Assembly (NCBI GenBank): GCA_900230115.1
Contig: LT907983.1
Coordinates: 3,115,001 to 3,179,000 of the forward strand
DNA: 64,000 nucleotides
Source: Spirosomataceae bacterium TFI 002
GTDB lineage: Bacteria; Bacteroidota; Bacteroidia; Cytophagales; Spirosomataceae
Direction of reading: 5' to 3'
Shown here: positions 1 to 64,000 of the stretch, one piece after another
How positions within the stretch are numbered: the stretch's first letter is position 1
How the letters are laid out: each line of letters begins with the position of its first letter
The notes under the pieces: generated by a model
What the model was told of the DNA's origin: nothing
What the model saw: only the letters and a program-made list of their open reading frames with translations
Database searches by the model: none
Translations under genes and position numbers: made by a program

Positions 1-137
1 GAAAGCATCTAAGTGTGAAACCAACCTCAAGATGAGACTTCCATAGAGGAACGTTAGAGATTATGACGTAGATAGGCTACAGGTGAAAGTACAGCAATGT
101 ATGCAGCCGAGTAGTACTAATGAACCGAGAGCTCTTC
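1..137 (+). rRNA. rrl: 23S rRNA, 3' end (partial)
   Basis: The first ~135 bases match the conserved 3' end of bacterial large-subunit rRNA: the GAAAGCATCTAAG block, the GAGACTTCC block and the closing TAGTACTAATG segment before a short GAGAGCTC end. The 5' part lies outside the window. A 5S gene follows about 200 bases on in the same direction, as in a normal rRNA operon. The exact 3' end is estimated. Confidence 0.93.
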
Positions 138-186
138 AATAAAATATTCATTCTTCACAGTCTTTCTTCATCACAATGATTTACTT

Positions 187-205
187 CCCTTCGATGGGCT
201 CAGGG
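187..205. repeat. Imperfect palindrome in 23S-5S spacer
   Basis: CCCTTCGATGGGCTCAGGG forms an imperfect inverted repeat (CCCT...AGGG). It belongs to the same intergenic family as the copy at 301-320. Palindromes of this TTCGACTTCGCTCA type are common between genes in Bacteroidota; their role is not known to me. Confidence 0.5.
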
Positions 206-300
206 TAAACTACCTAGAGTAATATTGAAGAGAAAATCATTAGTGTCAGTATATTGATTTAGGCAAAAGCCCAATTCATCAAAAGAAATTTGAATTGTCG

Positions 301-320
301 CCCTTCGACTTCGCTCAGGG
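301..320. repeat. Imperfect palindrome, second spacer copy
   Basis: CCCTTCGACTTCGCTCAGGG is an inverted repeat with a CCCT/AGGG closing stem, close to the element at 187-205. It sits about 25 bases upstream of the 5S gene and could fold into a small hairpin in the rRNA precursor. Confidence 0.5.
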
Positions 321-343
321 AACGACAAATTCATGAAGACTTG

Positions 344-453
344 ATGGTGTTGATAGGGCGGGTGTTCACCTCTTCCCATTCCGAACAGAGCAGTTAAGCC
401 CCGCACCGCCGATGGTACTTGGATCAAACCTGGGAGAGTAGGTAAATGCCACA
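344..453 (+). rRNA. rrf: 5S ribosomal RNA
   Basis: The sequence has the 5S hallmarks: TTCCCATTCCGAACAGAG in the loop B/helix III region, GTTAAGCCC, CCGATGGTACT and TGGGAGAGTAGG near the 3' end. The ends pair to form helix I (TGGTGTT at 345-351 with AATGCCA at 445-451). It lies downstream of 23S on the same strand and is followed at once by a terminator. The ends were placed from helix I and may be off by a few bases. Confidence 0.95.
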
Positions 454-465
454 TTTTTAATATAA

Positions 466-498
466 GAAGCCTCATTACGAAAGTAGTGGGGCTTTTTT
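466..498 (+). terminator. rRNA operon terminator
   Basis: AAGCCTCAT and GTGGGGCTT pair around a TACGAAAGTA loop and are followed by a run of six T. It lies just after 5S and is the natural end of the rRNA operon transcript. Confidence 0.85.
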
Positions 499-621
499 GC
501 GTTTAAACCATTGATTCCTTTACCACTAGGGCACGAAGCCACGAAGTTTAGATGTATGGAATTACACGCCGAATATCGCTAACCTTAAAACTAAATATGG
601 ATAGATCTTATTGGATAATTT

Positions 622-818
622 AAGGTGTCCATAGGGCGGGGGGTATATCTTACCTATTTTAAAAGAGTAGCAAAGCCCATCACCGTTCGGATGCGACCCC
701 GGCGTGCTACTTGTATCGAACGGGGACGCTAAGTTGGGTACGCCTAGTGCTGGGAGAGTAGGGGCAGCCCTTGCTGCGGTTCGACGTTTCGATAAATCAG
801 TTGGAGTTCCAACTACAT
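622..818 (+). pseudogene. Degenerate 5S rRNA copy with insertions
   Basis: Blocks of the intact 5S recur here in order: GGTGT..ATAGGGCGG, AGAGTAGCAAAGCCCATCACCG (compare AGAGCAGTTAAGCCCCGCACCG), a GCTACTTGTATCGAAC block matching GGTACTTGGATCAAAC, and an identical TGGGAGAGTAGG. Between them lie two insertions of very roughly 30-50 bases that contain small hairpins (for example GGGCAGCCCTTGCTGC and AGTTGGAGTTCCAACT). The conserved loop CCCATTCCGAAC is lost, so it is unlikely to make a working 5S. A degenerate terminator copy follows, so the duplication covered 5S and its terminator. Confidence 0.75.
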
Positions 819-828
819 TTTTATTAAA

Positions 829-862
829 GAAGCTGCATTAAGAAAGTATTGTGGCTTTTTTG
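829..862 (+). terminator. Terminator copy after the 5S pseudogene
   Basis: AAGCTGCATTAAGAAAGTATTGTGGCTTTTTTG closely resembles the rRNA terminator at 466-498, including the following GCGTTTAAA. It has a weaker stem but keeps the T run. It shows that the terminator was duplicated together with 5S. Confidence 0.65.
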
Positions 863-1262
863 CGTTTAAATAGCTCGTTTTTATGCCTCTAGGGCATGAA
901 GAATTTAAGTTACAAATACTGCTAGGTACTGATTTAAATAGATTATGTTATAAGCTTTGTAGATTAAGAATGGAGCCCATGTTAGGGTGAATTTCCTTAA
1001 TAATATTAAGATGCTTAGTACCATATATTATTAGATTTTGTATTTTAAAGGTTCCATTATGCTTAAGTAGGGACTAGCATATACTGATGTTAGCTTTGTT
1101 TAGTTGTATGCTAATTGATAAGACTTTTAAATAAGTATGAGTTGAAAAGTACTCATCTTTTATTGATACGATGTCTTAGTGAGTAATATAATTTTTATGG
1201 TCAGTTATTCATTATATAATACAGTGGAATAGTTTGATTCGATTTTGTTATATAGTATAAGT
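863..1262. other. AT-rich intergenic stretch without a gene
   Basis: About 400 bases between the second terminator copy and the pepA terminator. I see no open frame with coding character and no RNA gene. The first ~50 bases (to about 915) still resemble the segment that follows the first terminator, marking the edge of the duplicated unit. Confidence 0.6.
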
Positions 1263-1294
1263 AAAAGCCCCATTATTAAAGTAATGAGGCTTTT
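1263..1294 (-). terminator. Likely pepA terminator
   Basis: AAAAGCCCCATTA / TAATGAGGCTTTT is a long inverted repeat with T runs on both strands. It lies ~70 bases past the pepA stop on the minus strand. Its sequence is nearly the reverse complement of the rRNA terminator at 466-498. Confidence 0.65.
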
Positions 1295-1363
1295 GAATTT
1301 ATACTGCCCTAATTTGTATAGGAATTTGTTCGTGCCCTATTCGAAAGTAGTGTACTGTTCTAT

Positions 1364-2824
1364 TTAGTACTTACTAATGAATTCTGTGAGTAGCCTAATA
1401 CCAAATGCAGTAGCAGATTTGTCTTTTCCGTAATCTGTATTTCCAAATGCAGTACCAGCTATATCTAAATGTGCCCAGTTAGGGTGATTATGAGTAAAGA
1501 ATTCAATAAACTTACCCGCAGTTGTTGCTCCTGCTAAAGGTGCAGTAGATAAGTTTTTTATATCAGCGATATCAGAATCCATCATAGATTTGTAATCGTC
1601 CCAAAGTGGAAGTCGCCAAAGCTTTTCTCCTGTTTCTTGTCCTACCTTATATAAGTTATCAGCTAGTTTGTCGTTTTGGGTCATTAAACCGGCTGCTGCA
1701 TAGCCTAATGTTCTTATACAGCTTCCTGTAAGAGTTGCAAGGTCTATCATTACTGTTGGCTCTATTTGAGTTGCCATGTAATGAACTGCATCAGCAAGAA
1801 TTAATCTTCCTTCAGCGTCGGTATTTATGATTTCAATTGTTCTTCCTGAATATGAATTTATAACATCTCCTGGTTTTATTGCAAGGCTATCTACACAGTT
1901 TTCTGTAAGTGCAACTAGGCCTACAACTCGTGTTTTTAAGCCAAGTTTAGCTGCCATTTCGACTGCACCTATGACAGCGGCAGATCCACCCATGTCAGAT
2001 TTCATGTATTGCATTCCTTCACCTGGCTTTAGAGAAACACCACCTGTGTCAAAAGTTACTCCTTTACCTACGAGTCCAATTGTCTTTGTAGATGGTTCGC
2101 TTGGGTTGTATTCCATCATGACCATTCTACATGGCGATTCTACTGAACCTTTGCCTACAGCTACTAATGCATGGAACCCTTCTTCCTCACATTCTTTTTC
2201 ATCCCAAACCGTTACTTGGTATCCATGTTTCTTTCCCGACATAACGATGTAATTTGCCATCATTTCAGGAGTCTTATAATTTGCTGGGGCGTCGACTAAA
2301 TAAAGAATACTTCTTTGAGAGTCAGCCATTTTTAGGCCTTTATCAACTGCATTCCTTATTTTGTCTTCTTGATTTGCAGTTATAAGAAAGGAAAATTCAG
2401 TTCCATTTGTAAAAATGGTTTCATCCGCTTCTTCTCTAGTTTTTAAAGCCCCAATTTCATATTCGGAAAGAGCCAAGCCATTTGCAAAGTATTCACTGTA
2501 GTTTGAAACTGATTTAGTGTCAACAACAATTTGACCTTTCCATTTTTTCTTGTTTTTGTAGAATAGTGATCTGAAAACTTCAATAATTTGAGTTCCGTTT
2601 GGATTTTCTCCTAAACCAACGAAAACCATTCTTTTGTAACTTTTACCTGGAGTAGCAACAATCAATATTTCGCCTTTATCTGCCTTAAAGCTATCGTCAA
2701 GTTCTTCTACTTCGTAGCCTATAGCTTTTGAGCGAGTCAATAAGTCTTTTGCTAGGTTGTCATTTTTTACAAAAGGAACAATGAGGACTTTCGCAGACTC
2801 TACTTTGGTAATTAAGGATATCAT
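1364..2824 (-). CDS. pepA: Leucyl aminopeptidase (M17 family)
   Basis: A cytosolic metallo-aminopeptidase that removes N-terminal residues from peptides using two metal ions. The 486 residues fit the family (about 480-500). The C-terminal catalytic domain has the metal and catalytic residues of M17: VGKGVTFDTGG (Lys254, Asp259), YMKSDMGG (Asp277) and the signature NTDAEGRL (Asp336, Glu338, Arg340). The N-terminal ~180 residues form the less conserved macrodomain-like part. It is transcribed alone, ends in a hairpin at 1263-1294 and lies downstream of, but 91 bases from, the dehydrogenase gene on the same strand. The start MISLITK is the only Met near the beginning and gives a normal length. 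Confidence 0.95.
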   Translation of the reverse strand: MISLITKVESAKVLIVPFVKNDNLAKDLLTRSKAIGYEVEELDDSFKADKGEILIVATPGKSYKRMVFVGLGENPNGTQIIEVFRSLFYKNKKKWKGQIVVDTKSVSNYSEYFANGLALSEYEIGALKTREEADETIFTNGTEFSFLITANQEDKIRNAVDKGLKMADSQRSILYLVDAPANYKTPEMMANYIVMSGKKHGYQVTVWDEKECEEEGFHALVAVGKGSVESPCRMVMMEYNPSEPSTKTIGLVGKGVTFDTGGVSLKPGEGMQYMKSDMGGSAAVIGAVEMAAKLGLKTRVVGLVALTENCVDSLAIKPGDVINSYSGRTIEIINTDAEGRLILADAVHYMATQIEPTVMIDLATLTGSCIRTLGYAAAGLMTQNDKLADNLYKVGQETGEKLWRLPLWDDYKSMMDSDIADIKNLSTAPLAGATTAGKFIEFFTHNHPNWAHLDIAGTAFGNTDYGKDKSATAFGIRLLTEFISKY

Positions 2825-2915
2825 TAGCTTTTAGTTTATTGTGTAATTTTTTAAATTCATATCTCTTCAATCAATTAATGATTTTGAAAAAAGAATGTTT
2901 TCTTGGTTTATGCTT

Positions 2916-5876
2916 TTAAGCCAAGGCCTCCCATAATATTTCAACTGGGTGTAATGACTTCTTGCCTGTTCCGTCATGAATTTGGTGGCGACAACTTGTT
3001 CCAGAAGCTGCAATAATTGTTTCTTCACTTGCTTCTCTTACTGCTGGGAAAAGAACTAACTCACCTGCTTTCATTGATAAGTCGTAATGTTCTTTTTCGT
3101 AACCGAATGATCCTGCCATTCCGCAACATCCACTTGGGATAAGTTGAACCTTATAATTTACAGGTAGTGAAAGAGCTTTTTTCGTTGCGACTAAACTACC
3201 CACTGCTTTTTGTTGACAATGACCATGGAGTTTAATTAGACGATCCTCTTTGGTGAATACATCTTTTGTTATTCTTTTTTGATCTATTTCTCTTGTTATA
3301 AACTCATCAATCATCAATGAATTTTTAGCCAAAGCTTCAGCTTTTGGTATCAAGCTTTCATTAACTATTTCAGGATATTCATCTCTAAAAGTTAGAATGC
3401 ATGACGGTTCTAAACCTAGAAGTGGTGTTTCAGTGGTTATGATTTCGGACAGAAGGGTCACATTTTCATTTGCTAAGCTCTTTGCTTCATCGAGCATCCC
3501 TTTTGACAAATAGGATCTACCAGAATCTACATGGTTGGGTATTTCAACGATATAACCAAGTTTATTAAGTAGCATTACTGCCTTTTTGCCTATTTCTACA
3601 TCATTATAATTTGTAAACTCGTCTGCGAAAAAGTAAACCTTTCCAGTATTGCCTTGTGCGAAATCTGCCTTATTTTTATTAAACCACTTCTTGAAGGTGG
3701 TACTATGCAATAGTGGCATGGTCCTCTCGGGATGAAAACCAACTACAGTGTTAGCAATCTTTCTTGTAAATGTGTTTTTGAAAATGAAGTTGTAAGCCCA
3801 TGGTACATTAGACGCAAGTTTACTCATATTAGAGAAATTGCCTATCATTCTTGAACGCAATGGAATTCCATTTATCTTTTGATATTGATAGGTAAATTCC
3901 ATTTTTAGTTTTGCCATGTCTACATTACTTGGGCATTCGCTTTTACATGCTTTACACACGAGACATAGATCTAAAACCTCCTTTACTTCTTTAGAATCGA
4001 ACCGCTCAAGGCCTTTACCATTAGGGTCGTTTTCTATTTGCCCGTTTGGACGTGTGAGCATTTCTCGTAAAATATTTGCCCTCGCTCTAGTGGTGTCTCT
4101 TTCATCTCTAGTCACCATATAACTTGGACACATGGTGCCACCACTTAGATGTGTTTTTCGACAATCTCCCGATCCATTGCATTGTTCCGAATGTTGAAGG
4201 ATATTTTGCCCCTTAAATCTGAAAGCAGTTGGGAATTGTGGCGTTTCTTGCCCAGGTTCATATCGTAGCGACTCGTTCATAGGAGGAGTGTCTACGATTT
4301 TATTTGCATTGAAAATGTTATTTGGATCCCAAGTGTATTTTAACTCCTTTAATAGTTCATAGTTTTTGGGTCCTATTTGTTGCGGAATGAATTCGGCTCT
4401 TAGTCTACCATCTCCATGCTCACCAGATAGTGATCCTTTATATTTCTTTACCAAATCAGAAATTTCTTGAGCGACTTCTCTAAATTCCTCTTTTCCTTTT
4501 TGAGTCTTAAGGTTAATAATAGGTCTCAAGTGTAATTCGCCAGAACCTGCATGAGCGTAGTGAACCATTTGCATGCCACGTGAAGCCATTGTTGCATCAA
4601 ATTCTGCAATATATGCAGGTAAGTCATTTACATCCACTGCTGTATCTTCTATAACTGGAACAGCTTTGTCGTCTCCAGGCAAGTTTGACAGTAGGCCAAG
4701 ACCGGCTTTACGAAGAGTCCAAACTTTCTTAATGTCATCACCAAAAAGTATAGGGAAATGATAACCAAGGTTTGCCGCTCGCATTTCGGCTTCCATGGCT
4801 TTTGCGTCTTCTATTACTTCCTTATTTGTTTCTCTTGATAGCTCCACTACCAAAAGTGCAGCTGGATCGCCCTCCACGAAAAAGCGATTCGCCATTTGTT
4901 CTTTGTTGGCTTTGGTACATTCCAAAATGAAATGGTCCATTAATTCAACTGCAGATGGGTTATATTTTAGTGCAATTAGGTTTGCTCTTAAAGATTCGTC
5001 AATTGTATTGCAATGAACAGCAACCACTCCCTTTTCGGGCGGTGGCATGTCATTTACATGTAACTTTATCTCGGTTATGAACATCAAAGTTCCTTCGGAT
5101 CCAGCTATTAACTTGCAAAAGTTGAAATCATCGGATGCATCTTTTGTAAAAGGTTTTGTGTGTAAAAGCTCATCAATTGCATAACCAGTGTTTCTCCTTG
5201 GAATAGAACGTTTTGGGAATTGCTCATTAATTTCGTGTGCATTTTCCTCATTCGAAAGCATTTCGAAAGCTTGGAGATATATCTTGTCTTCTAAAGATTG
5301 AATATCTTGACTTTGAATGCTTTTAATTTTATGTAAAAAGTCTTCCTTCTCTATTTTTGAAAAGGAAACGAAACTTCCATCGCTTAAATAGCCTTGGACT
5401 TCAAGAAGATGATCTCTTGTGCTGCCATAAACCACCGAATTGGTACCACATGAATTGTTCCCAACCATTCCACCCACCATAGCACGATTTGCTGTGCTGG
5501 TTTCGGGTCCAAAAAACAGTTGTTGTTTTTCCAAAACCAAATTGAGCTCATCTCTTACCACTGCTGGTTGGAGTCTAACCCAGTTTTCGGCCTTATTTAC
5601 TTCCAATATTTGAGTAAATGTTTTGGAGACGTCTACTATGATTCCATTTCCTACAACTTGTCCTGCAAGTGATGTACCAGCCGTACGAGGTATGAGGGTT
5701 AGTTTTTCTTTGTTAGCGAAAGTTATAAGAAGTTTGATGTCTTCATTGTCTACAGGGAAAGCAACGGCTTTTGGTATTTCTCTATATGCGGAGGCATCAG
5801 TTGCGTAGAGTATTTTGGTGGTATTATCTGTTAAGAATTTACCTTTAAATTCTTTTTTAATTAGATCAAAATTCAT
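2916..5876 (-). CDS. FAD/Fe-S 2-hydroxyacid dehydrogenase (GlcD-GlpC fusion type)
   Basis: A fused flavin and iron-sulfur oxidoreductase of ~986 residues, similar in architecture to YdiJ- and Dld-type enzymes that oxidise D-2-hydroxyacids (D-lactate or D-2-hydroxyglutarate). In order it shows an FAD-binding PCMH domain (TAGTSLAGQVVGNG, GGMVGNNSCGTNS), an FAD-oxidase C-terminal domain with HYAHAGSGELHLRP and GEHGDGR, a ferredoxin-like part with cysteine groups (CLVCKACKSECP) and a C-terminal CCG domain (PSGCCGMAGSFG). Electrons probably go to the quinone pool; the substrate cannot be told from sequence. The longest frame opens with TTG at 5906, inside a TATCTTTG promoter box, so I prefer ATG 5876 (MNFDLIKKEF); ATG 5891 is possible. 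Confidence 0.88.
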   Translation of the reverse strand: MNFDLIKKEFKGKFLTDNTTKILYATDASAYREIPKAVAFPVDNEDIKLLITFANKEKLTLIPRTAGTSLAGQVVGNGIIVDVSKTFTQILEVNKAENWVRLQPAVVRDELNLVLEKQQLFFGPETSTANRAMVGGMVGNNSCGTNSVVYGSTRDHLLEVQGYLSDGSFVSFSKIEKEDFLHKIKSIQSQDIQSLEDKIYLQAFEMLSNEENAHEINEQFPKRSIPRRNTGYAIDELLHTKPFTKDASDDFNFCKLIAGSEGTLMFITEIKLHVNDMPPPEKGVVAVHCNTIDESLRANLIALKYNPSAVELMDHFILECTKANKEQMANRFFVEGDPAALLVVELSRETNKEVIEDAKAMEAEMRAANLGYHFPILFGDDIKKVWTLRKAGLGLLSNLPGDDKAVPVIEDTAVDVNDLPAYIAEFDATMASRGMQMVHYAHAGSGELHLRPIINLKTQKGKEEFREVAQEISDLVKKYKGSLSGEHGDGRLRAEFIPQQIGPKNYELLKELKYTWDPNNIFNANKIVDTPPMNESLRYEPGQETPQFPTAFRFKGQNILQHSEQCNGSGDCRKTHLSGGTMCPSYMVTRDERDTTRARANILREMLTRPNGQIENDPNGKGLERFDSKEVKEVLDLCLVCKACKSECPSNVDMAKLKMEFTYQYQKINGIPLRSRMIGNFSNMSKLASNVPWAYNFIFKNTFTRKIANTVVGFHPERTMPLLHSTTFKKWFNKNKADFAQGNTGKVYFFADEFTNYNDVEIGKKAVMLLNKLGYIVEIPNHVDSGRSYLSKGMLDEAKSLANENVTLLSEIITTETPLLGLEPSCILTFRDEYPEIVNESLIPKAEALAKNSLMIDEFITREIDQKRITKDVFTKEDRLIKLHGHCQQKAVGSLVATKKALSLPVNYKVQLIPSGCCGMAGSFGYEKEHYDLSMKAGELVLFPAVREASEETIIAASGTSCRHQIHDGTGKKSLHPVEILWEALA

Positions 5877-5903
5877 TTCGGATTTCAACATGTTTTCAAA
5901 TAC

Positions 5904-5911
5904 CAAAGATA
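5904..5911 (-). promoter_or_regulatory. -7 promoter box of the dehydrogenase gene
   Basis: TATCTTTG on the minus strand matches the Bacteroidota -7 consensus TAnnTTTG. Transcription would begin near 5897, which rules out the TTG codon at 5906 as a start. I see no TTG at the expected -33 distance. Confidence 0.5.
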
Positions 5912-6014
5912 GAGTAGATTCTAATTTATTCTCTAATTATGTTGAATTCAATAATTTATAATTATCAAGGTAACTATTAATATGTCCTTTTCTGATATTA
6001 AATTGATATAAGCC

Positions 6015-6047
6015 TTTGGACTTTAGCAGTTTCTTTTTGTAGTTTTG
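6015..6047 (+). promoter_or_regulatory. Promoter upstream of susC
   Basis: TTTG (6015-6018), a 21-base spacer and TAGTTTTG (6040-6047) fit the Bacteroidota promoter consensus. The predicted start near 6054 gives a leader of almost 90 bases before the susC start codon. Confidence 0.5.
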
Positions 6048-6140
6048 CTACTTGGAAATAGGAAAGATGCAATAATTACTTTCTAAAGTTATTGTTGTTT
6101 CAATTTTAGGCCCAATACTTTAAACTTTAAATATAAACCT

Positions 6141-9100
6141 ATGATGAACAATTTAACCCAGTTGGGTCGCTTGCGACTCAGCAATGGCTTGCAATGCATT
6201 AGTCTGAAATCAACTTTTGCTTTAGTGTTCGCCGCTCTTATCTCATTTTCTTCCTTGGCACAGTCGGTTTCCGTAAAAGGAAAAGTTACCGATGGCGATG
6301 CTTTTGGACTTCCAGGAGTAACTATTCAGGTAAAAGGATCTAGCAATGGTGTTGCAACTGATGTTGAAGGAAACTACGTAATTAATGATGTTCCTTCAAA
6401 AGCTACATTGGTATTTAGCTTTGTTGGCATGAACACTCAAGAGATTGCAGTAGATGGAAAAACTACAATCAATGTAACATTGAGTGATGATGCTCAAACT
6501 CTTGAAGAAATTGTAGTAGTTGGTTATGGTACTCAGAAAAGAAAAGAGATTTCTGGAACAGTAACTAGCTTAGGTAGCAAAGACTTCAATGCTGGTCTTG
6601 TTACAGATCCTTTACAAGCCGCGGCTGGTAAAGTGGCTGGATTGGTTATCACTCAAAGTAGTGGTGATCCTAATGCGGCACCTACAGTACGATTAAGAGG
6701 TACAGGTTCACTTACTGCTGGTTCAGAACCACTATATGTAATTGACGGTGTGGTTGGAGCACCAATCCAAAATGTAAATCCAAATGATATCTTAACAATG
6801 GATATTTTGAGGGATGCTTCATCAGCTGCTATTTACGGAGCTAGAGGTGCCAATGGAGTAATCATTTTAACTACAAAGCGTGGTAAATCAGGTGTACCAT
6901 CAGTTGATGTAAATATCTCAATGAGTACAGAGAATATTTCTCAAAGACCAGATATGATGAACGGAGCTCAGTTCCGTGAAGCTGCTACAAAGTACAATCA
7001 GCCATTTAATGACAATGGAGCTAACACTAATTGGTTAGACGCTATTACTCGTACAGCAACAACTCAAAATTATAATGTTGGGGTTTCGGGTGGAAATGAT
7101 AAATCTTCATATAGAGCATCTCTTGGATATTTAGATCAAGTTGGAACCCTAATAGGTTCAGGACGTGATAGATTAAACGCAAGATTGAATTTGGATACGA
7201 AAGCCTTAAACGATAAACTTTTGTTTGCTTTCAACTTTTCTGCATCTCAGACAAATGCTGACATTGCTCAGTTAATGGCATTAGGATTAGCAGTAAACTC
7301 GAGACCAACTGATCCTTTATATAATTCTGATGGGTCTTACTATCAAGAGCCAGGTACTTTCTCAAACTTTAACCCTTTAGCGGTAGTAGAAAATAGAAGT
7401 CAAAAAGAAAGGATTTCGGACATATTGAGTAATGTTCAGGCTAGTTATCTAATAACAGACGAATTGACTTTTAAGGTTAGTGGAACGTTGAGAACACAGG
7501 ACAAAAACAACACTGGTTTTCAAAATGCTATAACAAATGTCCCACTTAATGGTTATTCAGGAAACGTAGGGTATAGAAGCCTTAATGCAGAGCAGGATAA
7601 GCAAATAGAGACAACTTTGAATTATAACAAAGATTTAGGAGGAAGTAGATTAGGGTTACTTGCTGGATATCAATACCAGGATGTGATTTCTGATGGCTTT
7701 GGAGTTCAAAACCAAAACTTCTTGACAGACATTCTAGGAGCGGATAATATTGGTACTGGTTTAGGAATCAGGTCAAATCCGGGCTTTATTGGCTCTTATA
7801 AAAATGAGTATAAGTTAGTTTCTTTCTTTGGTCGTGCACAGTATACTTTGGCAGATAAGTATTTCGCTACTGTAAACCTTAGACGTGACGGTTCTACCAA
7901 GTTTGGTGAAAACAATAAATGGGGATTCTTCCCATCTGCTTCTGTTGGTTGGGCTATTTCAGAAGAAGCATTTTTGAAAGGAAGCGATGTAGTGACCAAC
8001 TTGAAGTTGAGAGCTAACTGGGGTCGAGTAGGAAACTCGAATGGTATAAATCCATTACAAGCTCAGTCTGTTTATGGTCCAGCTGGTTCATATTATGATG
8101 GTGTTTCTGGTTCGTTTTTACCAGCCTATGCAATTCAATCCAACCCAAATCCAGATTTGAAATGGGAGGTTAATCAGAGTTATGGAGTAGGTCTTGACTA
8201 TACTTTGTGGAAAGGTAAACTTCAGGGTTCTATTGATTGGTATACAAGAGATACACAAGATTTATTATACACTGTTAATGCACCTCAAGAGAAAGGATAT
8301 GTTTTCCCTACTATTTTGGCAAACATTGGTAGTATGAAAAATAAAGGATTTGAAATCACGGCTTCTTACCAGTGGATAGATACGCAGAAATTTGGATTTA
8401 GCTCAACATTTGCTGGTTCGTTCAATGAGAATGAAGTTGTAAGTCTTCAAAATAGTGAATTTGCTGCTCCTGATCAGGTTTTCCTTCAGTCAAGTTTAGG
8501 TGACTTTATTAGAGGTACATCCGCTGTTAATTTCTCAGTTTTACAAGCAGGTTACCCAGTTGGTGTATTTTACGGATATCAAGTGTCTGATATAAACGAA
8601 AGCGGAAAATATGTTTTCAAAGATTTGGATGGTAATGGTTCAATAGATGATAACGATAGAACTTACATTGGAAACCCAACTCCAACATTTGTGGGAAGTT
8701 TAACTAACAACTTCAATTTTGGAAATTTTGCCTTGACTTTCATGTTGCAAAGTAACCTAGGAGGAAAGGTTATGAATACAAACGCTTTACTTTTAGGAAA
8801 GCAGAATGGACGTATTCCTGAATCAAATGGCCTAGTGTCTACGCTAACTTCTCCAGTAAATGATGATCAAACAGTATCGATGGATTATTACGTTGAGAAT
8901 GCAAACTTCTTAAGACTGAATAATGCTAGACTTGGATATAATCTTCCAAAAACTGGAAACGTACTTAATAGAGCGAACATTTTTATATCTGGAAATAACT
9001 TATTCTTGTTAACAAAGTATTCTGGAGTTGATCCAGAGGTAAGCCAAGGGTTGAGCATTGGAAACTCTGCACCCGGTATTGATATCAGGAATACTTACTA

Positions 9101-9143
9101 TAAGACTCGCGTATTTACTGCGGGTGTTAACTTAACATTTTAA
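6141..9143 (+). CDS. SusC/RagA-type TonB-dependent outer membrane transporter
   Basis: An outer membrane transporter that takes up oligosaccharides or peptides together with its SusD partner, driven by TonB. It has an N-terminal signal region ending in ISFSSLAQ (about residue 41), a carboxypeptidase-regulatory-like domain (VKGKVTDGDAFGLPGV), the SusC signature EEIVVVGYGTQKR, a plug domain (VRLRGTGSL, PLYVIDGV, ILRDASSAAIYGARGANGV) and a long beta-barrel ending in a C-terminal aromatic (VNLTF). The 1000 residues are normal for the family. The susD gene follows 18 bases later. No glycoside hydrolase or sulfatase lies nearby, so the ligand is unknown. Confidence 0.95.
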   Translation: MMNNLTQLGRLRLSNGLQCISLKSTFALVFAALISFSSLAQSVSVKGKVTDGDAFGLPGVTIQVKGSSNGVATDVEGNYVINDVPSKATLVFSFVGMNTQEIAVDGKTTINVTLSDDAQTLEEIVVVGYGTQKRKEISGTVTSLGSKDFNAGLVTDPLQAAAGKVAGLVITQSSGDPNAAPTVRLRGTGSLTAGSEPLYVIDGVVGAPIQNVNPNDILTMDILRDASSAAIYGARGANGVIILTTKRGKSGVPSVDVNISMSTENISQRPDMMNGAQFREAATKYNQPFNDNGANTNWLDAITRTATTQNYNVGVSGGNDKSSYRASLGYLDQVGTLIGSGRDRLNARLNLDTKALNDKLLFAFNFSASQTNADIAQLMALGLAVNSRPTDPLYNSDGSYYQEPGTFSNFNPLAVVENRSQKERISDILSNVQASYLITDELTFKVSGTLRTQDKNNTGFQNAITNVPLNGYSGNVGYRSLNAEQDKQIETTLNYNKDLGGSRLGLLAGYQYQDVISDGFGVQNQNFLTDILGADNIGTGLGIRSNPGFIGSYKNEYKLVSFFGRAQYTLADKYFATVNLRRDGSTKFGENNKWGFFPSASVGWAISEEAFLKGSDVVTNLKLRANWGRVGNSNGINPLQAQSVYGPAGSYYDGVSGSFLPAYAIQSNPNPDLKWEVNQSYGVGLDYTLWKGKLQGSIDWYTRDTQDLLYTVNAPQEKGYVFPTILANIGSMKNKGFEITASYQWIDTQKFGFSSTFAGSFNENEVVSLQNSEFAAPDQVFLQSSLGDFIRGTSAVNFSVLQAGYPVGVFYGYQVSDINESGKYVFKDLDGNGSIDDNDRTYIGNPTPTFVGSLTNNFNFGNFALTFMLQSNLGGKVMNTNALLLGKQNGRIPESNGLVSTLTSPVNDDQTVSMDYYVENANFLRLNNARLGYNLPKTGNVLNRANIFISGNNLFLLTKYSGVDPEVSQGLSIGNSAPGIDIRNTYYKTRVFTAGVNLTF

Positions 9144-9161
9144 ATCATAAAGATAAATATT

Positions 9162-10643
9162 ATGAAAATATTCAAAAATAAATCAATGAAAGTGCTCTCG
9201 ATAAGCTTATTAGCTTTCGCAGGTGGATTTTCAGCTTGTACAGATCTAACAGAACCGATTTATGATGCGATTCCTGCTGATCAATTTTTACAAACTGATG
9301 CTCAAATAGCTGCAGCATTGGGACCTGCTTATTCAGGAATGAGAGGAATTACTTGGGATTGGTTTAACCCATCAGAAGCTTCTTCTGATGAATTAATCGT
9401 TCCAACACGTGGTGGTGACTGGTTTGATAATGGAGATTGGTTGGCTTATTCTCGTCACACATGGACACCAAATCACGGTCCTATTAATGGAATGTGGGGA
9501 TTTATCTTTGGGCAGATTGCTCAAGTAAACAAATTGGTTCCTGTTGTAAGTAATAATAAGGCGGCTGTGGATGAACTTCGTGCAGTAAGAGCTTTTTATT
9601 ACTTCATGGCTATAGACGCATTTGGGAATGTACCTATCTCAACAGAGTCATCTACTGATGCTGGAACAAAGACTAGAGCTGAGGTTTATGCATTTATTGA
9701 GAAAGAATTGACTGAGGCTATCCCAAGTTTACCTGCGGGAAAAGCTTATAGCCGTTTGAATCAAGATGCAGCTAGAATGCTATTGGCTAAATTGTATTTA
9801 AATGCAGGAGTTTATAAAGGTGCTCCTGAATGGCAGAAGGCGTATGACCAAATCAATTTGGTTATTAACTCTGCAAATGGATACTCTTTGTCTGCTAAAA
9901 CATTAGATAACTTTATTGTTTCAAATGAAGGATCTTCAGAGGCGATTTTCAATATTCCTTACGATGCTTCTTTAGCTGGTGGATTGAACTTCCATATGAG
10001 AACATTACATTATGCTAACCAACAAACTTATGGTTTAGGAAACGCTCCATGGAATGGTTTCTGTACACTTGCAGATTTCTATAATTCTTTTGATAAAAAT
10101 GATGCACGTTCTGAAATGTGGTTAGTTGGTCAGCAATATTCTGCTTCTGGTGCTGAATTAAAAGATGCAAAAGGTGCTCCTTTGGCTTTCGTTCCAGATT
10201 GGGAAAAAGATCAAATGACAGATGCTGATGCAGTGTATCAAGTTGCTGGTGCTCGTTCTCAGAAATATCAAATTCAAAGAAACAATCCTAACGGAGATCA
10301 GGATAACGACTACGTATTCTTCCGTTTGGCTGATGCACTTTTAATGAGAGCTGAAGCAGCACTTTGGTTGGGTAAAACAGGAGAAGCTTTGGCTGATGTA
10401 AATACTATTAGAGAGAGATCTTTAGTAGCTCCATTGACAGAAGTAACTGCTGAAGCAATTCTTGCCGAAAGAGGTCGTGAATTGGCTTGGGAAGGATGGA
10501 GACGTAATGATATGATTCGTTTCGGAACATTCACAAAAGAGAGAAAATTCATGAAGAATTTGGATAAAACAAGAGAATTGTTCCCTATTCCTCAGCCTCG
10601 TATCGATGCTAACCCATTGTTGAAGCAAAACCCTGGATACTAA
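9162..10643 (+). CDS. SusD/RagB-type surface lipoprotein
   Basis: The substrate-binding lid lipoprotein that works with the upstream SusC. The signal peptide ends in a lipobox FSAC, so the mature protein starts at Cys (CTDLTEPIYD). The TPR-like fold is suggested by segments such as VRAFYYFMAIDAFGNVP and ADALLMRAEAALWLG. The C-terminal SusD_RagB domain has the typical end WEGWRRNDMIRFG ... LFPIPQPRIDANPLLKQNPGY. Met1 or Met9 (MKVLSISLL) could be the start; Met9 gives the more typical signal peptide. A terminator follows at 10666, so susC-susD probably forms its own transcript. Confidence 0.94.
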   Translation: MKIFKNKSMKVLSISLLAFAGGFSACTDLTEPIYDAIPADQFLQTDAQIAAALGPAYSGMRGITWDWFNPSEASSDELIVPTRGGDWFDNGDWLAYSRHTWTPNHGPINGMWGFIFGQIAQVNKLVPVVSNNKAAVDELRAVRAFYYFMAIDAFGNVPISTESSTDAGTKTRAEVYAFIEKELTEAIPSLPAGKAYSRLNQDAARMLLAKLYLNAGVYKGAPEWQKAYDQINLVINSANGYSLSAKTLDNFIVSNEGSSEAIFNIPYDASLAGGLNFHMRTLHYANQQTYGLGNAPWNGFCTLADFYNSFDKNDARSEMWLVGQQYSASGAELKDAKGAPLAFVPDWEKDQMTDADAVYQVAGARSQKYQIQRNNPNGDQDNDYVFFRLADALLMRAEAALWLGKTGEALADVNTIRERSLVAPLTEVTAEAILAERGRELAWEGWRRNDMIRFGTFTKERKFMKNLDKTRELFPIPQPRIDANPLLKQNPGY

Positions 10644-10665
10644 TTTTTAATCCATTGGATATGAA

Positions 10666-10702
10666 TAAAGGCAGGACTGTATGGTTCTGCCTTTTTCTTT
10701 TT
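10666..10702 (+). terminator. Terminator of the susCD unit
   Basis: AAAGGCAGGAC and GTTCTGCCTTT pair around TGTATG and are followed by a T-rich tail. It separates susCD from the FG-GAP operon that starts at 10809. Confidence 0.85.
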
Positions 10703-10808
10703 AAACTAGAGCTACAGCTATTAATTTTGTTAGTTGTAAATTTAGTAATCCGAACACGATGAAAAACATTACCTGAATACAAGAAAGATACTTTAACCGA
10801 TCATTTAA

Positions 10809-13800
10809 ATGAAAAGAATTGCAGCAATATTGTTCTTTATGAGCTCGATTTTTTCCTGTAAGCAAGCTCAAGAAACTTTATTTGAAGAAATGCCATCTTC
10901 TTATACTGGAATAAATTTCGAAAACCGTAGTCTTGAAAAAGACGATTTCAATATATTCAATTATCGAAATTTTTATAATGGCGGTGGTGTGGCCATTGGA
11001 GATGTCAACAATGATGGACTCCCTGATGTTTTTGCAACTTCAAATTTTGAGGCGAATAAGCTCTATTTGAACAAGGGTGATTTCAAGTTTGAGGATATAT
11101 CTGATAAGTCAGGCATATCTGAAACTAAATTTTGGTCCACGGGAGTAACATTTGCCGATGTTAACGGTGATGGTCTTATGGATATTTATGTGTGTAATTC
11201 TGGTAGTAGAGATCAAAGAGGCAATCAATTGTTCATTAATGAAGGAATAGATAATGGAGTGCCACATTTTAAAGAGATGGCAGCTGCTGCAGGTTTGCTT
11301 GATGGTGGGTACTCTACTCACGCTGCTTTTTTAGACTTTGATAAAGATGGAGACCTTGACATGTATTTGCTCAATAATAGCTTTACGCCTATAGACAAGC
11401 TAGGTTACCAGAATTTTAGAGAAATAAGAGATTCTAAAGGTGGAGATAAATTCTTTAGAAATGACAGCCCTTCCTCTACAGAAATTGTCTTTTCAGATGT
11501 GTCAGAAGAAGTAGGCATTTATGGAAGTTTGATTGGTTTTGGTTTAGGTATTACTATCGGAGACGTTAATAATGATAACTGGCCGGACATCTATATTTCC
11601 AACGACTTTTATGAAAGAGATTATTTATATATCAACCAAAGAAACGGCACATTTAAAGAAGACTTAGAAAATCAAATGCCACATACAAGTCTTAGCTCCA
11701 TGGGGGCAGATATTGCAGATATAAACAATGATGGCAACTTGGATATTTTCGTCACAGATATGCTACCCGGTGATGATAGAAGATTGAAAACGACAAGTGT
11801 TTTCGAGGGGCATAACTTAGAAGCATTTAAAGTTAAGCAAGGTTTTTGGCATCAATATATGAGGAATAACCTGCAACTCAATAACGGAGATGGTACTTTT
11901 AGTGAGATAGGTCAACTCGCTGGCGTTGCAGCAACAGACTGGAGCTGGGGTGCTCTTATTTTTGATATGGACAATGATGGTTACAAAGATCTATTTGTGG
12001 CAAATGGAATTGCCAAAGATTTGACTGATCAAGATTTTGTAGAGTTTATGGGCGACGAGAATACCAAAAACTCAGTAAGAGAAAGCAATGATTTTAAGGC
12101 GAAAGAATTTATTGACAAAATATCTTCCAAAGCCATTCCGAATTATGCATTTATGAACCAAGGGAACTTGGAGTTTAAAAATAGAGCAAAAGAGCTTGGT
12201 TTAGAAGGACCTGGCTTTTCAAATGGTTCAGCTTACGGGGACCTTGATAATGATGGCGATCTCGATTTGATTGTGAACAATGTGAATGCACCACTTTCAG
12301 TATATAAAAATCGGAGTAATGAATTATTGAAGAATGCATTTTTAAAGGTAAATCTTGTTGGTGGTGATAAAAACAGAAATGGTATAGGTGCCAGAGTAAG
12401 CGTTTATCAAAAAGGTGAAATAAAGGTTTTGCAACAAATGCCTAATCGAGGCTTTCAGTCTTCATGCGATTTGCAACTGGTATTTGGACTAGGCGAAAAT
12501 TCGATTATTGACTCTTTGGTTGTTTTATGGCCGAATGACAAAACTCAAACGATACTAAATCCTAAAAGCAATGAGACAATACTTTTGGAGCAGAAAAACG
12601 CAAACGGTACTTTTTATATTGAAAATATAGAACACAAGCCAAACTTTGAAGACATTACGACTAGCAGTTTAAGTTACCGCCATTTAGAAAGTAACTTTAC
12701 AGATTTTGACCGTGACATATTATTAAAACAAAAACTCTCCACTCAGGGACCTGCTATGGCTGTAGGTGATGTGAATGGAGATGGCTTAGATGATGTTTAT
12801 TTGGGTGGTGCAAGTGGGCAGCCCAAGAAGTTATTTATTCAACAACTATCGGGGAGGTTTGTCGAAATGCCACAACCTGATTTCAGTTTTGATAATACAA
12901 CTGAAAATACGGATGCCTTGTTTTTTGATGCAGACAATGACAATGACTTAGATTTATATGTAGTAACAGGAAGTAATGAGTTCTTAGAAAATGCCCCAGA
13001 GCTTCATGATTTGTTATACCTCAATGATGGAAAAGGCAATATGAAAAGACAGCTTAATTTTCCGCAAATAAATGAAAACGGATCATGTGTTACAGCTGGG
13101 GATTTTGATAAAGATGGAGATTTAGACCTTTTTGTGGGTTCACGGATGATCCCAACTAAATATGGCTTAAATCCTCAAAGTAACCTGTATGTCAATGATG
13201 GTAAAGGAAATTTTAAAAACTACTCTAAGAGGTATTTTGAAGACATTGTAAACCTGGGTATGGTAACCGATGCAGAATGGTCGGATGTGAACAATGATGG
13301 TTTTATAGATTTAGTAATAAGTCAAGATTGGGGTGAAGTTTTAGTTTTTATCAACGATAAGGGTCAAAAGTTAGTCCCAGGTCCCCAAATTGAAAATTCT
13401 GAGGGCTTGTGGAGTTGTTTGAAACCAGTAGATATCGATAAAGATGGAGACATGGATTTTGTCGTGGGTAATATGGGATTAAACTCTAGGATAGTTGCTT
13501 CAAAATCCAATCCCGCTTATCTCTTAGTCAATGACTTTGATAAAAATGGTGTTTATGAGCAAATCATATCTTGCCAAACAGAAGATGGTGCTACATACCC
13601 GATGGTTTTGAAGGGGGAACTTCAGCGAGCATTACCTATGATCAAGCAGAAATATGTAAAATATGCTGATTATGCCAATAAAACAGTAGAGGACTTTTTC
13701 AGTAAAGAACAAATGGAAGGAGCGGTTAAAAAGAAAATTGTTTCTGCTGAGTCTGTTATGCTAATTAATGATGGAAAGGGAAATTTTTCAATAAAGGCCT

Positions 13801-14111
13801 TGCCGAAGGCAGCCCAATTTTCTAACCTAAATGCCATTGAAACTGGGGACTTCAACAATGACGGAAAAGTTGACCTTATTCTATTGGGAAACTTCTATGA
13901 CAACTTACCTGAGTTCGGGCGGTTTGATGCCAATTATGGTCTTATGTTAGCTGGTGGGGGTAATGGGGAATTTAAGGTTAAGTCAAGTGCCGAATCTGGG
14001 TTAAGGGTAAGTGGCCAAGTAAGAAAAGTAAACAAAGCAAAGTCAATTGCTGGTAAGGAAATTCTTATTGTGGCAAAAAATAATGACAGCGTACAAGTTT
14101 TTAAATTTTAG
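10809..14111 (+). CDS. Large FG-GAP/VCBS lipoprotein with ASPIC/UnbV domain (CRTAC family), first paralogue
   Basis: A 1100-residue lipoprotein (signal peptide with lipobox IFSC). It has two series of FG-GAP/VCBS repeats with the calcium-binding DxDxDG pattern. The first runs roughly from residue 60 to 500 (GDVNNDGLPDVF, ADVNGDGLMDIY, GDLDNDGDLDLI). An ASPIC/UnbV domain follows (GIGARVSVYQ, QQMPNRGFQSS, VLWPND), and then a second series (GDVNGDGLDDVY, GDFDKDGDLDLF, GDFNNDGKVDLI). The repeats suggest an integrin-alpha-like beta-propeller on the cell surface; function is not known. The next gene is a paralogue only 5 bases away. I cannot assign a substrate or partner. Confidence 0.88.
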   Translation: MKRIAAILFFMSSIFSCKQAQETLFEEMPSSYTGINFENRSLEKDDFNIFNYRNFYNGGGVAIGDVNNDGLPDVFATSNFEANKLYLNKGDFKFEDISDKSGISETKFWSTGVTFADVNGDGLMDIYVCNSGSRDQRGNQLFINEGIDNGVPHFKEMAAAAGLLDGGYSTHAAFLDFDKDGDLDMYLLNNSFTPIDKLGYQNFREIRDSKGGDKFFRNDSPSSTEIVFSDVSEEVGIYGSLIGFGLGITIGDVNNDNWPDIYISNDFYERDYLYINQRNGTFKEDLENQMPHTSLSSMGADIADINNDGNLDIFVTDMLPGDDRRLKTTSVFEGHNLEAFKVKQGFWHQYMRNNLQLNNGDGTFSEIGQLAGVAATDWSWGALIFDMDNDGYKDLFVANGIAKDLTDQDFVEFMGDENTKNSVRESNDFKAKEFIDKISSKAIPNYAFMNQGNLEFKNRAKELGLEGPGFSNGSAYGDLDNDGDLDLIVNNVNAPLSVYKNRSNELLKNAFLKVNLVGGDKNRNGIGARVSVYQKGEIKVLQQMPNRGFQSSCDLQLVFGLGENSIIDSLVVLWPNDKTQTILNPKSNETILLEQKNANGTFYIENIEHKPNFEDITTSSLSYRHLESNFTDFDRDILLKQKLSTQGPAMAVGDVNGDGLDDVYLGGASGQPKKLFIQQLSGRFVEMPQPDFSFDNTTENTDALFFDADNDNDLDLYVVTGSNEFLENAPELHDLLYLNDGKGNMKRQLNFPQINENGSCVTAGDFDKDGDLDLFVGSRMIPTKYGLNPQSNLYVNDGKGNFKNYSKRYFEDIVNLGMVTDAEWSDVNNDGFIDLVISQDWGEVLVFINDKGQKLVPGPQIENSEGLWSCLKPVDIDKDGDMDFVVGNMGLNSRIVASKSNPAYLLVNDFDKNGVYEQIISCQTEDGATYPMVLKGELQRALPMIKQKYVKYADYANKTVEDFFSKEQMEGAVKKKIVSAESVMLINDGKGNFSIKALPKAAQFSNLNAIETGDFNNDGKVDLILLGNFYDNLPEFGRFDANYGLMLAGGGNGEFKVKSSAESGLRVSGQVRKVNKAKSIAGKEILIVAKNNDSVQVFKF

Positions 14112-14116
14112 TATTA

Positions 14117-17100
14117 ATGAGTTTTAGAGTTAAATTAAGCCTTTTTATACTTACAATTTTCTTTTTCAATGGGTGTAAGTTCATGGGCAAAGAGGATGCA
14201 CTATTTCAGAAAGTAAGTAGCGAAGAATCGGGTGTAGATTTTATAAACCAAATAAGGGAAACTAAAGATTTCAATATTTTGGATTACCTATACTTTTACA
14301 ATGGTGGGGGGGTAAGTGCTGGAGATATCAACAATGACGGACTCACCGACCTCTTTTTTGTCTCGAACCAAGGAAAAAATACTCTTTACCTTAATAATGG
14401 GGTAAAAGAAGGTAAGCCTACGTTTGTAGATATTTCTGAAAAAGCAGGAATACAAGGTTACTCCGATTGGAAAACTGGTGTCACAATGGCTGATGTCAAT
14501 GCTGATGGCTTTCTTGATATCTATATATGTGCAGTTGGAAATTACAAAGGTTTGGAAGGCAGCAATGAGCTTTATATCAATAACGGTGATCTTACATTTA
14601 CCGAAAAAGCCGCTGATTATGGATTGGACTTTACTGGGTTTTCTACACAAGCTGCATTTTTTGATTACGACAAAGATGGAGACCTAGATTGCTACCTATT
14701 AAACCATGCTGTGCACAACTCAAAGTCTTATGATCGAGTGAATACACGAATGTTAAAAGATAATGAAGCAGGAGATTATTTATATAGAAATGAAGACGGC
14801 AAGTTTGTAGATGTGAGTGAACAAGCAGGTATTTATCAAGCTTCTATGGGTTATGGCTTAGGAATCTCAGTGGCAGATATTAATAATGATGGTTGGGATG
14901 ATATTTATGTTAGTAATGATTTTCATGAAGATGACTACTATTATGTAAATCAAAAAGATGGAACATTTAAAGAAGAGGTAAAGGAGCATTTCAAGCACTT
15001 GAGTAGATTTTCCATGGGGAATGATATTGCCGATATTAATAATGACGGCTTTCAAGATATCATGACATTGGATATGTTTCCAGAAGATGAAACTGTAGAA
15101 AAGTCCTCGGTAGGGGAAGATCCATTGGACATTTACCTTTATAAATTACAATTTGGTTATTTTAATCAATATAGTAGAAACTGCCTCCAGCTAAATATGG
15201 GTGGTGAAAAATTCAGTGACATTGCTGCTTCGGCAAATGTGATGGCAACAGACTGGAGCTGGAGCACGCTCATGGCCGATTACGATAACGATGGAATCAA
15301 GGATATTTTTGTCAGTAATGGTATTTTGCGTCGTCCAAATGACTTAGATTATTTAAAATTTATAGTAGCGGATTCTTTACATTATAATTTACCAACTTCT
15401 CCAAAACTGGATCAAGAGGCCATAGATAAAATGCCTGACGGCAAGTGGCACAATTATCTTTATAAAGGAAATAAGGACTTGCGGTTTGAAGATAAGTCAG
15501 AGACTTGGGGATTTGAAGAAAAAGGAATTTCGAATGGTTCTGTATATGCTGACCTCGATAACGATGGAGACTTAGATCTAGTAACTAATAACCTCAATGA
15601 AAAGGCATCTATTTATTTAAATCAAAGTAGAGAAGTAAATAAGAATAACTATTTGAAAGTTAGGTTTAAAGGTGAAGGGAAAAACACCTTTGGAATAGGA
15701 ACAAAGGTTATCATCAAAACTAGTGATGGTGAGCAATTGCAACAAATGATGCCAACAAGAGGGTTTCTAAGTTCAGTAGAGCCTTCCTTACTTTTCGGGA
15801 TTGGTCAATTGAGCCAAATAGATACACTTTTTGTGATTTGGGAAAACGAAAAGATGCAAACCATTCTGCGACCTGAAATAAATACTACGGTAGTATTAGA
15901 TCAAGAATTAGCCACTGAGTTAGTTAGCGATCATTTTTTTAGGGCGAAAGTAAAGCCACTTTTTGAAGACATTTCTAAAACAGTTTTCGTCTCTTACCAA
16001 CATAAAGAAAATGTATATTTTGATTTTAATCGTGAGCATTTAATTCCATTCAAAGTATCTATAGAAGGGCCAAAGTTGGCTGTTGGAGATGTAAACGGGG
16101 ATGGTCTTGAAGACTTTTATGTAGGTGGTGCAAAATATCAAATCGGAAATTTGCTTTTACAATCAAATGATGGTTTTACACAATCTGAGCAACCAATTTT
16201 TAAAGCCGATTCCATATTTGAAGATGTAGATGCTTTGTTTTTTGATGTAGATAATGACAATGATTTGGACTTATATGTAGTCTCCGGAGGGAATGAGTTT
16301 TACGATAAAATGACTCAGCAATTTGATAGGTTATACCTCAACGATGGTAAAGGAAATTTCACAAAAGGGAAACTGCCAGAAATGTATGACAACAAAAGTT
16401 GTGTACGAGCTTGTGATTTTGATAAAGATGGAGATATAGATTTGTTTGTAGGAGGTAGAGTGGTTGCTTATCAATATGGAAAGTCTCCAAAGTCTTACCT
16501 TCTCGAAAATAAAGGGAAAGGTATTTTTATAGATGTAACTGAAGAAAAAGCACCTCAGCTTAGAGGAGCTGGTATGGTTACCGACGCCATTTGGGCAGAT
16601 ATTGATGGCGATGGATTGGAGGATTTAACAATTGCTGGTGACTGGATGGCAATAAAGACCTTTAAAAATGCTAAAAATAAGTTGATTCTCAGCGATAATG
16701 GGATCGGAGAATTTACTGGTTTTTGGAATGGAATGTGTGCTGGTGACTTCGACAAAGACGGTGACATTGACCTTATGGTTGGTAATTTAGGAACCAATTC
16801 AAAGTTTAGGAAAGAAAATGGTGGAATGCTTAAAATGTGGATCAAGGATATTGATGGCAATGATAGTAAAGACCAGGTAATAGCTTACAATAGGGGCAAG
16901 AAATGGTATCCTGCCAACTCAAAAGATGAAATGGGCAAACAAATGCCGGGTGTCATTAACAAGAATTTTGTAGAGTACAAGGATTTTGCGGGCAAAACAA
17001 TTGAGGAGATTTTCAAAAACAATGAGCTAGATGATGCAGAGGAAAGGCTTGTAAATACTTACGAATCCATGTACTTGGAGAATAATGGAAAAGGTGTTTT

Positions 17101-17428
17101 TGAACCGAAGGAGTTACCAAGTTTAGCACAAGTTTCTAAAATTATGGTCCTTCGTACTGAAGATGTCAATAACGACGGAAATCTCGACGTGCTTGTGGGA
17201 GGTAATTTTGACGGTGCAAGTTTATATCAAGCTCGCTATGATAGTTTCTTTGGGTTGATACTTATGGGAGATGGCAAAGGTGGCTTTAAGGCTTCTGTTC
17301 CTACTGATAATGCTATGTTGCTGAAAGGCGATGTGAGAGATATTAAAACCTTAGAGCTTAAGTCAGGCAAAATCTATATAGTAGCTAGAAACAATGATAG
17401 CCTTCAGTTTTTCAAAAAAATAGAATAA
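14117..17428 (+). CDS. Large FG-GAP/VCBS lipoprotein with ASPIC/UnbV domain, second paralogue
   Basis: A 1103-residue paralogue of the preceding gene with the same plan. A lipoprotein signal (FFFNGC) is followed by the shared opening FNILDYLYFYNGGGVSAGD, FG-GAP repeats with DxDxDG loops (GDINNDGLTDLF, ADVNADGFLDIY, ADLDNDGDLDLV), a central ASPIC/UnbV domain (GIGTKVIIK, QQMMPTRGFLSS) and a second repeat series (GDVNGDGLEDFY, CDFDKDGDIDLF, EDVNNDGNLDVL). Its stop codon overlaps the next ATG by one base, so the genes are translationally coupled. Keeping two diverged full-length copies side by side suggests a hetero-oligomer or two ligands; that is inference. Confidence 0.88.
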   Translation: MSFRVKLSLFILTIFFFNGCKFMGKEDALFQKVSSEESGVDFINQIRETKDFNILDYLYFYNGGGVSAGDINNDGLTDLFFVSNQGKNTLYLNNGVKEGKPTFVDISEKAGIQGYSDWKTGVTMADVNADGFLDIYICAVGNYKGLEGSNELYINNGDLTFTEKAADYGLDFTGFSTQAAFFDYDKDGDLDCYLLNHAVHNSKSYDRVNTRMLKDNEAGDYLYRNEDGKFVDVSEQAGIYQASMGYGLGISVADINNDGWDDIYVSNDFHEDDYYYVNQKDGTFKEEVKEHFKHLSRFSMGNDIADINNDGFQDIMTLDMFPEDETVEKSSVGEDPLDIYLYKLQFGYFNQYSRNCLQLNMGGEKFSDIAASANVMATDWSWSTLMADYDNDGIKDIFVSNGILRRPNDLDYLKFIVADSLHYNLPTSPKLDQEAIDKMPDGKWHNYLYKGNKDLRFEDKSETWGFEEKGISNGSVYADLDNDGDLDLVTNNLNEKASIYLNQSREVNKNNYLKVRFKGEGKNTFGIGTKVIIKTSDGEQLQQMMPTRGFLSSVEPSLLFGIGQLSQIDTLFVIWENEKMQTILRPEINTTVVLDQELATELVSDHFFRAKVKPLFEDISKTVFVSYQHKENVYFDFNREHLIPFKVSIEGPKLAVGDVNGDGLEDFYVGGAKYQIGNLLLQSNDGFTQSEQPIFKADSIFEDVDALFFDVDNDNDLDLYVVSGGNEFYDKMTQQFDRLYLNDGKGNFTKGKLPEMYDNKSCVRACDFDKDGDIDLFVGGRVVAYQYGKSPKSYLLENKGKGIFIDVTEEKAPQLRGAGMVTDAIWADIDGDGLEDLTIAGDWMAIKTFKNAKNKLILSDNGIGEFTGFWNGMCAGDFDKDGDIDLMVGNLGTNSKFRKENGGMLKMWIKDIDGNDSKDQVIAYNRGKKWYPANSKDEMGKQMPGVINKNFVEYKDFAGKTIEEIFKNNELDDAEERLVNTYESMYLENNGKGVFEPKELPSLAQVSKIMVLRTEDVNNDGNLDVLVGGNFDGASLYQARYDSFFGLILMGDGKGGFKASVPTDNAMLLKGDVRDIKTLELKSGKIYIVARNNDSLQFFKKIE

Positions 17429-18927
17429 TGAAATTTAGAGCTATCGTCCTTTTGGCATTTTCTATTACCCTCAGTTTAGAAGTAATACTTCTTGGGTGTA
17501 CAAATAGAGAGGGGGAGGAATTGGCCAAAAGCTATTGTAGCAGCTGCCACCTTTTTCCAGAGCCAAGTTTACTTCCAAAAAATGTTTGGCAATTGAGTAC
17601 ACTTCCATATATGGGAATCTTGATGGGCCTCGATAGAGAAATATCAAACTTGCCAAAGGAGCTAAAGGACTACACGCTTTTAAAACCTAAAGACGCTCTG
17701 ATTTCGCAAAAGGATTTTGAAAAAATAAAAGCTTATTACATTTCAAGTGCTCCTGAAAAATTGGAACATCCGCCTTATACCAAATTAGCGACTTTAGATA
17801 AGCTGTTCAAAATAGAAAAGCTTGAAGTGAAGTTAGATTCAAGTCAAATACCGAATTACACTGCAATTAGAATAGATGAAAAGTCGCAAAAGATAATTGC
17901 TGGAGATCAAGCTAATCGGGTAATTTGGATTACAGACTCAAAAGGTAAAGCAATAAAATCATTTAAAGACAAAGATGCTTTGGCCTATGTTGATATCACT
18001 CCCAATAATGACTATCTGCTTACCTATATTGGTTATACCACGCAAGCAAATCCATTGGTAAATGGGTCGGCAGAATGGTTAAAACTGAATGGAAGTTTAA
18101 GCAAAACCTTGACAGAGCTAAATAGACCCATTGAAATACTTTCACGAAACATAGACGAAGAACCAGATGAAGAGCTGATATGTAATGAGTTTGGTTTTAA
18201 AGAAGGTGGTTTAAGCGTATGGAAAAAAGATAAAACTGGGAAGTACGAAAAGAAAGTAATAAACCCTCAAACAGGGGCTACGAAGACCATAGTAAAGGAT
18301 TTTAATAATGATGGGAAGCCAGATATTTTATCACTTTGTGCTCAAGGAGACGAAAGGATAATCTTGTATATAAATAAGGGAGGGCTTGTTTTTGAGGAAA
18401 AGCAGCTACTTCGCTTTCCTTCTATTTATGGTTCGAGCTCATTTGATATCGCTGATATAAATGATGATGGGGAATTTGATATTATTTACACTGCTGGGGA
18501 TAATGCTGACTTTACGACAGTTTTGAAGCCCTATCATGGAGTGTATGTTTTCCTTAATAAAGGAAACTTTAAGTTTGAGCAATCACAATTTTTCGCTCAG
18601 AATGGTGCCACAAAAGTAATCTCAGGAGATTTTGACAATGATGGAGATGTGGACATGGTTTCAATAGCTCTATTTCCCGATGTTAATAATAGGGCAGAAG
18701 AAGGTTTTATTTATTTCGAAAACCAGAAAGGTAACTTTATCCAAAAAACGCTACCTATAAATCACTTAGGTCGCTGGGCTGTAATGGATGCAGGTGACCT
18801 AGACAATGATGGAGATATTGACTTAGTGTTAGGAAGTCACCCCGTGGCGAAATTTCCAGCTGGATTTGATCAGGCTTGGAAACAGGGGAGTGGGCTCGTA
18901 ATCTTAAGAAATATGACAATCAAATAG
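17428..18927 (+). CDS. Lipoprotein with N-terminal CxxCH heme motif and FG-GAP repeats
   Basis: A 499-residue lipoprotein (lipobox LLGC, Cys24). It carries a single covalent heme motif CSSCH at residues 37-41, followed by LFPEPSLLPKNVW and MGILMG, where a Met could be the distal ligand. The rest has FG-GAP-type repeats (KDFNNDGKPDIL, ADINDDGEFDII, GDFDNDGDVDMV, GDLDNDGDIDLV). The layout suggests a surface beta-propeller with a cytochrome c-like head. It overlaps the preceding gene by one base and lies 3 bases before the TonB-dependent receptor, so it belongs to the same operon. Heme attachment and a redox role are inference. Confidence 0.82.
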   Translation: MKFRAIVLLAFSITLSLEVILLGCTNREGEELAKSYCSSCHLFPEPSLLPKNVWQLSTLPYMGILMGLDREISNLPKELKDYTLLKPKDALISQKDFEKIKAYYISSAPEKLEHPPYTKLATLDKLFKIEKLEVKLDSSQIPNYTAIRIDEKSQKIIAGDQANRVIWITDSKGKAIKSFKDKDALAYVDITPNNDYLLTYIGYTTQANPLVNGSAEWLKLNGSLSKTLTELNRPIEILSRNIDEEPDEELICNEFGFKEGGLSVWKKDKTGKYEKKVINPQTGATKTIVKDFNNDGKPDILSLCAQGDERIILYINKGGLVFEEKQLLRFPSIYGSSSFDIADINDDGEFDIIYTAGDNADFTTVLKPYHGVYVFLNKGNFKFEQSQFFAQNGATKVISGDFDNDGDVDMVSIALFPDVNNRAEEGFIYFENQKGNFIQKTLPINHLGRWAVMDAGDLDNDGDIDLVLGSHPVAKFPAGFDQAWKQGSGLVILRNMTIK

Positions 18928-18930
18928 TTT

Positions 18931-21447
18931 ATGACTAACCCAAGATTCGTTTTACTTCTTATCATTACCTTTTTTGGTTTGTCAAAACCAACAGATCTAA
19001 TGGCCCAAGCGAGCAATTTTTTTATTAAAGGCAAGGTAATAGCGATAACTGATAAAGAACCTATTGAGGGTGCATCCATATATTTCTCAGGAAGCAATTT
19101 TGCAACAATCAGTGATTCACTAGGGATGTTTTCAGCTTCTCTACAAAGTAAAGTTTTCAAAATCACTGTTAGGTCAGTGGATAACAAGCTGAAAATTGTA
19201 AGTATAGATTTGGACCAAAGCACCGAAATAATCATTGAATTAGAAAAAAAAGAAAAGCTGCTTGACGAAGTAGTAATTACAGCAGAAAAGTCAGATGCCA
19301 ATGTAAAACGTGCCATTATGGGTGTTGAGAAAATGAGTGGGAAAACACTCAAAAAACTTCCAACTCTCATGGGTGAAGCGGACGTCATAAGAAGTATCAT
19401 GATGCTACCAGGTGTTTCTACAGTGGGAGAAGGAGCAGCAGGCTTTAATGTTAGGGGTGGAAACGTAGACCAAAACCTAGTGCTACTTGACGGAATTCCG
19501 CTTTACAACACTTCTCATTTGTTTGGTTTCTTTACCAGTTTCAATGCAGATATGGTGCAGGATATTAGCTTGTACAAAGGTGGCATTCCTTCTAGGTTTG
19601 GAGGTCGTACTTCATCTGTTTTAGACGTACGACTAAAGTCGGGTAGTTTTGAAAAATGGCAGATTCAAGGTGGTTTGGGCCCCATTTCAAGTAAGATACT
19701 TTTAGAAGGTCCCATTTTTAAAGGAAAAACGTCAATCATTGTAGGTGCTAGAGGATCCATTTCGGATTTTTATCTCAAATATTTCGATAATCCAGCATTA
19801 AAGAAAAGTAAGGCTAATTTTTATGATCTAAATGCCAAAGTCACTCAAAATTTAGGTAAAAGTCAGCAGTTATCCATTGGGGTATATGCTAGCCATGACG
19901 CTTTTAAGTTAGGACAGGATACCTTGTATTATTGGGATACCCAAAGTGTTTATTTGAAACATAATGCACTATTGAAAAATGGTATTTCTCACAATTTCAC
20001 TGCTTTGCAAAGCAACTATAAATATGGGATTGCTGGTTTAAAGTCAGGCTATGAGTACAATTGGAGGCCATCAATTATTCAAAAATCATTTAAAGAAGAG
20101 CTCAATATTTCCTTAAAAGAAAATAGGTTTATAGACTTTGGTCTTGAAGTTAATTTTTATGCCAATGATGCAGGAACTTTAAGCCCTGATGCATCAGCAT
20201 CAATAATTCAGACCTATGAGATGCCCATTGAGCAAAGTAGAGATTTTGCCGGATATATTGGGGTGTCACAAAAGGTTGGCAAAAAGCTAAATGTAGACGC
20301 AGGCTTGCGATATGTTGTGTATCAGCTTGTAGGACCGAGCGATAGGTATAGTTACTTAAGTGACACACCTAGAAGTGAAGAAACGATAAAGGATACCTTG
20401 AGCTATGCTAAAAACGAAGTGATTCAAACTTACAACGGATTTGAGCCTAGGCTGTCTTTATCAATGCAATTGGATAGCGGCTTTGCCGTGAAATTTGGGT
20501 ATAATCGTATGCAACAGTTCATGCATTTATTATCCAATACGATGGCAATTTCACCTGCTGATATATGGAAAAACAGTAACGAACAGTTACCACAGCAGAT
20601 AGTAGACCAATTTTCGGTTGGTTTTTTCAAAAACTTGGGAGGGAATATGTACGAAACTTCAGTGGAGGTCTATTACAAAAAACTTCAAAATGTGATTGAC
20701 TATGTGGATGGGGCTTCTTTGTATTTAAATCCTACAGTGGAGACTCAGTTATTAGTTGGGAATGGGAAAGCCTATGGGGCAGAGTTTTTTGTAAAAAAAG
20801 TACGTGGCATAAATTTGACAGGATGGCTTTCTTATACTTATGCTAGGAGTTTTCGGACTATTTCTGCCACTAACGAACAAATAGGTGCAAATTTTGGAAT
20901 TCAATTTCCCTCAAACTTCGATAGTCCGCATAACTTTAAGGTTGTGCTAAATGACCGTTTGAATAAGCGAATTACCTTCAATGCTAACTTTACTTATAAT
21001 ACTGGACGACCTATAACTTTTCCCAATGGCCGGTATAAACTCTACGCTTACAATGATGTCTTTAACTATTTAGAGTCTTCTGGCTTAATACCTCGTGACG
21101 GGTACGATGTAGCTTCTTACGATTTTAGAGGTCAAACTATAAAGTTTGTTCAAAGAAGTACAGTTACTGAAATTTTAGACGGTTACTCAGTGCCAAGTTT
21201 TACACTACGGAATGCGGAAAGAATTCCAGACTACATAAGACTCGATATCGGGTTTACTTTGGACCCAAAACCTAACTCAAAATTCAATAGCAGTTGGAAT
21301 TTCTCTATTTACAATGTCTTGGGTCGTCAAAATACTTATTCGATTTACTTTAGGTCGGCCACTGGTTTACGAAACCAAGCCCGTACTTTTAAGTTGTCTG
21401 TTCTTGCAGCAGCAATACCATCGCTAACCTATAATTTCAAATTCTGA
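18931..21447 (+). CDS. TonB-dependent receptor with CarboxypepD_reg-like domain
   Basis: An 838-residue outer membrane receptor. A signal peptide ends near DLMAQA, then comes a carboxypeptidase-regulatory-like domain (IKGKVIAITDKEPIEGASI), a DEVVITAEK TonB-box-like segment, a plug (GFNVRGGNVDQNLVLLDG, LYKGGIPSRFGG) and a beta-barrel ending in LTYNFKF. It is shorter than SusC and lacks the SusC signature. The partner is a DUF4249 lipoprotein, whose ATG overlaps this stop by one base; such pairs recur in Bacteroidota. The ligand is unknown. It lies 3 bases after the heme/FG-GAP gene. Confidence 0.92.
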   Translation: MTNPRFVLLLIITFFGLSKPTDLMAQASNFFIKGKVIAITDKEPIEGASIYFSGSNFATISDSLGMFSASLQSKVFKITVRSVDNKLKIVSIDLDQSTEIIIELEKKEKLLDEVVITAEKSDANVKRAIMGVEKMSGKTLKKLPTLMGEADVIRSIMMLPGVSTVGEGAAGFNVRGGNVDQNLVLLDGIPLYNTSHLFGFFTSFNADMVQDISLYKGGIPSRFGGRTSSVLDVRLKSGSFEKWQIQGGLGPISSKILLEGPIFKGKTSIIVGARGSISDFYLKYFDNPALKKSKANFYDLNAKVTQNLGKSQQLSIGVYASHDAFKLGQDTLYYWDTQSVYLKHNALLKNGISHNFTALQSNYKYGIAGLKSGYEYNWRPSIIQKSFKEELNISLKENRFIDFGLEVNFYANDAGTLSPDASASIIQTYEMPIEQSRDFAGYIGVSQKVGKKLNVDAGLRYVVYQLVGPSDRYSYLSDTPRSEETIKDTLSYAKNEVIQTYNGFEPRLSLSMQLDSGFAVKFGYNRMQQFMHLLSNTMAISPADIWKNSNEQLPQQIVDQFSVGFFKNLGGNMYETSVEVYYKKLQNVIDYVDGASLYLNPTVETQLLVGNGKAYGAEFFVKKVRGINLTGWLSYTYARSFRTISATNEQIGANFGIQFPSNFDSPHNFKVVLNDRLNKRITFNANFTYNTGRPITFPNGRYKLYAYNDVFNYLESSGLIPRDGYDVASYDFRGQTIKFVQRSTVTEILDGYSVPSFTLRNAERIPDYIRLDIGFTLDPKPNSKFNSSWNFSIYNVLGRQNTYSIYFRSATGLRNQARTFKLSVLAAAIPSLTYNFKF

Positions 21448-22502
21448 TGAAAAAGATCCTCTTTGTGATTTTGTTGGGTTTGATTTCTTGCGAAACTGAG
21501 ATTACAAACTACAAAGCAAAAAACCTCAATAACTCATTTGTAATTTATGGAGAAATAACCAACCTGCCGGGACCTCATGCTTTTCGCATCAACTATTTGA
21601 TTGATTACGATCCGTATGACATTACAAAATATATCGGAAAACCAGTAGATGGTGCCGAAGTTGAAGTCATTGATAAAGATGGGAAAACGGTAGCCTTAGA
21701 AGCATTTGGGCAAGGTTTATATAAAACCCCAATGGGTTTTAAAGGGGTGGTTAATCAATTTTATCAATTATCTGTTAAAACGGTAGAGGGCTATAGCATA
21801 CAATCTGATTTTCAAGAGTTACTACCTCCACCTGAATTGAAAGGATTTGACTACACTTTTGTCAATGCCGAAAAAGTAGAAGATATGTACTTTGACGTAA
21901 AGGCTAGCATTATTGATAAAAAGGGCACAAAGGATTTTTATTTTGTAAAAAAACAGGACTTCATTGAGTTTATTACAACCTGTCCAGAGCCACCGCCACC
22001 ACCAGCAAGTCCTCCAGCATGTTATAGCAAATGTTGGCAAGCTCCGTTAAATACTCAACCAGAATTGCTAAGTGATTTTTTGGTAGATGGGCAAGAGCTC
22101 CCTCTTACTTTTCCAAGAATCAATGCTTTTGACTTTACAAAATGGGTTGTACAAGTAGAGGCTTACAATGTCTCAAAGGAAATTTCGGAATATTGGAAAA
22201 GACAGGAAGAACAACGCACTATTGGAGGTGGTCTTTTTGATAAAATTCCAGCTCAAATAGGTGGAAACTTATCATGTACCAATGAGCCCAATATAGAAGT
22301 ACTAGGTATTTTTGTGGTTGCCGGAAAAACTAAAAAAAGACTGGAGATTGATCGTTTTAAAAGCTTTGATCAAGCCACCTTGGCCAAGGTTCAAACTTAT
22401 TTGAATTTCAACGACCTTCGAAATAAGGAGCTCAAAGTATATAATTGTGACCAAGCTGGTTGGGTAGATTATAACATTGGTTTTTCCCTACCTCCTGAAT
22501 AA
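21447..22502 (+). CDS. DUF4249 family lipoprotein, partner of the TonB-dependent receptor
   Basis: A 351-residue lipoprotein with a short signal peptide and lipobox LISC (mature CETEITNY). DUF4249 proteins are typically encoded right after TonB-dependent receptors and are thought to act as surface partners, like SusD for SusC. A proline run (EPPPPPASPPACYSKC) sits near residue 180, and several paired cysteines suggest disulfides in the exported protein. It is the last gene of the five-gene operon and ends 14 bases from the stop of a convergent gene. Confidence 0.8.
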   Translation: MKKILFVILLGLISCETEITNYKAKNLNNSFVIYGEITNLPGPHAFRINYLIDYDPYDITKYIGKPVDGAEVEVIDKDGKTVALEAFGQGLYKTPMGFKGVVNQFYQLSVKTVEGYSIQSDFQELLPPPELKGFDYTFVNAEKVEDMYFDVKASIIDKKGTKDFYFVKKQDFIEFITTCPEPPPPPASPPACYSKCWQAPLNTQPELLSDFLVDGQELPLTFPRINAFDFTKWVVQVEAYNVSKEISEYWKRQEEQRTIGGGLFDKIPAQIGGNLSCTNEPNIEVLGIFVVAGKTKKRLEIDRFKSFDQATLAKVQTYLNFNDLRNKELKVYNCDQAGWVDYNIGFSLPPE

Positions 22503-22516
22503 GCAATTACGCTATT

Positions 22517-23089
22517 TCAATAACTGTAGTTGTAGTATTTGAGCTTCCCTTTATACGCTCCTTTTACTTGCTCTCCCTGGTAATTCTTACAATCAAATTT
22601 TATTTCATAATTACCCTGACCCGTATTTATAACATCCATTGTTCCTTGCGAAATTTGAAATGCTTGAGAGGACTGATCAGGTAGGTCCATATTTAAAAAG
22701 CCTCTTCCTGAGTCAAAAGTGAATGGTTTTCGGTTGTAATTGTGATCAAAATTATATCTTCCCGTCAATAGTTCAGTATTGCTATATGAGTACATCTCAA
22801 AAAACAATAAATGTCCAAATCCGCGGGCAGAGTCAATGATTCCACTTTTGTCATAAATACTGATTCCACCCGAAATGAGGTTCAAATTAATATTGTTGCC
22901 ATTTACAGGGTTGTCTTTCCCATAATTGATAATAAAGCCTTTGTCTAAGTTGTATTTGTTTTGATTAAAACTAAACGAACTTAGGTCATATACAAAGCTT
23001 GGAGTCACTTCGTCTGACGGAGTACATGAATAGATTAAGCCCGCAGCAAATACCGAAAAAAGAAGCTTCCAAATCTTATGGTTCATCAC
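22517..23089 (-). CDS. Small lipoprotein of unknown function
   Basis: A 190-residue protein with a lipoprotein signal (LIYSC, mature CTPSDEVTPSF). I do not recognise the family. The mature part is rich in Asn, Tyr and Gly and probably beta-structured (GRYNFDHNYNRKPFTFDSGRG, cut here at the visible core). It is convergent with the DUF4249 gene and divergent from the flippase gene, with 157 bases between the two starts. Its role could be linked to the surface operon, but only position supports that. Confidence 0.7.
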   Translation of the reverse strand: MMNHKIWKLLFSVFAAGLIYSCTPSDEVTPSFVYDLSSFSFNQNKYNLDKGFIINYGKDNPVNGNNINLNLISGGISIYDKSGIIDSARGFGHLLFFEMYSYSNTELLTGRYNFDHNYNRKPFTFDSGRGFLNMDLPDQSSQAFQISQGTMDVINTGQGNYEIKFDCKNYQGEQVKGAYKGKLKYYNYSY

Positions 23090-23246
23090 TAAAAAAATTG
23101 AATCAATACTAAAGTTAAAAATAATTGGGTCAAATTTGACATTTAGACATAGTTAATACCTTTTGATTGCTTGCAATATTGGCGAGAATCATGCTCTAAA
23201 GATATATTTCATGTATCATTGCACTTTATTTCACTCTAATTTATAA

Positions 23247-24743
23247 ATGAGTTTATTCAAAAAACTAGCAGGTGATACCGTACTTTATGGCTTAAGTAGC
23301 ATTGTGGGTAGGCTGCTCAATTGGTTACTTGTAATCGTGCATACGAGAATTTTTGAACAACCGAAACTTCTTTCGGACAATGCCTTACTTTATACATATG
23401 TGATTCCACTCAATGTCATTTATACATTTGGAATGGAGACTGCGTTCTTTCGCTTTGCTTCAAAAAAAGAGCATAGAAACGACTACTTCAATATCATATT
23501 GACTTTCATTTTATTGCTAGGAGGTACACTTTCAACCTTGATTATTTTAGGTGCTTCGCCTATAATTGAGGAGTTGGGATATCCCGGTAAAGAGCGGTTA
23601 ATCTATTGGCTGGCAATAATTATTCTGACTGATGCTGTTACAGCCATAGCTTTTGTGAAACTGAGAGCACAGAATAGGGCTAAGAAATTTGTTAGCATTA
23701 AACTCATTAGCATTTTTATAAATATTGGGCTCAATGCCTTTTATCTCATGTTTTGCAATTACATTTTGCAAGGCTTTATTCTGCCCGATTGGAAACCATT
23801 TGCTGAGTACTTCTACAATCCAGCCATTGGTCCAGATTACATCATTTGGGCAAATTATGTGGCGAGTGTAATTACATTGCTTTTATTATGGAAAGAGTAT
23901 GCGAATTTCAAGTTCACCTTCAATTGGGAGAAACTTAAGCCAGTAATCAATTATGCATATCCCCTTTTGATTTTAGGACTGGCTGGTACGATCAACCTTA
24001 CAGCGGATAGGTTGATGTTCCGTTCATTACTACCTGATGGTTTTTACCCCGGACTTACAACCGACGATGCTTTCTCCATTTATGCTCAATGCTACAAGCT
24101 GTCAATTTTCATGACATTGGTGGTACAGGCTTATAGATATGCTGCGGACCCATTTTTCTTTTCCAAAATGGGGGACAAAAATTCACCGTACATGATAGGC
24201 TTGAGCACTAAATGGTTCACAATCGCCTGTATCGTCCTTTGGGTTTTTGTATCTATCAACTTGGATTGGATCAAGCTGCTTTTAGGAGAGAGTTATAGGT
24301 CAGGAGTTGTGATCGTGCCTATTCTACTTTTAGCAAATCTGTTCATTGGTGTTTACGGCAATATTTCTATTTGGTATAAATTAACGGATCGCACGAAAAT
24401 AGGAACTTACATTACATTAGGAGGGATGTCTCTTACCATCGTTTTAAACATTATTTTGATTCCAATCTATGGTTACATTGGATGTGCCATAACTTTTGCA
24501 ATCAGCTCATTCTTGATGACTGCTGCCTGTTATTATTTAGGACAAAAGCATTATCCTGTACCCTATGAACTTAAAAGAATAGTAAACTATCTGCTTTTGG
24601 GTGCTGTGGCAATAGGGATTACCTATTTCTTAAAATTTGAGTCAATGGCTGTTTCTATCTTGTTTCACACCATTATCATAGTAGTAGTGGTAGGGATTAT
24701 TTACATGAAAGAGAAGAATGGTTTTCGGTCTAAGGCGAATTGA
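23247..24743 (+). CDS. Polysaccharide flippase-like membrane protein (MOP superfamily)
   Basis: A 498-residue integral membrane protein with about 12-14 hydrophobic segments spread over its length, an N-terminal amphipathic start (LFKKLAGDTVLYGLSSIVGRL) and the usual conserved Arg/Asp in the first helices (RIFEQ, FRFAS). It belongs to the Wzx/MurJ-like group that flips lipid-linked sugars across the inner membrane. No glycosyltransferases adjoin it; murE follows 75 bases later, so a link to envelope assembly is possible. Whether it moves O-antigen, exopolysaccharide or lipid II cannot be decided from the sequence. Confidence 0.8.
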   Translation: MSLFKKLAGDTVLYGLSSIVGRLLNWLLVIVHTRIFEQPKLLSDNALLYTYVIPLNVIYTFGMETAFFRFASKKEHRNDYFNIILTFILLLGGTLSTLIILGASPIIEELGYPGKERLIYWLAIIILTDAVTAIAFVKLRAQNRAKKFVSIKLISIFINIGLNAFYLMFCNYILQGFILPDWKPFAEYFYNPAIGPDYIIWANYVASVITLLLLWKEYANFKFTFNWEKLKPVINYAYPLLILGLAGTINLTADRLMFRSLLPDGFYPGLTTDDAFSIYAQCYKLSIFMTLVVQAYRYAADPFFFSKMGDKNSPYMIGLSTKWFTIACIVLWVFVSINLDWIKLLLGESYRSGVVIVPILLLANLFIGVYGNISIWYKLTDRTKIGTYITLGGMSLTIVLNIILIPIYGYIGCAITFAISSFLMTAACYYLGQKHYPVPYELKRIVNYLLLGAVAIGITYFLKFESMAVSILFHTIIIVVVVGIIYMKEKNGFRSKAN

Positions 24744-24781
24744 TTGACAGTTGTAAGAAAGAAAAATCGATACTATTTTAA

Positions 24782-24789
24782 TAACTTTG
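24782..24789 (+). promoter_or_regulatory. -7 promoter box upstream of murE
   Basis: TAACTTTG matches TAnnTTTG and lies 96 bases before the preferred murE start. No TTG is found at the ideal -33 spacing, so this is a single-box match. Confidence 0.4.
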
Positions 24790-24884
24790 AACTTGTATTT
24801 CTAGAACTCGGATGACCTATGGTCTCCTTTTGGCAATACTTCAATACGCTTTATCTTATAACTAAAAACAAGGCCTCATATTTA

Positions 24885-26339
24885 ATGCTACTTAGCGATA
24901 TACTTTACACCGTTTCCCTCAAAGCTGTTTCTGGTAAAACTGATTTTGAGATTAATAATATTCAATTTGATAGTCGGAAAGTAGATCAGGATTCTCTTTT
25001 TGTAGCAATACCTGGTACTCAAGTAGATGGTCATACTTTTATAGAAGGGGTTTTGGAGAAAGGCTGTAAAGCTATTCTATGTGAGGTATTACCTGCTGAT
25101 TTAAAAGAAGGGGTGACTTATGTTCAAGTAGATAACTCAGCCAAAGCGATGGGTATATCTGCTTCTAATTTTTATGGTAACCCATCTTCTAAGTTGAGCT
25201 TGGTAGGTGTAACGGGTACAAACGGAAAAACATCCATTGCTTCTATGCTTTTTGGCCTGTTCAGAAACTTGGGCTATCAATGCGGTTTGTTATCTACTGT
25301 AGCAAATCAAATAGAAGATGAAATAATTCCTTCAACACATACTACTCCAGACTCAGTTGAGATTAATAAGTTGCTTGCAGTAATGCTCAAGCGAGGTTGC
25401 ACGCATGTATTTATGGAAGTTAGCTCTCATGCCGTTGTTATGGAGCGAATTGCAGGATTGAGTTTTATAGGTGGGATATTCACAAATATCACGCAAGACC
25501 ATTTAGATTTTCACAAGACATTTGACGAGTATATCAAAGCTAAAAAAGGTTTTTTTGATCATTTGCCCAAAACTGCTTTTGCACTTACCAATGCCGATGA
25601 TAAGAATGGCAAAGTAATGCTTCAAAACTCGAAAGCTAATAAGTCTTCTTATACGCTAAGAGGCATTGGGACTTTCAAAGGTAAAATACAAGACTGTGGA
25701 CTATTTGGCCTACAAATGGAAATAAATGGTGCGGAGGTTTGGTTTAAGCTTATAGGGCGGTTCAATGCTTATAATCTTTTAGCGGTATATGGAGCAGCGA
25801 TTCTTTTAGGCGAAAATGAGGAGGAGGTTTTGACACAACTTTCTTTGATAAAGCCACCAGCAGGTCGATTTGAGCAAGTGATATCTAAAGATGGTATTGT
25901 TGGAATCGTGGACTACGCTCACACTCCAGATGCCCTCAAGAACGTACTAGAAACTATTGTTGACTTGCACGAAGAAACAGGGCAAATAATAACCGTTGTA
26001 GGTTGTGGAGGTAACAGAGATAAAGGTAAGCGACCTCAAATGGCGAAAATCGCGAGTGAGTTAAGCACCAAAGCAATTTTTACAAGTGACAACCCTCGAA
26101 ATGAAGACCCAGCCGAGATTTTGAAAGAAATGCATGCTGGTGTTCCCATTACCAAGCAAAGGAAAGTGCTTTCAATAGCTGATAGGCGTGAAGCAATTCG
26201 TACAGCAGTGATGTTTGCTCAACCTGGCGACATTATTCTTATTGCTGGCAAGGGACACGAGGACTATCAAGAAATTAATGGTGTAAAGCATCATTTCGAT
26301 GATAAGGAAGAACTCTTATCCATTTTTGGCACATTGTAA
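24885..26339 (+). CDS. murE: UDP-MurNAc-tripeptide synthetase (meso-diaminopimelate-adding)
   Basis: A cytosolic Mur ligase that adds meso-diaminopimelate to UDP-MurNAc-L-Ala-D-Glu in peptidoglycan synthesis. It shows the ATP loop GVTGTNGKTS, the conserved TTPDSVE and EVSSHA motifs, and DNPRNEDP, the DNPR signature of meso-DAP-specific enzymes. The carbamylated-lysine region and C-terminal domain (GCGGNRDKGKRP, GKGHEDYQ) are complete. The open frame begins at 24819, but the first 22 residues look unlike MurE. Met at 24885 (MLLSDILYTVSL) gives the normal N-terminus and 484 residues. It is convergent with the LytTR gene, 17 bases away. Confidence 0.95.
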   Translation: MLLSDILYTVSLKAVSGKTDFEINNIQFDSRKVDQDSLFVAIPGTQVDGHTFIEGVLEKGCKAILCEVLPADLKEGVTYVQVDNSAKAMGISASNFYGNPSSKLSLVGVTGTNGKTSIASMLFGLFRNLGYQCGLLSTVANQIEDEIIPSTHTTPDSVEINKLLAVMLKRGCTHVFMEVSSHAVVMERIAGLSFIGGIFTNITQDHLDFHKTFDEYIKAKKGFFDHLPKTAFALTNADDKNGKVMLQNSKANKSSYTLRGIGTFKGKIQDCGLFGLQMEINGAEVWFKLIGRFNAYNLLAVYGAAILLGENEEEVLTQLSLIKPPAGRFEQVISKDGIVGIVDYAHTPDALKNVLETIVDLHEETGQIITVVGCGGNRDKGKRPQMAKIASELSTKAIFTSDNPRNEDPAEILKEMHAGVPITKQRKVLSIADRREAIRTAVMFAQPGDIILIAGKGHEDYQEINGVKHHFDDKEELLSIFGTL

Positions 26340-26356
26340 AAGGCCATTAAAACTTC

Positions 26357-26749
26357 TTAAGCACTTATTGCTGTCTTGGTTTCCACTAGTTTTGATTTGC
26401 TAGAAGCCTTAGTGAGTCTTTTTTTAGGCTTAATAGCATTTTTGATTTTTAGCTTTACCTCAGTGCGTTTTCTTCTGCTAATATTAATTTTTACAGAATT
26501 GGATAATACAATGTTTGTGGTATTAAGGTCTGCCATATAATCTAGATTGATTATACATGACCTGTGTACTCTTACAAATTTTTCGTCGGGTAATCGCGTC
26601 CCTATGATTCCAAGAGTGGTAGAGACCGTAATTACTTCACCAGAGGGCATGTGCACTTTAGTGTAATTTCCATGGCTATAAAGAAATACTATTTCGTGTG
26701 CATCTAAAAAAGTTCTGCTCCCGAGGTGAAGTGATTTACGCTTATTCAT
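26357..26749 (-). CDS. Stand-alone LytTR DNA-binding regulator
   Basis: A 130-residue protein made almost entirely of a LytTR DNA-binding domain (EIVFLYSHGNYTKVHMPSG, KFVRVHRSCIINLDYM). There is no receiver domain; a basic tail follows (KNAIKPKKRLTKASSK). LytTR domains bind short direct repeats upstream of promoters. It lies 113 bases downstream of the hybrid two-component gene on the same strand and could be co-transcribed. Without a receiver its control must be by abundance or a partner; the targets are unknown. Confidence 0.85.
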   Translation of the reverse strand: MNKRKSLHLGSRTFLDAHEIVFLYSHGNYTKVHMPSGEVITVSTTLGIIGTRLPDEKFVRVHRSCIINLDYMADLNTTNIVLSNSVKINISRRKRTEVKLKIKNAIKPKKRLTKASSKSKLVETKTAISA

Positions 26750-26862
26750 ATTAATTTTTTCATGGTTATTTGCTTATGCAAATGTCCAGAATTCGCGATT
26801 GTTACACTTGTACTCCTTTCCCAAATTCTTGGAAAATATTCCCAAATCTACCTCTGATGGCT

Positions 26863-29800
26863 TTATTCGTTGCTTTGGGCTAGCTTTCTAAAAGCCGATG
26901 GTGATTTCTTATATTCTTGTTTAAAAGTTTTTGTAAAGTAGGCAGCATCAGAGAAACCAACCTCAAAAGCAATTTCAGATATGTTTTTTGAAGTTGTTTG
27001 TAAAAGGTTAGCAGCTAGTTTAAGCCTTTCGGTTTTAATATAATTTCCTGGTGTGGTGTCAAGCAAGCCATTGAGTTTTCTGTAAAGTTGAGAGTGACTC
27101 ATGCCTATTTTTTCTCCTAGTTCTTTTTGGCCAAAAGAATCGTTCGCTAAGTTTTCCGATACGACTTCTTTTAAATCTTTTAGGAATTTTTGATCTACTT
27201 CGTTTTCAATAACAATGGTTTCATTGTTGTACTTTTCTTTGTTTTCTGTCCGTAGGTTAAGCAGGTTTTGCTGAACCAATAAAAGCTCTTCTTTTACAAA
27301 TGGCTTAGAGAGGTAAGCGTTTGCTCCATACCTCAAGCCTTCAAGACGAGAAGCAGAAGACGATTTAGCAGTAAGCAAGGTAAGTGGAATATGGCTGGTT
27401 AGAATATTGTTTTTCAGTTCGTCGCACAATTCAAACCCATCTTTTATAGGCATCATGACATCACTAATAATAAGGTCTGGAATGTTTGCCAATGCTAAGT
27501 TTACTCCCTCTTGGCCGTTTCTAGCAACTTGTATATTATATATTGGATTTAGAATACTCGTTAAGTATTGAGCCAAGTCTGCGTCGTCTTCCACAATTAG
27601 GAGATTTTTCTTTTGGCTGTCTTCTTCAAAAACTTCAAAAGTTGATTTAGCAATTTCTTGAGCTGGTTTTATTTGGGGGCTAATAAATCCTTTTTTGACA
27701 AAGGATGCATTGTTTTGAATTGGTAATTTTATTATAAATGAAGTTCCCTTTCCTATCGAGCTTTTTACTTCGATGGTTCCATTAAGTAGTGTTATCAATT
27801 CTTGTGTATGAGCAAGACCTACACCAGAACCTACTCTGGAAGGGCGTACATTTTCGTTTTTTCCAGCTTGGTAAAACCTGTCGAAAATGAATGGAATTTT
27901 ATCAGTATTAATTCCAGTCCCTGTATCGCTTATAGTAATGAGCAGAAAGTTTTCTTTTTGTTTAAGCTTTACAGTTATTTCATCTCCTTCTTGGGTAAAT
28001 TTAAAAGCATTTCCCACAAGGTTAATGAGTGCTTTTTGAATGATATCTCTATCAAAATCCATTATGAGCTCATTGCTACTACTTTCAAATGCGAATCGCT
28101 TCTTTGATGAGTTAGCCAAATGATACGCGAAGCTTTCTAAAACTTCTTTAGAGTGCTTGACAATGTCCCCTTGGATTAAAGCGATTTCGTAAGAAGCATT
28201 TTCTAATTTAGAGAGGTCCAAAAGTTGATTTACAAATAAGAGGAGTTTCTGACTATTGGCTTCTAGAAGGCTTAATGTATGCTGGTCCTCAGATCTAAGG
28301 TTGGCTTTTAAGTTATCTGCCATACCCAAGATAACAGTAAGTGGCGTTCTGAATTCATGGGTAATATTGGTAAAAAAGCGAGATTTAAAATTTTCGAGGA
28401 CTTTGGCTTGTTCTGCTTCTTTCAGTTTTAATACAGTCGCTTGTTTATTTTCTAGGTTCTTTTTAAAATACTTGAACAAGTAAGCCAAGAGTAAAAGACC
28501 TATTGCTATATAAATCAAAATTGCCCACCATGACCAGTACCAAGGAGGGTAAATTTTTATGGATAATATTAAATCACTGCTTAAAGCTCTGTTGTTAATG
28601 TCTATTGCTTTTATACGAAGGGTATAATTGCCAGCAGGGAGGGAGTTGAAAGTAATACTTGCATTTTTCTGAGGTTCTGACCAAGAATTGTCAAAGCCCT
28701 CCAGCATGTATCTGTATCTCAAAGAGTTCTCCTCACGAAAGTCTAATGTCGAAAAAGTGAAAGTGTAGTTGTTGAAGTAACTCTCCATTTCGAAACTTTG
28801 AACATCGGACACAAAGTAATTTGAAAATGTACTGTCTTTGTGAGAGTCGTAATATGAATAAGAGGCAAGATTTACTGTCTTAAGTTTTTGCGAAGTTTGA
28901 TACTTTTCCATTACTTCTTTAGGGAAAAAGCTTGTTACTCCTTTTACGCCTCCAAAGAACATTTTGCCGTTTTTGGCTTTATAAAAAGACCTGCGGTTAA
29001 ACTCGTTTTTCGCTATTCCTTCTTCTTCAAAGAAGTTTATAAATCGCTCATTGCTTTTACTAAACCTTGTCAACCCATTATTTGTACTTATCCAAAGACA
29101 CGAATCGGCTTCGGAAAGAATACCAATTGTAAAATTACTGCAGAGGCCATCTTTCGTCGTGTAAATTTTGTAAGTCCCTTTGAGAAGGTCATATTTAACT
29201 AAACCTTCATCTGTAGCTAGCCACAAGATTTCACCTCTATCCAATTCAAGACTTTTAATATTTAGTTTATTATTCCTGAAAAGTTGAGGATTTACCTCTT
29301 CCACTCTTTTGGTTGAAACAGAGTATTTGAAAAGACTCGTTCCGGTCGCAATCCAAACAAGGTTTCGGGTTTTGTCATACTTAATGTCTTCAATCTTGAA
29401 ATCATCACCTGAGTATACCCATTGCTTATCGAGTTTTTTATTCTTAACGTCGACTTGGTAGAAATCCCGAACATTTGCATACCAAATATTTCCTTTTGTA
29501 TCGCTGGTATAAATCCCTAGATCACTTGAGTGAATGCTAGTTTTGAATATGTTGTGTGCTCTTTTTGTTTTTAAATCTAGAATATCAGCATTCTCAAGTA
29601 ACATTTGATTGTTGCTATAAAGAATGTCAAAGTGAGACCTTACTAAATTAGGAGTTAATGTATTATTCGTTTCGCCAGTTGGTGAAATCGTTGCTATGTT
29701 ATTGTAGAAACCTGCATATATATTACCCTCTGGGTCTTCTGTAAAGCCTCTGAAGCTACAATCCCCGTTACAAATTGGTTTTTGATCTTTAAAGTAAGAA

Positions 29801-30807
29801 TCGAAAAAGTTTAGTTTGGGGGTGATTTTTAGCAAACCCCGGTAAGTCTGTATCCATATATTACCACCTCGGTCACTGACCAATTGCAATAAGTCAACAA
29901 TTCCGGAAACATGGTTGTATACAGCAGATTTATAGCTTGTTAAGGTATTCTTTTGGTTGTTGAAAAAAAGCAATTCTCTTTCTCCTCCAGAAAGCCAAAT
30001 GTCCCCGTTCTCTTGTACTAAAATGCTTCTTATAAGATTTGCAGAAATCTTATCTAAGTGTTCATTAACCTTTGAGGGAATTAGTCCATCTCGCCCGATT
30101 TCAAAAACTAGATTATTGCATACCCAATACATTTGCTCATTCGATCTAGCAATGAAGCTGAAAAATACAAGGTCGGCTGTTGAGAAACTTTTCTTTTCCT
30201 TGGTTGAGGGATTGAAGTAGGTTACTGATTTTTTATCTATGTTATTATAATAGATATTTCCTTTGCTGTCAACCTCATAATCAAATTTCAAATCTAACTT
30301 GTTGGCACTAAAGTCTTCAAATTCATGGATGAAAACATAGTCATTTCCAGTGAACCTATAAAGACGAGCCTTGTGATGGTTCAAATTGGATGTCGTGACG
30401 TAGATATTACCTTTTGAATCACTATTTAAACCTTGATAATCAACCTTGAAATTTTGAACGTTTATCTTATCGAGTGAAAATCTACTCGTAACTCCTGTGA
30501 CTGTATTTAGTATGTTTAAGTAACGATCTTTAATTAAGTATGCTTGGTTTTCAAAAAGCACCAGCTTGGACTCTTTGTCCAATTTGCCAAAGATTGAATT
30601 CGCTGTTTGTTGATCTCCTAAAAACTTATTGCCGTCGAATCTATAAAGGCCGTTGAGATTAAACCATATGAAGCCCTTTTTGTCAATATTTAAATCTCTA
30701 ATATCAGTGGTTGGTAATCCGTCTTCCGAAGAGTAGAATCGAAAGTCGAATCCTTGAGAATATACATGTGAAATGGAAAGGAGAAGGAAAATAATTACTT
30801 TTCTCAA
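26863..30807 (-). CDS. Hybrid two-component system regulator (one-protein sensor, kinase and AraC-type activator)
   Basis: A 1314-residue inner membrane regulator. A signal peptide (IIFLLLSISHVYSQG) is followed by a periplasmic beta-propeller of Reg_prop repeats (SEDGLPTTDIRDL, WLATDEGLVKYD, TTKDGLCSNF), a Y_Y_Y domain (YRYMLEGFDNSWSEP) and one membrane helix near residue 760. Then come a histidine kinase (NITHEFRTPL, His817; NLVGNAFKF; DTGTGI; GSGVGLAHTQ), a receiver domain (phospho-acceptor Asp1116 in ISDVMMPIKDG) and an AraC HTH at the C-terminus (ISEIAFEVGFSDAAYFTKTFK). All parts needed for signalling look intact. Such proteins usually sense glycan fragments and activate nearby susCD loci; the 6.1-22.5 kb region is a candidate target, by position only. 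Confidence 0.95.
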   Translation of the reverse strand: MRKVIIFLLLSISHVYSQGFDFRFYSSEDGLPTTDIRDLNIDKKGFIWFNLNGLYRFDGNKFLGDQQTANSIFGKLDKESKLVLFENQAYLIKDRYLNILNTVTGVTSRFSLDKINVQNFKVDYQGLNSDSKGNIYVTTSNLNHHKARLYRFTGNDYVFIHEFEDFSANKLDLKFDYEVDSKGNIYYNNIDKKSVTYFNPSTKEKKSFSTADLVFFSFIARSNEQMYWVCNNLVFEIGRDGLIPSKVNEHLDKISANLIRSILVQENGDIWLSGGERELLFFNNQKNTLTSYKSAVYNHVSGIVDLLQLVSDRGGNIWIQTYRGLLKITPKLNFFDSYFKDQKPICNGDCSFRGFTEDPEGNIYAGFYNNIATISPTGETNNTLTPNLVRSHFDILYSNNQMLLENADILDLKTKRAHNIFKTSIHSSDLGIYTSDTKGNIWYANVRDFYQVDVKNKKLDKQWVYSGDDFKIEDIKYDKTRNLVWIATGTSLFKYSVSTKRVEEVNPQLFRNNKLNIKSLELDRGEILWLATDEGLVKYDLLKGTYKIYTTKDGLCSNFTIGILSEADSCLWISTNNGLTRFSKSNERFINFFEEEGIAKNEFNRRSFYKAKNGKMFFGGVKGVTSFFPKEVMEKYQTSQKLKTVNLASYSYYDSHKDSTFSNYFVSDVQSFEMESYFNNYTFTFSTLDFREENSLRYRYMLEGFDNSWSEPQKNASITFNSLPAGNYTLRIKAIDINNRALSSDLILSIKIYPPWYWSWWAILIYIAIGLLLLAYLFKYFKKNLENKQATVLKLKEAEQAKVLENFKSRFFTNITHEFRTPLTVILGMADNLKANLRSEDQHTLSLLEANSQKLLLFVNQLLDLSKLENASYEIALIQGDIVKHSKEVLESFAYHLANSSKKRFAFESSSNELIMDFDRDIIQKALINLVGNAFKFTQEGDEITVKLKQKENFLLITISDTGTGINTDKIPFIFDRFYQAGKNENVRPSRVGSGVGLAHTQELITLLNGTIEVKSSIGKGTSFIIKLPIQNNASFVKKGFISPQIKPAQEIAKSTFEVFEEDSQKKNLLIVEDDADLAQYLTSILNPIYNIQVARNGQEGVNLALANIPDLIISDVMMPIKDGFELCDELKNNILTSHIPLTLLTAKSSSASRLEGLRYGANAYLSKPFVKEELLLVQQNLLNLRTENKEKYNNETIVIENEVDQKFLKDLKEVVSENLANDSFGQKELGEKIGMSHSQLYRKLNGLLDTTPGNYIKTERLKLAANLLQTTSKNISEIAFEVGFSDAAYFTKTFKQEYKKSPSAFRKLAQSNE

Positions 30808-30832
30808 AATAGTAGTATTCGGAATTAGGCTG

Positions 30833-30840
30833 CAAATCTA
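30833..30840 (-). promoter_or_regulatory. -7 promoter box of the hybrid regulator gene
   Basis: TAGATTTG on the minus strand matches TAnnTTTG and would start transcription about 20 bases before the start codon at 30807. The -33 element is not at the usual spacing. Confidence 0.4.
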
Positions 30841-31045
30841 GCCTATATTGACAAAGTCTTGTTTTTTTTAAACCCTAAGTTGAAGGTGAGCTAAAAAATT
30901 GACCGCTCAATCAAAAAATAAATTAATCAATTTGAGTTTTTGCCCTTAATTTGGATTGCTTTCATGATTAATTTTTAATGAGGTAAGGCTTTTTGACAGC
31001 GGAGCCTTTGGTAAAAACTTAAAGCCAAAATATCTTGGAAGAATA

Positions 31046-31076
31046 TTGCTATTATTATGCAAGCATACTATTTTTG
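31046..31076 (+). promoter_or_regulatory. Promoter of the CCG-domain gene
   Basis: TTG (31046-31048), a 20-base spacer and TATTTTTG (31069-31076) match both halves of the Bacteroidota promoter consensus. The predicted start near 31083 leaves a short leader of about 13 bases. Confidence 0.6.
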
Positions 31077-31095
31077 AGAAAGGATAAATTCAAGC

Positions 31096-31884
31096 ATGAC
31101 AGAAACTTACCAAGTACCAACAATGGCCGAAATGGCTGCAAAAGGAGAGCAACCAGAAATTCTTTTTTGGGTTGGCTGTGCCGGATCATTTGATGATAGG
31201 TATAAAAAAGTGACCATTGCGTTTGTGAAAATTCTCAATAAACTGAAAATCAACTTTGCGGTTCTTGGTACTGAGGAAGCTTGTACAGGCGATCCTGCAC
31301 GTAGAGCAGGGAACGAATTTACTTTTCAAATGCTCGCACAGCAGAACATACAAGTATTGAATGGTTACGGTGTTCAAAAAATTGTCACTGCTTGTCCGCA
31401 TTGTTTCAATACACTTAAAAATGAATACCCGGAGTTAGGTGGAGAGTACGAGGTTATTCATCACTCCCAGTTTCTACAGCAGTTGATAAATGATGGTCGC
31501 CTTTCGGTAGGGGGAGGGAGTTTCAAAGGACAGAAGATAACTTTTCACGATTCTTGTTACTTGGGTAGAGCTAATGATGTATACGAAGCTCCGCGTGATG
31601 TTATCAAAGCCTTGGATGCTGAACTCATAGAAATGAAGCGATGCAAAACCAAAGGTTTGTGTTGTGGTGCTGGAGGTGCACAAATGTTCAAAGAACCTGA
31701 GGCTGGGAAAAAAGATATCAATATAGAAAGGATTGAAGAAGCTTTAGATACTGGTGCTCAAACCATTGCAGTTGGTTGTCCATTTTGTATGACAATGATG
31801 AGCGACGGCGTAAAAAATAAAGAGAGAGAACACGAGGTTAAAATCTATGATTTGGCAGAACTTTTGCTAAAAGATTTAGAGTGA
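31096..31884 (+). CDS. CCG-domain Fe-S protein (heterodisulfide reductase B/LutA-like)
   Basis: A 262-residue protein with two cysteine-rich CCG regions: FWVGCAGSFD with ACTGDPARR, TACPHCFNTLKNEYP and HDSCYLGRANDVYE, and later GLCCGAGGAQMF with VGCPFCMTMM. These motifs bind Fe-S clusters in electron-transfer proteins related to HdrB, GlpC and LutA. In many Bacteroidota a homologous gene follows a 4Fe-4S ferredoxin-domain partner; here it has its own promoter and no partner in the window. It may pass electrons between a dehydrogenase and quinone; substrate unknown. Confidence 0.82.
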   Translation: MTETYQVPTMAEMAAKGEQPEILFWVGCAGSFDDRYKKVTIAFVKILNKLKINFAVLGTEEACTGDPARRAGNEFTFQMLAQQNIQVLNGYGVQKIVTACPHCFNTLKNEYPELGGEYEVIHHSQFLQQLINDGRLSVGGGSFKGQKITFHDSCYLGRANDVYEAPRDVIKALDAELIEMKRCKTKGLCCGAGGAQMFKEPEAGKKDINIERIEEALDTGAQTIAVGCPFCMTMMSDGVKNKEREHEVKIYDLAELLLKDLE

Positions 31885-31977
31885 TTTTTTAAGTCCCGCT
31901 TACAACTTTTTTGGTAATTTAGTGTTCTTATATTTAGGAATTCGACCTGAGAGAGTAAATCTTAAACCACAGAACCT

Positions 31978-32475
31978 ATGTTCATCGATTTTGAAAAAAT
32001 GCCGATCAATTCAAGAATTTGGATTTATCAAGCAGACCGTAAACTCACGGCAAATGAGTCAAATAAAGCGTCCTACTTCATCAAAAGTGAGATTGAAGGC
32101 TGGGGAGCACATGGCACACCTTTGAGTGCTTCTTTCAAGATTGAATATGACCGATTTGTTGTTATTGCATTGGACGAAAATGTAGCTCAAGCGAGCGGCT
32201 GTTCCATTGATGCTTCTACACATTGGTTAAAGCAATTGGGAGAAGAGTATGGCATCAATTTCTTTGATCGTTCTCTTGCATATTTTGAAAACAAAGAGAT
32301 TAAGACTGTTTCAGTATTTCAACTCAAAAAGGCTGTAGAAGAAGGTGTTCTTAAAAGCGATACCATTGTTTTCAATAATACAGCTACAAAATACACTGAC
32401 CTTATCAATAAATGGAAAGTACGTGCTGATAGCTTTGCTTATACCAGTAAGTTCTTTAAAGCAATTGCAGTGTAG
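31978..32475 (+). CDS. Conserved Bacteroidota protein of unknown function (often labelled ABC transporter ATPase)
   Basis: A 165-residue soluble protein (MFIDFEKMPINSRIWIYQ..., then ASGCSIDASTHWLKQL). From memory, homologues in Bacteroidota genomes carry the label ABC transporter ATPase, but no Walker A loop, signature motif or Walker B is visible, so the label is not supported. The conserved DExVAxASGCSIDAS segment (about residues 64-78) looks like a possible active or binding site. It is convergent with prfB and shares its terminator. Function unknown. Confidence 0.75.
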   Translation: MFIDFEKMPINSRIWIYQADRKLTANESNKASYFIKSEIEGWGAHGTPLSASFKIEYDRFVVIALDENVAQASGCSIDASTHWLKQLGEEYGINFFDRSLAYFENKEIKTVSVFQLKKAVEEGVLKSDTIVFNNTATKYTDLINKWKVRADSFAYTSKFFKAIAV

Positions 32476-32502
32476 CGGAAATCTAAAAGAGATAGATAAT
32501 AT

Positions 32503-32543
32503 AAAAAAGGAGGATGTTGAATTTCAATATCCTCCTTTTTTTG
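32503..32543. terminator. Bidirectional terminator between the 165-aa gene and prfB
   Basis: AAAAAAGGAGGAT and ATCCTCCTTTTTTT form a long stem around a short AT-rich loop, with T runs on both strands. It serves both convergent genes and ends one base from the prfB stop codon. Confidence 0.85.
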
Positions 32544-32544
32544 C

Positions 32545-33622
32545 TTAGTCCATCATCAAGTAAGCCTTGATGAAGTCATTGAGTTCGCCATCCATTACAC
32601 CTTGTACATCACTTGTCTCGTGTCCTGTACGGGCATCTTTTACCAATTTGTATGGGTGGAAAACGTAGTTACGGATTTGAGAACCCCACTCGATATTCTT
32701 TTTGGAAGCTTCTATGTCGCTTCTTGCTTCATTTCGCTTGTCAACCTCTATTTGATAAAGCTTTGACCTCAGCATGTTCATCGCATGCTCTTTATTGGCA
32801 AGCTGACTTCTTTCTATAGAACATACAATCACAATTCCAGATGGCTTGTGTGTAAGTTGTACCTTGGTTTCTACCTTGTTTACATTTTGTCCACCTGCAC
32901 CACCTGAGCGAGATGTTTGGAATTCAATATCCCCAGGAGAAATCTCAATTTCAATCGTATTGTCTACCAAAGGGTAGGCGTACACCGAAGCAAATGACGT
33001 ATGACGTTTCTTATTCGCATCGAAAGGCGAAATTCGAACCAGTCTATGTACTCCATTTTCCGACTTTAGGTAGCCATAAGCCATCTCGCCTTCTATTTTC
33101 ATAGAAGCGGATTTTATACCAGCCCCGTCACCATCCGTCCAGTCTATTTGAGTAACTGAGTATCCGTTTTTCTGAGCCCACATGAGGTACATGCGGTAAA
33201 GCATACTTGCCCAGTCTTGACTCTCCGTACCGCCGGCACCAGAGTTTATTTCTATTATTGCGGAGAATTGATCCTCTTCGCCTGAGAGCATTTTCTTTAG
33301 CTCAAGCTTCTCAATTATTTCAAGGGTTTTCGCAGCTTCTTTGTCGATTTCTTCGTCTTCTACTTCTCCCATTTCATGGAACTCATAGAGCGTCTCAAGG
33401 TCTTCGATAGAGGTTTCTGCTTCCTCATAGGATGCTGTCCAGCCTTTGAGCGTCTGGATCTCTTTCATTACTCGCTGAGCAAGTTCACTATCCTCCCAAA
33501 ATTCGGGCTGAGCCTGTTGGCCCTGAAAATCTTCTAGTTTACCTTTTCTACTTTCGTAGTCAAAGATAACCCCGTAGGGCGTTTACACGGTTTCTTAAAT
33601 CTTTTAAAGCGTCGCTAGTCAT
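32545..33622 (-). CDS. prfB: Peptide chain release factor 2, with programmed +1 frameshift
   Basis: RF2 reads UGA and UAA stop codons and releases the finished chain. Translation starts at 33622 ([11 protein letters not shown]...), runs 20 codons to an in-frame TGA at 33562-33560 in the context CTT TGA C, and continues in the +1 frame from GAC at 33561. A CGGGG stretch just upstream can act as the internal Shine-Dalgarno-like stimulator. The joined protein has 358 residues, a normal RF2 length. It carries the SPF tripeptide of stop recognition ([10 protein letters not shown]) and the GGQ motif (residues 243-245, [11 protein letters not shown]). RF2 levels thus control their own synthesis, as in E. 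coli. Confidence 0.95.
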
Positions 33623-33658
33623 TAATTCTAAATTTTAATTCTTTTTCCTTTCGGGCTG

Positions 33659-33666
33659 CAAAAATA
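33659..33666 (-). promoter_or_regulatory. -7 promoter box of prfB
   Basis: TATTTTTG on the minus strand matches TAnnTTTG and lies 37 bases before the prfB start. No -33 box is evident. Confidence 0.45.
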
Positions 33667-33942
33667 CGGAAAATTTAGCGAGTAGCGAAAAGCATCGTCA
33701 TTCCATTTATTGGAATGGATACATGGTCTTAGTTTAATACTGTCTGACTTTGGAATTAAGATTTTCGCATTTTGATCTTTTCTCTAGTCTGCTTTTGCTA
33801 AACCTATTTAATTTACTTTAAGAATGGGCATATCCTTGCCATGATTTAATCTTTCGATATGATTAAAAACAGCATTCTTTCTGAGCTTGCTTAGATTCTA
33901 AATCAATAGACTTGATTAGATTTACATAAAAAGAAATAGATC
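33667..33942. other. Intergenic region between divergent prfB and a 134-aa gene
   Basis: No gene is visible. It contains one inverted repeat, CATTCCA-TTTAT-TGGAATG (33699-33717), a possible operator or small hairpin. The rest is AT-rich without clear signals. Confidence 0.5.
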
Positions 33943-34347
33943 ATGACACCTTCAAATGAAACAATGTTGAGCTTTTACCAGCAACTAGGACGAATATTTT
34001 ATGGAATTGCTGATGCTGACGGTGCTGTAAGGTTAGACGAAATAAAGAAACTCGATTCTATTGTTAAAGAATATTGGTTGCCTTTGGAAAGTACTTTTGA
34101 TGAATTTGATACGGACTCTGCTTATCAGATTGAAATAGTTTTTAGTTGGCTACATGAAAATGATTGGCATGAGGGAAATACGCTCAAAGAGTTTGGCGAA
34201 TATATGCAAGAGCATCCTAAACTTTTCACTGAAAAGAACAGACAGCTAATTTATGATACTGCAGAGAATATTGCTGAATCATTTCACGGGTTTAACAAAA
34301 AAGAAACCACCTATTTACATCATTTGAGTGAGATGTTGAAGTATTAA
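33943..34347 (+). CDS. TerB-like small helical protein, function unknown
   Basis: A 134-residue, acidic, probably all-helical soluble protein (LGRIFYGIADADGAVRLDEI...). The ADADGxVxxxEI segment at residues 24-35 resembles the acidic loop of TerB-like (tellurite-resistance type) proteins, which bind metal in some members. No other ter gene is nearby. The gene stands alone between prfB and the tRNA region. The family call is a weak resemblance only. Confidence 0.55.
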   Translation: MTPSNETMLSFYQQLGRIFYGIADADGAVRLDEIKKLDSIVKEYWLPLESTFDEFDTDSAYQIEIVFSWLHENDWHEGNTLKEFGEYMQEHPKLFTEKNRQLIYDTAENIAESFHGFNKKETTYLHHLSEMLKY

Positions 34348-34560
34348 AGACTTTTACAGCGGTCTAAATATTCAAATTATTGAAGGTTTACTTGAAAATG
34401 GAGTTGGAAAGTGTTTATGACTTAACTTTAATTCTTTGTGCCTTCATTTTTTTTGAGGTGGTGATAAATACTGTGTGTGCCGGTGATGAAGTCGAATCTA
34501 CGTCTTTTCATAAATTAGCACAACAAGCACAAAAAAAAGATCTTTCGATCTCCTTTAGTT

Positions 34561-34670
34561 ACGGAAGTAGGGTCTGACCGCCGACCGCTCACACCTACGT
34601 TCTTTGAGTTTTGAACCCAATTGGTCGTAAAAAAAGAAAGGAGAAAACCTTGCGATTCTCTCCTTTTGTA
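34561..34670 (-). pseudogene. Degenerate 3'-half copy of tRNA-fMet with terminator, unit 1
   Basis: On the minus strand this 110-base unit holds the anticodon arm (GGGTTCAAAACTCAAAG), the T-stem and acceptor 3' strand of the neighbouring initiator tRNA, plus its terminator. The 5' half (acceptor 5' strand, D arm) is missing. The seven-base T loop is replaced by about 22 bases rich in G and C. It differs from unit 2 at nine positions by my count. It cannot make a working tRNA. Confidence 0.75.
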
Positions 34671-34780
34671 GCGGGAGTAGGATCGGGACGCCGACCGCTC
34701 GCACCTACGTCCTTTGAGTTATGAACCTAATTGGTCGTAAAAAAAGAAAGGAGAAAATCTTGCGATTCTCTCCTTTTGTA
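34671..34780 (-). pseudogene. Degenerate 3'-half copy of tRNA-fMet with terminator, unit 2
   Basis: A second 110-base unit in direct tandem, abutting the 3' end of the intact tRNA. It repeats the anticodon arm with CAT (TAGGTTCATAACTC), the T arm with the same 22-base loop insertion, and the acceptor 3' strand. The terminator just downstream of the intact tRNA forms its first part as read from the tRNA. The start of unit 1 is preceded by a further decayed terminator tail (about 34530-34560). Confidence 0.75.
34738..34777 (-). terminator. Terminator of tRNA-fMet
   Basis: On the minus strand AAAAGGAGA and TCTCCTTT pair around GAATCGCAAGATT-type sequence and lead into a T-rich tail. The same hairpin is repeated 110 bases further on, in the pseudo-tRNA copy. 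Confidence 0.75.
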
Positions 34781-34851
34781 GCGGGAGTAGGACTCGAACC
34801 TACGACCTTTGGGTTATGAGCCCAACGAGCTGCCAACTGCTCCATCCCGCG
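34779..34851 (-). tRNA. Initiator tRNA-fMet (CAT)
   Basis: A 73-base cloverleaf with anticodon CAT at 34816-34818. Initiator features are clear: three G-C pairs beside the anticodon loop (GGG-CTCATAA-CCC) and a non-pairing 1:72 position (C opposite T). The T arm is GTAGG-TTCGAGT-CCTAC and the D arm GAGCAGTTGGCAGCTC. CCA is not encoded. It has a full consensus promoter upstream and a terminator downstream. Confidence 0.95.
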
Positions 34852-34862
34852 ATATGGGATTG

Positions 34863-34894
34863 CAAAAGTAGGAGTTTTTTTTGCAATAGCAAAA
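34863..34894 (-). promoter_or_regulatory. Promoter of tRNA-fMet
   Basis: On the minus strand a TTTTG (34894-34890), a 19-base spacer and TACTTTTG (34870-34863) match the Bacteroidota consensus closely. Transcription would begin a few bases before the tRNA 5' end at 34851. Confidence 0.75.
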
Positions 34895-34968
34895 CATGCA
34901 GTAATAATATTTATAAAATAATGCGGTCGATATACTTTAGCTATTTATTAGGATCAAGTTTTTAGCTT

Positions 34969-34976
34969 TATCTTTG
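34969..34976 (+). promoter_or_regulatory. -7 promoter box overlapping the era start
   Basis: TATCTTTG ends only four bases before the era ATG at 34981, so transcription would start at or next to the start codon. The -33 box is not recognisable. Confidence 0.45.
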
Positions 34977-34980
34977 CAAC

Positions 34981-35871
34981 ATGCAAGACAATCACAAAGC
35001 TGGTTTTATAAGTATTGTAGGTAAGCCAAATGTGGGGAAATCCACGCTCATGAATGAGTTGGTAGGTGAAAAACTATCTATAATCACTTCCAAGGCACAA
35101 ACAACCCGACACCGAATCATGGGTATAGTGAACGGTGAAATGGAAAATCAAGAGTTTCAAATTGTATATAGTGACACTCCTGGGATTATAAAACCTCAGT
35201 ACGAACTCCATAATAGCATGATGGAATTTGTTCATGGCTCGCTAGAAGATGCAGATGTGGTACTTTTTGTTACCGATATTTTTGAGAAATACGATGAAGA
35301 AGACGTAATTCAAAAGCTCGGAAAAAGTGAAGCACCAGTCATCCTGATTATCAATAAGATTGATTTAGCTACTCAGGAGCAGATAGATGAGAAAATTGCA
35401 CACTGGAACACCATTCTAAATGCAAGAGAAGTATTGACTGTTTCTGCATTGCACGGAAAAGGCGTTTTGGAAGTATTGGTTAATATTATTCAGTTACTTC
35501 CTGTGCATCCACCATACTTTCCCAAAGATGAGCTTACAGATAAGCCTGAGCGATTCTTTGCAGCTGAGATCATCAGAGAAAAAATTCTTGAGAATTATAA
35601 AAAAGAGATTCCGTATGCTTGCGAAGTCGTGATAACGGAATTTAAAGAAGAAGAGAAGATTATTCATATCTATGCTGAGATTTATGTAGAACGAGCTACT
35701 CAGAGAGCAATTTTGCTAGGTCACAAGGGAGAAAGAATAAAGAAAGTAGGAACTGATGGCCGAATTAAAATGGAAGAGTTTTTCGGCAAAAAAGTTTTTT
35801 TACAAACCTATATCAAAGTAGAACCAGACTGGAGGCTTAAAAAAGACAAACTGAAAAAGTTTGGGTATTAA
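34981..35871 (+). CDS. era: GTPase Era
   Basis: A ribosome-associated GTPase needed for 16S rRNA maturation and small-subunit assembly. The GTPase domain shows G1 GKPNVGKST, G3 DTPG and G4 NKID, and the C-terminal KH domain contains GHKGERIKKVGTDGR, which binds the 3' end of 16S rRNA. The 296 residues are typical. The start ATG lies just past a TATCTTTG box. The next gene follows after 3 bases, and der lies one gene further on. Confidence 0.96.
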   Translation: MQDNHKAGFISIVGKPNVGKSTLMNELVGEKLSIITSKAQTTRHRIMGIVNGEMENQEFQIVYSDTPGIIKPQYELHNSMMEFVHGSLEDADVVLFVTDIFEKYDEEDVIQKLGKSEAPVILIINKIDLATQEQIDEKIAHWNTILNAREVLTVSALHGKGVLEVLVNIIQLLPVHPPYFPKDELTDKPERFFAAEIIREKILENYKKEIPYACEVVITEFKEEEKIIHIYAEIYVERATQRAILLGHKGERIKKVGTDGRIKMEEFFGKKVFLQTYIKVEPDWRLKKDKLKKFGY

Positions 35872-35874
35872 ACC

Positions 35875-36768
35875 ATGATTTACCTCATCCTTAGCATTTG
35901 TTGTTCGGCTTTGCTTTTGGTTAATTTTCGTGTATTTCCACGATTTGAGATTAATACCTATCAAGCCATTGCCTTCAATTATACGGTATGTTTCGCAACT
36001 GGAATGGCATTAATGCCAGCTGGGCAATCTTTTCAATTAGATTTTGGGCAAAACTGGACTTGGTACTGTCTGTTATTGGGAGTTGGTTTTGTTGTAACAT
36101 TTATATTGAGCGGTCAATCAACTCAAAAAATGGGCATCACAGTAACTTCACTTGCCAATAATGTGTCACTGGTGATTCCGGTCTTGGTGAGTTTGTTTTT
36201 GCTCAATACACAAGGAAAGGTATTCGATTGGCTTAATTACTTAGGTTTGATTTTGGCAATCATTGCGGTGGCTTTGAGTGCAATAAAGAAAGAAAAAGCT
36301 GCGAAGGACAAGTCTGCAATTTATCTGCCTATTGCAGTTTTTATAATGTATGGGCTTACAAATGCAGCAATTAACTACCTCAATATTAATTTTATTCCCA
36401 ATCCAGAACTTACTATTCCAGTTACTTTGGTAATGGTTTTTGGGGCAATGATTACAGGGTATTTGCTCGCAATAGTTAGGTATTTCAAGAATAAAGAGAA
36501 GATAGAGGTTAAAAATCTCCTTGCAAGTATTTCGCTTGGAGTACCCAACTTCCTTTCTTTCTATTGGATAATTTTGGCTTTGACCTCGTTTGGGAATAGT
36601 GGAGCGTATGTTTATCCACTTTATAATGTGGGTGTTATACTACTTTCGAGCTTTATTGCTTGGCTCATTTTTAAGGAAAAGCTTAATAACTTGAACAAAG
36701 CAGGATTGGTTTTTGCCATTTTGGCAATTGTTTTAATCTCATACCAAGAATTGTTTTTGCTATTTTAA
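35875..36768 (+). CDS. EamA/DMT-type membrane transporter
   Basis: A 297-residue inner membrane protein with about ten hydrophobic segments arranged as two halves, as in drug/metabolite transporters (EamA). The first half includes ITVTSLANNVSLVIPVLVSL and the second SGAYVYPLYNVGVILLSSF. It probably exports or imports small metabolites; the substrate is unknown. It starts 3 bases after era, so the two are likely co-transcribed. Confidence 0.85.
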   Translation: MIYLILSICCSALLLVNFRVFPRFEINTYQAIAFNYTVCFATGMALMPAGQSFQLDFGQNWTWYCLLLGVGFVVTFILSGQSTQKMGITVTSLANNVSLVIPVLVSLFLLNTQGKVFDWLNYLGLILAIIAVALSAIKKEKAAKDKSAIYLPIAVFIMYGLTNAAINYLNINFIPNPELTIPVTLVMVFGAMITGYLLAIVRYFKNKEKIEVKNLLASISLGVPNFLSFYWIILALTSFGNSGAYVYPLYNVGVILLSSFIAWLIFKEKLNNLNKAGLVFAILAIVLISYQELFLLF

Positions 36769-36799
36769 GGTTTATTCAAAAGGCTGGAGTTAAAATACT

Positions 36800-36807
36800 T
36801 ATCTTTG
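36800..36807 (+). promoter_or_regulatory. -7 promoter box of der
   Basis: TATCTTTG matches TAnnTTTG and lies 39 bases before the der start codon. A CCCTTTTGAAAAAGGG hairpin sits in the leader just downstream. Confidence 0.45.
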
Positions 36808-36846
36808 CAGCCCTTTTGAAAAAGGGTTTAAACGTTAGAAAATATC

Positions 36847-38157
36847 ATGTCAAATATAGTCGCAATTGTAGGCCGACCAAATGTAGGAAAATCAACTCTT
36901 TTCAATCGATTGATTGAGCAAAGGGTAGCAATTACTGATAATGAGTCAGGTGTTACACGCGATAGGCACTATGGCCAATCAGTGTGGACGGAGAAGTATT
37001 TCTCGGTAATTGATACTGGTGGTTACATTGTCGGTTCAGAGGATAAATTTGAAGCTGCGATTAGAGAGCAGGTTGAAATTGCATTGGAAGAAGCAGATGT
37101 CGTAATCTTTGTGGTAGAAACCATGAGTGGACTCACTGACTTAGATAAAGACTTTGCCAATGTGCTTCGTAGATCAAGTAAGCCAGTAATTCTTGCAGCC
37201 AATAAAGCGGAAACTTTTGAGCGTCAGAATTTAGTTTCTGCTGAGTTTTATGCTTTGGGTCTTGGAGATGTTTTTCCTATTTCGGCCATTGATGGCTCAG
37301 GAACAGGAGAATTGCTCGACGAAGTTGTGAAACACTTTGAAGATGATGGTATAGAAAATCCAGATCAAGGAATTCCTAGAATTGCGATTTTGGGTAGACC
37401 AAACGCAGGGAAGTCATCTTTTTTGAATGCACTTTTGGGTAAAGATCGCAGCATCGTAACTGACGAAGCAGGAACAACCCGTGATAGTATAGATACGCGT
37501 TATAAGTTATATGGAAATGACTTTATCCTTACCGATACCGCTGGTATTCGTAAAAAAGCCAAAGTACAAGAGAGTATAGAGTTTTATTCAGTCCTTCGTT
37601 CTATCAAGGCTTTGGAAAATTCAGATGTATGTGTTGTCTTGCTTGATGCCGAAAAAGGTATGGAAGCTCAGGATGTACATATTATTGCTCAGGCACACAA
37701 TGCTAAAAAAGGTATTGTAGTCATGATGAATAAGTGGGACTTAGTAGAAAAAGACTCTAAAACTTCCGTTGCAATGGAAAAGGAGATCTTAGAAAAACTA
37801 GCTCCTATGAATTATATGCCTGTTATTTTTGCTTCGGCACTAAATAAGCAGCGTATTTTTCAAGTGATTGAAAAAGCGATGGAAGTATATGCAAACCGTA
37901 GTGAGAAAATCAACACGGCGAGAATAAATGACATTTTATTGCCGATAATCGAAAGGACTCCACCTCCAGCATTGAAAGGGAAGCATATCAAAATCAAATA
38001 CATTATTCAGCTTCCTACGCCTTCTCCTACTTTTGTGTTCTTCTGTAATTTACCTCAGTACTTGAGAGAATCATATGAGCGTTTCTTGAAGAATCAAATA
38101 AGAAAGAATTTTGGATTTGAAGGTGTAGCTATCACAGTACTTTTTAGGAAAAAATAG
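36847..38157 (+). CDS. der: GTPase Der (EngA), double GTPase
   Basis: A large-subunit assembly GTPase with two tandem G domains. The first has GRPNVGKST, DTGG and NKAE; the second has GRPNAGKSS, DTAG and NKWD. A KH-like C-terminal domain follows (KIKYIIQLPTPSPTFVFFCN). The 436 residues match the family. It has its own promoter box upstream and is followed by purU after 54 bases. Confidence 0.96.
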   Translation: MSNIVAIVGRPNVGKSTLFNRLIEQRVAITDNESGVTRDRHYGQSVWTEKYFSVIDTGGYIVGSEDKFEAAIREQVEIALEEADVVIFVVETMSGLTDLDKDFANVLRRSSKPVILAANKAETFERQNLVSAEFYALGLGDVFPISAIDGSGTGELLDEVVKHFEDDGIENPDQGIPRIAILGRPNAGKSSFLNALLGKDRSIVTDEAGTTRDSIDTRYKLYGNDFILTDTAGIRKKAKVQESIEFYSVLRSIKALENSDVCVVLLDAEKGMEAQDVHIIAQAHNAKKGIVVMMNKWDLVEKDSKTSVAMEKEILEKLAPMNYMPVIFASALNKQRIFQVIEKAMEVYANRSEKINTARINDILLPIIERTPPPALKGKHIKIKYIIQLPTPSPTFVFFCNLPQYLRESYERFLKNQIRKNFGFEGVAITVLFRKK

Positions 38158-38211
38158 ACCTAGGAATCGTAAAATTGCTTACTAAGCACGGTTCTTGATA
38201 AAATATCAGTC

Positions 38212-39063
38212 ATGGAAGATAAGATGATCAATCACGTTTTACTCATGGAAGGTCCTGATGCAAAAGGGCTAATTTTCTTTGTTACAAAAGTGCTATATGA
38301 TAACTCTTGTAACATCATTCGTCAAGATGAGTATGTAAGTCCAGATGGTCATTTCTTTATGCGAACTCTTTTTGAAGGCATTGAGAAACTAGATGCGAAT
38401 AAAATATTGGCGGACCTTAGAGTTAAGGTGCCCAATGAGGCTATTCAGTTTAGGCTTTCTGCCAAAAAGAAGAAAGATGTAGTGATACTTTGTACCAAAG
38501 AGCATCATTGCCTTTCTGACTTGATCACAAGATTTCATTTTCAAGAATTGGAAGCTAATATTTTGGCTGTTGTAAGCAACTATAATATTCTACAGCCATA
38601 TGTTGAGAAATTTAATATTCCATTTCACTGTGTAAGTCATGTAGATTTGTCTAGAGAAGAGCACGAGGCTGCAATTCTAAAGACCGTAAGTCAATATAAA
38701 CCTGAGTATTTAGTACTGGCAAAATACATGCGTATTCTTACGCCGAGCTTTGTGGCTGCTTATGCTAACAAAATAGTAAACATTCACCACTCTTTTTTAC
38801 CTGCATTTATAGGAGCAAATCCTTACGGTCAGGCGTATGAGCGAGGGGTTAAGATCATAGGAGCAACAGCTCACTTCGTTAATAATAACTTAGACGAAGG
38901 ACCTATAATTGCTCAAAATGTAAAAAAGGTTAGCCATAGGTATTCTGCAAAAGATATGGCTCGCGAAGGTAAGGAAACTGAGAAGTTGGTTCTTACCAAT
39001 GCCTTGAAGTTAGTTTTTGATGACCGGGTTTTTATCCACGGTAATAGGACCATTATCTTATAA
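38212..39063 (+). CDS. purU: Formyltetrahydrofolate deformylase
   Basis: It hydrolyses 10-formyl-THF to THF and formate, balancing one-carbon pools. An N-terminal ACT domain (HVLLMEGPDAKGLIFFVTKV) is followed by the formyltransferase fold with NIHHSFLPAF and ATAHFVNNNLDEGPII, which carry the catalytic Asn/His/Asp set. The length of 283 residues is standard. Met1 (38212) or Met5 (38224, MINHVLL) may be the true start. The stop codon lies inside the first copy of a 47-base tandem repeat. Confidence 0.93.
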   Translation: MEDKMINHVLLMEGPDAKGLIFFVTKVLYDNSCNIIRQDEYVSPDGHFFMRTLFEGIEKLDANKILADLRVKVPNEAIQFRLSAKKKKDVVILCTKEHHCLSDLITRFHFQELEANILAVVSNYNILQPYVEKFNIPFHCVSHVDLSREEHEAAILKTVSQYKPEYLVLAKYMRILTPSFVAAYANKIVNIHHSFLPAFIGANPYGQAYERGVKIIGATAHFVNNNLDEGPIIAQNVKKVSHRYSAKDMAREGKETEKLVLTNALKLVFDDRVFIHGNRTIIL

Positions 39064-39147
39064 AACTACAAGCGTAAATCAGACAAATTAATAATACCTA
39101 TATCTTATAAAACTACAAGCGTAAATCAGACAAATTAATAATACCTA
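39054..39147. repeat. Two tandem copies of a 47-base unit at the purU 3' end
   Basis: The unit TATCTTATAAAACTACAAGC... (47 bases) occurs twice in direct, apparently perfect tandem at 39054-39100 and 39101-39147. The first copy contains the last purU codons and its TAA stop, so the end of the gene is repeated. The identity suggests a recent duplication. Confidence 0.9.
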
Positions 39148-39163
39148 TACTGGAATTAAGCTT

Positions 39164-39802
39164 TTAGAAGAAAAAGCCATACCTAAGTACGAAGGGAGAG
39201 CTGTTTCCTCCTAACCCTTGTGGGGAAATGAATCCTTGGTTATAGCTATATCCCAAATTGTACATCACAGATATAAAGCTCCCTTTTTGTTGTCTATCTC
39301 TATTTTGGTAAAAACCAGCTCCAATAAGTGGTGAACCTCCCCATTTTCTTTGAGACTCAACTCCAGGTGCTCTATTCACTGTAGGGTCAAAACCATAGAA
39401 TCTTTCTTCGTCAGCATTCATAAGTTCATACTCAGCGTGAACGAAAATAGTTCTCCATACAGGTTGTCTTACAAAAAATCTTGGACCAGCTGCAAAAGAG
39501 CCACTTTGTTGAAAACCTCCTTGATAAATGAAAGAAGCTCCCAGTCCAACTACAGTTCCAGCATCTGTAACTTCAATACCTGCCATAGGCGAAGCGTCTA
39601 TGTAGAATGCTCCGAAGAAACCAAGCCAAATATTCCCGCCATAGTGCAATTTCTCAGAAAGTGCAGACTTAGGTTTTTCGAAGGTATATTCAGGCTCTTG
39701 TGGAATTTCCTCATCGTCTGGTGGAGGAGTAGTTATTTGTGCATAAGATGCTGAAAGAATGAATGGAAAAATTAAAAGGAATATCTTAAGTGGTTTTAAC
39801 AT
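39164..39802 (-). CDS. Outer membrane beta-barrel-like protein
   Basis: A 212-residue exported protein. It has a signal peptide (IFLLIFPFILSASYAQ) and a proline/glutamate-rich linker (PPPDDEEIPQEPEYTFEKP), followed by alternating polar and hydrophobic stretches with many Gly and aromatics. It ends in FVLRYGFFF, a typical outer membrane barrel terminus. It overlaps the upstream 159-aa gene by 17 bases, so the two are co-transcribed. The role is unknown. Confidence 0.75.
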   Translation of the reverse strand: MLKPLKIFLLIFPFILSASYAQITTPPPDDEEIPQEPEYTFEKPKSALSEKLHYGGNIWLGFFGAFYIDASPMAGIEVTDAGTVVGLGASFIYQGGFQQSGSFAAGPRFFVRQPVWRTIFVHAEYELMNADEERFYGFDPTVNRAPGVESQRKWGGSPLIGAGFYQNRDRQQKGSFISVMYNLGYSYNQGFISPQGLGGNSSPFVLRYGFFF

Positions 39803-40265
39803 TGATTTGCGGTTTTTGTGGCAAAAAGTCGGGTAACTCTATGCTATAAAGCAAGCGTTCTTCCAACATGTTCGCCCATTCGTTTAAATAAACGACAACA
39901 TCATGTCTCACATTGCGACGGAGATGTCTCTTTTCTACAGGAAGTCTATTTAATACTTCTTCGTCGCTAAGATACTCCAAGTTTCTGAGGTCTTGAACGG
40001 AAAAACCGAAAGAAAGCAGTTCGAAAATCAACAGGTCCATTGGCATTGCACTAGTTTCGCAATAGTCGTTCAGTTGCTCACTCCAATCTCCTGAACCTTG
40101 TAAGGCATAGTTATGAATTTGTGCTTTTGACATATTGGTAACCTCCTGAGCCAAGTTGCCACAATTGCAACTACCCATGTGTCCCCACATGTACGGTTTG
40201 CCAGCTTGCATCTTTTTAGCGGTGGATCTCAGTGCATCTACGATTTCAATTTTTGCTTCAGCCAT
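39786..40265 (-). CDS. Conserved hypothetical protein with CNCGNLAQ motif
   Basis: A 159-residue soluble protein without signal or membrane segment. It contains WGHMGSCNCGNLAQEVT near residue 27, where two close cysteines could bind metal, and helical stretches after it. I recognise it only as resembling proteins conserved in Bacteroidota and cannot assign a function. It overlaps the downstream beta-barrel gene by 17 bases. Confidence 0.65.
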   Translation of the reverse strand: MAEAKIEIVDALRSTAKKMQAGKPYMWGHMGSCNCGNLAQEVTNMSKAQIHNYALQGSGDWSEQLNDYCETSAMPMDLLIFELLSFGFSVQDLRNLEYLSDEEVLNRLPVEKRHLRRNVRHDVVVYLNEWANMLEERLLYSIELPDFLPQKPQINVKTT

Positions 40266-40451
40266 ATCTATCTATACCTACTTTTGATCTAAAACTAGAT
40301 GTAAATTTAGATTGTTTTGACTTTCTGCCAATTTTCTAGGCTTATGGTATCTTTCTCACTGATAACTCTTCCCTACAGTAGCCGAGATACTTTCGAGCAT
40401 TATTTTATCCTTACAAGGACATGTCTTTGAGTTGAAATATCCGAAATGAGT

Positions 40452-41720
40452 CTACTCAAAAGTAGTGTAAGCCCTTCTTCCATAAATTACAATAACGATA
40501 AAGCAAACAAGTGGAACGATGAAAGAAAAATTAACCGAACCACTGTCAATAATTGTCGCTTGGGCAAGAGGCAATAATGCTCCTCCACCAATCGCCGCTA
40601 CAAGACCCGCAGCACCTAGTTTGGCGTCATCTCCCACGCCCTTAAGTGCAATACCATAAATGGTAGGGAACATAAGTGACATACACGCAGAAACGGCGAT
40701 AATGGCGTACATTCCTAATTCACCACCCACAAAAAGTACTGGAATTAAGAATACAATGGCAGCTATAGCCATGATCATTAGCAAAAGTCCTGGCTTCATG
40801 TATTTCATTAAGAAAGTGGTAATAAATCTACTTCCTGCAAAAAGTACCAAAGCGATAATTTGCATGCCTGATGATTTCTCTGCCGCGTCGGCTTCAATCA
40901 TACCCATATCCATGTAAACTTTTGTACCATATTGAACTATAAATGTCCACATGGCAATTTGTGCACCTACATAGAATGCTTGAGCAATGACGCCCTCTCT
41001 ATATCTTGGGTTTTTGAAAAGTCGATTGAAAGTGCCTTTTAGGTCTAAGCCCTTGCTATTATCTGCTGGCTTATATTCTGGCATTTTGTAAATCAAGAAA
41101 ATGATGAACATCACAATAAGAACAAGCCCAATGATGACATAGGGACCTTTCACGATTTCTAAATCTGCCATTTTTATGGCATTAAATTCTTCAGTGGGTA
41201 ATTGTGCTCTATCGGTAGAACTCATTTTATTCATTTTGCCCAAAATGAAGTTCGTTGCAATAAATGCACCCGTGATTGACCCCAAAGGGTTGAAAGCCTG
41301 AGCAAGGTTTAGTCGCTGAGTACTTGTCTCCTCCTCACCCATGGCAAGAATATATGGATTCGCACTTGTTTCCAAGAAACTTAAACCACATGTCATGACA
41401 AAATAGGCGATCAAAAAAGATTGAAAAAGCCCAAACTGAGCAGCTGGGATAAAAGCCAGACAGCCTAGTCCGTATAATGCTAAACCAATAAGGAGGCCTT
41501 TTTTGTATGTATACTTTTTTATAAAAATTGCCGCTGGAATTGCCATCAAACAATAACCACCATAAAATGCAACTTGTACGAAAGTACTGATGGTTTGACT
41601 TTGGTTAAAAATTGTTCCAAAGGCTTTTACCAAAGGGTTTGTAATGTCATTTGCAAATCCCCAGAGAGCGAAAAGGCTGGTTGTCAGGATGAAAGGTATT
41701 ATCGGCGTTTTTTTGAGCAT
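40452..41720 (-). CDS. Sugar MFS transporter (FucP-type)
   Basis: A 422-residue inner membrane symporter of the major facilitator superfamily with about 12 hydrophobic segments. It resembles the FucP/glucose-galactose group: the start FILTTSLFALWGFANDITNPLV and the middle FLETSANPYILAMG are characteristic. It likely imports a hexose, fucose or similar sugar with protons. It is divergent from glycerol kinase, with 111 bases between the starts. No sugar catabolic gene specific for fucose lies beside it. Confidence 0.88.
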   Translation of the reverse strand: MLKKTPIIPFILTTSLFALWGFANDITNPLVKAFGTIFNQSQTISTFVQVAFYGGYCLMAIPAAIFIKKYTYKKGLLIGLALYGLGCLAFIPAAQFGLFQSFLIAYFVMTCGLSFLETSANPYILAMGEEETSTQRLNLAQAFNPLGSITGAFIATNFILGKMNKMSSTDRAQLPTEEFNAIKMADLEIVKGPYVIIGLVLIVMFIIFLIYKMPEYKPADNSKGLDLKGTFNRLFKNPRYREGVIAQAFYVGAQIAMWTFIVQYGTKVYMDMGMIEADAAEKSSGMQIIALVLFAGSRFITTFLMKYMKPGLLLMIMAIAAIVFLIPVLFVGGELGMYAIIAVSACMSLMFPTIYGIALKGVGDDAKLGAAGLVAAIGGGALLPLAQATIIDSGSVNFSFIVPLVCFIVIVIYGRRAYTTFE

Positions 41721-41831
41721 TGAGGGTAAGGGTTTGATCTCTCTAAACTAGTCTGTTCGTCGAAATTAAAAAAACAAAATAGTACAAAATGATTTTATTA
41801 TATTGCTATTTGACAATTAAAACAAAGCTTT

Positions 41832-43328
41832 ATGAATTATATAGCCTCTATCGACCAAGGCACCACAAGTACAAGATGTATCATTTTTGATAAAGGTGGC
41901 AACATTGTATCTATTCATCAGAAAGAACACGAACAGATTTTTCCAAAACCAGGTTGGGTAGAACATAATCCCGAAGAGATATGGAAGAACACGCTTGAAG
42001 TGGTTGCCCAAGCTCGTATAAATGGATCTATTGGAGTGAAGCAAATCGCAGCATGTGGTATCACCAATCAACGAGAGACAACAGTAGTTTGGAACAAAAA
42101 AACAGGAAAACCATATTACAATGCTATCGTTTGGCAAGATACTCGAGTAGGTAAAACGGTAGACGAACTTGAAAAATCGGTAGGAAGTGATTGGTTTAAA
42201 GAAAAAACAGGTTTACCACTTGCTACGTATTTCAGTGGACTCAAAGCCAAATGGATTCTTGACAATGTAGAAGGTGTAAGAGCAGATGCCGAGAAAGGTG
42301 ATGCACTTTTTGGAAATATGGACACCTACGTGGTTTGGCACCTTACTGGCGGTGTAAATGGTGGAAAGCACCTTACTGACGTTACTAATGCCTCAAGAAC
42401 CCAACTCATGAATATCAATACCATGGAGTGGGAAGATGAAATTTTGACTAGCTGGGGAATCCCAAAAGCAATGTTGCCTAAGATAGAACCAAGTAGCAAG
42501 GTATACGGAAACATTGTTTCAGAAGCCATGGAAGGAGTACCACTTGCTGGAATTCTTGGAGATCAACAAGCTGCTTTGGTTGGACAAACTTGCTTTCAAC
42601 CAGGTACTGCCAAAAATACTTATGGTACAGGTTGCTTCATGCTGATGAATACCGGTACGGAGGCGATTCCATCTAAGTTTGGTTTGCTTACCACTGTTGC
42701 TTATCAATTTGAAGGAGAACCTGTTCATTATGCTTTGGAAGGTTCGGTTGCTATTGCTGGGGCTTTGGTCCAATGGTTAAGAGACAATCTTGGGATTATA
42801 AAAGATAGTACAGAAGTGCAAACACTAGCTGAAACTGTAGAAGACAATGGAGGAGCTTATTTTGTGCCAGCTTTCTCAGGATTGTATGCACCCTATTGGA
42901 AAAACTCCGCTCGTGGTGTAATTGCTGGCTTGACTCGTTATGTCAACAAGGGACACATTGCAAGAGCAACTTTGGAAGCTACTGCTTACCAAACCAAAGA
43001 TGTGCTAGAAGCAATGGAAAAAGACAGCGGAATTGAGATAAAATCATTGCGTGTAGATGGTGGAATGACAGTAAACGAAATGCTAATGCAGTTCCAAAGC
43101 GACATGCTTGATGTACCAGTAATAAGACCCAAAATGATAGAAACCACAGCCCTTGGAGCTGCATACGCCGCCGGACTTGCCGTAGGTTACTGGAAAAATA
43201 AAGAAGACCTACTTCAAAACTGGGGAATAGACAAGCAATGGGAAGCCAACATGCCCGAGGAGCTGAGAGCATCAAACTACAAAGGCTGGAAAAAAGCCAT
43301 AGAGAGAAGTTTTGACTGGGAGGATTGA
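41832..43328 (+). CDS. glpK: Glycerol kinase
   Basis: An FGGY-family kinase that converts glycerol to sn-glycerol 3-phosphate with ATP. It has the N-terminal phosphate-1 motif [10 protein letters not shown], the GlpK motif [19 protein letters not shown], and the ATP-site segment [12 protein letters not shown] with [12 protein letters not shown]. The 498 residues are exactly in range. glpF and glpD are absent nearby. The neighbouring sugar transporter is divergent. Confidence 0.96.
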
Positions 43329-43496
43329 GGAGATTTTAGAGTTATCGAATGCTTGGGATGGGCCTTTTCAACCACTAGGGTCATTAAAGTTTACAGGATT
43401 ATTAAAGTCAAAACTATATGGATTGATATCAGGAGCAACTTCGAACACAGGGTCCAAAGCATGGAAGCGGCCTATCTTCGGATTGAATTAGTGGTT
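43329..43496. other. Short gap after glpK without visible features
   Basis: Between the glpK stop and the stop of the convergent lipoprotein gene I see no promoter box, hairpin or coding frame with family likeness. It may hold remnants, but nothing can be supported. Confidence 0.4.
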
Positions 43497-43874
43497 TCAA
43501 TTAACTTTTTTATAACAATACTCCCCAACATAGTGACCTGTGCAGAAGTATCTATTTTTACTTGAACCTTCAATAATAGTTTGACAACCACCTTTATTTT
43601 CCTCAGTTATATCTGGAAACTTCAGCAAGTTTGCATCGAAATTAAAGAAAAAATTATCAAAATTGATATGATTGCTTTCATAAGACCAAGTATTACTATC
43701 GTCGAAAATTAACTCTTTACCAATATAAATTCTACGGTTATAACTATAATCAGAATTTAAACAAATTGTATCTTTGTTGTTCTTAAAGTTAATAGATACA
43801 TAGCATCCTAATATTTCATCTTCGCTTGGGTAACAGGAAAAAGTTGTAACTAAAACAAATAATAAAGGAATCAT
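43497..43874 (-). CDS. Small lipoprotein, function unknown
   Basis: An open frame that starts at 43916, but Met at 43874 gives a clean lipoprotein signal (MIPLLFVLVTTFSC) and a 125-residue precursor. The mature part has five further cysteines and is rich in Asn, Tyr and Phe, as in small exported Bacteroidota proteins (a lipocalin-like fold is possible but unproven). It lies on the same strand as the 169-aa lipoprotein about 250 bases upstream. Confidence 0.6.
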   Translation of the reverse strand: MIPLLFVLVTTFSCYPSEDEILGCYVSINFKNNKDTICLNSDYSYNRRIYIGKELIFDDSNTWSYESNHINFDNFFFNFDANLLKFPDITEENKGGCQTIIEGSSKNRYFCTGHYVGEYCYKKVN

Positions 43875-44034
43875 TGGTTTAGTATTGATGTATTTGGTTT
43901 TTATAAAACTCCTCATTTAGTTTGATTTTTTGTTTTACAGTATTTATTGATTCTGTCCAAATGTAAGTTTGATATGTGTTTATATCTAATTTAAACCCCA
44001 GCTGTGCGAAGGCCCTGCCTTTGTACGAGTGAAT

Positions 44035-44051
44035 TGCGGCTTCTAGCCGCA
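44035..44051. repeat. Short perfect hairpin
   Basis: TGCGGCT-TCT-AGCCGCA is a perfect seven-base inverted repeat with a three-base loop between two lipoprotein genes. It has no T run, so a terminator role is uncertain. Confidence 0.45.
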
Positions 44052-44123
44052 GTAAATCGTAAAGAATTGGTAAGAATGAGCAAAAAGCATGATAAATAAT
44101 TGCTTTGAAAGACCATTGTAACC

Positions 44124-44633
44124 TCAAATAACAACCATCACCAACCGAGTTACTACATCAATGCCCGAGATTTTATCGCTAAAGGACATTTCAAAGCGAT
44201 CACTGTAGACAGAGCCAGCAGTGATTATCCAGTTTTCTCTTTTGAGAAAGTCTTGGATGGCGAACTTTTGAAAAATACGAATGCTTTGTCCGTCTTTTGA
44301 GATTTCATAGTTCATCGTAAGAGATTGGTCTTTTTCCCCAAAATACATTTCTACTTCACCAGTTTCCTTGAATTGTATCCATGTGATTTGATCAGCAATT
44401 TCAAAGTCAACTTCCTTGGTAAGCGATTTACCATCTTCAATCACTTTGATTTCATTGATAAAGCCCTCTTTTATTTGCCATTTTCCTGCGGTAATTAGCC
44501 TATCGACTGCTTCAGCAGCATCTTGAGCTGGCTTCTCTTCAATATTGATTGTGTCAGTTTTACAGCCTGTTAAGCTAATTATTAAAAATGCGGTAATGTA
44601 GAATGTGAATTTCCTTGTGGAATTAATTGCCAT
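44124..44633 (-). CDS. Small lipoprotein, function unknown
   Basis: A 169-residue lipoprotein (signal ending in SLTGC, mature CKTDTINIEEKP). The mature part contains a WxI...G pattern (AGKWQIKEGFINEI) and strand-rich sequence like lipocalin-type stress lipoproteins. I cannot place the family with certainty. It is divergent from the DUF2442-like gene with 36 bases between starts. Confidence 0.7.
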   Translation of the reverse strand: MAINSTRKFTFYITAFLIISLTGCKTDTINIEEKPAQDAAEAVDRLITAGKWQIKEGFINEIKVIEDGKSLTKEVDFEIADQITWIQFKETGEVEMYFGEKDQSLTMNYEISKDGQSIRIFQKFAIQDFLKRENWIITAGSVYSDRFEMSFSDKISGIDVVTRLVMVVI

Positions 44634-44669
44634 GGGTCTATTGTTTTATACAAATTAACACAAATAATT

Positions 44670-44972
44670 ATGAAACTGCAGATAGAAGAAATCACGAAAT
44701 TCGAATTTCCCAAACTTCATATAAAGTGGAGTAATGGCTATACAGTCGAGTGGGATGTGGAACAATACCTAAAAAATATCATCAAGTCGCCTGAAAGTGA
44801 GTATTGGAAAATTCTGGAGGAGTCAACATTTAAGCAAGCTTTCGTAAAAGATGGCTTTATTCAGTGGGATGGCATCATTTCTCAAATGTATTGTGGAGGT
44901 GATACGAGTTCGCAGCCAGTTTTCTTTTCTTCAAGTGAAATCGCGAAAGAGCTGGATTTTGCTATTCTCTAG
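44670..44972 (+). CDS. DUF2442-like small protein
   Basis: A 100-residue soluble protein that resembles the DUF2442 family (KLHIKWSNGYTVEWDVEQYL ... KQAFVKDGFIQWDG). The family often lies near toxin-antitoxin genes of the DUF4160 type, but no partner is seen here. The function is unknown. Confidence 0.6.
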   Translation: MKLQIEEITKFEFPKLHIKWSNGYTVEWDVEQYLKNIIKSPESEYWKILEESTFKQAFVKDGFIQWDGIISQMYCGGDTSSQPVFFSSSEIAKELDFAIL

Positions 44973-45095
44973 CCACGAAGTAACCAAATTTCGACCTTGC
45001 TCATGTCCGACGACCAGATTGAAGTCAATGGCACAATAGTTAAAAAAAAATTTTGTGCCTTTGAGTCTTTGTGGTTCAAAAAAAAGCATTAGCTG

Positions 45096-45593
45096 TTAAA
45101 ACAATGTCAATACACCATTGGCATGTTTGTTTTCATGATCGAGTAGCCACTTTTTGCGAGAAAGCCCACCTGAGAATCCCACAAGTTTGCCGTTTTGACC
45201 AATCACTCTGTGACACGGAATAATCAATCCTATTGGATTCTTGCCATTTGCACTTGCTGCTGCTCGTATCACTTTGGGATCACCCAGTTTATTAGCCAAT
45301 TCTTGATAAGAAATCGTTTTGCCGAAAGGAATGTTTTGCAACTCTGCCCACACTTTTTGTTGAAATTCGGTGCCTTTGGGCTCTAGTTTAAGATCAAATT
45401 CAAGCCTTTTTCCTAATAGGTATTCTTCTAGTTGCTTTTTGGCTTTGAGTAATTCTTGCGGAGGTGCTGCACTATCTAAACCAGCTTCGCCTTTGAATTT
45501 CAAATCAGTGATAGCTTCTTCATTGGAATGAAGCTCCAAAAAACCAGCTCCAAAAGGAACGCTTAATTGATATGTTGAGGTCTCTTCTATGAT
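45096..45593 (-). CDS. ogt: Methylated-DNA-[protein]-cysteine methyltransferase
   Basis: A suicide DNA-repair enzyme that moves the methyl group from O6-methylguanine to its own cysteine. It shows the active-site IIPCHRVIG, the helix-turn-helix part (SYQELANKLGDPKVIRAAASANGKNP) and the C-terminal GFSGGLSRKKWLLDHE. The first standard start is TTG at 45539, but the family's N-terminal strand continues upstream in frame (TYQLSVPFGAGFLELHS) to a stop at 45599. No ATG, GTG or TTG lies there. Translation probably begins at ATC 45593 or ATA 45590, or at the TTG with a shortened domain. Confidence 0.85.
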   Translation of the reverse strand: MIEETSTYQLSVPFGAGFLELHSNEEAITDLKFKGEAGLDSAAPPQELLKAKKQLEEYLLGKRLEFDLKLEPKGTEFQQKVWAELQNIPFGKTISYQELANKLGDPKVIRAAASANGKNPIGLIIPCHRVIGQNGKLVGFSGGLSRKKWLLDHENKHANGVLTLF

Positions 45594-45661
45594 GTTTTAT
45601 TAATTCTACCTAAAAGTATCATATTTTCTCCGAAATTTGCGAAGCATTTCAAACCTTATTC

Positions 45662-46963
45662 ATGACAATCGAAACACTTTACCAGCATTTTCTTAAATCA
45701 TCGGGTGTATGTACCGACACTCGCAAAATCACAGCAAATTGTATCTTTTTTGCATTAAAGGGAGATAATTTTAATGCGAATGAATTCGCTGCAAAAGCCA
45801 TAGAGCAAGGAGCTTCTTTGGCAATAATAGATGAGAAAGAATATGCTCAAGATGAGCGTTTTGTTTTGGTGGAGGACGTGCTAGCTACTCTTCAGCAATT
45901 AGCAAGGGAACATAGAAGGTCTTTTACTATTCCAGTGATTGGATTAACTGGCTCCAATGGGAAAACCACTAATAAAGAGCTTTTGGCTGCTGTTTTGGGA
46001 CAGAAATACAAAGTTCATGCGACCAAAGGTAATTTGAATAACCACATTGGAGTACCACTTACTTTACTCGAAATGACTGCCGATACCGAAATGGCAATCA
46101 TAGAAATGGGTGCGAATCACCAAAAGGAAATTGAGATGCTTAGCAATATTTGTGAACCTACGCATGGTTTCATAACGAATATTGGAAAAGCACATTTGGA
46201 GGGTTTTGGAGGAGTAGAGGGAATTAGAAAAGGGAAAGGCGAGCTTTTTGACTTTTTAAAAGAAAGTAATGGCTATGTATTCCTCAATGAAAAGGATGCT
46301 ATTTTGGTAGAATTGGCAAAAGAAAAAGAACTGCTGCTCACCATTCGTTACGGTGCAGATAAAAGAGCCCTCGAATGCAAAGCCACAAGTCCTCGGATAG
46401 ATTTTATATTACCAGAAAGCCTAGATAGGGAGCAAACTAAATATGCAACAAACTTATCAGGAGCTTATAATTTTGACAATATGCAAACAGCATTTGCGAT
46501 TGGCGTATTTTTCAATGTGCCAGCAAAAGATGCTGCGGAGGCACTTGCAGCTTACGAGTCGAGTAATAATCGATCTCAGTTGGTACAAAAAGAGAATTTG
46601 ACATTGCATTTGGATGCCTACAATGCTAATCCAAGCTCTATGGAGGCTTCTATTAAGAATTTTGCAGGCTTAAAAACTAATAGAAAGAAAGCTGTTTTTT
46701 TAGGTGATATGTTTGAACTCGGAGTGGATGCTGAAAAAGAACACGCAGCACTAGGGAAATTGGTCGCATCTTTCAATTTTGATACTGTTGTACTTTACGG
46801 CGAAAATATGAAAGCAGCTTTGCTACATTTACCTAAGGCTTACTACTTTACCGATAAATTTTCCATCCACAATTGGACTGCTGATTTTGACTTTTCGAGC
46901 TATGAGGTTTTAATCAAAGGTTCTCGTGGAACGTCGCTGGAGACAGTAGTGCCTTTTGTTTGA
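45662..46963 (+). CDS. murF: UDP-MurNAc-pentapeptide synthetase
   Basis: It adds D-Ala-D-Ala to the UDP-MurNAc-tripeptide, the last cytosolic step of peptidoglycan precursor synthesis. It has the N-terminal VCTDTRKI region, ATP loop GLTGSNGKTT, the NNHIGVPLTL and EMGANHQKEI motifs, and the C-terminal LHLDAYNANPSSM and FLGDMFELG. At 433 residues it is normal. It is not with murE here (21 kb away) and has no other cell-wall neighbours. Confidence 0.95.
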   Translation: MTIETLYQHFLKSSGVCTDTRKITANCIFFALKGDNFNANEFAAKAIEQGASLAIIDEKEYAQDERFVLVEDVLATLQQLAREHRRSFTIPVIGLTGSNGKTTNKELLAAVLGQKYKVHATKGNLNNHIGVPLTLLEMTADTEMAIIEMGANHQKEIEMLSNICEPTHGFITNIGKAHLEGFGGVEGIRKGKGELFDFLKESNGYVFLNEKDAILVELAKEKELLLTIRYGADKRALECKATSPRIDFILPESLDREQTKYATNLSGAYNFDNMQTAFAIGVFFNVPAKDAAEALAAYESSNNRSQLVQKENLTLHLDAYNANPSSMEASIKNFAGLKTNRKKAVFLGDMFELGVDAEKEHAALGKLVASFNFDTVVLYGENMKAALLHLPKAYYFTDKFSIHNWTADFDFSSYEVLIKGSRGTSLETVVPFV

Positions 46964-47010
46964 GTTTTGAGTCACCACTTCAGCCACTATTTTACAACTA
47001 TTGAATCTAC

Positions 47011-47246
47011 TTAATTGAATTTTAAATTCGCATTTAGCTGTTCGATAGATTCCAACAACCACTGAGCATTTTTTGGACTCTTCAGTAGGTGAAGCGTTTC
47101 TTCCATACTGCCAAATTCTTTTTTTATAAAATAACCACTTCTCTACCTTTCTCCCTAGAAATGAGAATAGGTTCATCTGTTTTATTAATCCGATCAAAGA
47201 TTGAATCCATGTTTTTCTTTAAGCTAAAGAAAGTAATGTTTTGCAT
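47011..47246 (-). pseudogene. Frameshifted Phd/YefM-type antitoxin
   Basis: On the minus strand ATG at 47246 opens MQNITFFSLKKNMDSIFDRI..., then DEPILISREKGREVVIL and a stop. The next frame continues KKEFGSMEETLHLLKSPKNA and WLLESIEQLNANLKFN to TAA at 47011. Together these give a YefM/Phd antitoxin (DNA-binding N-terminus, toxin-binding C-terminus) of ~78 residues. The shift lies at TTTTATAAAAAAAG, consistent with loss of one base. No YoeB-like toxin follows; murF ends 47 bases away. Confidence 0.75.
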
Positions 47247-47369
47247 AATCAATTGACTTTGATTGTGAAATTAAACCCAAAATGCTTGAAAAATAATAAT
47301 AGCCAATAAAAAATGACTTCAATAAAGAGAGATTTATTGCAAAATCTTTAATTTGTAGATATTATATTG

Positions 47370-47377
47370 TAATTTTG
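47370..47377 (+). promoter_or_regulatory. -7 promoter box of ahcY
   Basis: TAATTTTG matches TAnnTTTG 61 bases before the ahcY start. A TTTG upstream (47352-47355) is only 14 bases away, shorter than usual. Confidence 0.4.
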
Positions 47378-47437
47378 GCATCGTTTTAGAGAATTTATAT
47401 ATCTAAACGTCAATTTAGTAGATAAAATAACTTTTAT

Positions 47438-48754
47438 ATGTCAACAGCAACACAAACGTACATTCCTTACAAGGTAAAAGACATCTCTCTTGCAGATTGG
47501 GGTCGTAAAGAAATTACATTGGCCGAAGCAGAAATGCCAGGTTTGATGGAAATCAGAAAAGAATATGGTCCATCTAAGCCTCTAAAAGGTGCAAGAATAG
47601 CTGGATGTCTTCACATGACAATCCAAACTGCAGTTTTGATCGAAACTTTAGTAGAGCTTGGAGCTGAGGTAACTTGGTCTTCTTGTAATATTTTCTCAAC
47701 TCAGGATCATGCAGCAGCAGCAATCGCAGCAGCTGGAATTCAAGTGTATGCTTGGAAAGGATTGACAGAAGAGGAGTTTAACTGGTGTATTGAGCAAACG
47801 CTTTTATTTGGAGAGGAGCAAAAGCCATTGAACCTTATTTTGGATGACGGTGGTGACTTGACAAACATGGTTTTGGATGAATTTCCTCAGTATGTTGCAG
47901 GTATCAAAGGCCTTTCGGAAGAAACAACTACTGGTGTTCACCGTTTGTATGAGCGTATGAAAAAAGGGACACTAGTTATGCCAGCTATCAACGTGAATGA
48001 TTCTGTAACAAAGTCTAAGTTTGACAACAAGTATGGCTGTCGTGAGTCTCTAGTGGATGCGATCCGTCGTGCTACTGACCTTATGCTAGCTGGTAAAGTT
48101 GCTGTGGTTGCAGGTTACGGTGATGTAGGAAAAGGCTCTGCGGAGTCTCTTCGTGGTGCTGGATGTAGAGTAATGGTGACAGAAATTGATCCAATATGTG
48201 CATTACAAGCTGCAATGGACGGTTACGAAGTGGTACCAATGAGTGAGGCTGTAAAAAGAGCACAGATTTTTGTAACTGCAACAGGAAATTACAAGATCAT
48301 TCGTCCTGAGCATTTCAAGGCAATGAGAGATAAGGCGATTGTATGTAACATTGGACACTTTGACAATGAGATCGACATGGCGTGGTTGAACAAAAACTAC
48401 GGCGATACTAAGTCTGAAATCAAGCCACAGGTTGACATGTACACTATTGATGGAAAAGATATCATCGTATTGGCAGAAGGTCGTTTGGTGAACTTAGGTT
48501 GTGCAATGGGGCACCCATCATTCGTAATGTCTTGTTCTTTTGCAAACCAAACTTTAGCTCAGCTAGAACTGTGGAACAATACGGCTGCTTACGAAAACAA
48601 AGTATATGTTCTTCCTAAAATCTTGGACGAAAAAGTAGCAGCTTTCCACCTTGCCCACGTAGGTGCGAAGTTGGATGTGCTTTCTGCTGACCAAGCGGAA
48701 TACATTGGCGTTACGCCAGAAGGTCCATTTAAGCCTGAGATGTATCGTTATTGA
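47438..48754 (+). CDS. ahcY: S-adenosylhomocysteine hydrolase
   Basis: It splits S-adenosylhomocysteine into adenosine and homocysteine, keeping the methyl cycle running, and binds NAD. Motifs are [20 protein letters not shown], the NAD loop [17 protein letters not shown], and the C-terminal end [18 protein letters not shown] ... FKPEMYRY. The 438 residues fit the family. It stands alone with a strong terminator. No SAM or SAH riboswitch fold was recognised in the short AT-rich leader. Confidence 0.97.
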
Positions 48755-48773
48755 TATTAAGATATATAACATT

Positions 48774-48810
48774 GAAAAGCCCTTTTCTGTAATGGAAAAG
48801 GGCTTTTTTT
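48774..48810 (+). terminator. ahcY terminator
   Basis: AAAAGCCCTTTTC and GAAAAGGGCTTTT pair around TGTAATG and are followed by a T run. Confidence 0.9.
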
Positions 48811-48846
48811 ATGTGGCAAAGGTGAGTTTATAAAACAGATTTGCTA

Positions 48847-50427
48847 CTACGTCTGAATCACCCCTACTTTATAATCTTTAGTTACAGGAGCATGGTTTGC
48901 AGCTTCTATTCCCATGGAGATTATTTTTCTTGTCTTTAATGGATCTATGACGCCATCGGTCCATAGTCTTGCGGCGGCGTAATAAGGGCTCATTTGGTCA
49001 TTGTAGTTTTGCTCAATGGTCTCTAAATCTCTACCATCTTTGCTTTTATTCGCTTGTTCAATTTGGAAGAGAGTTTGTGTTGCTGTACTTCCGCTCATCA
49101 CCGCCATTTTGGAACCGGGCCAAGAGTAAATTAGTCTTGGATCGTATGCTTTTCCACACATAGCATAATTTCCAGCTCCGTAACTGTTACCTACTATGAA
49201 AGTAAACTTTGGAACAATAGAATTTGCCATTGCAGAGACTAGTTTTGCACCATCTTTTATAATTCCGCCTTGCTCGCTTCGGCTACCCACCATAAATCCT
49301 GTAACATCTTGGAGGAAAATTAGTGGAATTTTTTGCTGGTTACAGTTCATGATAAACCTAGCAGCTTTATCTGCTGAGTCACTGTATATCACGCCACCGA
49401 CTTGCAGTTCTTTTGATTTACCCGGTTTGTTAGCTTTTACTACTAGTCGTTGGTTTGCCACAATTCCTACAGACCAACCATCAATCCTTGCAAGGCCACA
49501 AAGCAATGTTTTACCGTATTCGGCTTTGTATTGCTCAAATTTTGACTCGTCCACCAGTCTCTCAATGATTTCAAGCATATCATATGGTCGAGTTTTGTCA
49601 GTAGGGAGAATATCGTAAATATCCTTTTCCACCTTGGCGGGTTTAAAAGCTTCTTTTCTATTGAAACCTGCTTTATCGAAATGCCCCATTTTGTCCATAA
49701 TAGATTTGATGGCTTCTAAGCATGAGGCATCATCTTTATAGATATTATCTGTTACTCCCGATATGGCTGATTGAGAAAATGCACCACCTAGCGTTTCCGC
49801 ATCTACTTCTTCGCCAATAGAGGATTTAACCAAGTACGGACCAGCAAGAAAAACAGAACCTGTTCCTTCTACTATCAATGCATAATCCGACATGATAGGT
49901 AAATAAGCTCCTCCTGCTACACAACTTCCCATGATGGCAGAAATTTGTGGAACACCCATTGCAGAGAGGTGAGCATTGTTTCTAAAAGCTCTACCAAAGT
50001 GCTCTTTATCCGCAAAGATATCTGATTGTAAAGGCAAGTAAATTCCAGCTGAGTCCACCAAATAAATTATTGGAATTCTGTTTTCCATGGCAATTTCTTG
50101 GGCTCTAAGGCACTTTTTGCCTGTGATAGGAAACCATGCTCCTGCTTTCACGGTGGCGTCATTACTTACAATGACGCACAATCTGCCGGAAACGTAACCC
50201 ATGACGCATACAACGCCGCCATTTGGGCAGCCACCTTCTTCTTCATACATTCCGTCAGCGGCAAAAATTCCGATCTCTATGAACTCTTTATCATTGTCCA
50301 AAAGGAATTCAATACGCTCCATTGCGATCATTTTTCCTTTGGATTTTTGTTTCGCAATTTTATCGAGACCTCCGCCTAAACGAATGGCCTCATTTTTTTC
50401 TTTTAGTTCTTGAAGTAGTGATTGCAT
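48847..50427 (-). CDS. Acyl-CoA carboxylase carboxyltransferase (beta) subunit, methylcrotonyl-CoA carboxylase-like
   Basis: The carboxyltransferase part of a biotin-dependent acyl-CoA carboxylase. It has two crotonase-like halves, with VIVSNDATVKAGAWFP, LVDSAGIYLP, GSCVAGGAYLP and FVGNSYGAGNYAMCGKAYDP. The pattern resembles the 3-methylcrotonyl-CoA carboxylase beta subunit of leucine breakdown more than the propionyl type, and the neighbours agree. The frame opens at 50508, but Met at 50427 (MQSLLQELKEKNEAIRLGG) gives the usual N-terminus and 526 residues. The biotin-carboxylase alpha subunit is not in the window. Confidence 0.88.
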   Translation of the reverse strand: MQSLLQELKEKNEAIRLGGGLDKIAKQKSKGKMIAMERIEFLLDNDKEFIEIGIFAADGMYEEEGGCPNGGVVCVMGYVSGRLCVIVSNDATVKAGAWFPITGKKCLRAQEIAMENRIPIIYLVDSAGIYLPLQSDIFADKEHFGRAFRNNAHLSAMGVPQISAIMGSCVAGGAYLPIMSDYALIVEGTGSVFLAGPYLVKSSIGEEVDAETLGGAFSQSAISGVTDNIYKDDASCLEAIKSIMDKMGHFDKAGFNRKEAFKPAKVEKDIYDILPTDKTRPYDMLEIIERLVDESKFEQYKAEYGKTLLCGLARIDGWSVGIVANQRLVVKANKPGKSKELQVGGVIYSDSADKAARFIMNCNQQKIPLIFLQDVTGFMVGSRSEQGGIIKDGAKLVSAMANSIVPKFTFIVGNSYGAGNYAMCGKAYDPRLIYSWPGSKMAVMSGSTATQTLFQIEQANKSKDGRDLETIEQNYNDQMSPYYAAARLWTDGVIDPLKTRKIISMGIEAANHAPVTKDYKVGVIQT

Positions 50428-50572
50428 ATTTATCTTTTTATAAGCTTTTTCAGTTAGGAATTCGTTAATTACATCAAAGGAAATTGAGCGACATTTCGAT
50501 ATTTTCAAATGTATTGAAAAAGAGCGAAGATTTGTTTAAATTATCATCATCAACAAACATTACAATATAAAT

Positions 50573-51718
50573 ATGAATACGGTAGAAACAAATGAATCAG
50601 ACCAAGATTTGATCCAGCAAAGTGCACGAGATTTTGCTGATAAAGAAATAAGGCCCTATGTAATGAAGTGGGACGAAGAGCAACACTTTCCTATAGAGGT
50701 TTTCAAGAAAATGGGTGCAATGGGCTTTATGGGTGTTCTAGTACCTGAAGAATACGGTGGATCAGGCCTTGGCTATCAAGAGTATGTAAGTATCGTAGAT
50801 GAAATTTCACAAGTTTGCGGGAGTATTGGGCTTTCGGTTGCGGCACACAACTCATTATGTACTAACCACATCCTTAGCTTTGCGAATGAAGAACAAAAAA
50901 AGAAATACCTTCCAAAATTGGCTTCGGCTGAGTGGCTTGGAGCTTGGGGTCTCACAGAAACTGGCTCTGGTTCAGATGCCGGTGGAATGATGACTACTGC
51001 AAAAGAAGATGGAGATTATTACATCATCAATGGGTCCAAAAACTTCATTACCCATGCGATCAGTGGGGATGTGACAGTTCTTATGGTGCGAACTGGTGAA
51101 AAAGGTGATAGCCACGGAATGAGTGCTTTCATTATCGAAAAAGGAATGGAGGGTTTTTCTTCTGGTAAAAAAGAGAATAAATTGGGAATGAGAGCATCCG
51201 AAACTGCTTGTCTTTTCTTCGACAATTGCAGGGTTCATAAATCTCAGTTGATAGGCAAAAAAGGAGAGGGCTTTATTCAAGCTTTGAAACTGCTTGAAGG
51301 CGGTAGAATCTCAATTGCGGCCTTGTCTTTAGGAATTGCAAGAGGGGCTTTTAATTGTGCTTTGGCTTATTCCAAAGAACGCTCGCAGTTTGGTAAAACG
51401 ATTTCCAATTTTCAAGCTGTTCGTTTTGACTTGGCAGATATGGCTACTGAAATAGAAGCCTCCGAAATGCTGATAAGAAATGCTGCTCGATTAAAAGGTG
51501 AGGGAAAAAGAATTTCTAGAGAATCTGCGATGGCTAAGCTTTACGCTTCAGAGACTTCAGTGAGAGTAAGTACAAAAGCAGTTCAATTATTTGGAGGATA
51601 TGGTTATTCGAAAGAGTATCCAGCCGAAAAGTTCTATAGAGACTCTATGCTTTGTACTATTGGAGAGGGTACTTCTAATATTCAAAAGGTCGTAATTGCG
51701 AAAGAATTGCTAAAATAA
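50573..51718 (+). CDS. Acyl-CoA dehydrogenase
   Basis: An FAD-dependent acyl-CoA dehydrogenase of 381 residues. Family signatures are GAWGLTETGSGSDAGG (flavin site) and a C-terminal LFGGYGYSKEYPAEKFYRDS with the catalytic Glu in IGEGTSNIQ, placed as in short- and branched-chain enzymes. It starts a plus-strand unit with the HMG-CoA lyase, enoyl-CoA hydratase and acetyltransferase genes. The context suggests isovaleryl- or another branched-chain acyl-CoA, but butyryl-CoA is possible. Confidence 0.9.
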   Translation: MNTVETNESDQDLIQQSARDFADKEIRPYVMKWDEEQHFPIEVFKKMGAMGFMGVLVPEEYGGSGLGYQEYVSIVDEISQVCGSIGLSVAAHNSLCTNHILSFANEEQKKKYLPKLASAEWLGAWGLTETGSGSDAGGMMTTAKEDGDYYIINGSKNFITHAISGDVTVLMVRTGEKGDSHGMSAFIIEKGMEGFSSGKKENKLGMRASETACLFFDNCRVHKSQLIGKKGEGFIQALKLLEGGRISIAALSLGIARGAFNCALAYSKERSQFGKTISNFQAVRFDLADMATEIEASEMLIRNAARLKGEGKRISRESAMAKLYASETSVRVSTKAVQLFGGYGYSKEYPAEKFYRDSMLCTIGEGTSNIQKVVIAKELLK

Positions 51719-51722
51719 GGAT

Positions 51723-52565
51723 ATGCTTAAAGTGAAAATCACGGATTGTCCCAGAGATGCTATTCAAGGGTTAAAAGGCCATATTTCGGTAAACGAAAAG
51801 GCGAAGTACATCCAGTTAGCACTTGATTCAGGTATGTTTCATTCTGTAGACTTTGGGAGTTTTGTTTCGCATAAAGCGGTGCCACAAATGGCAGATACTG
51901 CGGAAGTACTTGCACAATTGAAAGTGCCAGACAACGAAACAAAGCTTCTAGCAATAATAGCAAATGAAAGGGGAGCAAGTGAGGCCGCTACATTTCCAAT
52001 AGTGGATGTCCTTGGTTTTCCATTTTCTATATCTGAAGAGTTTCAAAAGCGTAACGCTGGAACAGGTAGAGAAGAAGCCTTAGAAAAAGTTGAAAGGATT
52101 TATAAAATTGCCAATGATAACAACAAAGTGCTTAGGGTATATATATCTATGGCCTTTGGAAATCCTTACGATGAAAGCTGGAATACAGAAATCGTAACAT
52201 ATTGGGTAGAGAAATTAATAAAGATTGGTATAACAGAAATCGCCCTATCTGATACTGTTGGCGTTGCAAAAGGAAAAGATATTGAATCGCTTTTTGAAAC
52301 CCTGATAAAACAATTTCCTGTAGTAACTTTTAGTGCACATTTTCATGCCTTGCCAGGGAGGTGGAAAGAAAAGGTATCCGTTGCTTACGATGCCGGTTGT
52401 CGACATTTCGACGGAGCAATGAATGGATTTGGAGGTTGCCCAATGGCTGATGATGACCTGGTGGGAAATATTCCAACCGAAGGATTATTAGCATGGAAAG
52501 GCGAAGAGCAAAACCGAATAAATGAGCTTGTATTGGCTTTTCAAGAATTGATTAAACATGGATAA
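51723..52565 (+). CDS. Hydroxymethylglutaryl-CoA lyase-like enzyme
   Basis: A 280-residue DRE-TIM family lyase that splits HMG-CoA into acetyl-CoA and acetoacetate, the last step of leucine breakdown. It shows the family start KITDCPRDAIQGL (catalytic Arg-Asp), the SDTVGVAKG strand, the metal-binding HFHALPGR, and the C-terminal FDGAMNGFGGCPMADDDLVG, which has the catalytic Cys of the GGCP loop. It lies 4 bases after the dehydrogenase and overlaps the hydratase by 8 bases. The related Bacteroidota enzyme type is shorter than typical mitochondrial HMGCL. Confidence 0.87.
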   Translation: MLKVKITDCPRDAIQGLKGHISVNEKAKYIQLALDSGMFHSVDFGSFVSHKAVPQMADTAEVLAQLKVPDNETKLLAIIANERGASEAATFPIVDVLGFPFSISEEFQKRNAGTGREEALEKVERIYKIANDNNKVLRVYISMAFGNPYDESWNTEIVTYWVEKLIKIGITEIALSDTVGVAKGKDIESLFETLIKQFPVVTFSAHFHALPGRWKEKVSVAYDAGCRHFDGAMNGFGGCPMADDDLVGNIPTEGLLAWKGEEQNRINELVLAFQELIKHG

Positions 52566-53316
52566 ATATTTTAAAAATACGACGGATTACAAGTCGGTGG
52601 ACTATACTTACTTGTTATTGGTACTGGTGGAAAGTAGACTGTATGTTACTTTGAATAGAGCAAACAAAAGAAACGCTTTCACCCCTTTAATGATCAACGA
52701 ACTGGCATATGTAATGCAAGGAGTTAATGAGGATGAAGGTGTAAAAGTTGTCGTACTTCAGGCTTTGGGTCCAGTGTTTTGTGCTGGAATGGATCTCAAA
52801 ATTTTTAGGGGAGAATCAAAAGAGGAAATTCCTCAAAAGTTTGCTTCAGAAGGCATAACAATGTCTTTGGCTTTGAGGCAATTAGATAAGCCATTAGTAG
52901 CAGTTTGCGAAGGTCCTGTAATCGCTGGAGGTTTCCTGATAATTAATGAAAGTACACTAGTGCTTGCCAGAGAGGATGTATGGTTTAGTTTACCAGAGAT
53001 TGAAATAGGGCTTTTCCCGTTTCAAGTAATGGAAAAATTGCCTTCGATTGTTGGTGAAAGAAAAGCAATGCAATACGCTTTGACAGGTCAAAAAATTGAT
53101 ACTCAAGAGGCTCTTAGTTCTGGATTGATCAATGAAATTTTCACAAAAGATTCTAGAGAAGAGGTTTTGTCAAAGCTTATTTCAAAAGTTGAAAATGCCG
53201 AAGTCGGTTTACTTACTGCTGCTATGAAAAGCATGAAAATGCTAAAAAGCCTGCCAGAGAAAGAAAGAATTCCTGCTCTAAAGGAAATATTGGATAGCTT
53301 TTCAGGGTCAAAATGA
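52558..53316 (+). CDS. Enoyl-CoA hydratase/isomerase family protein (methylglutaconyl-CoA hydratase-like by context)
   Basis: A 252-residue crotonase-fold protein. The oxyanion-hole segments are visible (GPVFCAGMDLK; EGPVIAGGFLIINES). The first catalytic Glu of classical crotonases, usually GGxxE, is replaced (GGFLI), while the second stays in FSLPEIEIG. It overlaps the HMG-CoA lyase gene by 8 bases, so translation is coupled. Context suggests hydration of methylglutaconyl-CoA, but the missing Glu makes an isomerase or another role possible. Confidence 0.78.
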   Translation: MDKYFKNTTDYKSVDYTYLLLVLVESRLYVTLNRANKRNAFTPLMINELAYVMQGVNEDEGVKVVVLQALGPVFCAGMDLKIFRGESKEEIPQKFASEGITMSLALRQLDKPLVAVCEGPVIAGGFLIINESTLVLAREDVWFSLPEIEIGLFPFQVMEKLPSIVGERKAMQYALTGQKIDTQEALSSGLINEIFTKDSREEVLSKLISKVENAEVGLLTAAMKSMKMLKSLPEKERIPALKEILDSFSGSK

Positions 53317-53330
53317 TTTTTTTTTGCGAA

Positions 53331-53891
53331 ATGAATATTGAAATAGTAAAAGCTATTAGCGATAAAGAAATTCAAGGTATAGTTGATTTGCAGCAGGCAA
53401 ATTTAAGAAAGAACCTAAGTACAAAAGAGATGGAGCAGTATGGCTTTGTAACCTTGGAGTATAGTTTTGAGTTTATAAAAGAAATGGCTGCTGGGCATCA
53501 CCATATCATTGCAAAAGATGGAGAAAAGGTTGTTGGCTACTGTTTGTTATTTGACAGATCCAAAAACCACTTGATGAAAGAAGGGGCTGGTATTTTTCCA
53601 ATTTTTCATGAATTGATATACAAAGGGCAACGCTTAGGAGACATCAACTACGTTTCTGTGGGTCAAGTATGTGTAGATAGAAACTACTCCGGTAAGGGTA
53701 TTTTGGGTAAAATGTATGCAGCTTACAAGGAGGCATATAAAGACACGTACGACCTCGCAATGACCGATATTTACTATGACAACCAAAGATCAATAAAAGG
53801 GCACATCAAGGCAGGTTTTGAAGTTATTCACCGCTTCGATGAACCTGATGCTGGCGAACCATGGGACATTGTAGTGTGGGATTGGCGATGA
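53331..53891 (+). CDS. GNAT family acetyltransferase
   Basis: An N-acetyltransferase fold of 186 residues starting at Met 53331 (MNIEIVKAIS); the frame itself begins at 53313. The acetyl-CoA loop is in QVCVDRNYSGKGILGKMYAAY, the usual (Q/R)xxGx(G/A) region, followed by ADIYYDN-like AMTDIYYDNQRSIKGHIKAGF. The substrate is unknown. It sits 14 bases after the hydratase and may be the last gene of that operon. Confidence 0.82.
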   Translation: MNIEIVKAISDKEIQGIVDLQQANLRKNLSTKEMEQYGFVTLEYSFEFIKEMAAGHHHIIAKDGEKVVGYCLLFDRSKNHLMKEGAGIFPIFHELIYKGQRLGDINYVSVGQVCVDRNYSGKGILGKMYAAYKEAYKDTYDLAMTDIYYDNQRSIKGHIKAGFEVIHRFDEPDAGEPWDIVVWDWR

Positions 53892-54053
53892 GTGAGGTTG
53901 AGAGTTTTTAAATTAGGGAGTAGGGAGAACCTTTTGCCTTGCTAAGGGCAGGTTCAGAAGAGAGTTTCGATGGTTTATAAATAAAAAATTTTGTGTTTTT
54001 GAGATTTTGTCTGCCTTGAGCAGTTTGCCGAAGTGATGGGTTGCAAAAAGCAA

Positions 54054-55604
54054 TTAATCACGCAAAATATTAAACTTATAGCTCAAGGGGGCAAACCTTT
54101 CGACTAAGTCGACAATGAAATCTGGATTTTCGGACAAAAACTCAATCAAGTTGTCTTTGCGTTCTTGCAATCCTCCTCCTGGAAATAAATTAGCTTTTAG
54201 CTTACTTATTTGCCCCATTTTTTCACCGTGATTTTTCTTTTCTGCCCGTAATATTTTCTTTTCTAGGCTGTCAATAAGGTTGAGTGTTTTGGTCTCAAAA
54301 GCATCACTAGTAGAGCCAAGAGTGACGTCTATGGAAGTAGATAAGGATTTAAGGTCTTCAAAAATTGATGCTATCTTTTCTTTTTCGTCAGAGAGTACTA
54401 TTGGTTTTTGAGAGTTATTTCTAACCCACAATTGTTGTTGTTCATGCTCTGTCAAGAATAACTCTTTGTCACTTAAGCCAATTTTCTGTTGAAACTCTTG
54501 ATTGCGATTACTCAATACTAGTGCAAAGTTTCTCGGAATTAAAGCAGGGAAGTCTACATCGAAATGGTCGAACACACCTTTGAGTTGAAGCCAATATGGT
54601 ACTTCACTTGGTCCGCCAATATAGGCTAGGTTTGGTAAAATTACCTCTTCATACAATGGGCGTAAAACCACATTTGGGCTGAATTTTTCGGGCTCATTAT
54701 CAACTAATTGGAAAAGCTCTTCTTTCGAAAACCTTTTGTCAGTATCAACTATTTTGTATCCTGACTCATCCTTCTCTATTCGCTCTCTTGAGCCTTCTTC
54801 CAAATAAAAGAAGTTTATTTCTCTAGCCTGAATGGTGGTTTTGTATCCAAGTCCTGCAATGGATTTGGTGTTTTCTTCAGCCTTAATAAATGCATTATGA
54901 TTTATTAAATCATCTTTTATCACTGATGTGAATAAGCTTTTGAATGCTCTTGTATCTGCGTCTATAGTTACTAGGCCGTAGGATCCAAATAGCTCGTGCA
55001 TATACTTTCGAACTGCATCACCCAATGTTTTCGAACTTGAGTAGGCTTCTTTAAATATGGTTGCTTTTTTACCAAACTTCGATGCCATTTCGGCAAGTCC
55101 ATCGGTTTTCATTCTACCAACAGCTCCTTTTTGATCGGTATTCCAAGTATGTTTTTCTTCGAAAAGCCGGAAGCTTTGAATTTCTTCTAAGTCATGGTCT
55201 TCTGTTGCCATCCAGTAAACAGGCACGAAGTTATAGCTCGGATAAGCTTCCTTGAGTGCTTTACAAAGATTGATAACTGTTACTATCTTGTAGACGATAT
55301 ACAATGGCCCAGTGAAAATATTGAGTTGGTGCCCAGTAGTAATTGTAAAGGTCTTTTCGTCTTTTAATTGCTCAATAAATGGAGGGTTTTCAATTCCTTC
55401 GTATTGCTTAGAGAGCTCACTAACAAGTACTTCACGTTTTTCTGAAGTGAATTTTCTGTTCTCAATAACTTGTTTAAAGCCAGCAATGTCGGGATAGACA
55501 TTGTAAAACTTTTCAAGTGAAGTTTCTTTTTGTAAATAATCCAAAAGTAATTTTGGAAAAGCTCCAGTGCTTGATAGCGGAATTTGGGTACAATTGGGTT
55601 TCAC
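54054..55604 (-). CDS. bshC: Putative cysteine ligase BshC (bacillithiol synthesis)
   Basis: BshC adds cysteine to glucosaminyl-malate in the last step of bacillithiol synthesis. The 516 residues fit the family. Conserved parts visible are TITTGHQLNIFTGPLYIVYK, YWMATEDHDLEEI, and in the C-terminal half GGPSEVPYWLQLK with a coiled-coil segment near residues 435-475. Start MKPNCTQIPLSS is in line with homologues. bshA and bshB are not in the window. It is divergent from the mnmD-like gene. Confidence 0.92.
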   Translation of the reverse strand: MKPNCTQIPLSSTGAFPKLLLDYLQKETSLEKFYNVYPDIAGFKQVIENRKFTSEKREVLVSELSKQYEGIENPPFIEQLKDEKTFTITTGHQLNIFTGPLYIVYKIVTVINLCKALKEAYPSYNFVPVYWMATEDHDLEEIQSFRLFEEKHTWNTDQKGAVGRMKTDGLAEMASKFGKKATIFKEAYSSSKTLGDAVRKYMHELFGSYGLVTIDADTRAFKSLFTSVIKDDLINHNAFIKAEENTKSIAGLGYKTTIQAREINFFYLEEGSRERIEKDESGYKIVDTDKRFSKEELFQLVDNEPEKFSPNVVLRPLYEEVILPNLAYIGGPSEVPYWLQLKGVFDHFDVDFPALIPRNFALVLSNRNQEFQQKIGLSDKELFLTEHEQQQLWVRNNSQKPIVLSDEKEKIASIFEDLKSLSTSIDVTLGSTSDAFETKTLNLIDSLEKKILRAEKKNHGEKMGQISKLKANLFPGGGLQERKDNLIEFLSENPDFIVDLVERFAPLSYKFNILRD

Positions 55605-55689
55605 TTAAAAGATTTAATTTTTAGATTTAGCCATTTAACAAGGGACGTTGTAATACGGTTTCAAATTGCACGTCATATTGTTAGTTTTT

Positions 55690-56349
55690 ATGCATAATAC
55701 ATTAAAATTTACAGAAGACGGAACGTCTACGCTTTATTCACCACGTTTTGATCAATATTATCATTCGCGTTTTGGAGCAAAATGGGAGGCTGAGAGAGTC
55801 TACTTAGAACTTGGTTTGCTTTCTGCATTGCATCGGTTTGATAATGTAAGGATTTTAGAAGTAGGCTTTGGAACAGGCTTTAATGCTTTATTAACTCATG
55901 AAAAAATAAAAGAGCTGAGTTTGGTCGATGGTTTGGAAACTGCCGTTTCTTATACCGGAGTGGAAGCGTATCCTATAACGCTTAGTGAATCAAAAGAGTT
56001 AAATTTTGATGTTTCATTTCTACACAAGCTGCCTTGGGATCAAAGTCAAAAACTTGACAATAATTTCAATTTCAAAAAAGTACATACTGAGATTTTAGAT
56101 TTTAAGTCTACTGAAAAATACAATTTGGTTTATTTTGATGCTTTCGCTCCTTCTTCTCAACCTGAAATGTGGACGGTAGAAGTTTTTGAGAAAATAGCTT
56201 CACTGCTCGAGCCAGAGGGAATTTTGACAACCTATTGTTCTAAAAGTTTTGTCCAACGAAACTTGAGGGCTGCTGGTTTTGATGTGGAAAAGCATCAAGG
56301 GCCTCCTCGAAAAAGAGAAGTATTAAGAGCAATACTTAAATTTAATTAG
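55690..56349 (+). CDS. tRNA 5-methylaminomethyl-2-thiouridine methyltransferase domain protein (MnmD-like)
   Basis: A 219-residue SAM-dependent methyltransferase, like the methyltransferase half of MnmC, which makes mnm5s2U34 in tRNA. It shows TLKFTEDGTSTLYSPRFDQ, the SAM loop LEVGFGTGFNALL, and YFDAFAPSSQPEMW with TYCSKSFVQRNLRAAGF. It lacks the FAD oxidase half of the bifunctional enzyme. The frame opens at 55666, but Met 55690 gives the standard N-terminus (MHNTLKF). A sugar porter gene follows after 56 bases. Confidence 0.88.
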   Translation: MHNTLKFTEDGTSTLYSPRFDQYYHSRFGAKWEAERVYLELGLLSALHRFDNVRILEVGFGTGFNALLTHEKIKELSLVDGLETAVSYTGVEAYPITLSESKELNFDVSFLHKLPWDQSQKLDNNFNFKKVHTEILDFKSTEKYNLVYFDAFAPSSQPEMWTVEVFEKIASLLEPEGILTTYCSKSFVQRNLRAAGFDVEKHQGPPRKREVLRAILKFN

Positions 56350-56405
56350 CTTTACAGCCTAACCCATACCCCGAGCCTATGATTAGGGGTAGAACCTATA
56401 ACTCT

Positions 56406-57716
56406 ATGAATAATTCTACAAAAGTTTTCTTTTGGTCAATAGCTGCTGCTCTTGGTGGCTTTTTATTTGGATTTGATACAGCCGTAATATCAGGATGTGA
56501 ACAAACCCTTCAGTCGCTTTTTGGCTCCAGCGTTTTTGAACATGGCCTTACAGTTTCAATCGCCTTGATAGGGACTGTGATAGGTTCTATCTATGGTGGA
56601 ATACCCGCAGATAAGTATGGTAGAAAAGCTAGTTTATTTATAGTAGCAGTACTTTATTTTGTGTCTGCATTTGGATCCGCAATGGCTTGGGATTGGTATT
56701 CTTTCTTAGCTTTTCGATTCATAGGAGGTTTTGGAGTAGGTATTTCGTCTGTTGTTGCACCTATGTATATATCTGAAATTGCACCGCCAAGTAAGCGTGG
56801 TCGATTGGTAGCTTTGTTCCAGTTTAACATTGTTTTTGGTATTCTAATCGCATACTTGTCAAATTATCTGATAGGAAATGACGGCGTGAATAGTTGGAGA
56901 TGGATGCTGGGTGTAGAGGCATTTCCCGCTGCAATATTCATAGCTATTTTGTTTTTTATACCGGAGAGTCCTCGTTGGCTTATTATTAAGAAAAATGCTG
57001 TAGATAAAGCACGCGAAATACTTTCTGTTGTGGATGCTAATGAAGCGGAGAGTGTCATTTCATCCATACTTGCCAAAGGAACTGACACTGCAAAGAAGAG
57101 TTTTACTGACCTTTTTCAATCAAAGTATAGCAAGCCAGTTGGATTGGCAGTTATGATCGCAGTGTTTAATCAAGTGTCGGGAATAAATGCAATTATCTAT
57201 TACGCACCTCGAATATTCGAAATGGCGGGTTTAGGAGCTGATGCGTCTTTACTTTCCTCGGCAGGAATCGGATTGATCAACTTACTTTCAACTTTGCTGG
57301 GTCTTTCGCTTATTGATAAGTTTGGTAGACGATCTCTCATGCTAATAGGTTCAGTAGGTTTGATTATTGCACTCGGACTTGTGTCTAGGGCATTTTATAT
57401 CGACGAACTTGGTGGTATGACAGTGCCAATTTTACTTTTCTTATTCATTGCCTTTTTTGCAATGTCGCAAGGTGCCGTTATTTGGGTATTTATATCAGAA
57501 GTATTTCCTAACGAAGTACGTGCTTATGGGCAAGCATTAGGAAGTTTTACCCATTGGATTCTTGCAGCGGGTATATCTTTTACCTTCCCATTTGTGGCAG
57601 AGACATTTGGAGGTGGTTTCACTTTTGCCTTTTTCGCAGTAATGATGTTGGTTCAGCTCATTTGGGTTTGGAGAATTATGCCAGAAACCAAAGGAACTTC
57701 TTTGGAGTCAGTTTAA
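56406..57716 (+). CDS. MFS sugar porter (XylE/GLUT-type)
   Basis: A 436-residue inner membrane sugar transporter with 12 predicted helices. Sugar-porter signatures are visible: GGFLFGFDTAVISG in helix 1, YGRKASLF and GFGVGISSVVAPMYISEIAP in the first half, PESPRWL in the middle, and QVSGINAIIYYAPRIF in helix 7. The C-terminal end has PETKGTSLE. It probably imports xylose or a hexose with protons. The first Met is at 56379, but Met 56406 is the better start. Confidence 0.92.
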   Translation: MNNSTKVFFWSIAAALGGFLFGFDTAVISGCEQTLQSLFGSSVFEHGLTVSIALIGTVIGSIYGGIPADKYGRKASLFIVAVLYFVSAFGSAMAWDWYSFLAFRFIGGFGVGISSVVAPMYISEIAPPSKRGRLVALFQFNIVFGILIAYLSNYLIGNDGVNSWRWMLGVEAFPAAIFIAILFFIPESPRWLIIKKNAVDKAREILSVVDANEAESVISSILAKGTDTAKKSFTDLFQSKYSKPVGLAVMIAVFNQVSGINAIIYYAPRIFEMAGLGADASLLSSAGIGLINLLSTLLGLSLIDKFGRRSLMLIGSVGLIIALGLVSRAFYIDELGGMTVPILLFLFIAFFAMSQGAVIWVFISEVFPNEVRAYGQALGSFTHWILAAGISFTFPFVAETFGGGFTFAFFAVMMLVQLIWVWRIMPETKGTSLESV

Positions 57717-57730
57717 AACTGAGCTGGGCT

Positions 57731-57765
57731 AAAAACAAAAAAGCCTTTGCGAAAGCAAAGGCTTT
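57731..57765 (-). terminator. Terminator of the DUF2795 gene
   Basis: AAAGCCTTTGC and GCAAAGGCTTT form a perfect stem with a GAAA loop (plus-strand reading). The minus strand ends in a strong T run (GGCTTTTTTGTTTTT), so it serves the gene at 57787, and may also serve the convergent porter gene. Confidence 0.8.
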
Positions 57766-57786
57766 AGATATCGAATAGGAATTAGC

Positions 57787-58008
57787 TTAATATTCGTCTT
57801 CGTTGAAGAAGAAATCGTCTTTTGTTGGATAGTCGGGCCATATTTCTTCGATGTTTTCGAAGGGCTGTCCATCGTCTTCTAGTTCCGATAGATTCTCCAT
57901 TACTTCATTTGGTGCACCAGAGCGAATTGAAAAATCTATCAATTCATCTTTGCTTGCTGGCCAAGGAGCATCCTCGAGATAAGAAACTAATTCTAAAGTC
58001 CAGTACAT
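57787..58008 (-). CDS. DUF2795 small acidic protein
   Basis: A 73-residue acidic protein. MYWTLELVSYLEDAPWPASK followed by DELIDFSIRSGAPNEVMENL is typical of DUF2795. Such proteins are often encoded singly in Bacteroidota and their function is unknown. It has its own -7 box and terminator, so it is a real single-gene transcript. The acidic C-terminal tail (KDDFFFNEDEY) is notable. Confidence 0.85.
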   Translation of the reverse strand: MYWTLELVSYLEDAPWPASKDELIDFSIRSGAPNEVMENLSELEDDGQPFENIEEIWPDYPTKDDFFFNEDEY

Positions 58009-58046
58009 AGTATATTCGTTGTTTAATTAAATCCTGAATTTGGCTG

Positions 58047-58054
58047 CAAAAGTA
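58047..58054 (-). promoter_or_regulatory. -7 promoter box of the DUF2795 gene
   Basis: TACTTTTG on the minus strand matches TAnnTTTG, 39 bases before the start codon. Confidence 0.5.
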
Positions 58055-58170
58055 TTAAAACTTTTGATAGATAAACGTAATTTTATGGAAAAAGTGCAAG
58101 TACTTTCACTGATTTATTTTTATTTCCATTAAGTGCTTGATATTCAGAGCTATAATATTCAAAAAAAATA

Positions 58171-58905
58171 ATGATAGAAGTTGAGATTTGTTCATTTTCG
58201 CTACAATCTTCAATAGAAGCGGATCAAAATGGTGCTAGTAGGATAGAGTTATGTGGTGGTTTTTTGGAAGGAGGTACAACACCATCTCAGGGACTTGTCA
58301 AGGAAGTTTTAAGAGAAGTTACCGTTCCGGTTTTTATAATGATACGTCCGCGGGGTGGTGATTTTTGTTATAACATTCATGAACAAAAAGTTATTAAGGC
58401 CGACATTGAAGAAATTAAAAAGTTGGAGCCAAGTGGTTTTGTGTTTGGTGCATTGAATCCAGATGGAAGCATATATATAGAATTGTGCCAAAAAGTGGTA
58501 GAATGGTGTGCTCCCTATCCGCTTACATTTCACAGAGCATTTGATGTGTGTAAAGACAGAAATGCTGCTTTAGAGCAGATTATTAGCTTGGGCTTTGAAC
58601 GAATTTTAACTTCCGGAGGGGCAAACTCTGCAATGGAGGGCTTGGGTGAGCTGAAGCTCCTTAATCAAAAAGCGGCTGGCAGAATTCAGATTATGGCAGG
58701 AGCAGGTGTGAATGTTTCGAATGTAAGTGAGTTTGTAAAAGCGGGGCTCTCGGCAGTTCACTCTACCGGTAAAGTTTGGGAGGAATCAGAAATGGCTTTT
58801 CGAAATGAAAAAGTCAGTATGGCGTCAGGATCTATGCCAGATGAATTTGGTAAATACGAATCTAGTGGAGCGGTAATTTCTAAACTTATTCGAAAAGTAT
58901 ACTAA
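58171..58905 (+). CDS. cutC: CutC family protein
   Basis: A TIM-barrel protein of 244 residues, similar in full length to CutC, named for copper homeostasis though its biochemical role is disputed. Recognisable parts are IEVEICSFSLQSSIEADQNG, RIELCGGFLEGGTTPS, PVFIMIRPRGGDF, LTFHRAFDVC and RILTSGG. It is convergent with porT, whose 3' end overlaps by 20 bases. Confidence 0.92.
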   Translation: MIEVEICSFSLQSSIEADQNGASRIELCGGFLEGGTTPSQGLVKEVLREVTVPVFIMIRPRGGDFCYNIHEQKVIKADIEEIKKLEPSGFVFGALNPDGSIYIELCQKVVEWCAPYPLTFHRAFDVCKDRNAALEQIISLGFERILTSGGANSAMEGLGELKLLNQKAAGRIQIMAGAGVNVSNVSEFVKAGLSAVHSTGKVWEESEMAFRNEKVSMASGSMPDEFGKYESSGAVISKLIRKVY

Positions 58906-59605
58906 CAGTAACGGTATGTGTGTTTAGCTTCTGGATGACGCCAAGTGCCGTTGTAGTATTCAAAGAAGATGGGTCAATAAGATTTGAAAGCCCATGATTG
59001 AATGTAATCTCTGGTGCTAGCTTGAAAAATCGTTGGAAAACTTCGAGCCCGGCTCCATACTCAATACTTAAATCACTTGTTCTAGTAGTGTAAAGGTTAT
59101 TAAGTTTAGATTTTTGTGCAAGATTCAATGCGTTGGTTTCAAAGCTAAATCTTGGTCCTGCAAACATGTACATTCTGTAATTTCCTCTTCTTAGGCTTTT
59201 GTATTTAAGTAAGAAAGGTAGTTCAAACCACGCTTTGTCATTTTGCTTTATTTCCTCTTCACCATTGTTTATATCTAGGGACCTCGCATAGATTGCCACG
59301 GTAGGCAGTATCCTAAAGTCAAACTGAGAATTCATGTTGAAATTGATGAGTCCACCCATTTTTAAACCAAAAGTCTTTGGAGAGTTGACCGAAAAATATT
59401 TGGTATTGGCTGGAGTAAGAAAATAGTTGTTGTAACGAACACCGTAATTTGTTGCGGTTACCCCTAGAAAATACCCAAAACGAACTTTCTTGGCATCGTA
59501 GTCAGCCTGAAATTTTTGTTTGCTGTCTCTTTGAGCCAATGCAGTTGCACATGCTGCAAAGAACACGATTATGATTAAAGCTTTTTGCCTAGGTATATTG
59601 AGCAT
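58886..59605 (-). CDS. porT: PorT family outer membrane protein (type IX secretion, probable)
   Basis: A 239-residue exported beta-barrel protein: signal peptide (ALIIIVFFAACATALAQR), then an outer membrane beta-barrel fold (VRFGYFLGVTATNYGVRYN, FAGPRFSFETN, LSIEYGAGLEVFQRF) ending in VTVSILFE. PorT/SprT is a T9SS component, and its gene follows ubiE in many Bacteroidota, as here, which supports the call. It overlaps the ubiE end by 31 bases, and its own end overlaps cutC by 20 bases. Confidence 0.8.
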   Translation of the reverse strand: MLNIPRQKALIIIVFFAACATALAQRDSKQKFQADYDAKKVRFGYFLGVTATNYGVRYNNYFLTPANTKYFSVNSPKTFGLKMGGLINFNMNSQFDFRILPTVAIYARSLDINNGEEEIKQNDKAWFELPFLLKYKSLRRGNYRMYMFAGPRFSFETNALNLAQKSKLNNLYTTRTSDLSIEYGAGLEVFQRFFKLAPEITFNHGLSNLIDPSSLNTTTALGVIQKLNTHTVTVSILFE

Positions 59606-60306
59606 ACTCCAAATGTAAGCGGTATTGCTTTAGTATCTTTGAAACCCGCTTCTTCAAAGATATTCAAAAACTTTTGCCCATCAGGAAAAGCTTTTACTGA
59701 TTCTGGTAAATAACTATATGCTGAACTATCTCTTGAAATAATCTTGCCAATAATTGGAAGGATCTTAGTGGAGTAGAACCAATACAGCTGCTTAAATGGA
59801 AACTTAGTTGGGCTTGAGAATTCTAAAACCATGCAAGTACCACCACTTTTTGTAACTCTGCACATGTCTGTGAGTCCTGCAAGTAGGTTTTCGTAGTTTC
59901 TTACCCCAAAGGAAACGATCACAGCGTCAAATGTATTGTCGTCAAAGAGCAGTTTCTCCGAGTCGCCCATTCTCATTTCTATCTTATGGTCGAGACCCAA
60001 TTTTTTCATTTTCTCTCTACCGAAACTCAACATTCCTTCTGAGATGTCAACACCAATGATCTTGTCGGGGTTGAGTTGTTTGTTTGCCTCTATGGCTAAG
60101 TCTCCTGTTCCTGAAGCGATGTCAAGTATATATTTTGGCTGCTCATTTTTAAGCAAAGCAATTGCCTTTTTACGCCAAATTCTATCAATTCCACCACTTA
60201 GCAACCTATTTAGAAAGTCGTATTTAGGCGAAATGTTGTCAAACATCTCAGATACTTGTTCTTTCTTGCTGCTACTTTTTTCTGAATACGGAACTACACT
60301 ACTCAT
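59575..60306 (-). CDS. ubiE: Demethylmenaquinone methyltransferase
   Basis: A SAM-dependent methyltransferase (MenG/UbiE) that makes menaquinone in the last step. Motifs include MFDNISPKYDFLNRLLSGGID, the SAM loop DIASGTGDLAIEA, VDISEGMLSFGREK and VSFGVRNYENL. The 243 residues are standard. It lies 34 bases after pyrD, which uses a quinone, and overlaps porT downstream, so the three form an operon. Confidence 0.95.
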   Translation of the reverse strand: MSSVVPYSEKSSSKKEQVSEMFDNISPKYDFLNRLLSGGIDRIWRKKAIALLKNEQPKYILDIASGTGDLAIEANKQLNPDKIIGVDISEGMLSFGREKMKKLGLDHKIEMRMGDSEKLLFDDNTFDAVIVSFGVRNYENLLAGLTDMCRVTKSGGTCMVLEFSSPTKFPFKQLYWFYSTKILPIIGKIISRDSSAYSYLPESVKAFPDGQKFLNIFEEAGFKDTKAIPLTFGVCSIYLGKKL

Positions 60307-60340
60307 GGTTTACTATTTATTTCTTGTATCAACTTTTGGA

Positions 60341-61384
60341 TTAGGCTTTCGGTTCGAGTAATTCTTCACAAATGTTCTTTACCATTGCTGGACCTTCATA
60401 AATAAAGCCACTGTAAACCTGTACAAGGCTTGCACCGGCTGCCAGTTTTTCTTTAACATCTGCACCATTTCGAATACCTCCCACACCTATAATAGGGAAA
60501 CTGCCATTAGACTTCTTATGAAGATACGCAATTACTGCTGTTGACCTATCTTTTAGTGGTGAACCACTTAATCCACCAGCACCCATTTTTTCCACTACAG
60601 CATTTGAAGTTTGAAGTCCGCCTCGCTCAATAGTTGTATTTGTAGCAATGATACCTTCAATTTTGGTATCAGCCACTATCTGTACAATATCATCTAGTTG
60701 CTCATTGCTAAGGTCTGGGGCAATTTTTAGTAAAATTGGTTTAGGACTATCTTTCTTGACGTTGATATTTTTCAATGTGCTTAACAGTTTAGTCAATGGC
60801 TCTTTGTCTTGCAATTCTCTCAGTCCGGGAGTATTGGGTGAGCTTACATTTACTACAAAATAGTCTACATAGTCGAATAGGGCATTGAAAGCGATGATGT
60901 AGTCTTCTGTTGCGTTTTCATTTGGTGTAACTTTGTTTTTGCCAATATTTCCACCAACTATAACTTTGGATTTTCTTTTTCTTAAAGATTGAATGGCGAG
61001 TTCTACACCACCATTATTAAAACCCATTCGGTTAATTATTCCACCATCTTCTGGCAATCTAAATAGTCTAGGTTTTGGGTTACCATCTTGAGCTTTAGGA
61101 GTAAGCGTCCCTATTTCTATAAATCCGAATCCAAGGTTTTCTAATTCATCAATCCAAAGGGCATTTTTGTCAAACCCTGCGGCAAGTCCCACTGGATTTT
61201 TGAATTTTATTCCGAAAAGCGTTTTTTCTAAACGTGGGTCTTCCAAAGTAAACGCATTTCTGAGTAGACTAGATACTCCCGGAATTTTGCAAGCAAACTG
61301 AAGCATGCCAGTGCTCCAATAATGGACTTTCTCTGCATCAAACTTTTTTAGAATTGGGAATACTATGGTTTTGTAAAGACTCAT
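60341..61384 (-). CDS. pyrD: Quinone-dependent dihydroorotate dehydrogenase
   Basis: The class 2, membrane-associated FMN enzyme that oxidises dihydroorotate to orotate in pyrimidine synthesis and passes electrons to menaquinone. Signatures are [24 protein letters not shown] (active-site Ser), [21 protein letters not shown] and [11 protein letters not shown]. The N-terminal helices typical of class 2 are present, and the 347 residues fit. The promoter at 61412-61442 drives pyrD-ubiE-porT. Confidence 0.96.
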
Positions 61385-61411
61385 TTTTAGGCTTTATCTC
61401 AATTGATTGTC

Positions 61412-61442
61412 CAAAGGTATCTCTATTCTTTTTGGTTGCCAA
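61412..61442 (-). promoter_or_regulatory. Promoter of the pyrD operon
   Basis: On the minus strand TTG (61442-61440), a 20-base spacer and TACCTTTG (61419-61412) match both halves of the Bacteroidota consensus. The transcript would start about 20 bases before the pyrD start codon. Confidence 0.7.
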
Positions 61443-61716
61443 AAAAACAGAAAAAGAGAATAGCTTAATTTAGTTCATTTGTGTTAATAAAGGAAAAGTA
61501 CAATATTATCTAAAATTGAAACAATTGAGGTAGGTGTATATACATTTAATATTTAGTGTTGTACATGGCTTTAATTAAAGCTGTTGTGTAATGAGATGCT
61601 TGGAATTGACATAGGTCAATAGTAAATAGAGGTTGAGTGCCTTAAATTAAATTCTTAAAAAAATTACAGAAACTTTGAACATCTTTCAAGTTTCCTTGGT
61701 TTCTTTGCATGTGGAA

Positions 61717-62346
61717 ATGATAGATCGAATTATTCAGGCTGGTAGTGAAACCTTTTTCAAGTACGGAATAAGGAGTGTCCCGCTAGATCAATTGGCGTCG
61801 GAGTTGGGTATTTCAAAAAAAACCATTTACCAACACTTTAAGGATAAGGACGAGTTGGTAATGGCGATAGTGAAATGTTCTATGGATGCCGAAAGGGCAA
61901 GAGCAGATGAATGTTATGCTAATAGTAAAAACCCTATTCATGAAATAATTCAGGCTTCAGAACTGATGAATGAAGTCATGATTAATATCAATCCTACTTT
62001 ATTAGTGGATTTGGAAAAATACCACCCCAAAGCATGGAAAGTATTTTCGGAAAGCAAATCTGACTTTTTAGTAGACATTGAAAGAAATCTTAATGACGGA
62101 ATTGCACAAGGTTTATATAGGCCCGATTTAAATATTTCAATTTTATCAAGAATGAGACTTGAGAGTGTTGAGATGGGTTTGAATCAGGATTTCTTTCCAG
62201 CAAGAAGTTTTAATGTGACTGAAGTGAACCGTGCATTTTTGGATCACTTCATCAGAGGAATAGTTACAGAAAAAGGACTCAAACTATATGAGTCGTATAA
62301 AAGTGATAAAGAAGGGGAATTAGGCAATCAAGTTTTTAACAAATAA
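61717..62346 (+). CDS. TetR family transcriptional regulator
   Basis: A 209-residue regulator. The N-terminal helix-turn-helix is clear (DQLASELGISKKTIYQHFKDKDEL), and the C-terminal part is a variable ligand-binding domain. It stands just before a TolC-like gene (5 bases) and a periplasmic adaptor gene, so it probably controls the efflux operon it belongs to. The frame also offers TTG at 61675, but ATG 61717 gives a normal TetR N-terminus, and an AAACTTTG -7-like box overlaps the TTG. Confidence 0.88.
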   Translation: MIDRIIQAGSETFFKYGIRSVPLDQLASELGISKKTIYQHFKDKDELVMAIVKCSMDAERARADECYANSKNPIHEIIQASELMNEVMININPTLLVDLEKYHPKAWKVFSESKSDFLVDIERNLNDGIAQGLYRPDLNISILSRMRLESVEMGLNQDFFPARSFNVTEVNRAFLDHFIRGIVTEKGLKLYESYKSDKEGELGNQVFNK

Positions 62347-62351
62347 TACAA

Positions 62352-63683
62352 ATGAGAATAAAAGCAACGCTGATTTTATGTTTAGCTTTTGGATTGAAGG
62401 CATTTTCGCAACAAACTTTCACTGTTAAAGAAGCTGTGGAATATGCCCTTAAAAACCATGCGGATGTAAAAAATGCACAAGTCGGTAAATTAGATGCCGA
62501 AAAACAAATTACCGAGATTAAGCAAACGGGTTTACCGCAGATCAATGGAAGTTTCCAGTTTACGGCGAACCTCATTGTTCCTACCTCAATTTTACCAGCA
62601 AACACTTTTGATCCTACTGCTCCGGAAGGTGCCATTGCAAAGGTTAAGTTTGGTGTGCCATGGGGCGGGCAGGCTGGAATAGGTTTGAACCAGTTGGTTT
62701 ATGATGCTACCTGGCTAGTAGGCCTAAGAGCTGCGGACACTTACAGACTTTTGGCAGATCAAACTTTGACTCAATCAAAGGTTACAGTTTCTGAAAATGT
62801 GCAGAAAGCTTACTATTCTGTGCTAGTTGCTCAGGAGAGAAGTGGTCTTGTTGATCTCAACATTCAACGGTTAGATTCAGTTATTTATACAACCACTGAG
62901 TTGTACAAGCAGGGTTTCGTAGAGAAGATTGATATTGATCGTTTAGAGGTTCAGCGTAATAACTTGATTACTGAGGCTCAAAAAGTAAAAAACTTAATTG
63001 ATGTTTCTTATTCGCTGTTGAAGTTCCAAATGCAGTACAAGCAAAATCAACCAATTTTCCTTACGGATAAATTAAATAGTGTTGATATAGAAGCCATGTT
63101 GGCAATAGAAAAAGAAGAAATCAATCCAGAGGATAGAATTGAATTTAATTTGATAGGAACACAACGTCGCTTAACTGAATTGAACATAGAAAGGTATCAA
63201 AAGAGCTACTTGCCAAACGTGTATTTTACGGGGAGTTTAGGTGCCTCCCATGGTAACCCTGTCTTCAATCCATTTGAAAGATGGTTTCCAAGTTCTGCCG
63301 TTTCTATTGGTATGAATATTCCGATTTTTGACAGTGGTGCTAAGCGTACAAAAATTGAAAGAGAGCAACTCAATTTGATGAAAATAGACAATGGGGTTGA
63401 GATGCTTAAGGAGTCATTTGAGTTGCAAAATAACATGGCAATTATCAATATGAAAAATGGCCTTGAGAGCTTAGAGATACAAAAAAGAAATTTTGCTCTA
63501 GCTGAAGAGGTTGTTCGTGTTACTCAAATAAAATACAAAGAAGGTGTTGGCAGTAACCTAGAGATAGTTAATGCTGAAAACGACCTGAAGCAAGCCCAAA
63601 CTAATTACTTAGCAGCACTTTACGATGTATTGGTTGCAAAAGTAGACTTAGACAAGGCTCAAGGGAAACTAATAATAGACTAA
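62352..63683 (+). CDS. TolC family outer membrane efflux protein
   Basis: A 443-residue exported outer membrane channel. It has a signal peptide (LILCLAFGLKAFSQQ) and two internally similar outer-membrane-efflux repeats rich in coiled-coil helices (AVEYALKNHADVKNAQ; RVTQIKYKEGVGSNLEIVNAENDLKQAQ). It is the exit duct for tripartite pumps and is followed 30 bases later by an adaptor. The preceding TetR gene is only 5 bases away. Confidence 0.92.
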   Translation: MRIKATLILCLAFGLKAFSQQTFTVKEAVEYALKNHADVKNAQVGKLDAEKQITEIKQTGLPQINGSFQFTANLIVPTSILPANTFDPTAPEGAIAKVKFGVPWGGQAGIGLNQLVYDATWLVGLRAADTYRLLADQTLTQSKVTVSENVQKAYYSVLVAQERSGLVDLNIQRLDSVIYTTTELYKQGFVEKIDIDRLEVQRNNLITEAQKVKNLIDVSYSLLKFQMQYKQNQPIFLTDKLNSVDIEAMLAIEKEEINPEDRIEFNLIGTQRRLTELNIERYQKSYLPNVYFTGSLGASHGNPVFNPFERWFPSSAVSIGMNIPIFDSGAKRTKIEREQLNLMKIDNGVEMLKESFELQNNMAIINMKNGLESLEIQKRNFALAEEVVRVTQIKYKEGVGSNLEIVNAENDLKQAQTNYLAALYDVLVAKVDLDKAQGKLIID

Positions 63684-63713
63684 TCAGAAAAATAGAAATT
63701 CAAAAACACATCA

Positions 63714-64000
63714 ATGAAAAATAAATACGTAGCAGCACTGGCACTTATTGTTGCCCTTTTTGTAACAGCTTGCGGCTCTAAAGATGACAATTCTTTAGAA
63801 GGTAAAAAGGCGAAACTTGCCGAATTGCAAACCGAGCAAGCTTCTATCGCAGAAAAAATTAAGAATATTCAAGACGAATTGGGAGTATTAGAGCCTAACA
63901 ATGACATCAAAATCGTAAATGTAAAAGCGATGCCATTAGTTGCTTCAAACTTCCAACACTTTGTAGAAGCGAGTGGTAGATTAGAAGCAGAGAACAATGT
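63714..64000 (+). CDS. RND efflux periplasmic adaptor lipoprotein (partial)
   Basis: The first 95 codons are in the window. MKNKYVAALALIVALFVTAC is a lipoprotein signal; then follows a coiled-coil-prone stretch (KAKLAELQTEQASIAEKIKN) and NVKAMPLVASNFQHFVEASG, the usual start of HlyD/AcrA-type adaptor proteins. Its place after the TolC gene fits a TetR-TolC-adaptor-RND pump operon. The rest, and the pump gene expected next, lie outside the window. Confidence 0.85.
   Translation, partial: MKNKYVAALALIVALFVTACGSKDDNSLEGKKAKLAELQTEQASIAEKIKNIQDELGVLEPNNDIKIVNVKAMPLVASNFQHFVEASGRLEAENN

Follow-up and report, generated by a model that had tools for sequence, protein, structure and literature searches.

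Five genes, here called A to E, follow a susCD unit in the genome of Spirosomataceae bacterium TFI 002 and encode two large FG-GAP/ASPIC proteins, a heme protein, a TonB-dependent receptor and a DUF4249 protein. Do these genes form one system with the SusCD importer, and what would such a system do? We analyzed the 64,000-nucleotide stretch of DNA that carries them (the window), and the following features were assigned.

6141..9143, + strand: SusC/RagA-type TonB-linked outer membrane protein, 1000 aa (TIGR04056, 752 bits; PF00593)
9162..10643, + strand: SusD-type lipoprotein, 493 aa (PF07980, 112.9 bits; PF14322)
10667..10694, + strand: terminator hairpin between SusD and A, 12-pair stem followed by a T run
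10722..10729, + strand: TAATTTTG, fits the -7 element TAnnTTTG; possible A-E promoter
10809..14111, + strand: A, predicted FG-GAP/ASPIC lipoprotein, 1100 aa (Pfam; phmmer)
14117..17428, + strand: B, predicted FG-GAP/ASPIC lipoprotein, 1103 aa, paralogue of A (Pfam)
17428..18927, + strand: C, predicted lipoprotein with an N-terminal c-type heme domain and a seven-bladed FG-GAP/VCBS propeller, 499 aa
17536..17550, + strand: CSSCH heme-binding motif of C, residues 37-41, invariant in alignment A1
17611..17613, + strand: Met62 of C, candidate axial ligand, invariant in alignment A1
18931..21447, + strand: D, short TonB-dependent receptor of the type that pairs with DUF4249, 838 aa (PF13715, PF07715)
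21447..22502, + strand: E, 351 aa, predicted DUF4249 lipoprotein (PF14054); contains a Pro-rich, Cys-flanked loop characteristic of this locus

The open reading frames of A to E lie on the same strand with intergenic distances of 5, -1, 3 and -1 bases, exactly as stated in the first-pass annotation. That annotation had also placed the run behind a susCD unit and counted four lipoprotein signals and one outer membrane receptor. Indeed, SusC and SusD are located directly upstream of A, direct reading of the N-termini revealed lipobox-like sequences in A (IFSC), B (FNGC), C (LLGC) and E (LISC), and D is the TonB receptor. SusC and SusD are 18 bases apart, and TIGR04056 and PF07980 both exceed their cut-offs, which identifies a SusCD-type uptake locus. 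The glycan-degrading enzyme expected of a polysaccharide utilization locus was absent: of the proteins encoded between 1364 and 30807 that were scanned (Pfam, ORFs of at least 150 aa), none belonged to a glycan-degrading or other degradative enzyme family. Since neither the gene set nor the scanned neighbors include a degradative enzyme, no substrate is implied.

The two large proteins A and B are paralogues, with 43% identity across their full length. They contain 8 and 10 FG-GAP_3 stretches, respectively, and one UnbV_ASPIC domain each, which scored 65.0 and 65.9 bits against PF07593 (curated cut-off 23.4); PF13517 was matched as well. This combination of an ASPIC domain with FG-GAP propeller repeats assigns both to the UnbV_ASPIC/CRTAC1 family, and A matched the CRTAC1 structure 9etn in a phmmer search (E 9.2e-12). 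Unlike CRTAC1, A and B are putative bacterial lipoproteins with two FG-GAP regions flanking the ASPIC domain, which in A comprises residues 525-591. Each protein carries 13 calcium-type DxDxDG-like motifs.

The SusD-A gap bears on the question of whether A to E share a transcript with susCD. The hairpin was found in 26 of 26 aligned loci, with 97.1% of the cells paired and both sides changed at 5 of the 12 pairs, and 2 such sites occur genome-wide. Of 23 foreign loci, the automated hairpin scan recovered the terminator in 19; the four that it missed all belong to the genus of G322, where the hairpin is visible in the alignment and contains an internal TT/TT mismatch. Because this covarying terminator separates SusD from A in every aligned locus, A to E probably have their own transcript, separate from that of SusCD, and a single seven-gene transcript was dropped as the default reading. 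Partial read-through of the hairpin may occur. The consensus of the Bacteroidota -7 element is TAnnTTTG, and a motif of this kind was present in 16 of the 26 SusD-A gaps, compared with 13% in shuffles and 0/26 on the opposite strand; the 26 gaps include those of L155, in which the A gene is split and the gap misplaced, and L154, with a shortened gap. A sigma-70 scan was uninformative, as it returned 56 promoter-like sites with 57.4 expected, and Rfam gave no match in 5800-23300.

The first-pass annotation regarded a joint system as unlikely if the gene order were confined to one genome or if the members were often found apart, and proposed gene-neighborhood analysis. An operon found only here is ruled out, as the locus is present in 32 of 222 family genomes from five genera, among them Emticicia and Lacihabitans. 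Thirty foreign loci were fetched (G383 was counted from coordinates alone). The order A-B-C-D-E was intact in 19 of them, six were cut by contig ends and consistent with it, one contained an insertion and four lacked C. Since the same gene order recurs in other genera, the clustering exceeds chance, and the two conditions set against a joint system mostly do not apply.

Within this set, D and E constitute a recognizable module. Pfam detected CarbopepD_reg_2 and a TonB receptor plug in D and DUF4249 in E (74.4 bits, cut-off 28.5), and the genes overlap by 1 base, so that PF07715 followed by PF14054 marks a TonB receptor-DUF4249 pair. The Pro-rich, Cys-flanked loop of E occurred in 24/24 orthologues and in 0/4 of the paralogues aligned. 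The phmmer searches against the PDB returned nothing at E 0.01 for D and nothing meaningful for E. In a fold search with a structural model of E (pLDDT 78.9), all matches were Ig/fibronectin-like, a commonly matched fold, the best with Z 6.7.

Might D-E then be an uptake unit of its own, serving another nutrient than SusCD with A, B (and C), and linked to them by descent? D-E does travel as a pair, with a DUF4249 gene adjoining D in 4/4 fetched D paralogue loci, and the pairing as such has been published (PMC11003636). Moreover, an inverted three-gene insert parts D-E from C in G329, and 212 to 377 bases do so in the genus to which G322, G337 and G425-G427 belong. Because of this separation, D-E may have its own promoter in these genomes. 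The conclusion that the five products are made together fits the usual gaps of -1 to a few bases and is less secure for these exceptions. Descent accounts for part of the shared order, as the locus clade comprises a single family. On the other hand, the five-gene set remains intact across genera despite differing flanking genes, and C and D overlap or almost touch in most loci. D orthologues were found in 31 of the 222 family genomes, and each of the 28 genomes that retain C has one (in G381, a contig end falls within D); the hypergeometric p of 1.3e-31 for this co-occurrence ignores shared descent. In genus g6, C and D are jointly absent from 17 of 38 genomes, four of which are at least 98% complete. 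We judge two unrelated neighboring units to be rather improbable. C itself is dispensable: four of the 32 genomes have lost it or keep only a remnant, with A, B, D and E retained, and its distance matrix tracks the others least well (r 0.51-0.78).

We then examined C, which had previously been described as a heme lipoprotein. The heme motif and a lipobox-like N-terminus are present, but the description is incomplete, since C is also an FG-GAP propeller protein. FG-GAP_3 was its sole Pfam match, and AlphaFold2 modeled C with a pLDDT of 94.1 and a pTM of 0.91. The assignment of a single heme proved correct: C contains exactly one CxxCH motif, and A, B, D and E contain none. Alignment A1, made from 86 C-like ORFs, left out L044 (a truncated copy without the N-terminus), L109 (a duplicate of the same gene) and L094 (an over-extended ORF). 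CxxCH was present in all 84 aligned members, and also in L094. Met62 was invariant in the 84 members and is positioned only 21 residues past the heme-motif His. Curated cytochrome c models matched part of the family at E ≤ 0.01 (Cytochrome_CBB3 11/84, DHC 10/84 and Cytochrom_C 3/84 members) and did not match the window's own C in Pfam; the heme-domain profile weakly retrieved cytochrome c 6cuk from the PDB (E 0.025). A cytochrome c assembly gene is encoded in the genome, with PF01578 above cut-off at two places. The heme of C is probably redox-active.

C is a member of a wide Bacteroidota family in which, as far as the aligned sequences go, CxxCH and Met are kept throughout. In five acidobacterial relatives (L172-L176, 27-36% identity), CxxCH was absent from the N-terminal 200 residues of the called ORF; L171 was masked in that region. 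Strong matches to C occurred in 83 of the 291 genomes of the order, and ASPIC/FG-GAP genes in 160 of 291. An ASPIC gene was present in 81/83 genomes with a strong C match and in 79/208 without. We analyzed 55 C-paralogue loci, a selected subset of the matches whose members are related by descent and not independent. Outside the locus clade, and thus as independent support, an ASPIC gene lay within 20 kb in 19 of these 55 loci, where 1.33 were expected, also in other orders; 36 had no ASPIC gene in range, and 26 had a SusC gene within 20 kb. The order SusC-SusD-ASPIC-C was found in G177, G185, Adhaeribacter aerolatus and one Bacteroidetes MAG. These neighborhoods bear on the idea that the propeller proteins serve in adhesion or matrix binding and not in nutrient uptake, which would agree with the sequence resemblance of A to CRTAC1 and with the integrin and CRTAC1 propellers that match C by fold. 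We consider it very unlikely. Proximity to SusC-SusD recurs in several families and gene orders, and a heme has no evident reason on an adhesin. Because of this repeated placement beside SusC-SusD, an uptake role is favored over adhesion.

In the propeller of C, R233, E309, D358, D361 and H370, invariant residues outside the calcium motifs in A1, and the near-invariant N359, K367 and Y369 are in or next to the BC and DA loops. These loops face away from the calcium (AB) loops, and the invariant residues mark a candidate pocket there. Among the fold matches listed, the best was aldos-2-ulose dehydratase (Z 30.4, rmsd 3.1, 343 aligned residues), a catalytic propeller enzyme. Furthermore, a C paralogue of G006 directly follows genes for a MauG-type di-heme peroxidase and a Rieske protein. 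C could thus be a surface redox enzyme with its own active site in the VCBS propeller, of quinohemoprotein dehydrogenase-like architecture, that oxidizes or reduces a captured substrate before uptake. This remains a tentative and on balance unlikely reading. A fold match does not reveal function, and integrins (from Z 28.6), CRTAC1 and lectin-type propellers were nearly as close. No redox enzyme was encoded in most C paralogue neighborhoods examined, and the conserved loops may serve ligand binding alone. No PQQ repeat family was among the 12 Pfam families matching the 84 members, and the PqqE model gave nothing above cut-off, with matches below it also in 14/14 control genomes. Still more doubtful is the wider proposal that the C family represents a new class of surface redox enzymes, in which heme c is fused to a VCBS propeller whose active-site face is conserved. 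Such enzymes would act on a ligand captured by SusCD and the ASPIC propellers, so that Bacteroidota would couple nutrient capture to electron transfer at the outer membrane.

Aldos-2-ulose dehydratase has a cupin domain beside its propeller, and quinohemoprotein dehydrogenases combine a heme c domain and a propeller in one chain. The modeled C resembles the latter in this single-chain architecture and differs in domain order, blade type and the lack of PQQ repeats. No cupin family was listed for the 84 members, and C consists of the heme domain and the propeller alone. With aldos-2-ulose dehydratase and PVL, C shares a seven-bladed VCBS-type propeller with calcium DxDxDG motifs in the AB loops (PMC8023676), and it differs from both in its cytochrome c domain.

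For the locus as a whole we favor, with confidence about midway between doubt and certainty, an outer-membrane capture-and-import apparatus made up of a SusCD-type importer, propeller lipoproteins, a propeller with a probably redox-active heme c, and D-E as a second importer. The gene order, a SusC-SusD importer and then the A-E set behind a conserved terminator, is read directly from the DNA. The apparatus model assumes that the lipoproteins are exposed at the surface. There, A and B would act as large calcium-binding double-propeller lipoproteins that bind a ligand, either a glycoconjugate or a protein, by analogy with the surface glycan-binding proteins of utilisomes. C would be positioned beside them, its c-type heme probably accepting or donating electrons at a polar pocket that one propeller face would provide. 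E would be the lid or ligand-binding partner of D, and SusCD and D-E would probably import two products from one source. Counting against this model are the absence of a degradative enzyme, the loss of C from some genomes and the weaker fit of its distance matrix, the C-paralogue loci with no ASPIC gene nearby, the gap between C and D-E in certain genomes and the terminator behind SusCD. The ASPIC/FG-GAP and heme-propeller families, unnamed beyond their repeats in the family libraries used though common in the order, gain a concrete and testable role from their recurrent proximity to SusC-SusD. If the heme is redox-active at the surface, nutrient capture by SusCD would extend past binding and hydrolysis.

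The first-pass annotation could not match the locus to a described system. This holds for the whole combination of SusCD, FG-GAP/ASPIC proteins, heme propeller and D-E, which did not turn up in searches of open-licence PMC papers; its parts, however, have precedents (PMC11003636, PMC10404256 and PMC7618045). Thus, the individual parts are known and their combination appears new. The levan and dextran SusCD utilisomes of B. theta are four-part complexes (PMC7618045) and, like the present locus as judged from its genes, have a core of SusC and SusD, next to which two more outer-membrane lipoproteins are encoded. Here, in contrast, the additional lipoproteins consist of FG-GAP/ASPIC propellers plus a heme propeller, a glycoside hydrolase is lacking, and a second TonB receptor follows. 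In BtuB-BtuG, the seven-bladed propeller lipoprotein BtuG2 is the lid of a TonB-dependent vitamin B12 transporter. C, likewise seven-bladed in its model, could form a similar combination of propeller lipoprotein and transporter; unlike for C, no heme is described for BtuG in the extract of PMC10404256. BT2172/BT2173 represent the same kind of TonB receptor-DUF4249 pair as D-E, with conserved adjacency and similar consequences when either is disrupted (PMC11003636). D-E differs in being appended to a SusCD-ASPIC-heme set and in the Pro-rich loop of E, which the four aligned paralogues lack. Farther downstream, a hybrid two-component regulator is encoded on the other strand at 26863-30807, with two unrelated genes in between.

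The open reading frames of the window bore out the five-gene set of the first-pass annotation. All genes lie on the forward strand behind SusC-SusD, and genes A to E are spaced by 5, -1, 3, and -1 bases:

6141-9143, forward strand: SusC, upstream of A-E
9162-10643, forward strand: SusD, between SusC and A
10809-14111, forward strand: A, a single ASPIC domain flanked on each side by FG-GAP repeats
14117-17428, forward strand: B, a single ASPIC domain flanked on each side by FG-GAP repeats
17428-18927, forward strand: C, FG-GAP repeats and one CxxCH motif
18931-21447, forward strand: D, TonB receptor
21447-22502, forward strand: E, DUF4249 protein

A and B are paralogues (43% identical) with 13 calcium-type motifs each, and visual inspection of A, B, C, and E revealed lipobox-like N-termini. 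The genes scanned in the locus and its neighbourhood in the window yielded no degradative enzyme, and for this reason no ligand can be named. A fused FAD-linked oxidase and 4Fe-4S protein is encoded divergently from SusC (2916-5906, reverse strand). Downstream, at 26863-30807 (reverse strand), lies a gene for a hybrid two-component regulator that combines propeller, Y_Y_Y, kinase, receiver, and AraC-type domains and whose link to the locus is not obvious.

C and D were each searched in 222 genomes of the family. C was matched in 35 of them at E ≤ 1e-120. By our own reading of the matches, 27 of these 35 genomes carry the locus copy at ≥ 56% identity, and genome G367 has a C of 46-47% identity in the same place, which gives 28 genomes with C at the locus. 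D was matched in 31 of the 222 genomes at E ≤ 1e-190, and the locus total is 32 when G381, whose contig ends inside D, is counted. Loci were fetched from 30 of 31 foreign genomes (G383 was left out). The gene-neighbourhood check proposed in the first-pass annotation revealed contiguous A-B-C-D-E in 19 of these 30 loci, and the locus occurs in five genera overall (g1, the window's own, g6, g9, g10, and g135). Six further loci were cut by a contig end yet consistent, and four (G309, G345, G424, and G363) lacked C between B and D. Lacihabitans sp. CCS-44 (G329) and Emticicia aquatica (G426) both belong to the Leadbetterellaceae in the NCBI taxonomy. Within genus g6, C or D was present in 21 of 38 genomes and neither in 17, four of which are ≥ 98% complete. 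The flanks of the locus vary among genera: E is followed by acyl-CoA dehydrogenase-like and peptidase-like genes (named by eye) in g6 and g9, and by a flippase-like gene in g135 and the window. In Lacihabitans sp. CCS-44 (L109/L160), an inverted cassette between C and D encodes a SusC-like receptor (942 aa), an erythromycin-esterase-family protein (478 aa), and a 604-aa protein without Pfam match.

In the phylogenetic trees, the locus C proteins formed a single clade (27/27, local support 0.999), and A and B each formed a clade of their own (19/19 each; supports 1.0 and 0.951), indicating that the A/B duplication predates the spread of the locus. The C protein of G367 sits on a long branch outside the other 26 locus copies. 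In this genome (L155), the divergent C occupies its normal place (9056-10525) and A is split into two ORFs; A, B, D, and E look ordinary. In G363 (L241, about 8709-8919), the space between intact B and D holds a remnant of C that is interrupted by stops and composed of an N-terminal piece with the heme motif and a short C-terminal piece. The possible surface binding or redox complex of the first-pass annotation is supported in part, by a gene order kept in related genera. C is missing between B and D in 4 of 32 genomes, and this loss shows that A, B, D, and E can persist without C. Two of the four C-less genomes, G309 and G424, encode a C relative elsewhere (about 41-43% identity), which might stand in for the lost C. 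In both, members of the Emticicia genus (L159 and L158), this relative lies behind genes that by eye resemble those of sulfate assimilation. The three C-less g135 genomes (L107, L108, and L242) carry, shortly 3' of E, a third ASPIC gene (product 56-57% to A).

An alignment of 84 C members (29-72% identity to the window's C) revealed C37, C40, H41, P60, and M62 as invariant. The heme-domain profile matched the PDB cytochrome c 6cuk at E 0.025, and Pfam cytochrome models at E 0.01 recognized a minority of members (11, 10, and 3 of 84). Cytochrome c assembly genes are present in the window's genome. The AlphaFold2 model (pLDDT 94.1, pTM 0.91) shows a helical domain at the N-terminus and a propeller of 28 strands, which by our own count form seven blades of four. 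Fold matches listed for the propeller include aldos-2-ulose dehydratase at Z 30.4, integrin alpha chains at 28.6 and lower, and CRTAC1 at 26.8. One set of conserved positions, 14 in the AB loops, corresponds to calcium motifs. A second set, including R233, E309, D358, N359, D361, K367, Y369, and H370, lies in or next to the BC and DA loops. As these loops share one face of a propeller, the second set suggests a pocket on that face.

Across 291 genomes of the order, 83 had a strong C match (E ≤ 1e-50, own count). An ASPIC gene was present in 81 of these 83 versus 79 of the 208 others (Fisher p 6.7e-24, genomes taken as independent of descent). Among 55 fetched C-paralogue loci, 19 had an ASPIC gene within 20 kb (1.33 expected from the ASPIC counts per genome), in nine as the direct neighbour, and 36 had none in range. 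Within the same 20 kb, a SusC gene was present in 26 loci, and both SusC and ASPIC genes in 17. The gene order was SusC-SusD-ASPIC-C in G177, G185, Adhaeribacter, and a Bacteroidetes MAG (in the last two, SusD by position); SusC-SusD-C-ASPIC in G004 and G055 (in the latter, SusD by position only); and ASPIC-C in G260 and G254. That these parts recur together in differing orders argues that they are linked by function and not by descent alone. In G006 (L077, 6430-10671), genes for a di-heme cytochrome c peroxidase (MauG), a Rieske protein, and a C paralogue stand in a row with gaps of -14 and 11 bases, which favours a redox function of C. In one genus-level group (L078, L079, L087, L089, and L091), an asparaginase_2 gene and a gene for a 245-aa protein that by eye resembles CutC precede the C paralogue, with SusCD and an ASPIC gene nearby and a creatininase gene opposite (Pfam on L078 only). 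Acidobacterial VCBS relatives of C (L172-L176) have no CxxCH in the called N-terminus, and each overlaps the following gene (about 540-576 aa) by 4 bases.

The literature offers several precedents. BtuG2 is a seven-bladed propeller lipoprotein that binds B12 and forms a lid on the TonB transporter BtuB2 (PMC10404256). Utilisomes are stable complexes of SusCD, a glycan-binding lipoprotein, and an enzyme (PMC7618045). The TonB receptor-DUF4249 pair has already been published, with similar consequences when either gene was disrupted (PMC11003636), and both lectins and enzymes are known among VCBS propellers (PMC8023676). By analogy, A and B would capture a ligand, SusCD and D-E would provide import routes, and C would have a redox role. 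The combination of SusCD, ASPIC propellers, a heme propeller, and the receptor-DUF4249 pair was not found in the open-licence literature among the matches listed.

The SusD-A gap contains a hairpin followed by a T run in all 26 loci aligned. The stem of 12 pairs is formed in 97.1% of the alignment cells, five pairs are changed on both sides, and the covariation score was reached by none of 500 shuffles. The pattern has only two matches in the window's whole genome, so the hairpin is not a stock terminator there. The motif TAnnTTTG, which we take to be the Bacteroidota -7 element, occurs 3' of the hairpin in 16 of the 26 gaps (13% in shuffles, 0/26 on the other strand). From these sequence features, we read A-E as a putative separate transcription unit. 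A distance of 212 to 377 bases lies between C and D in g135, so that D-E may have its own start in this genus.
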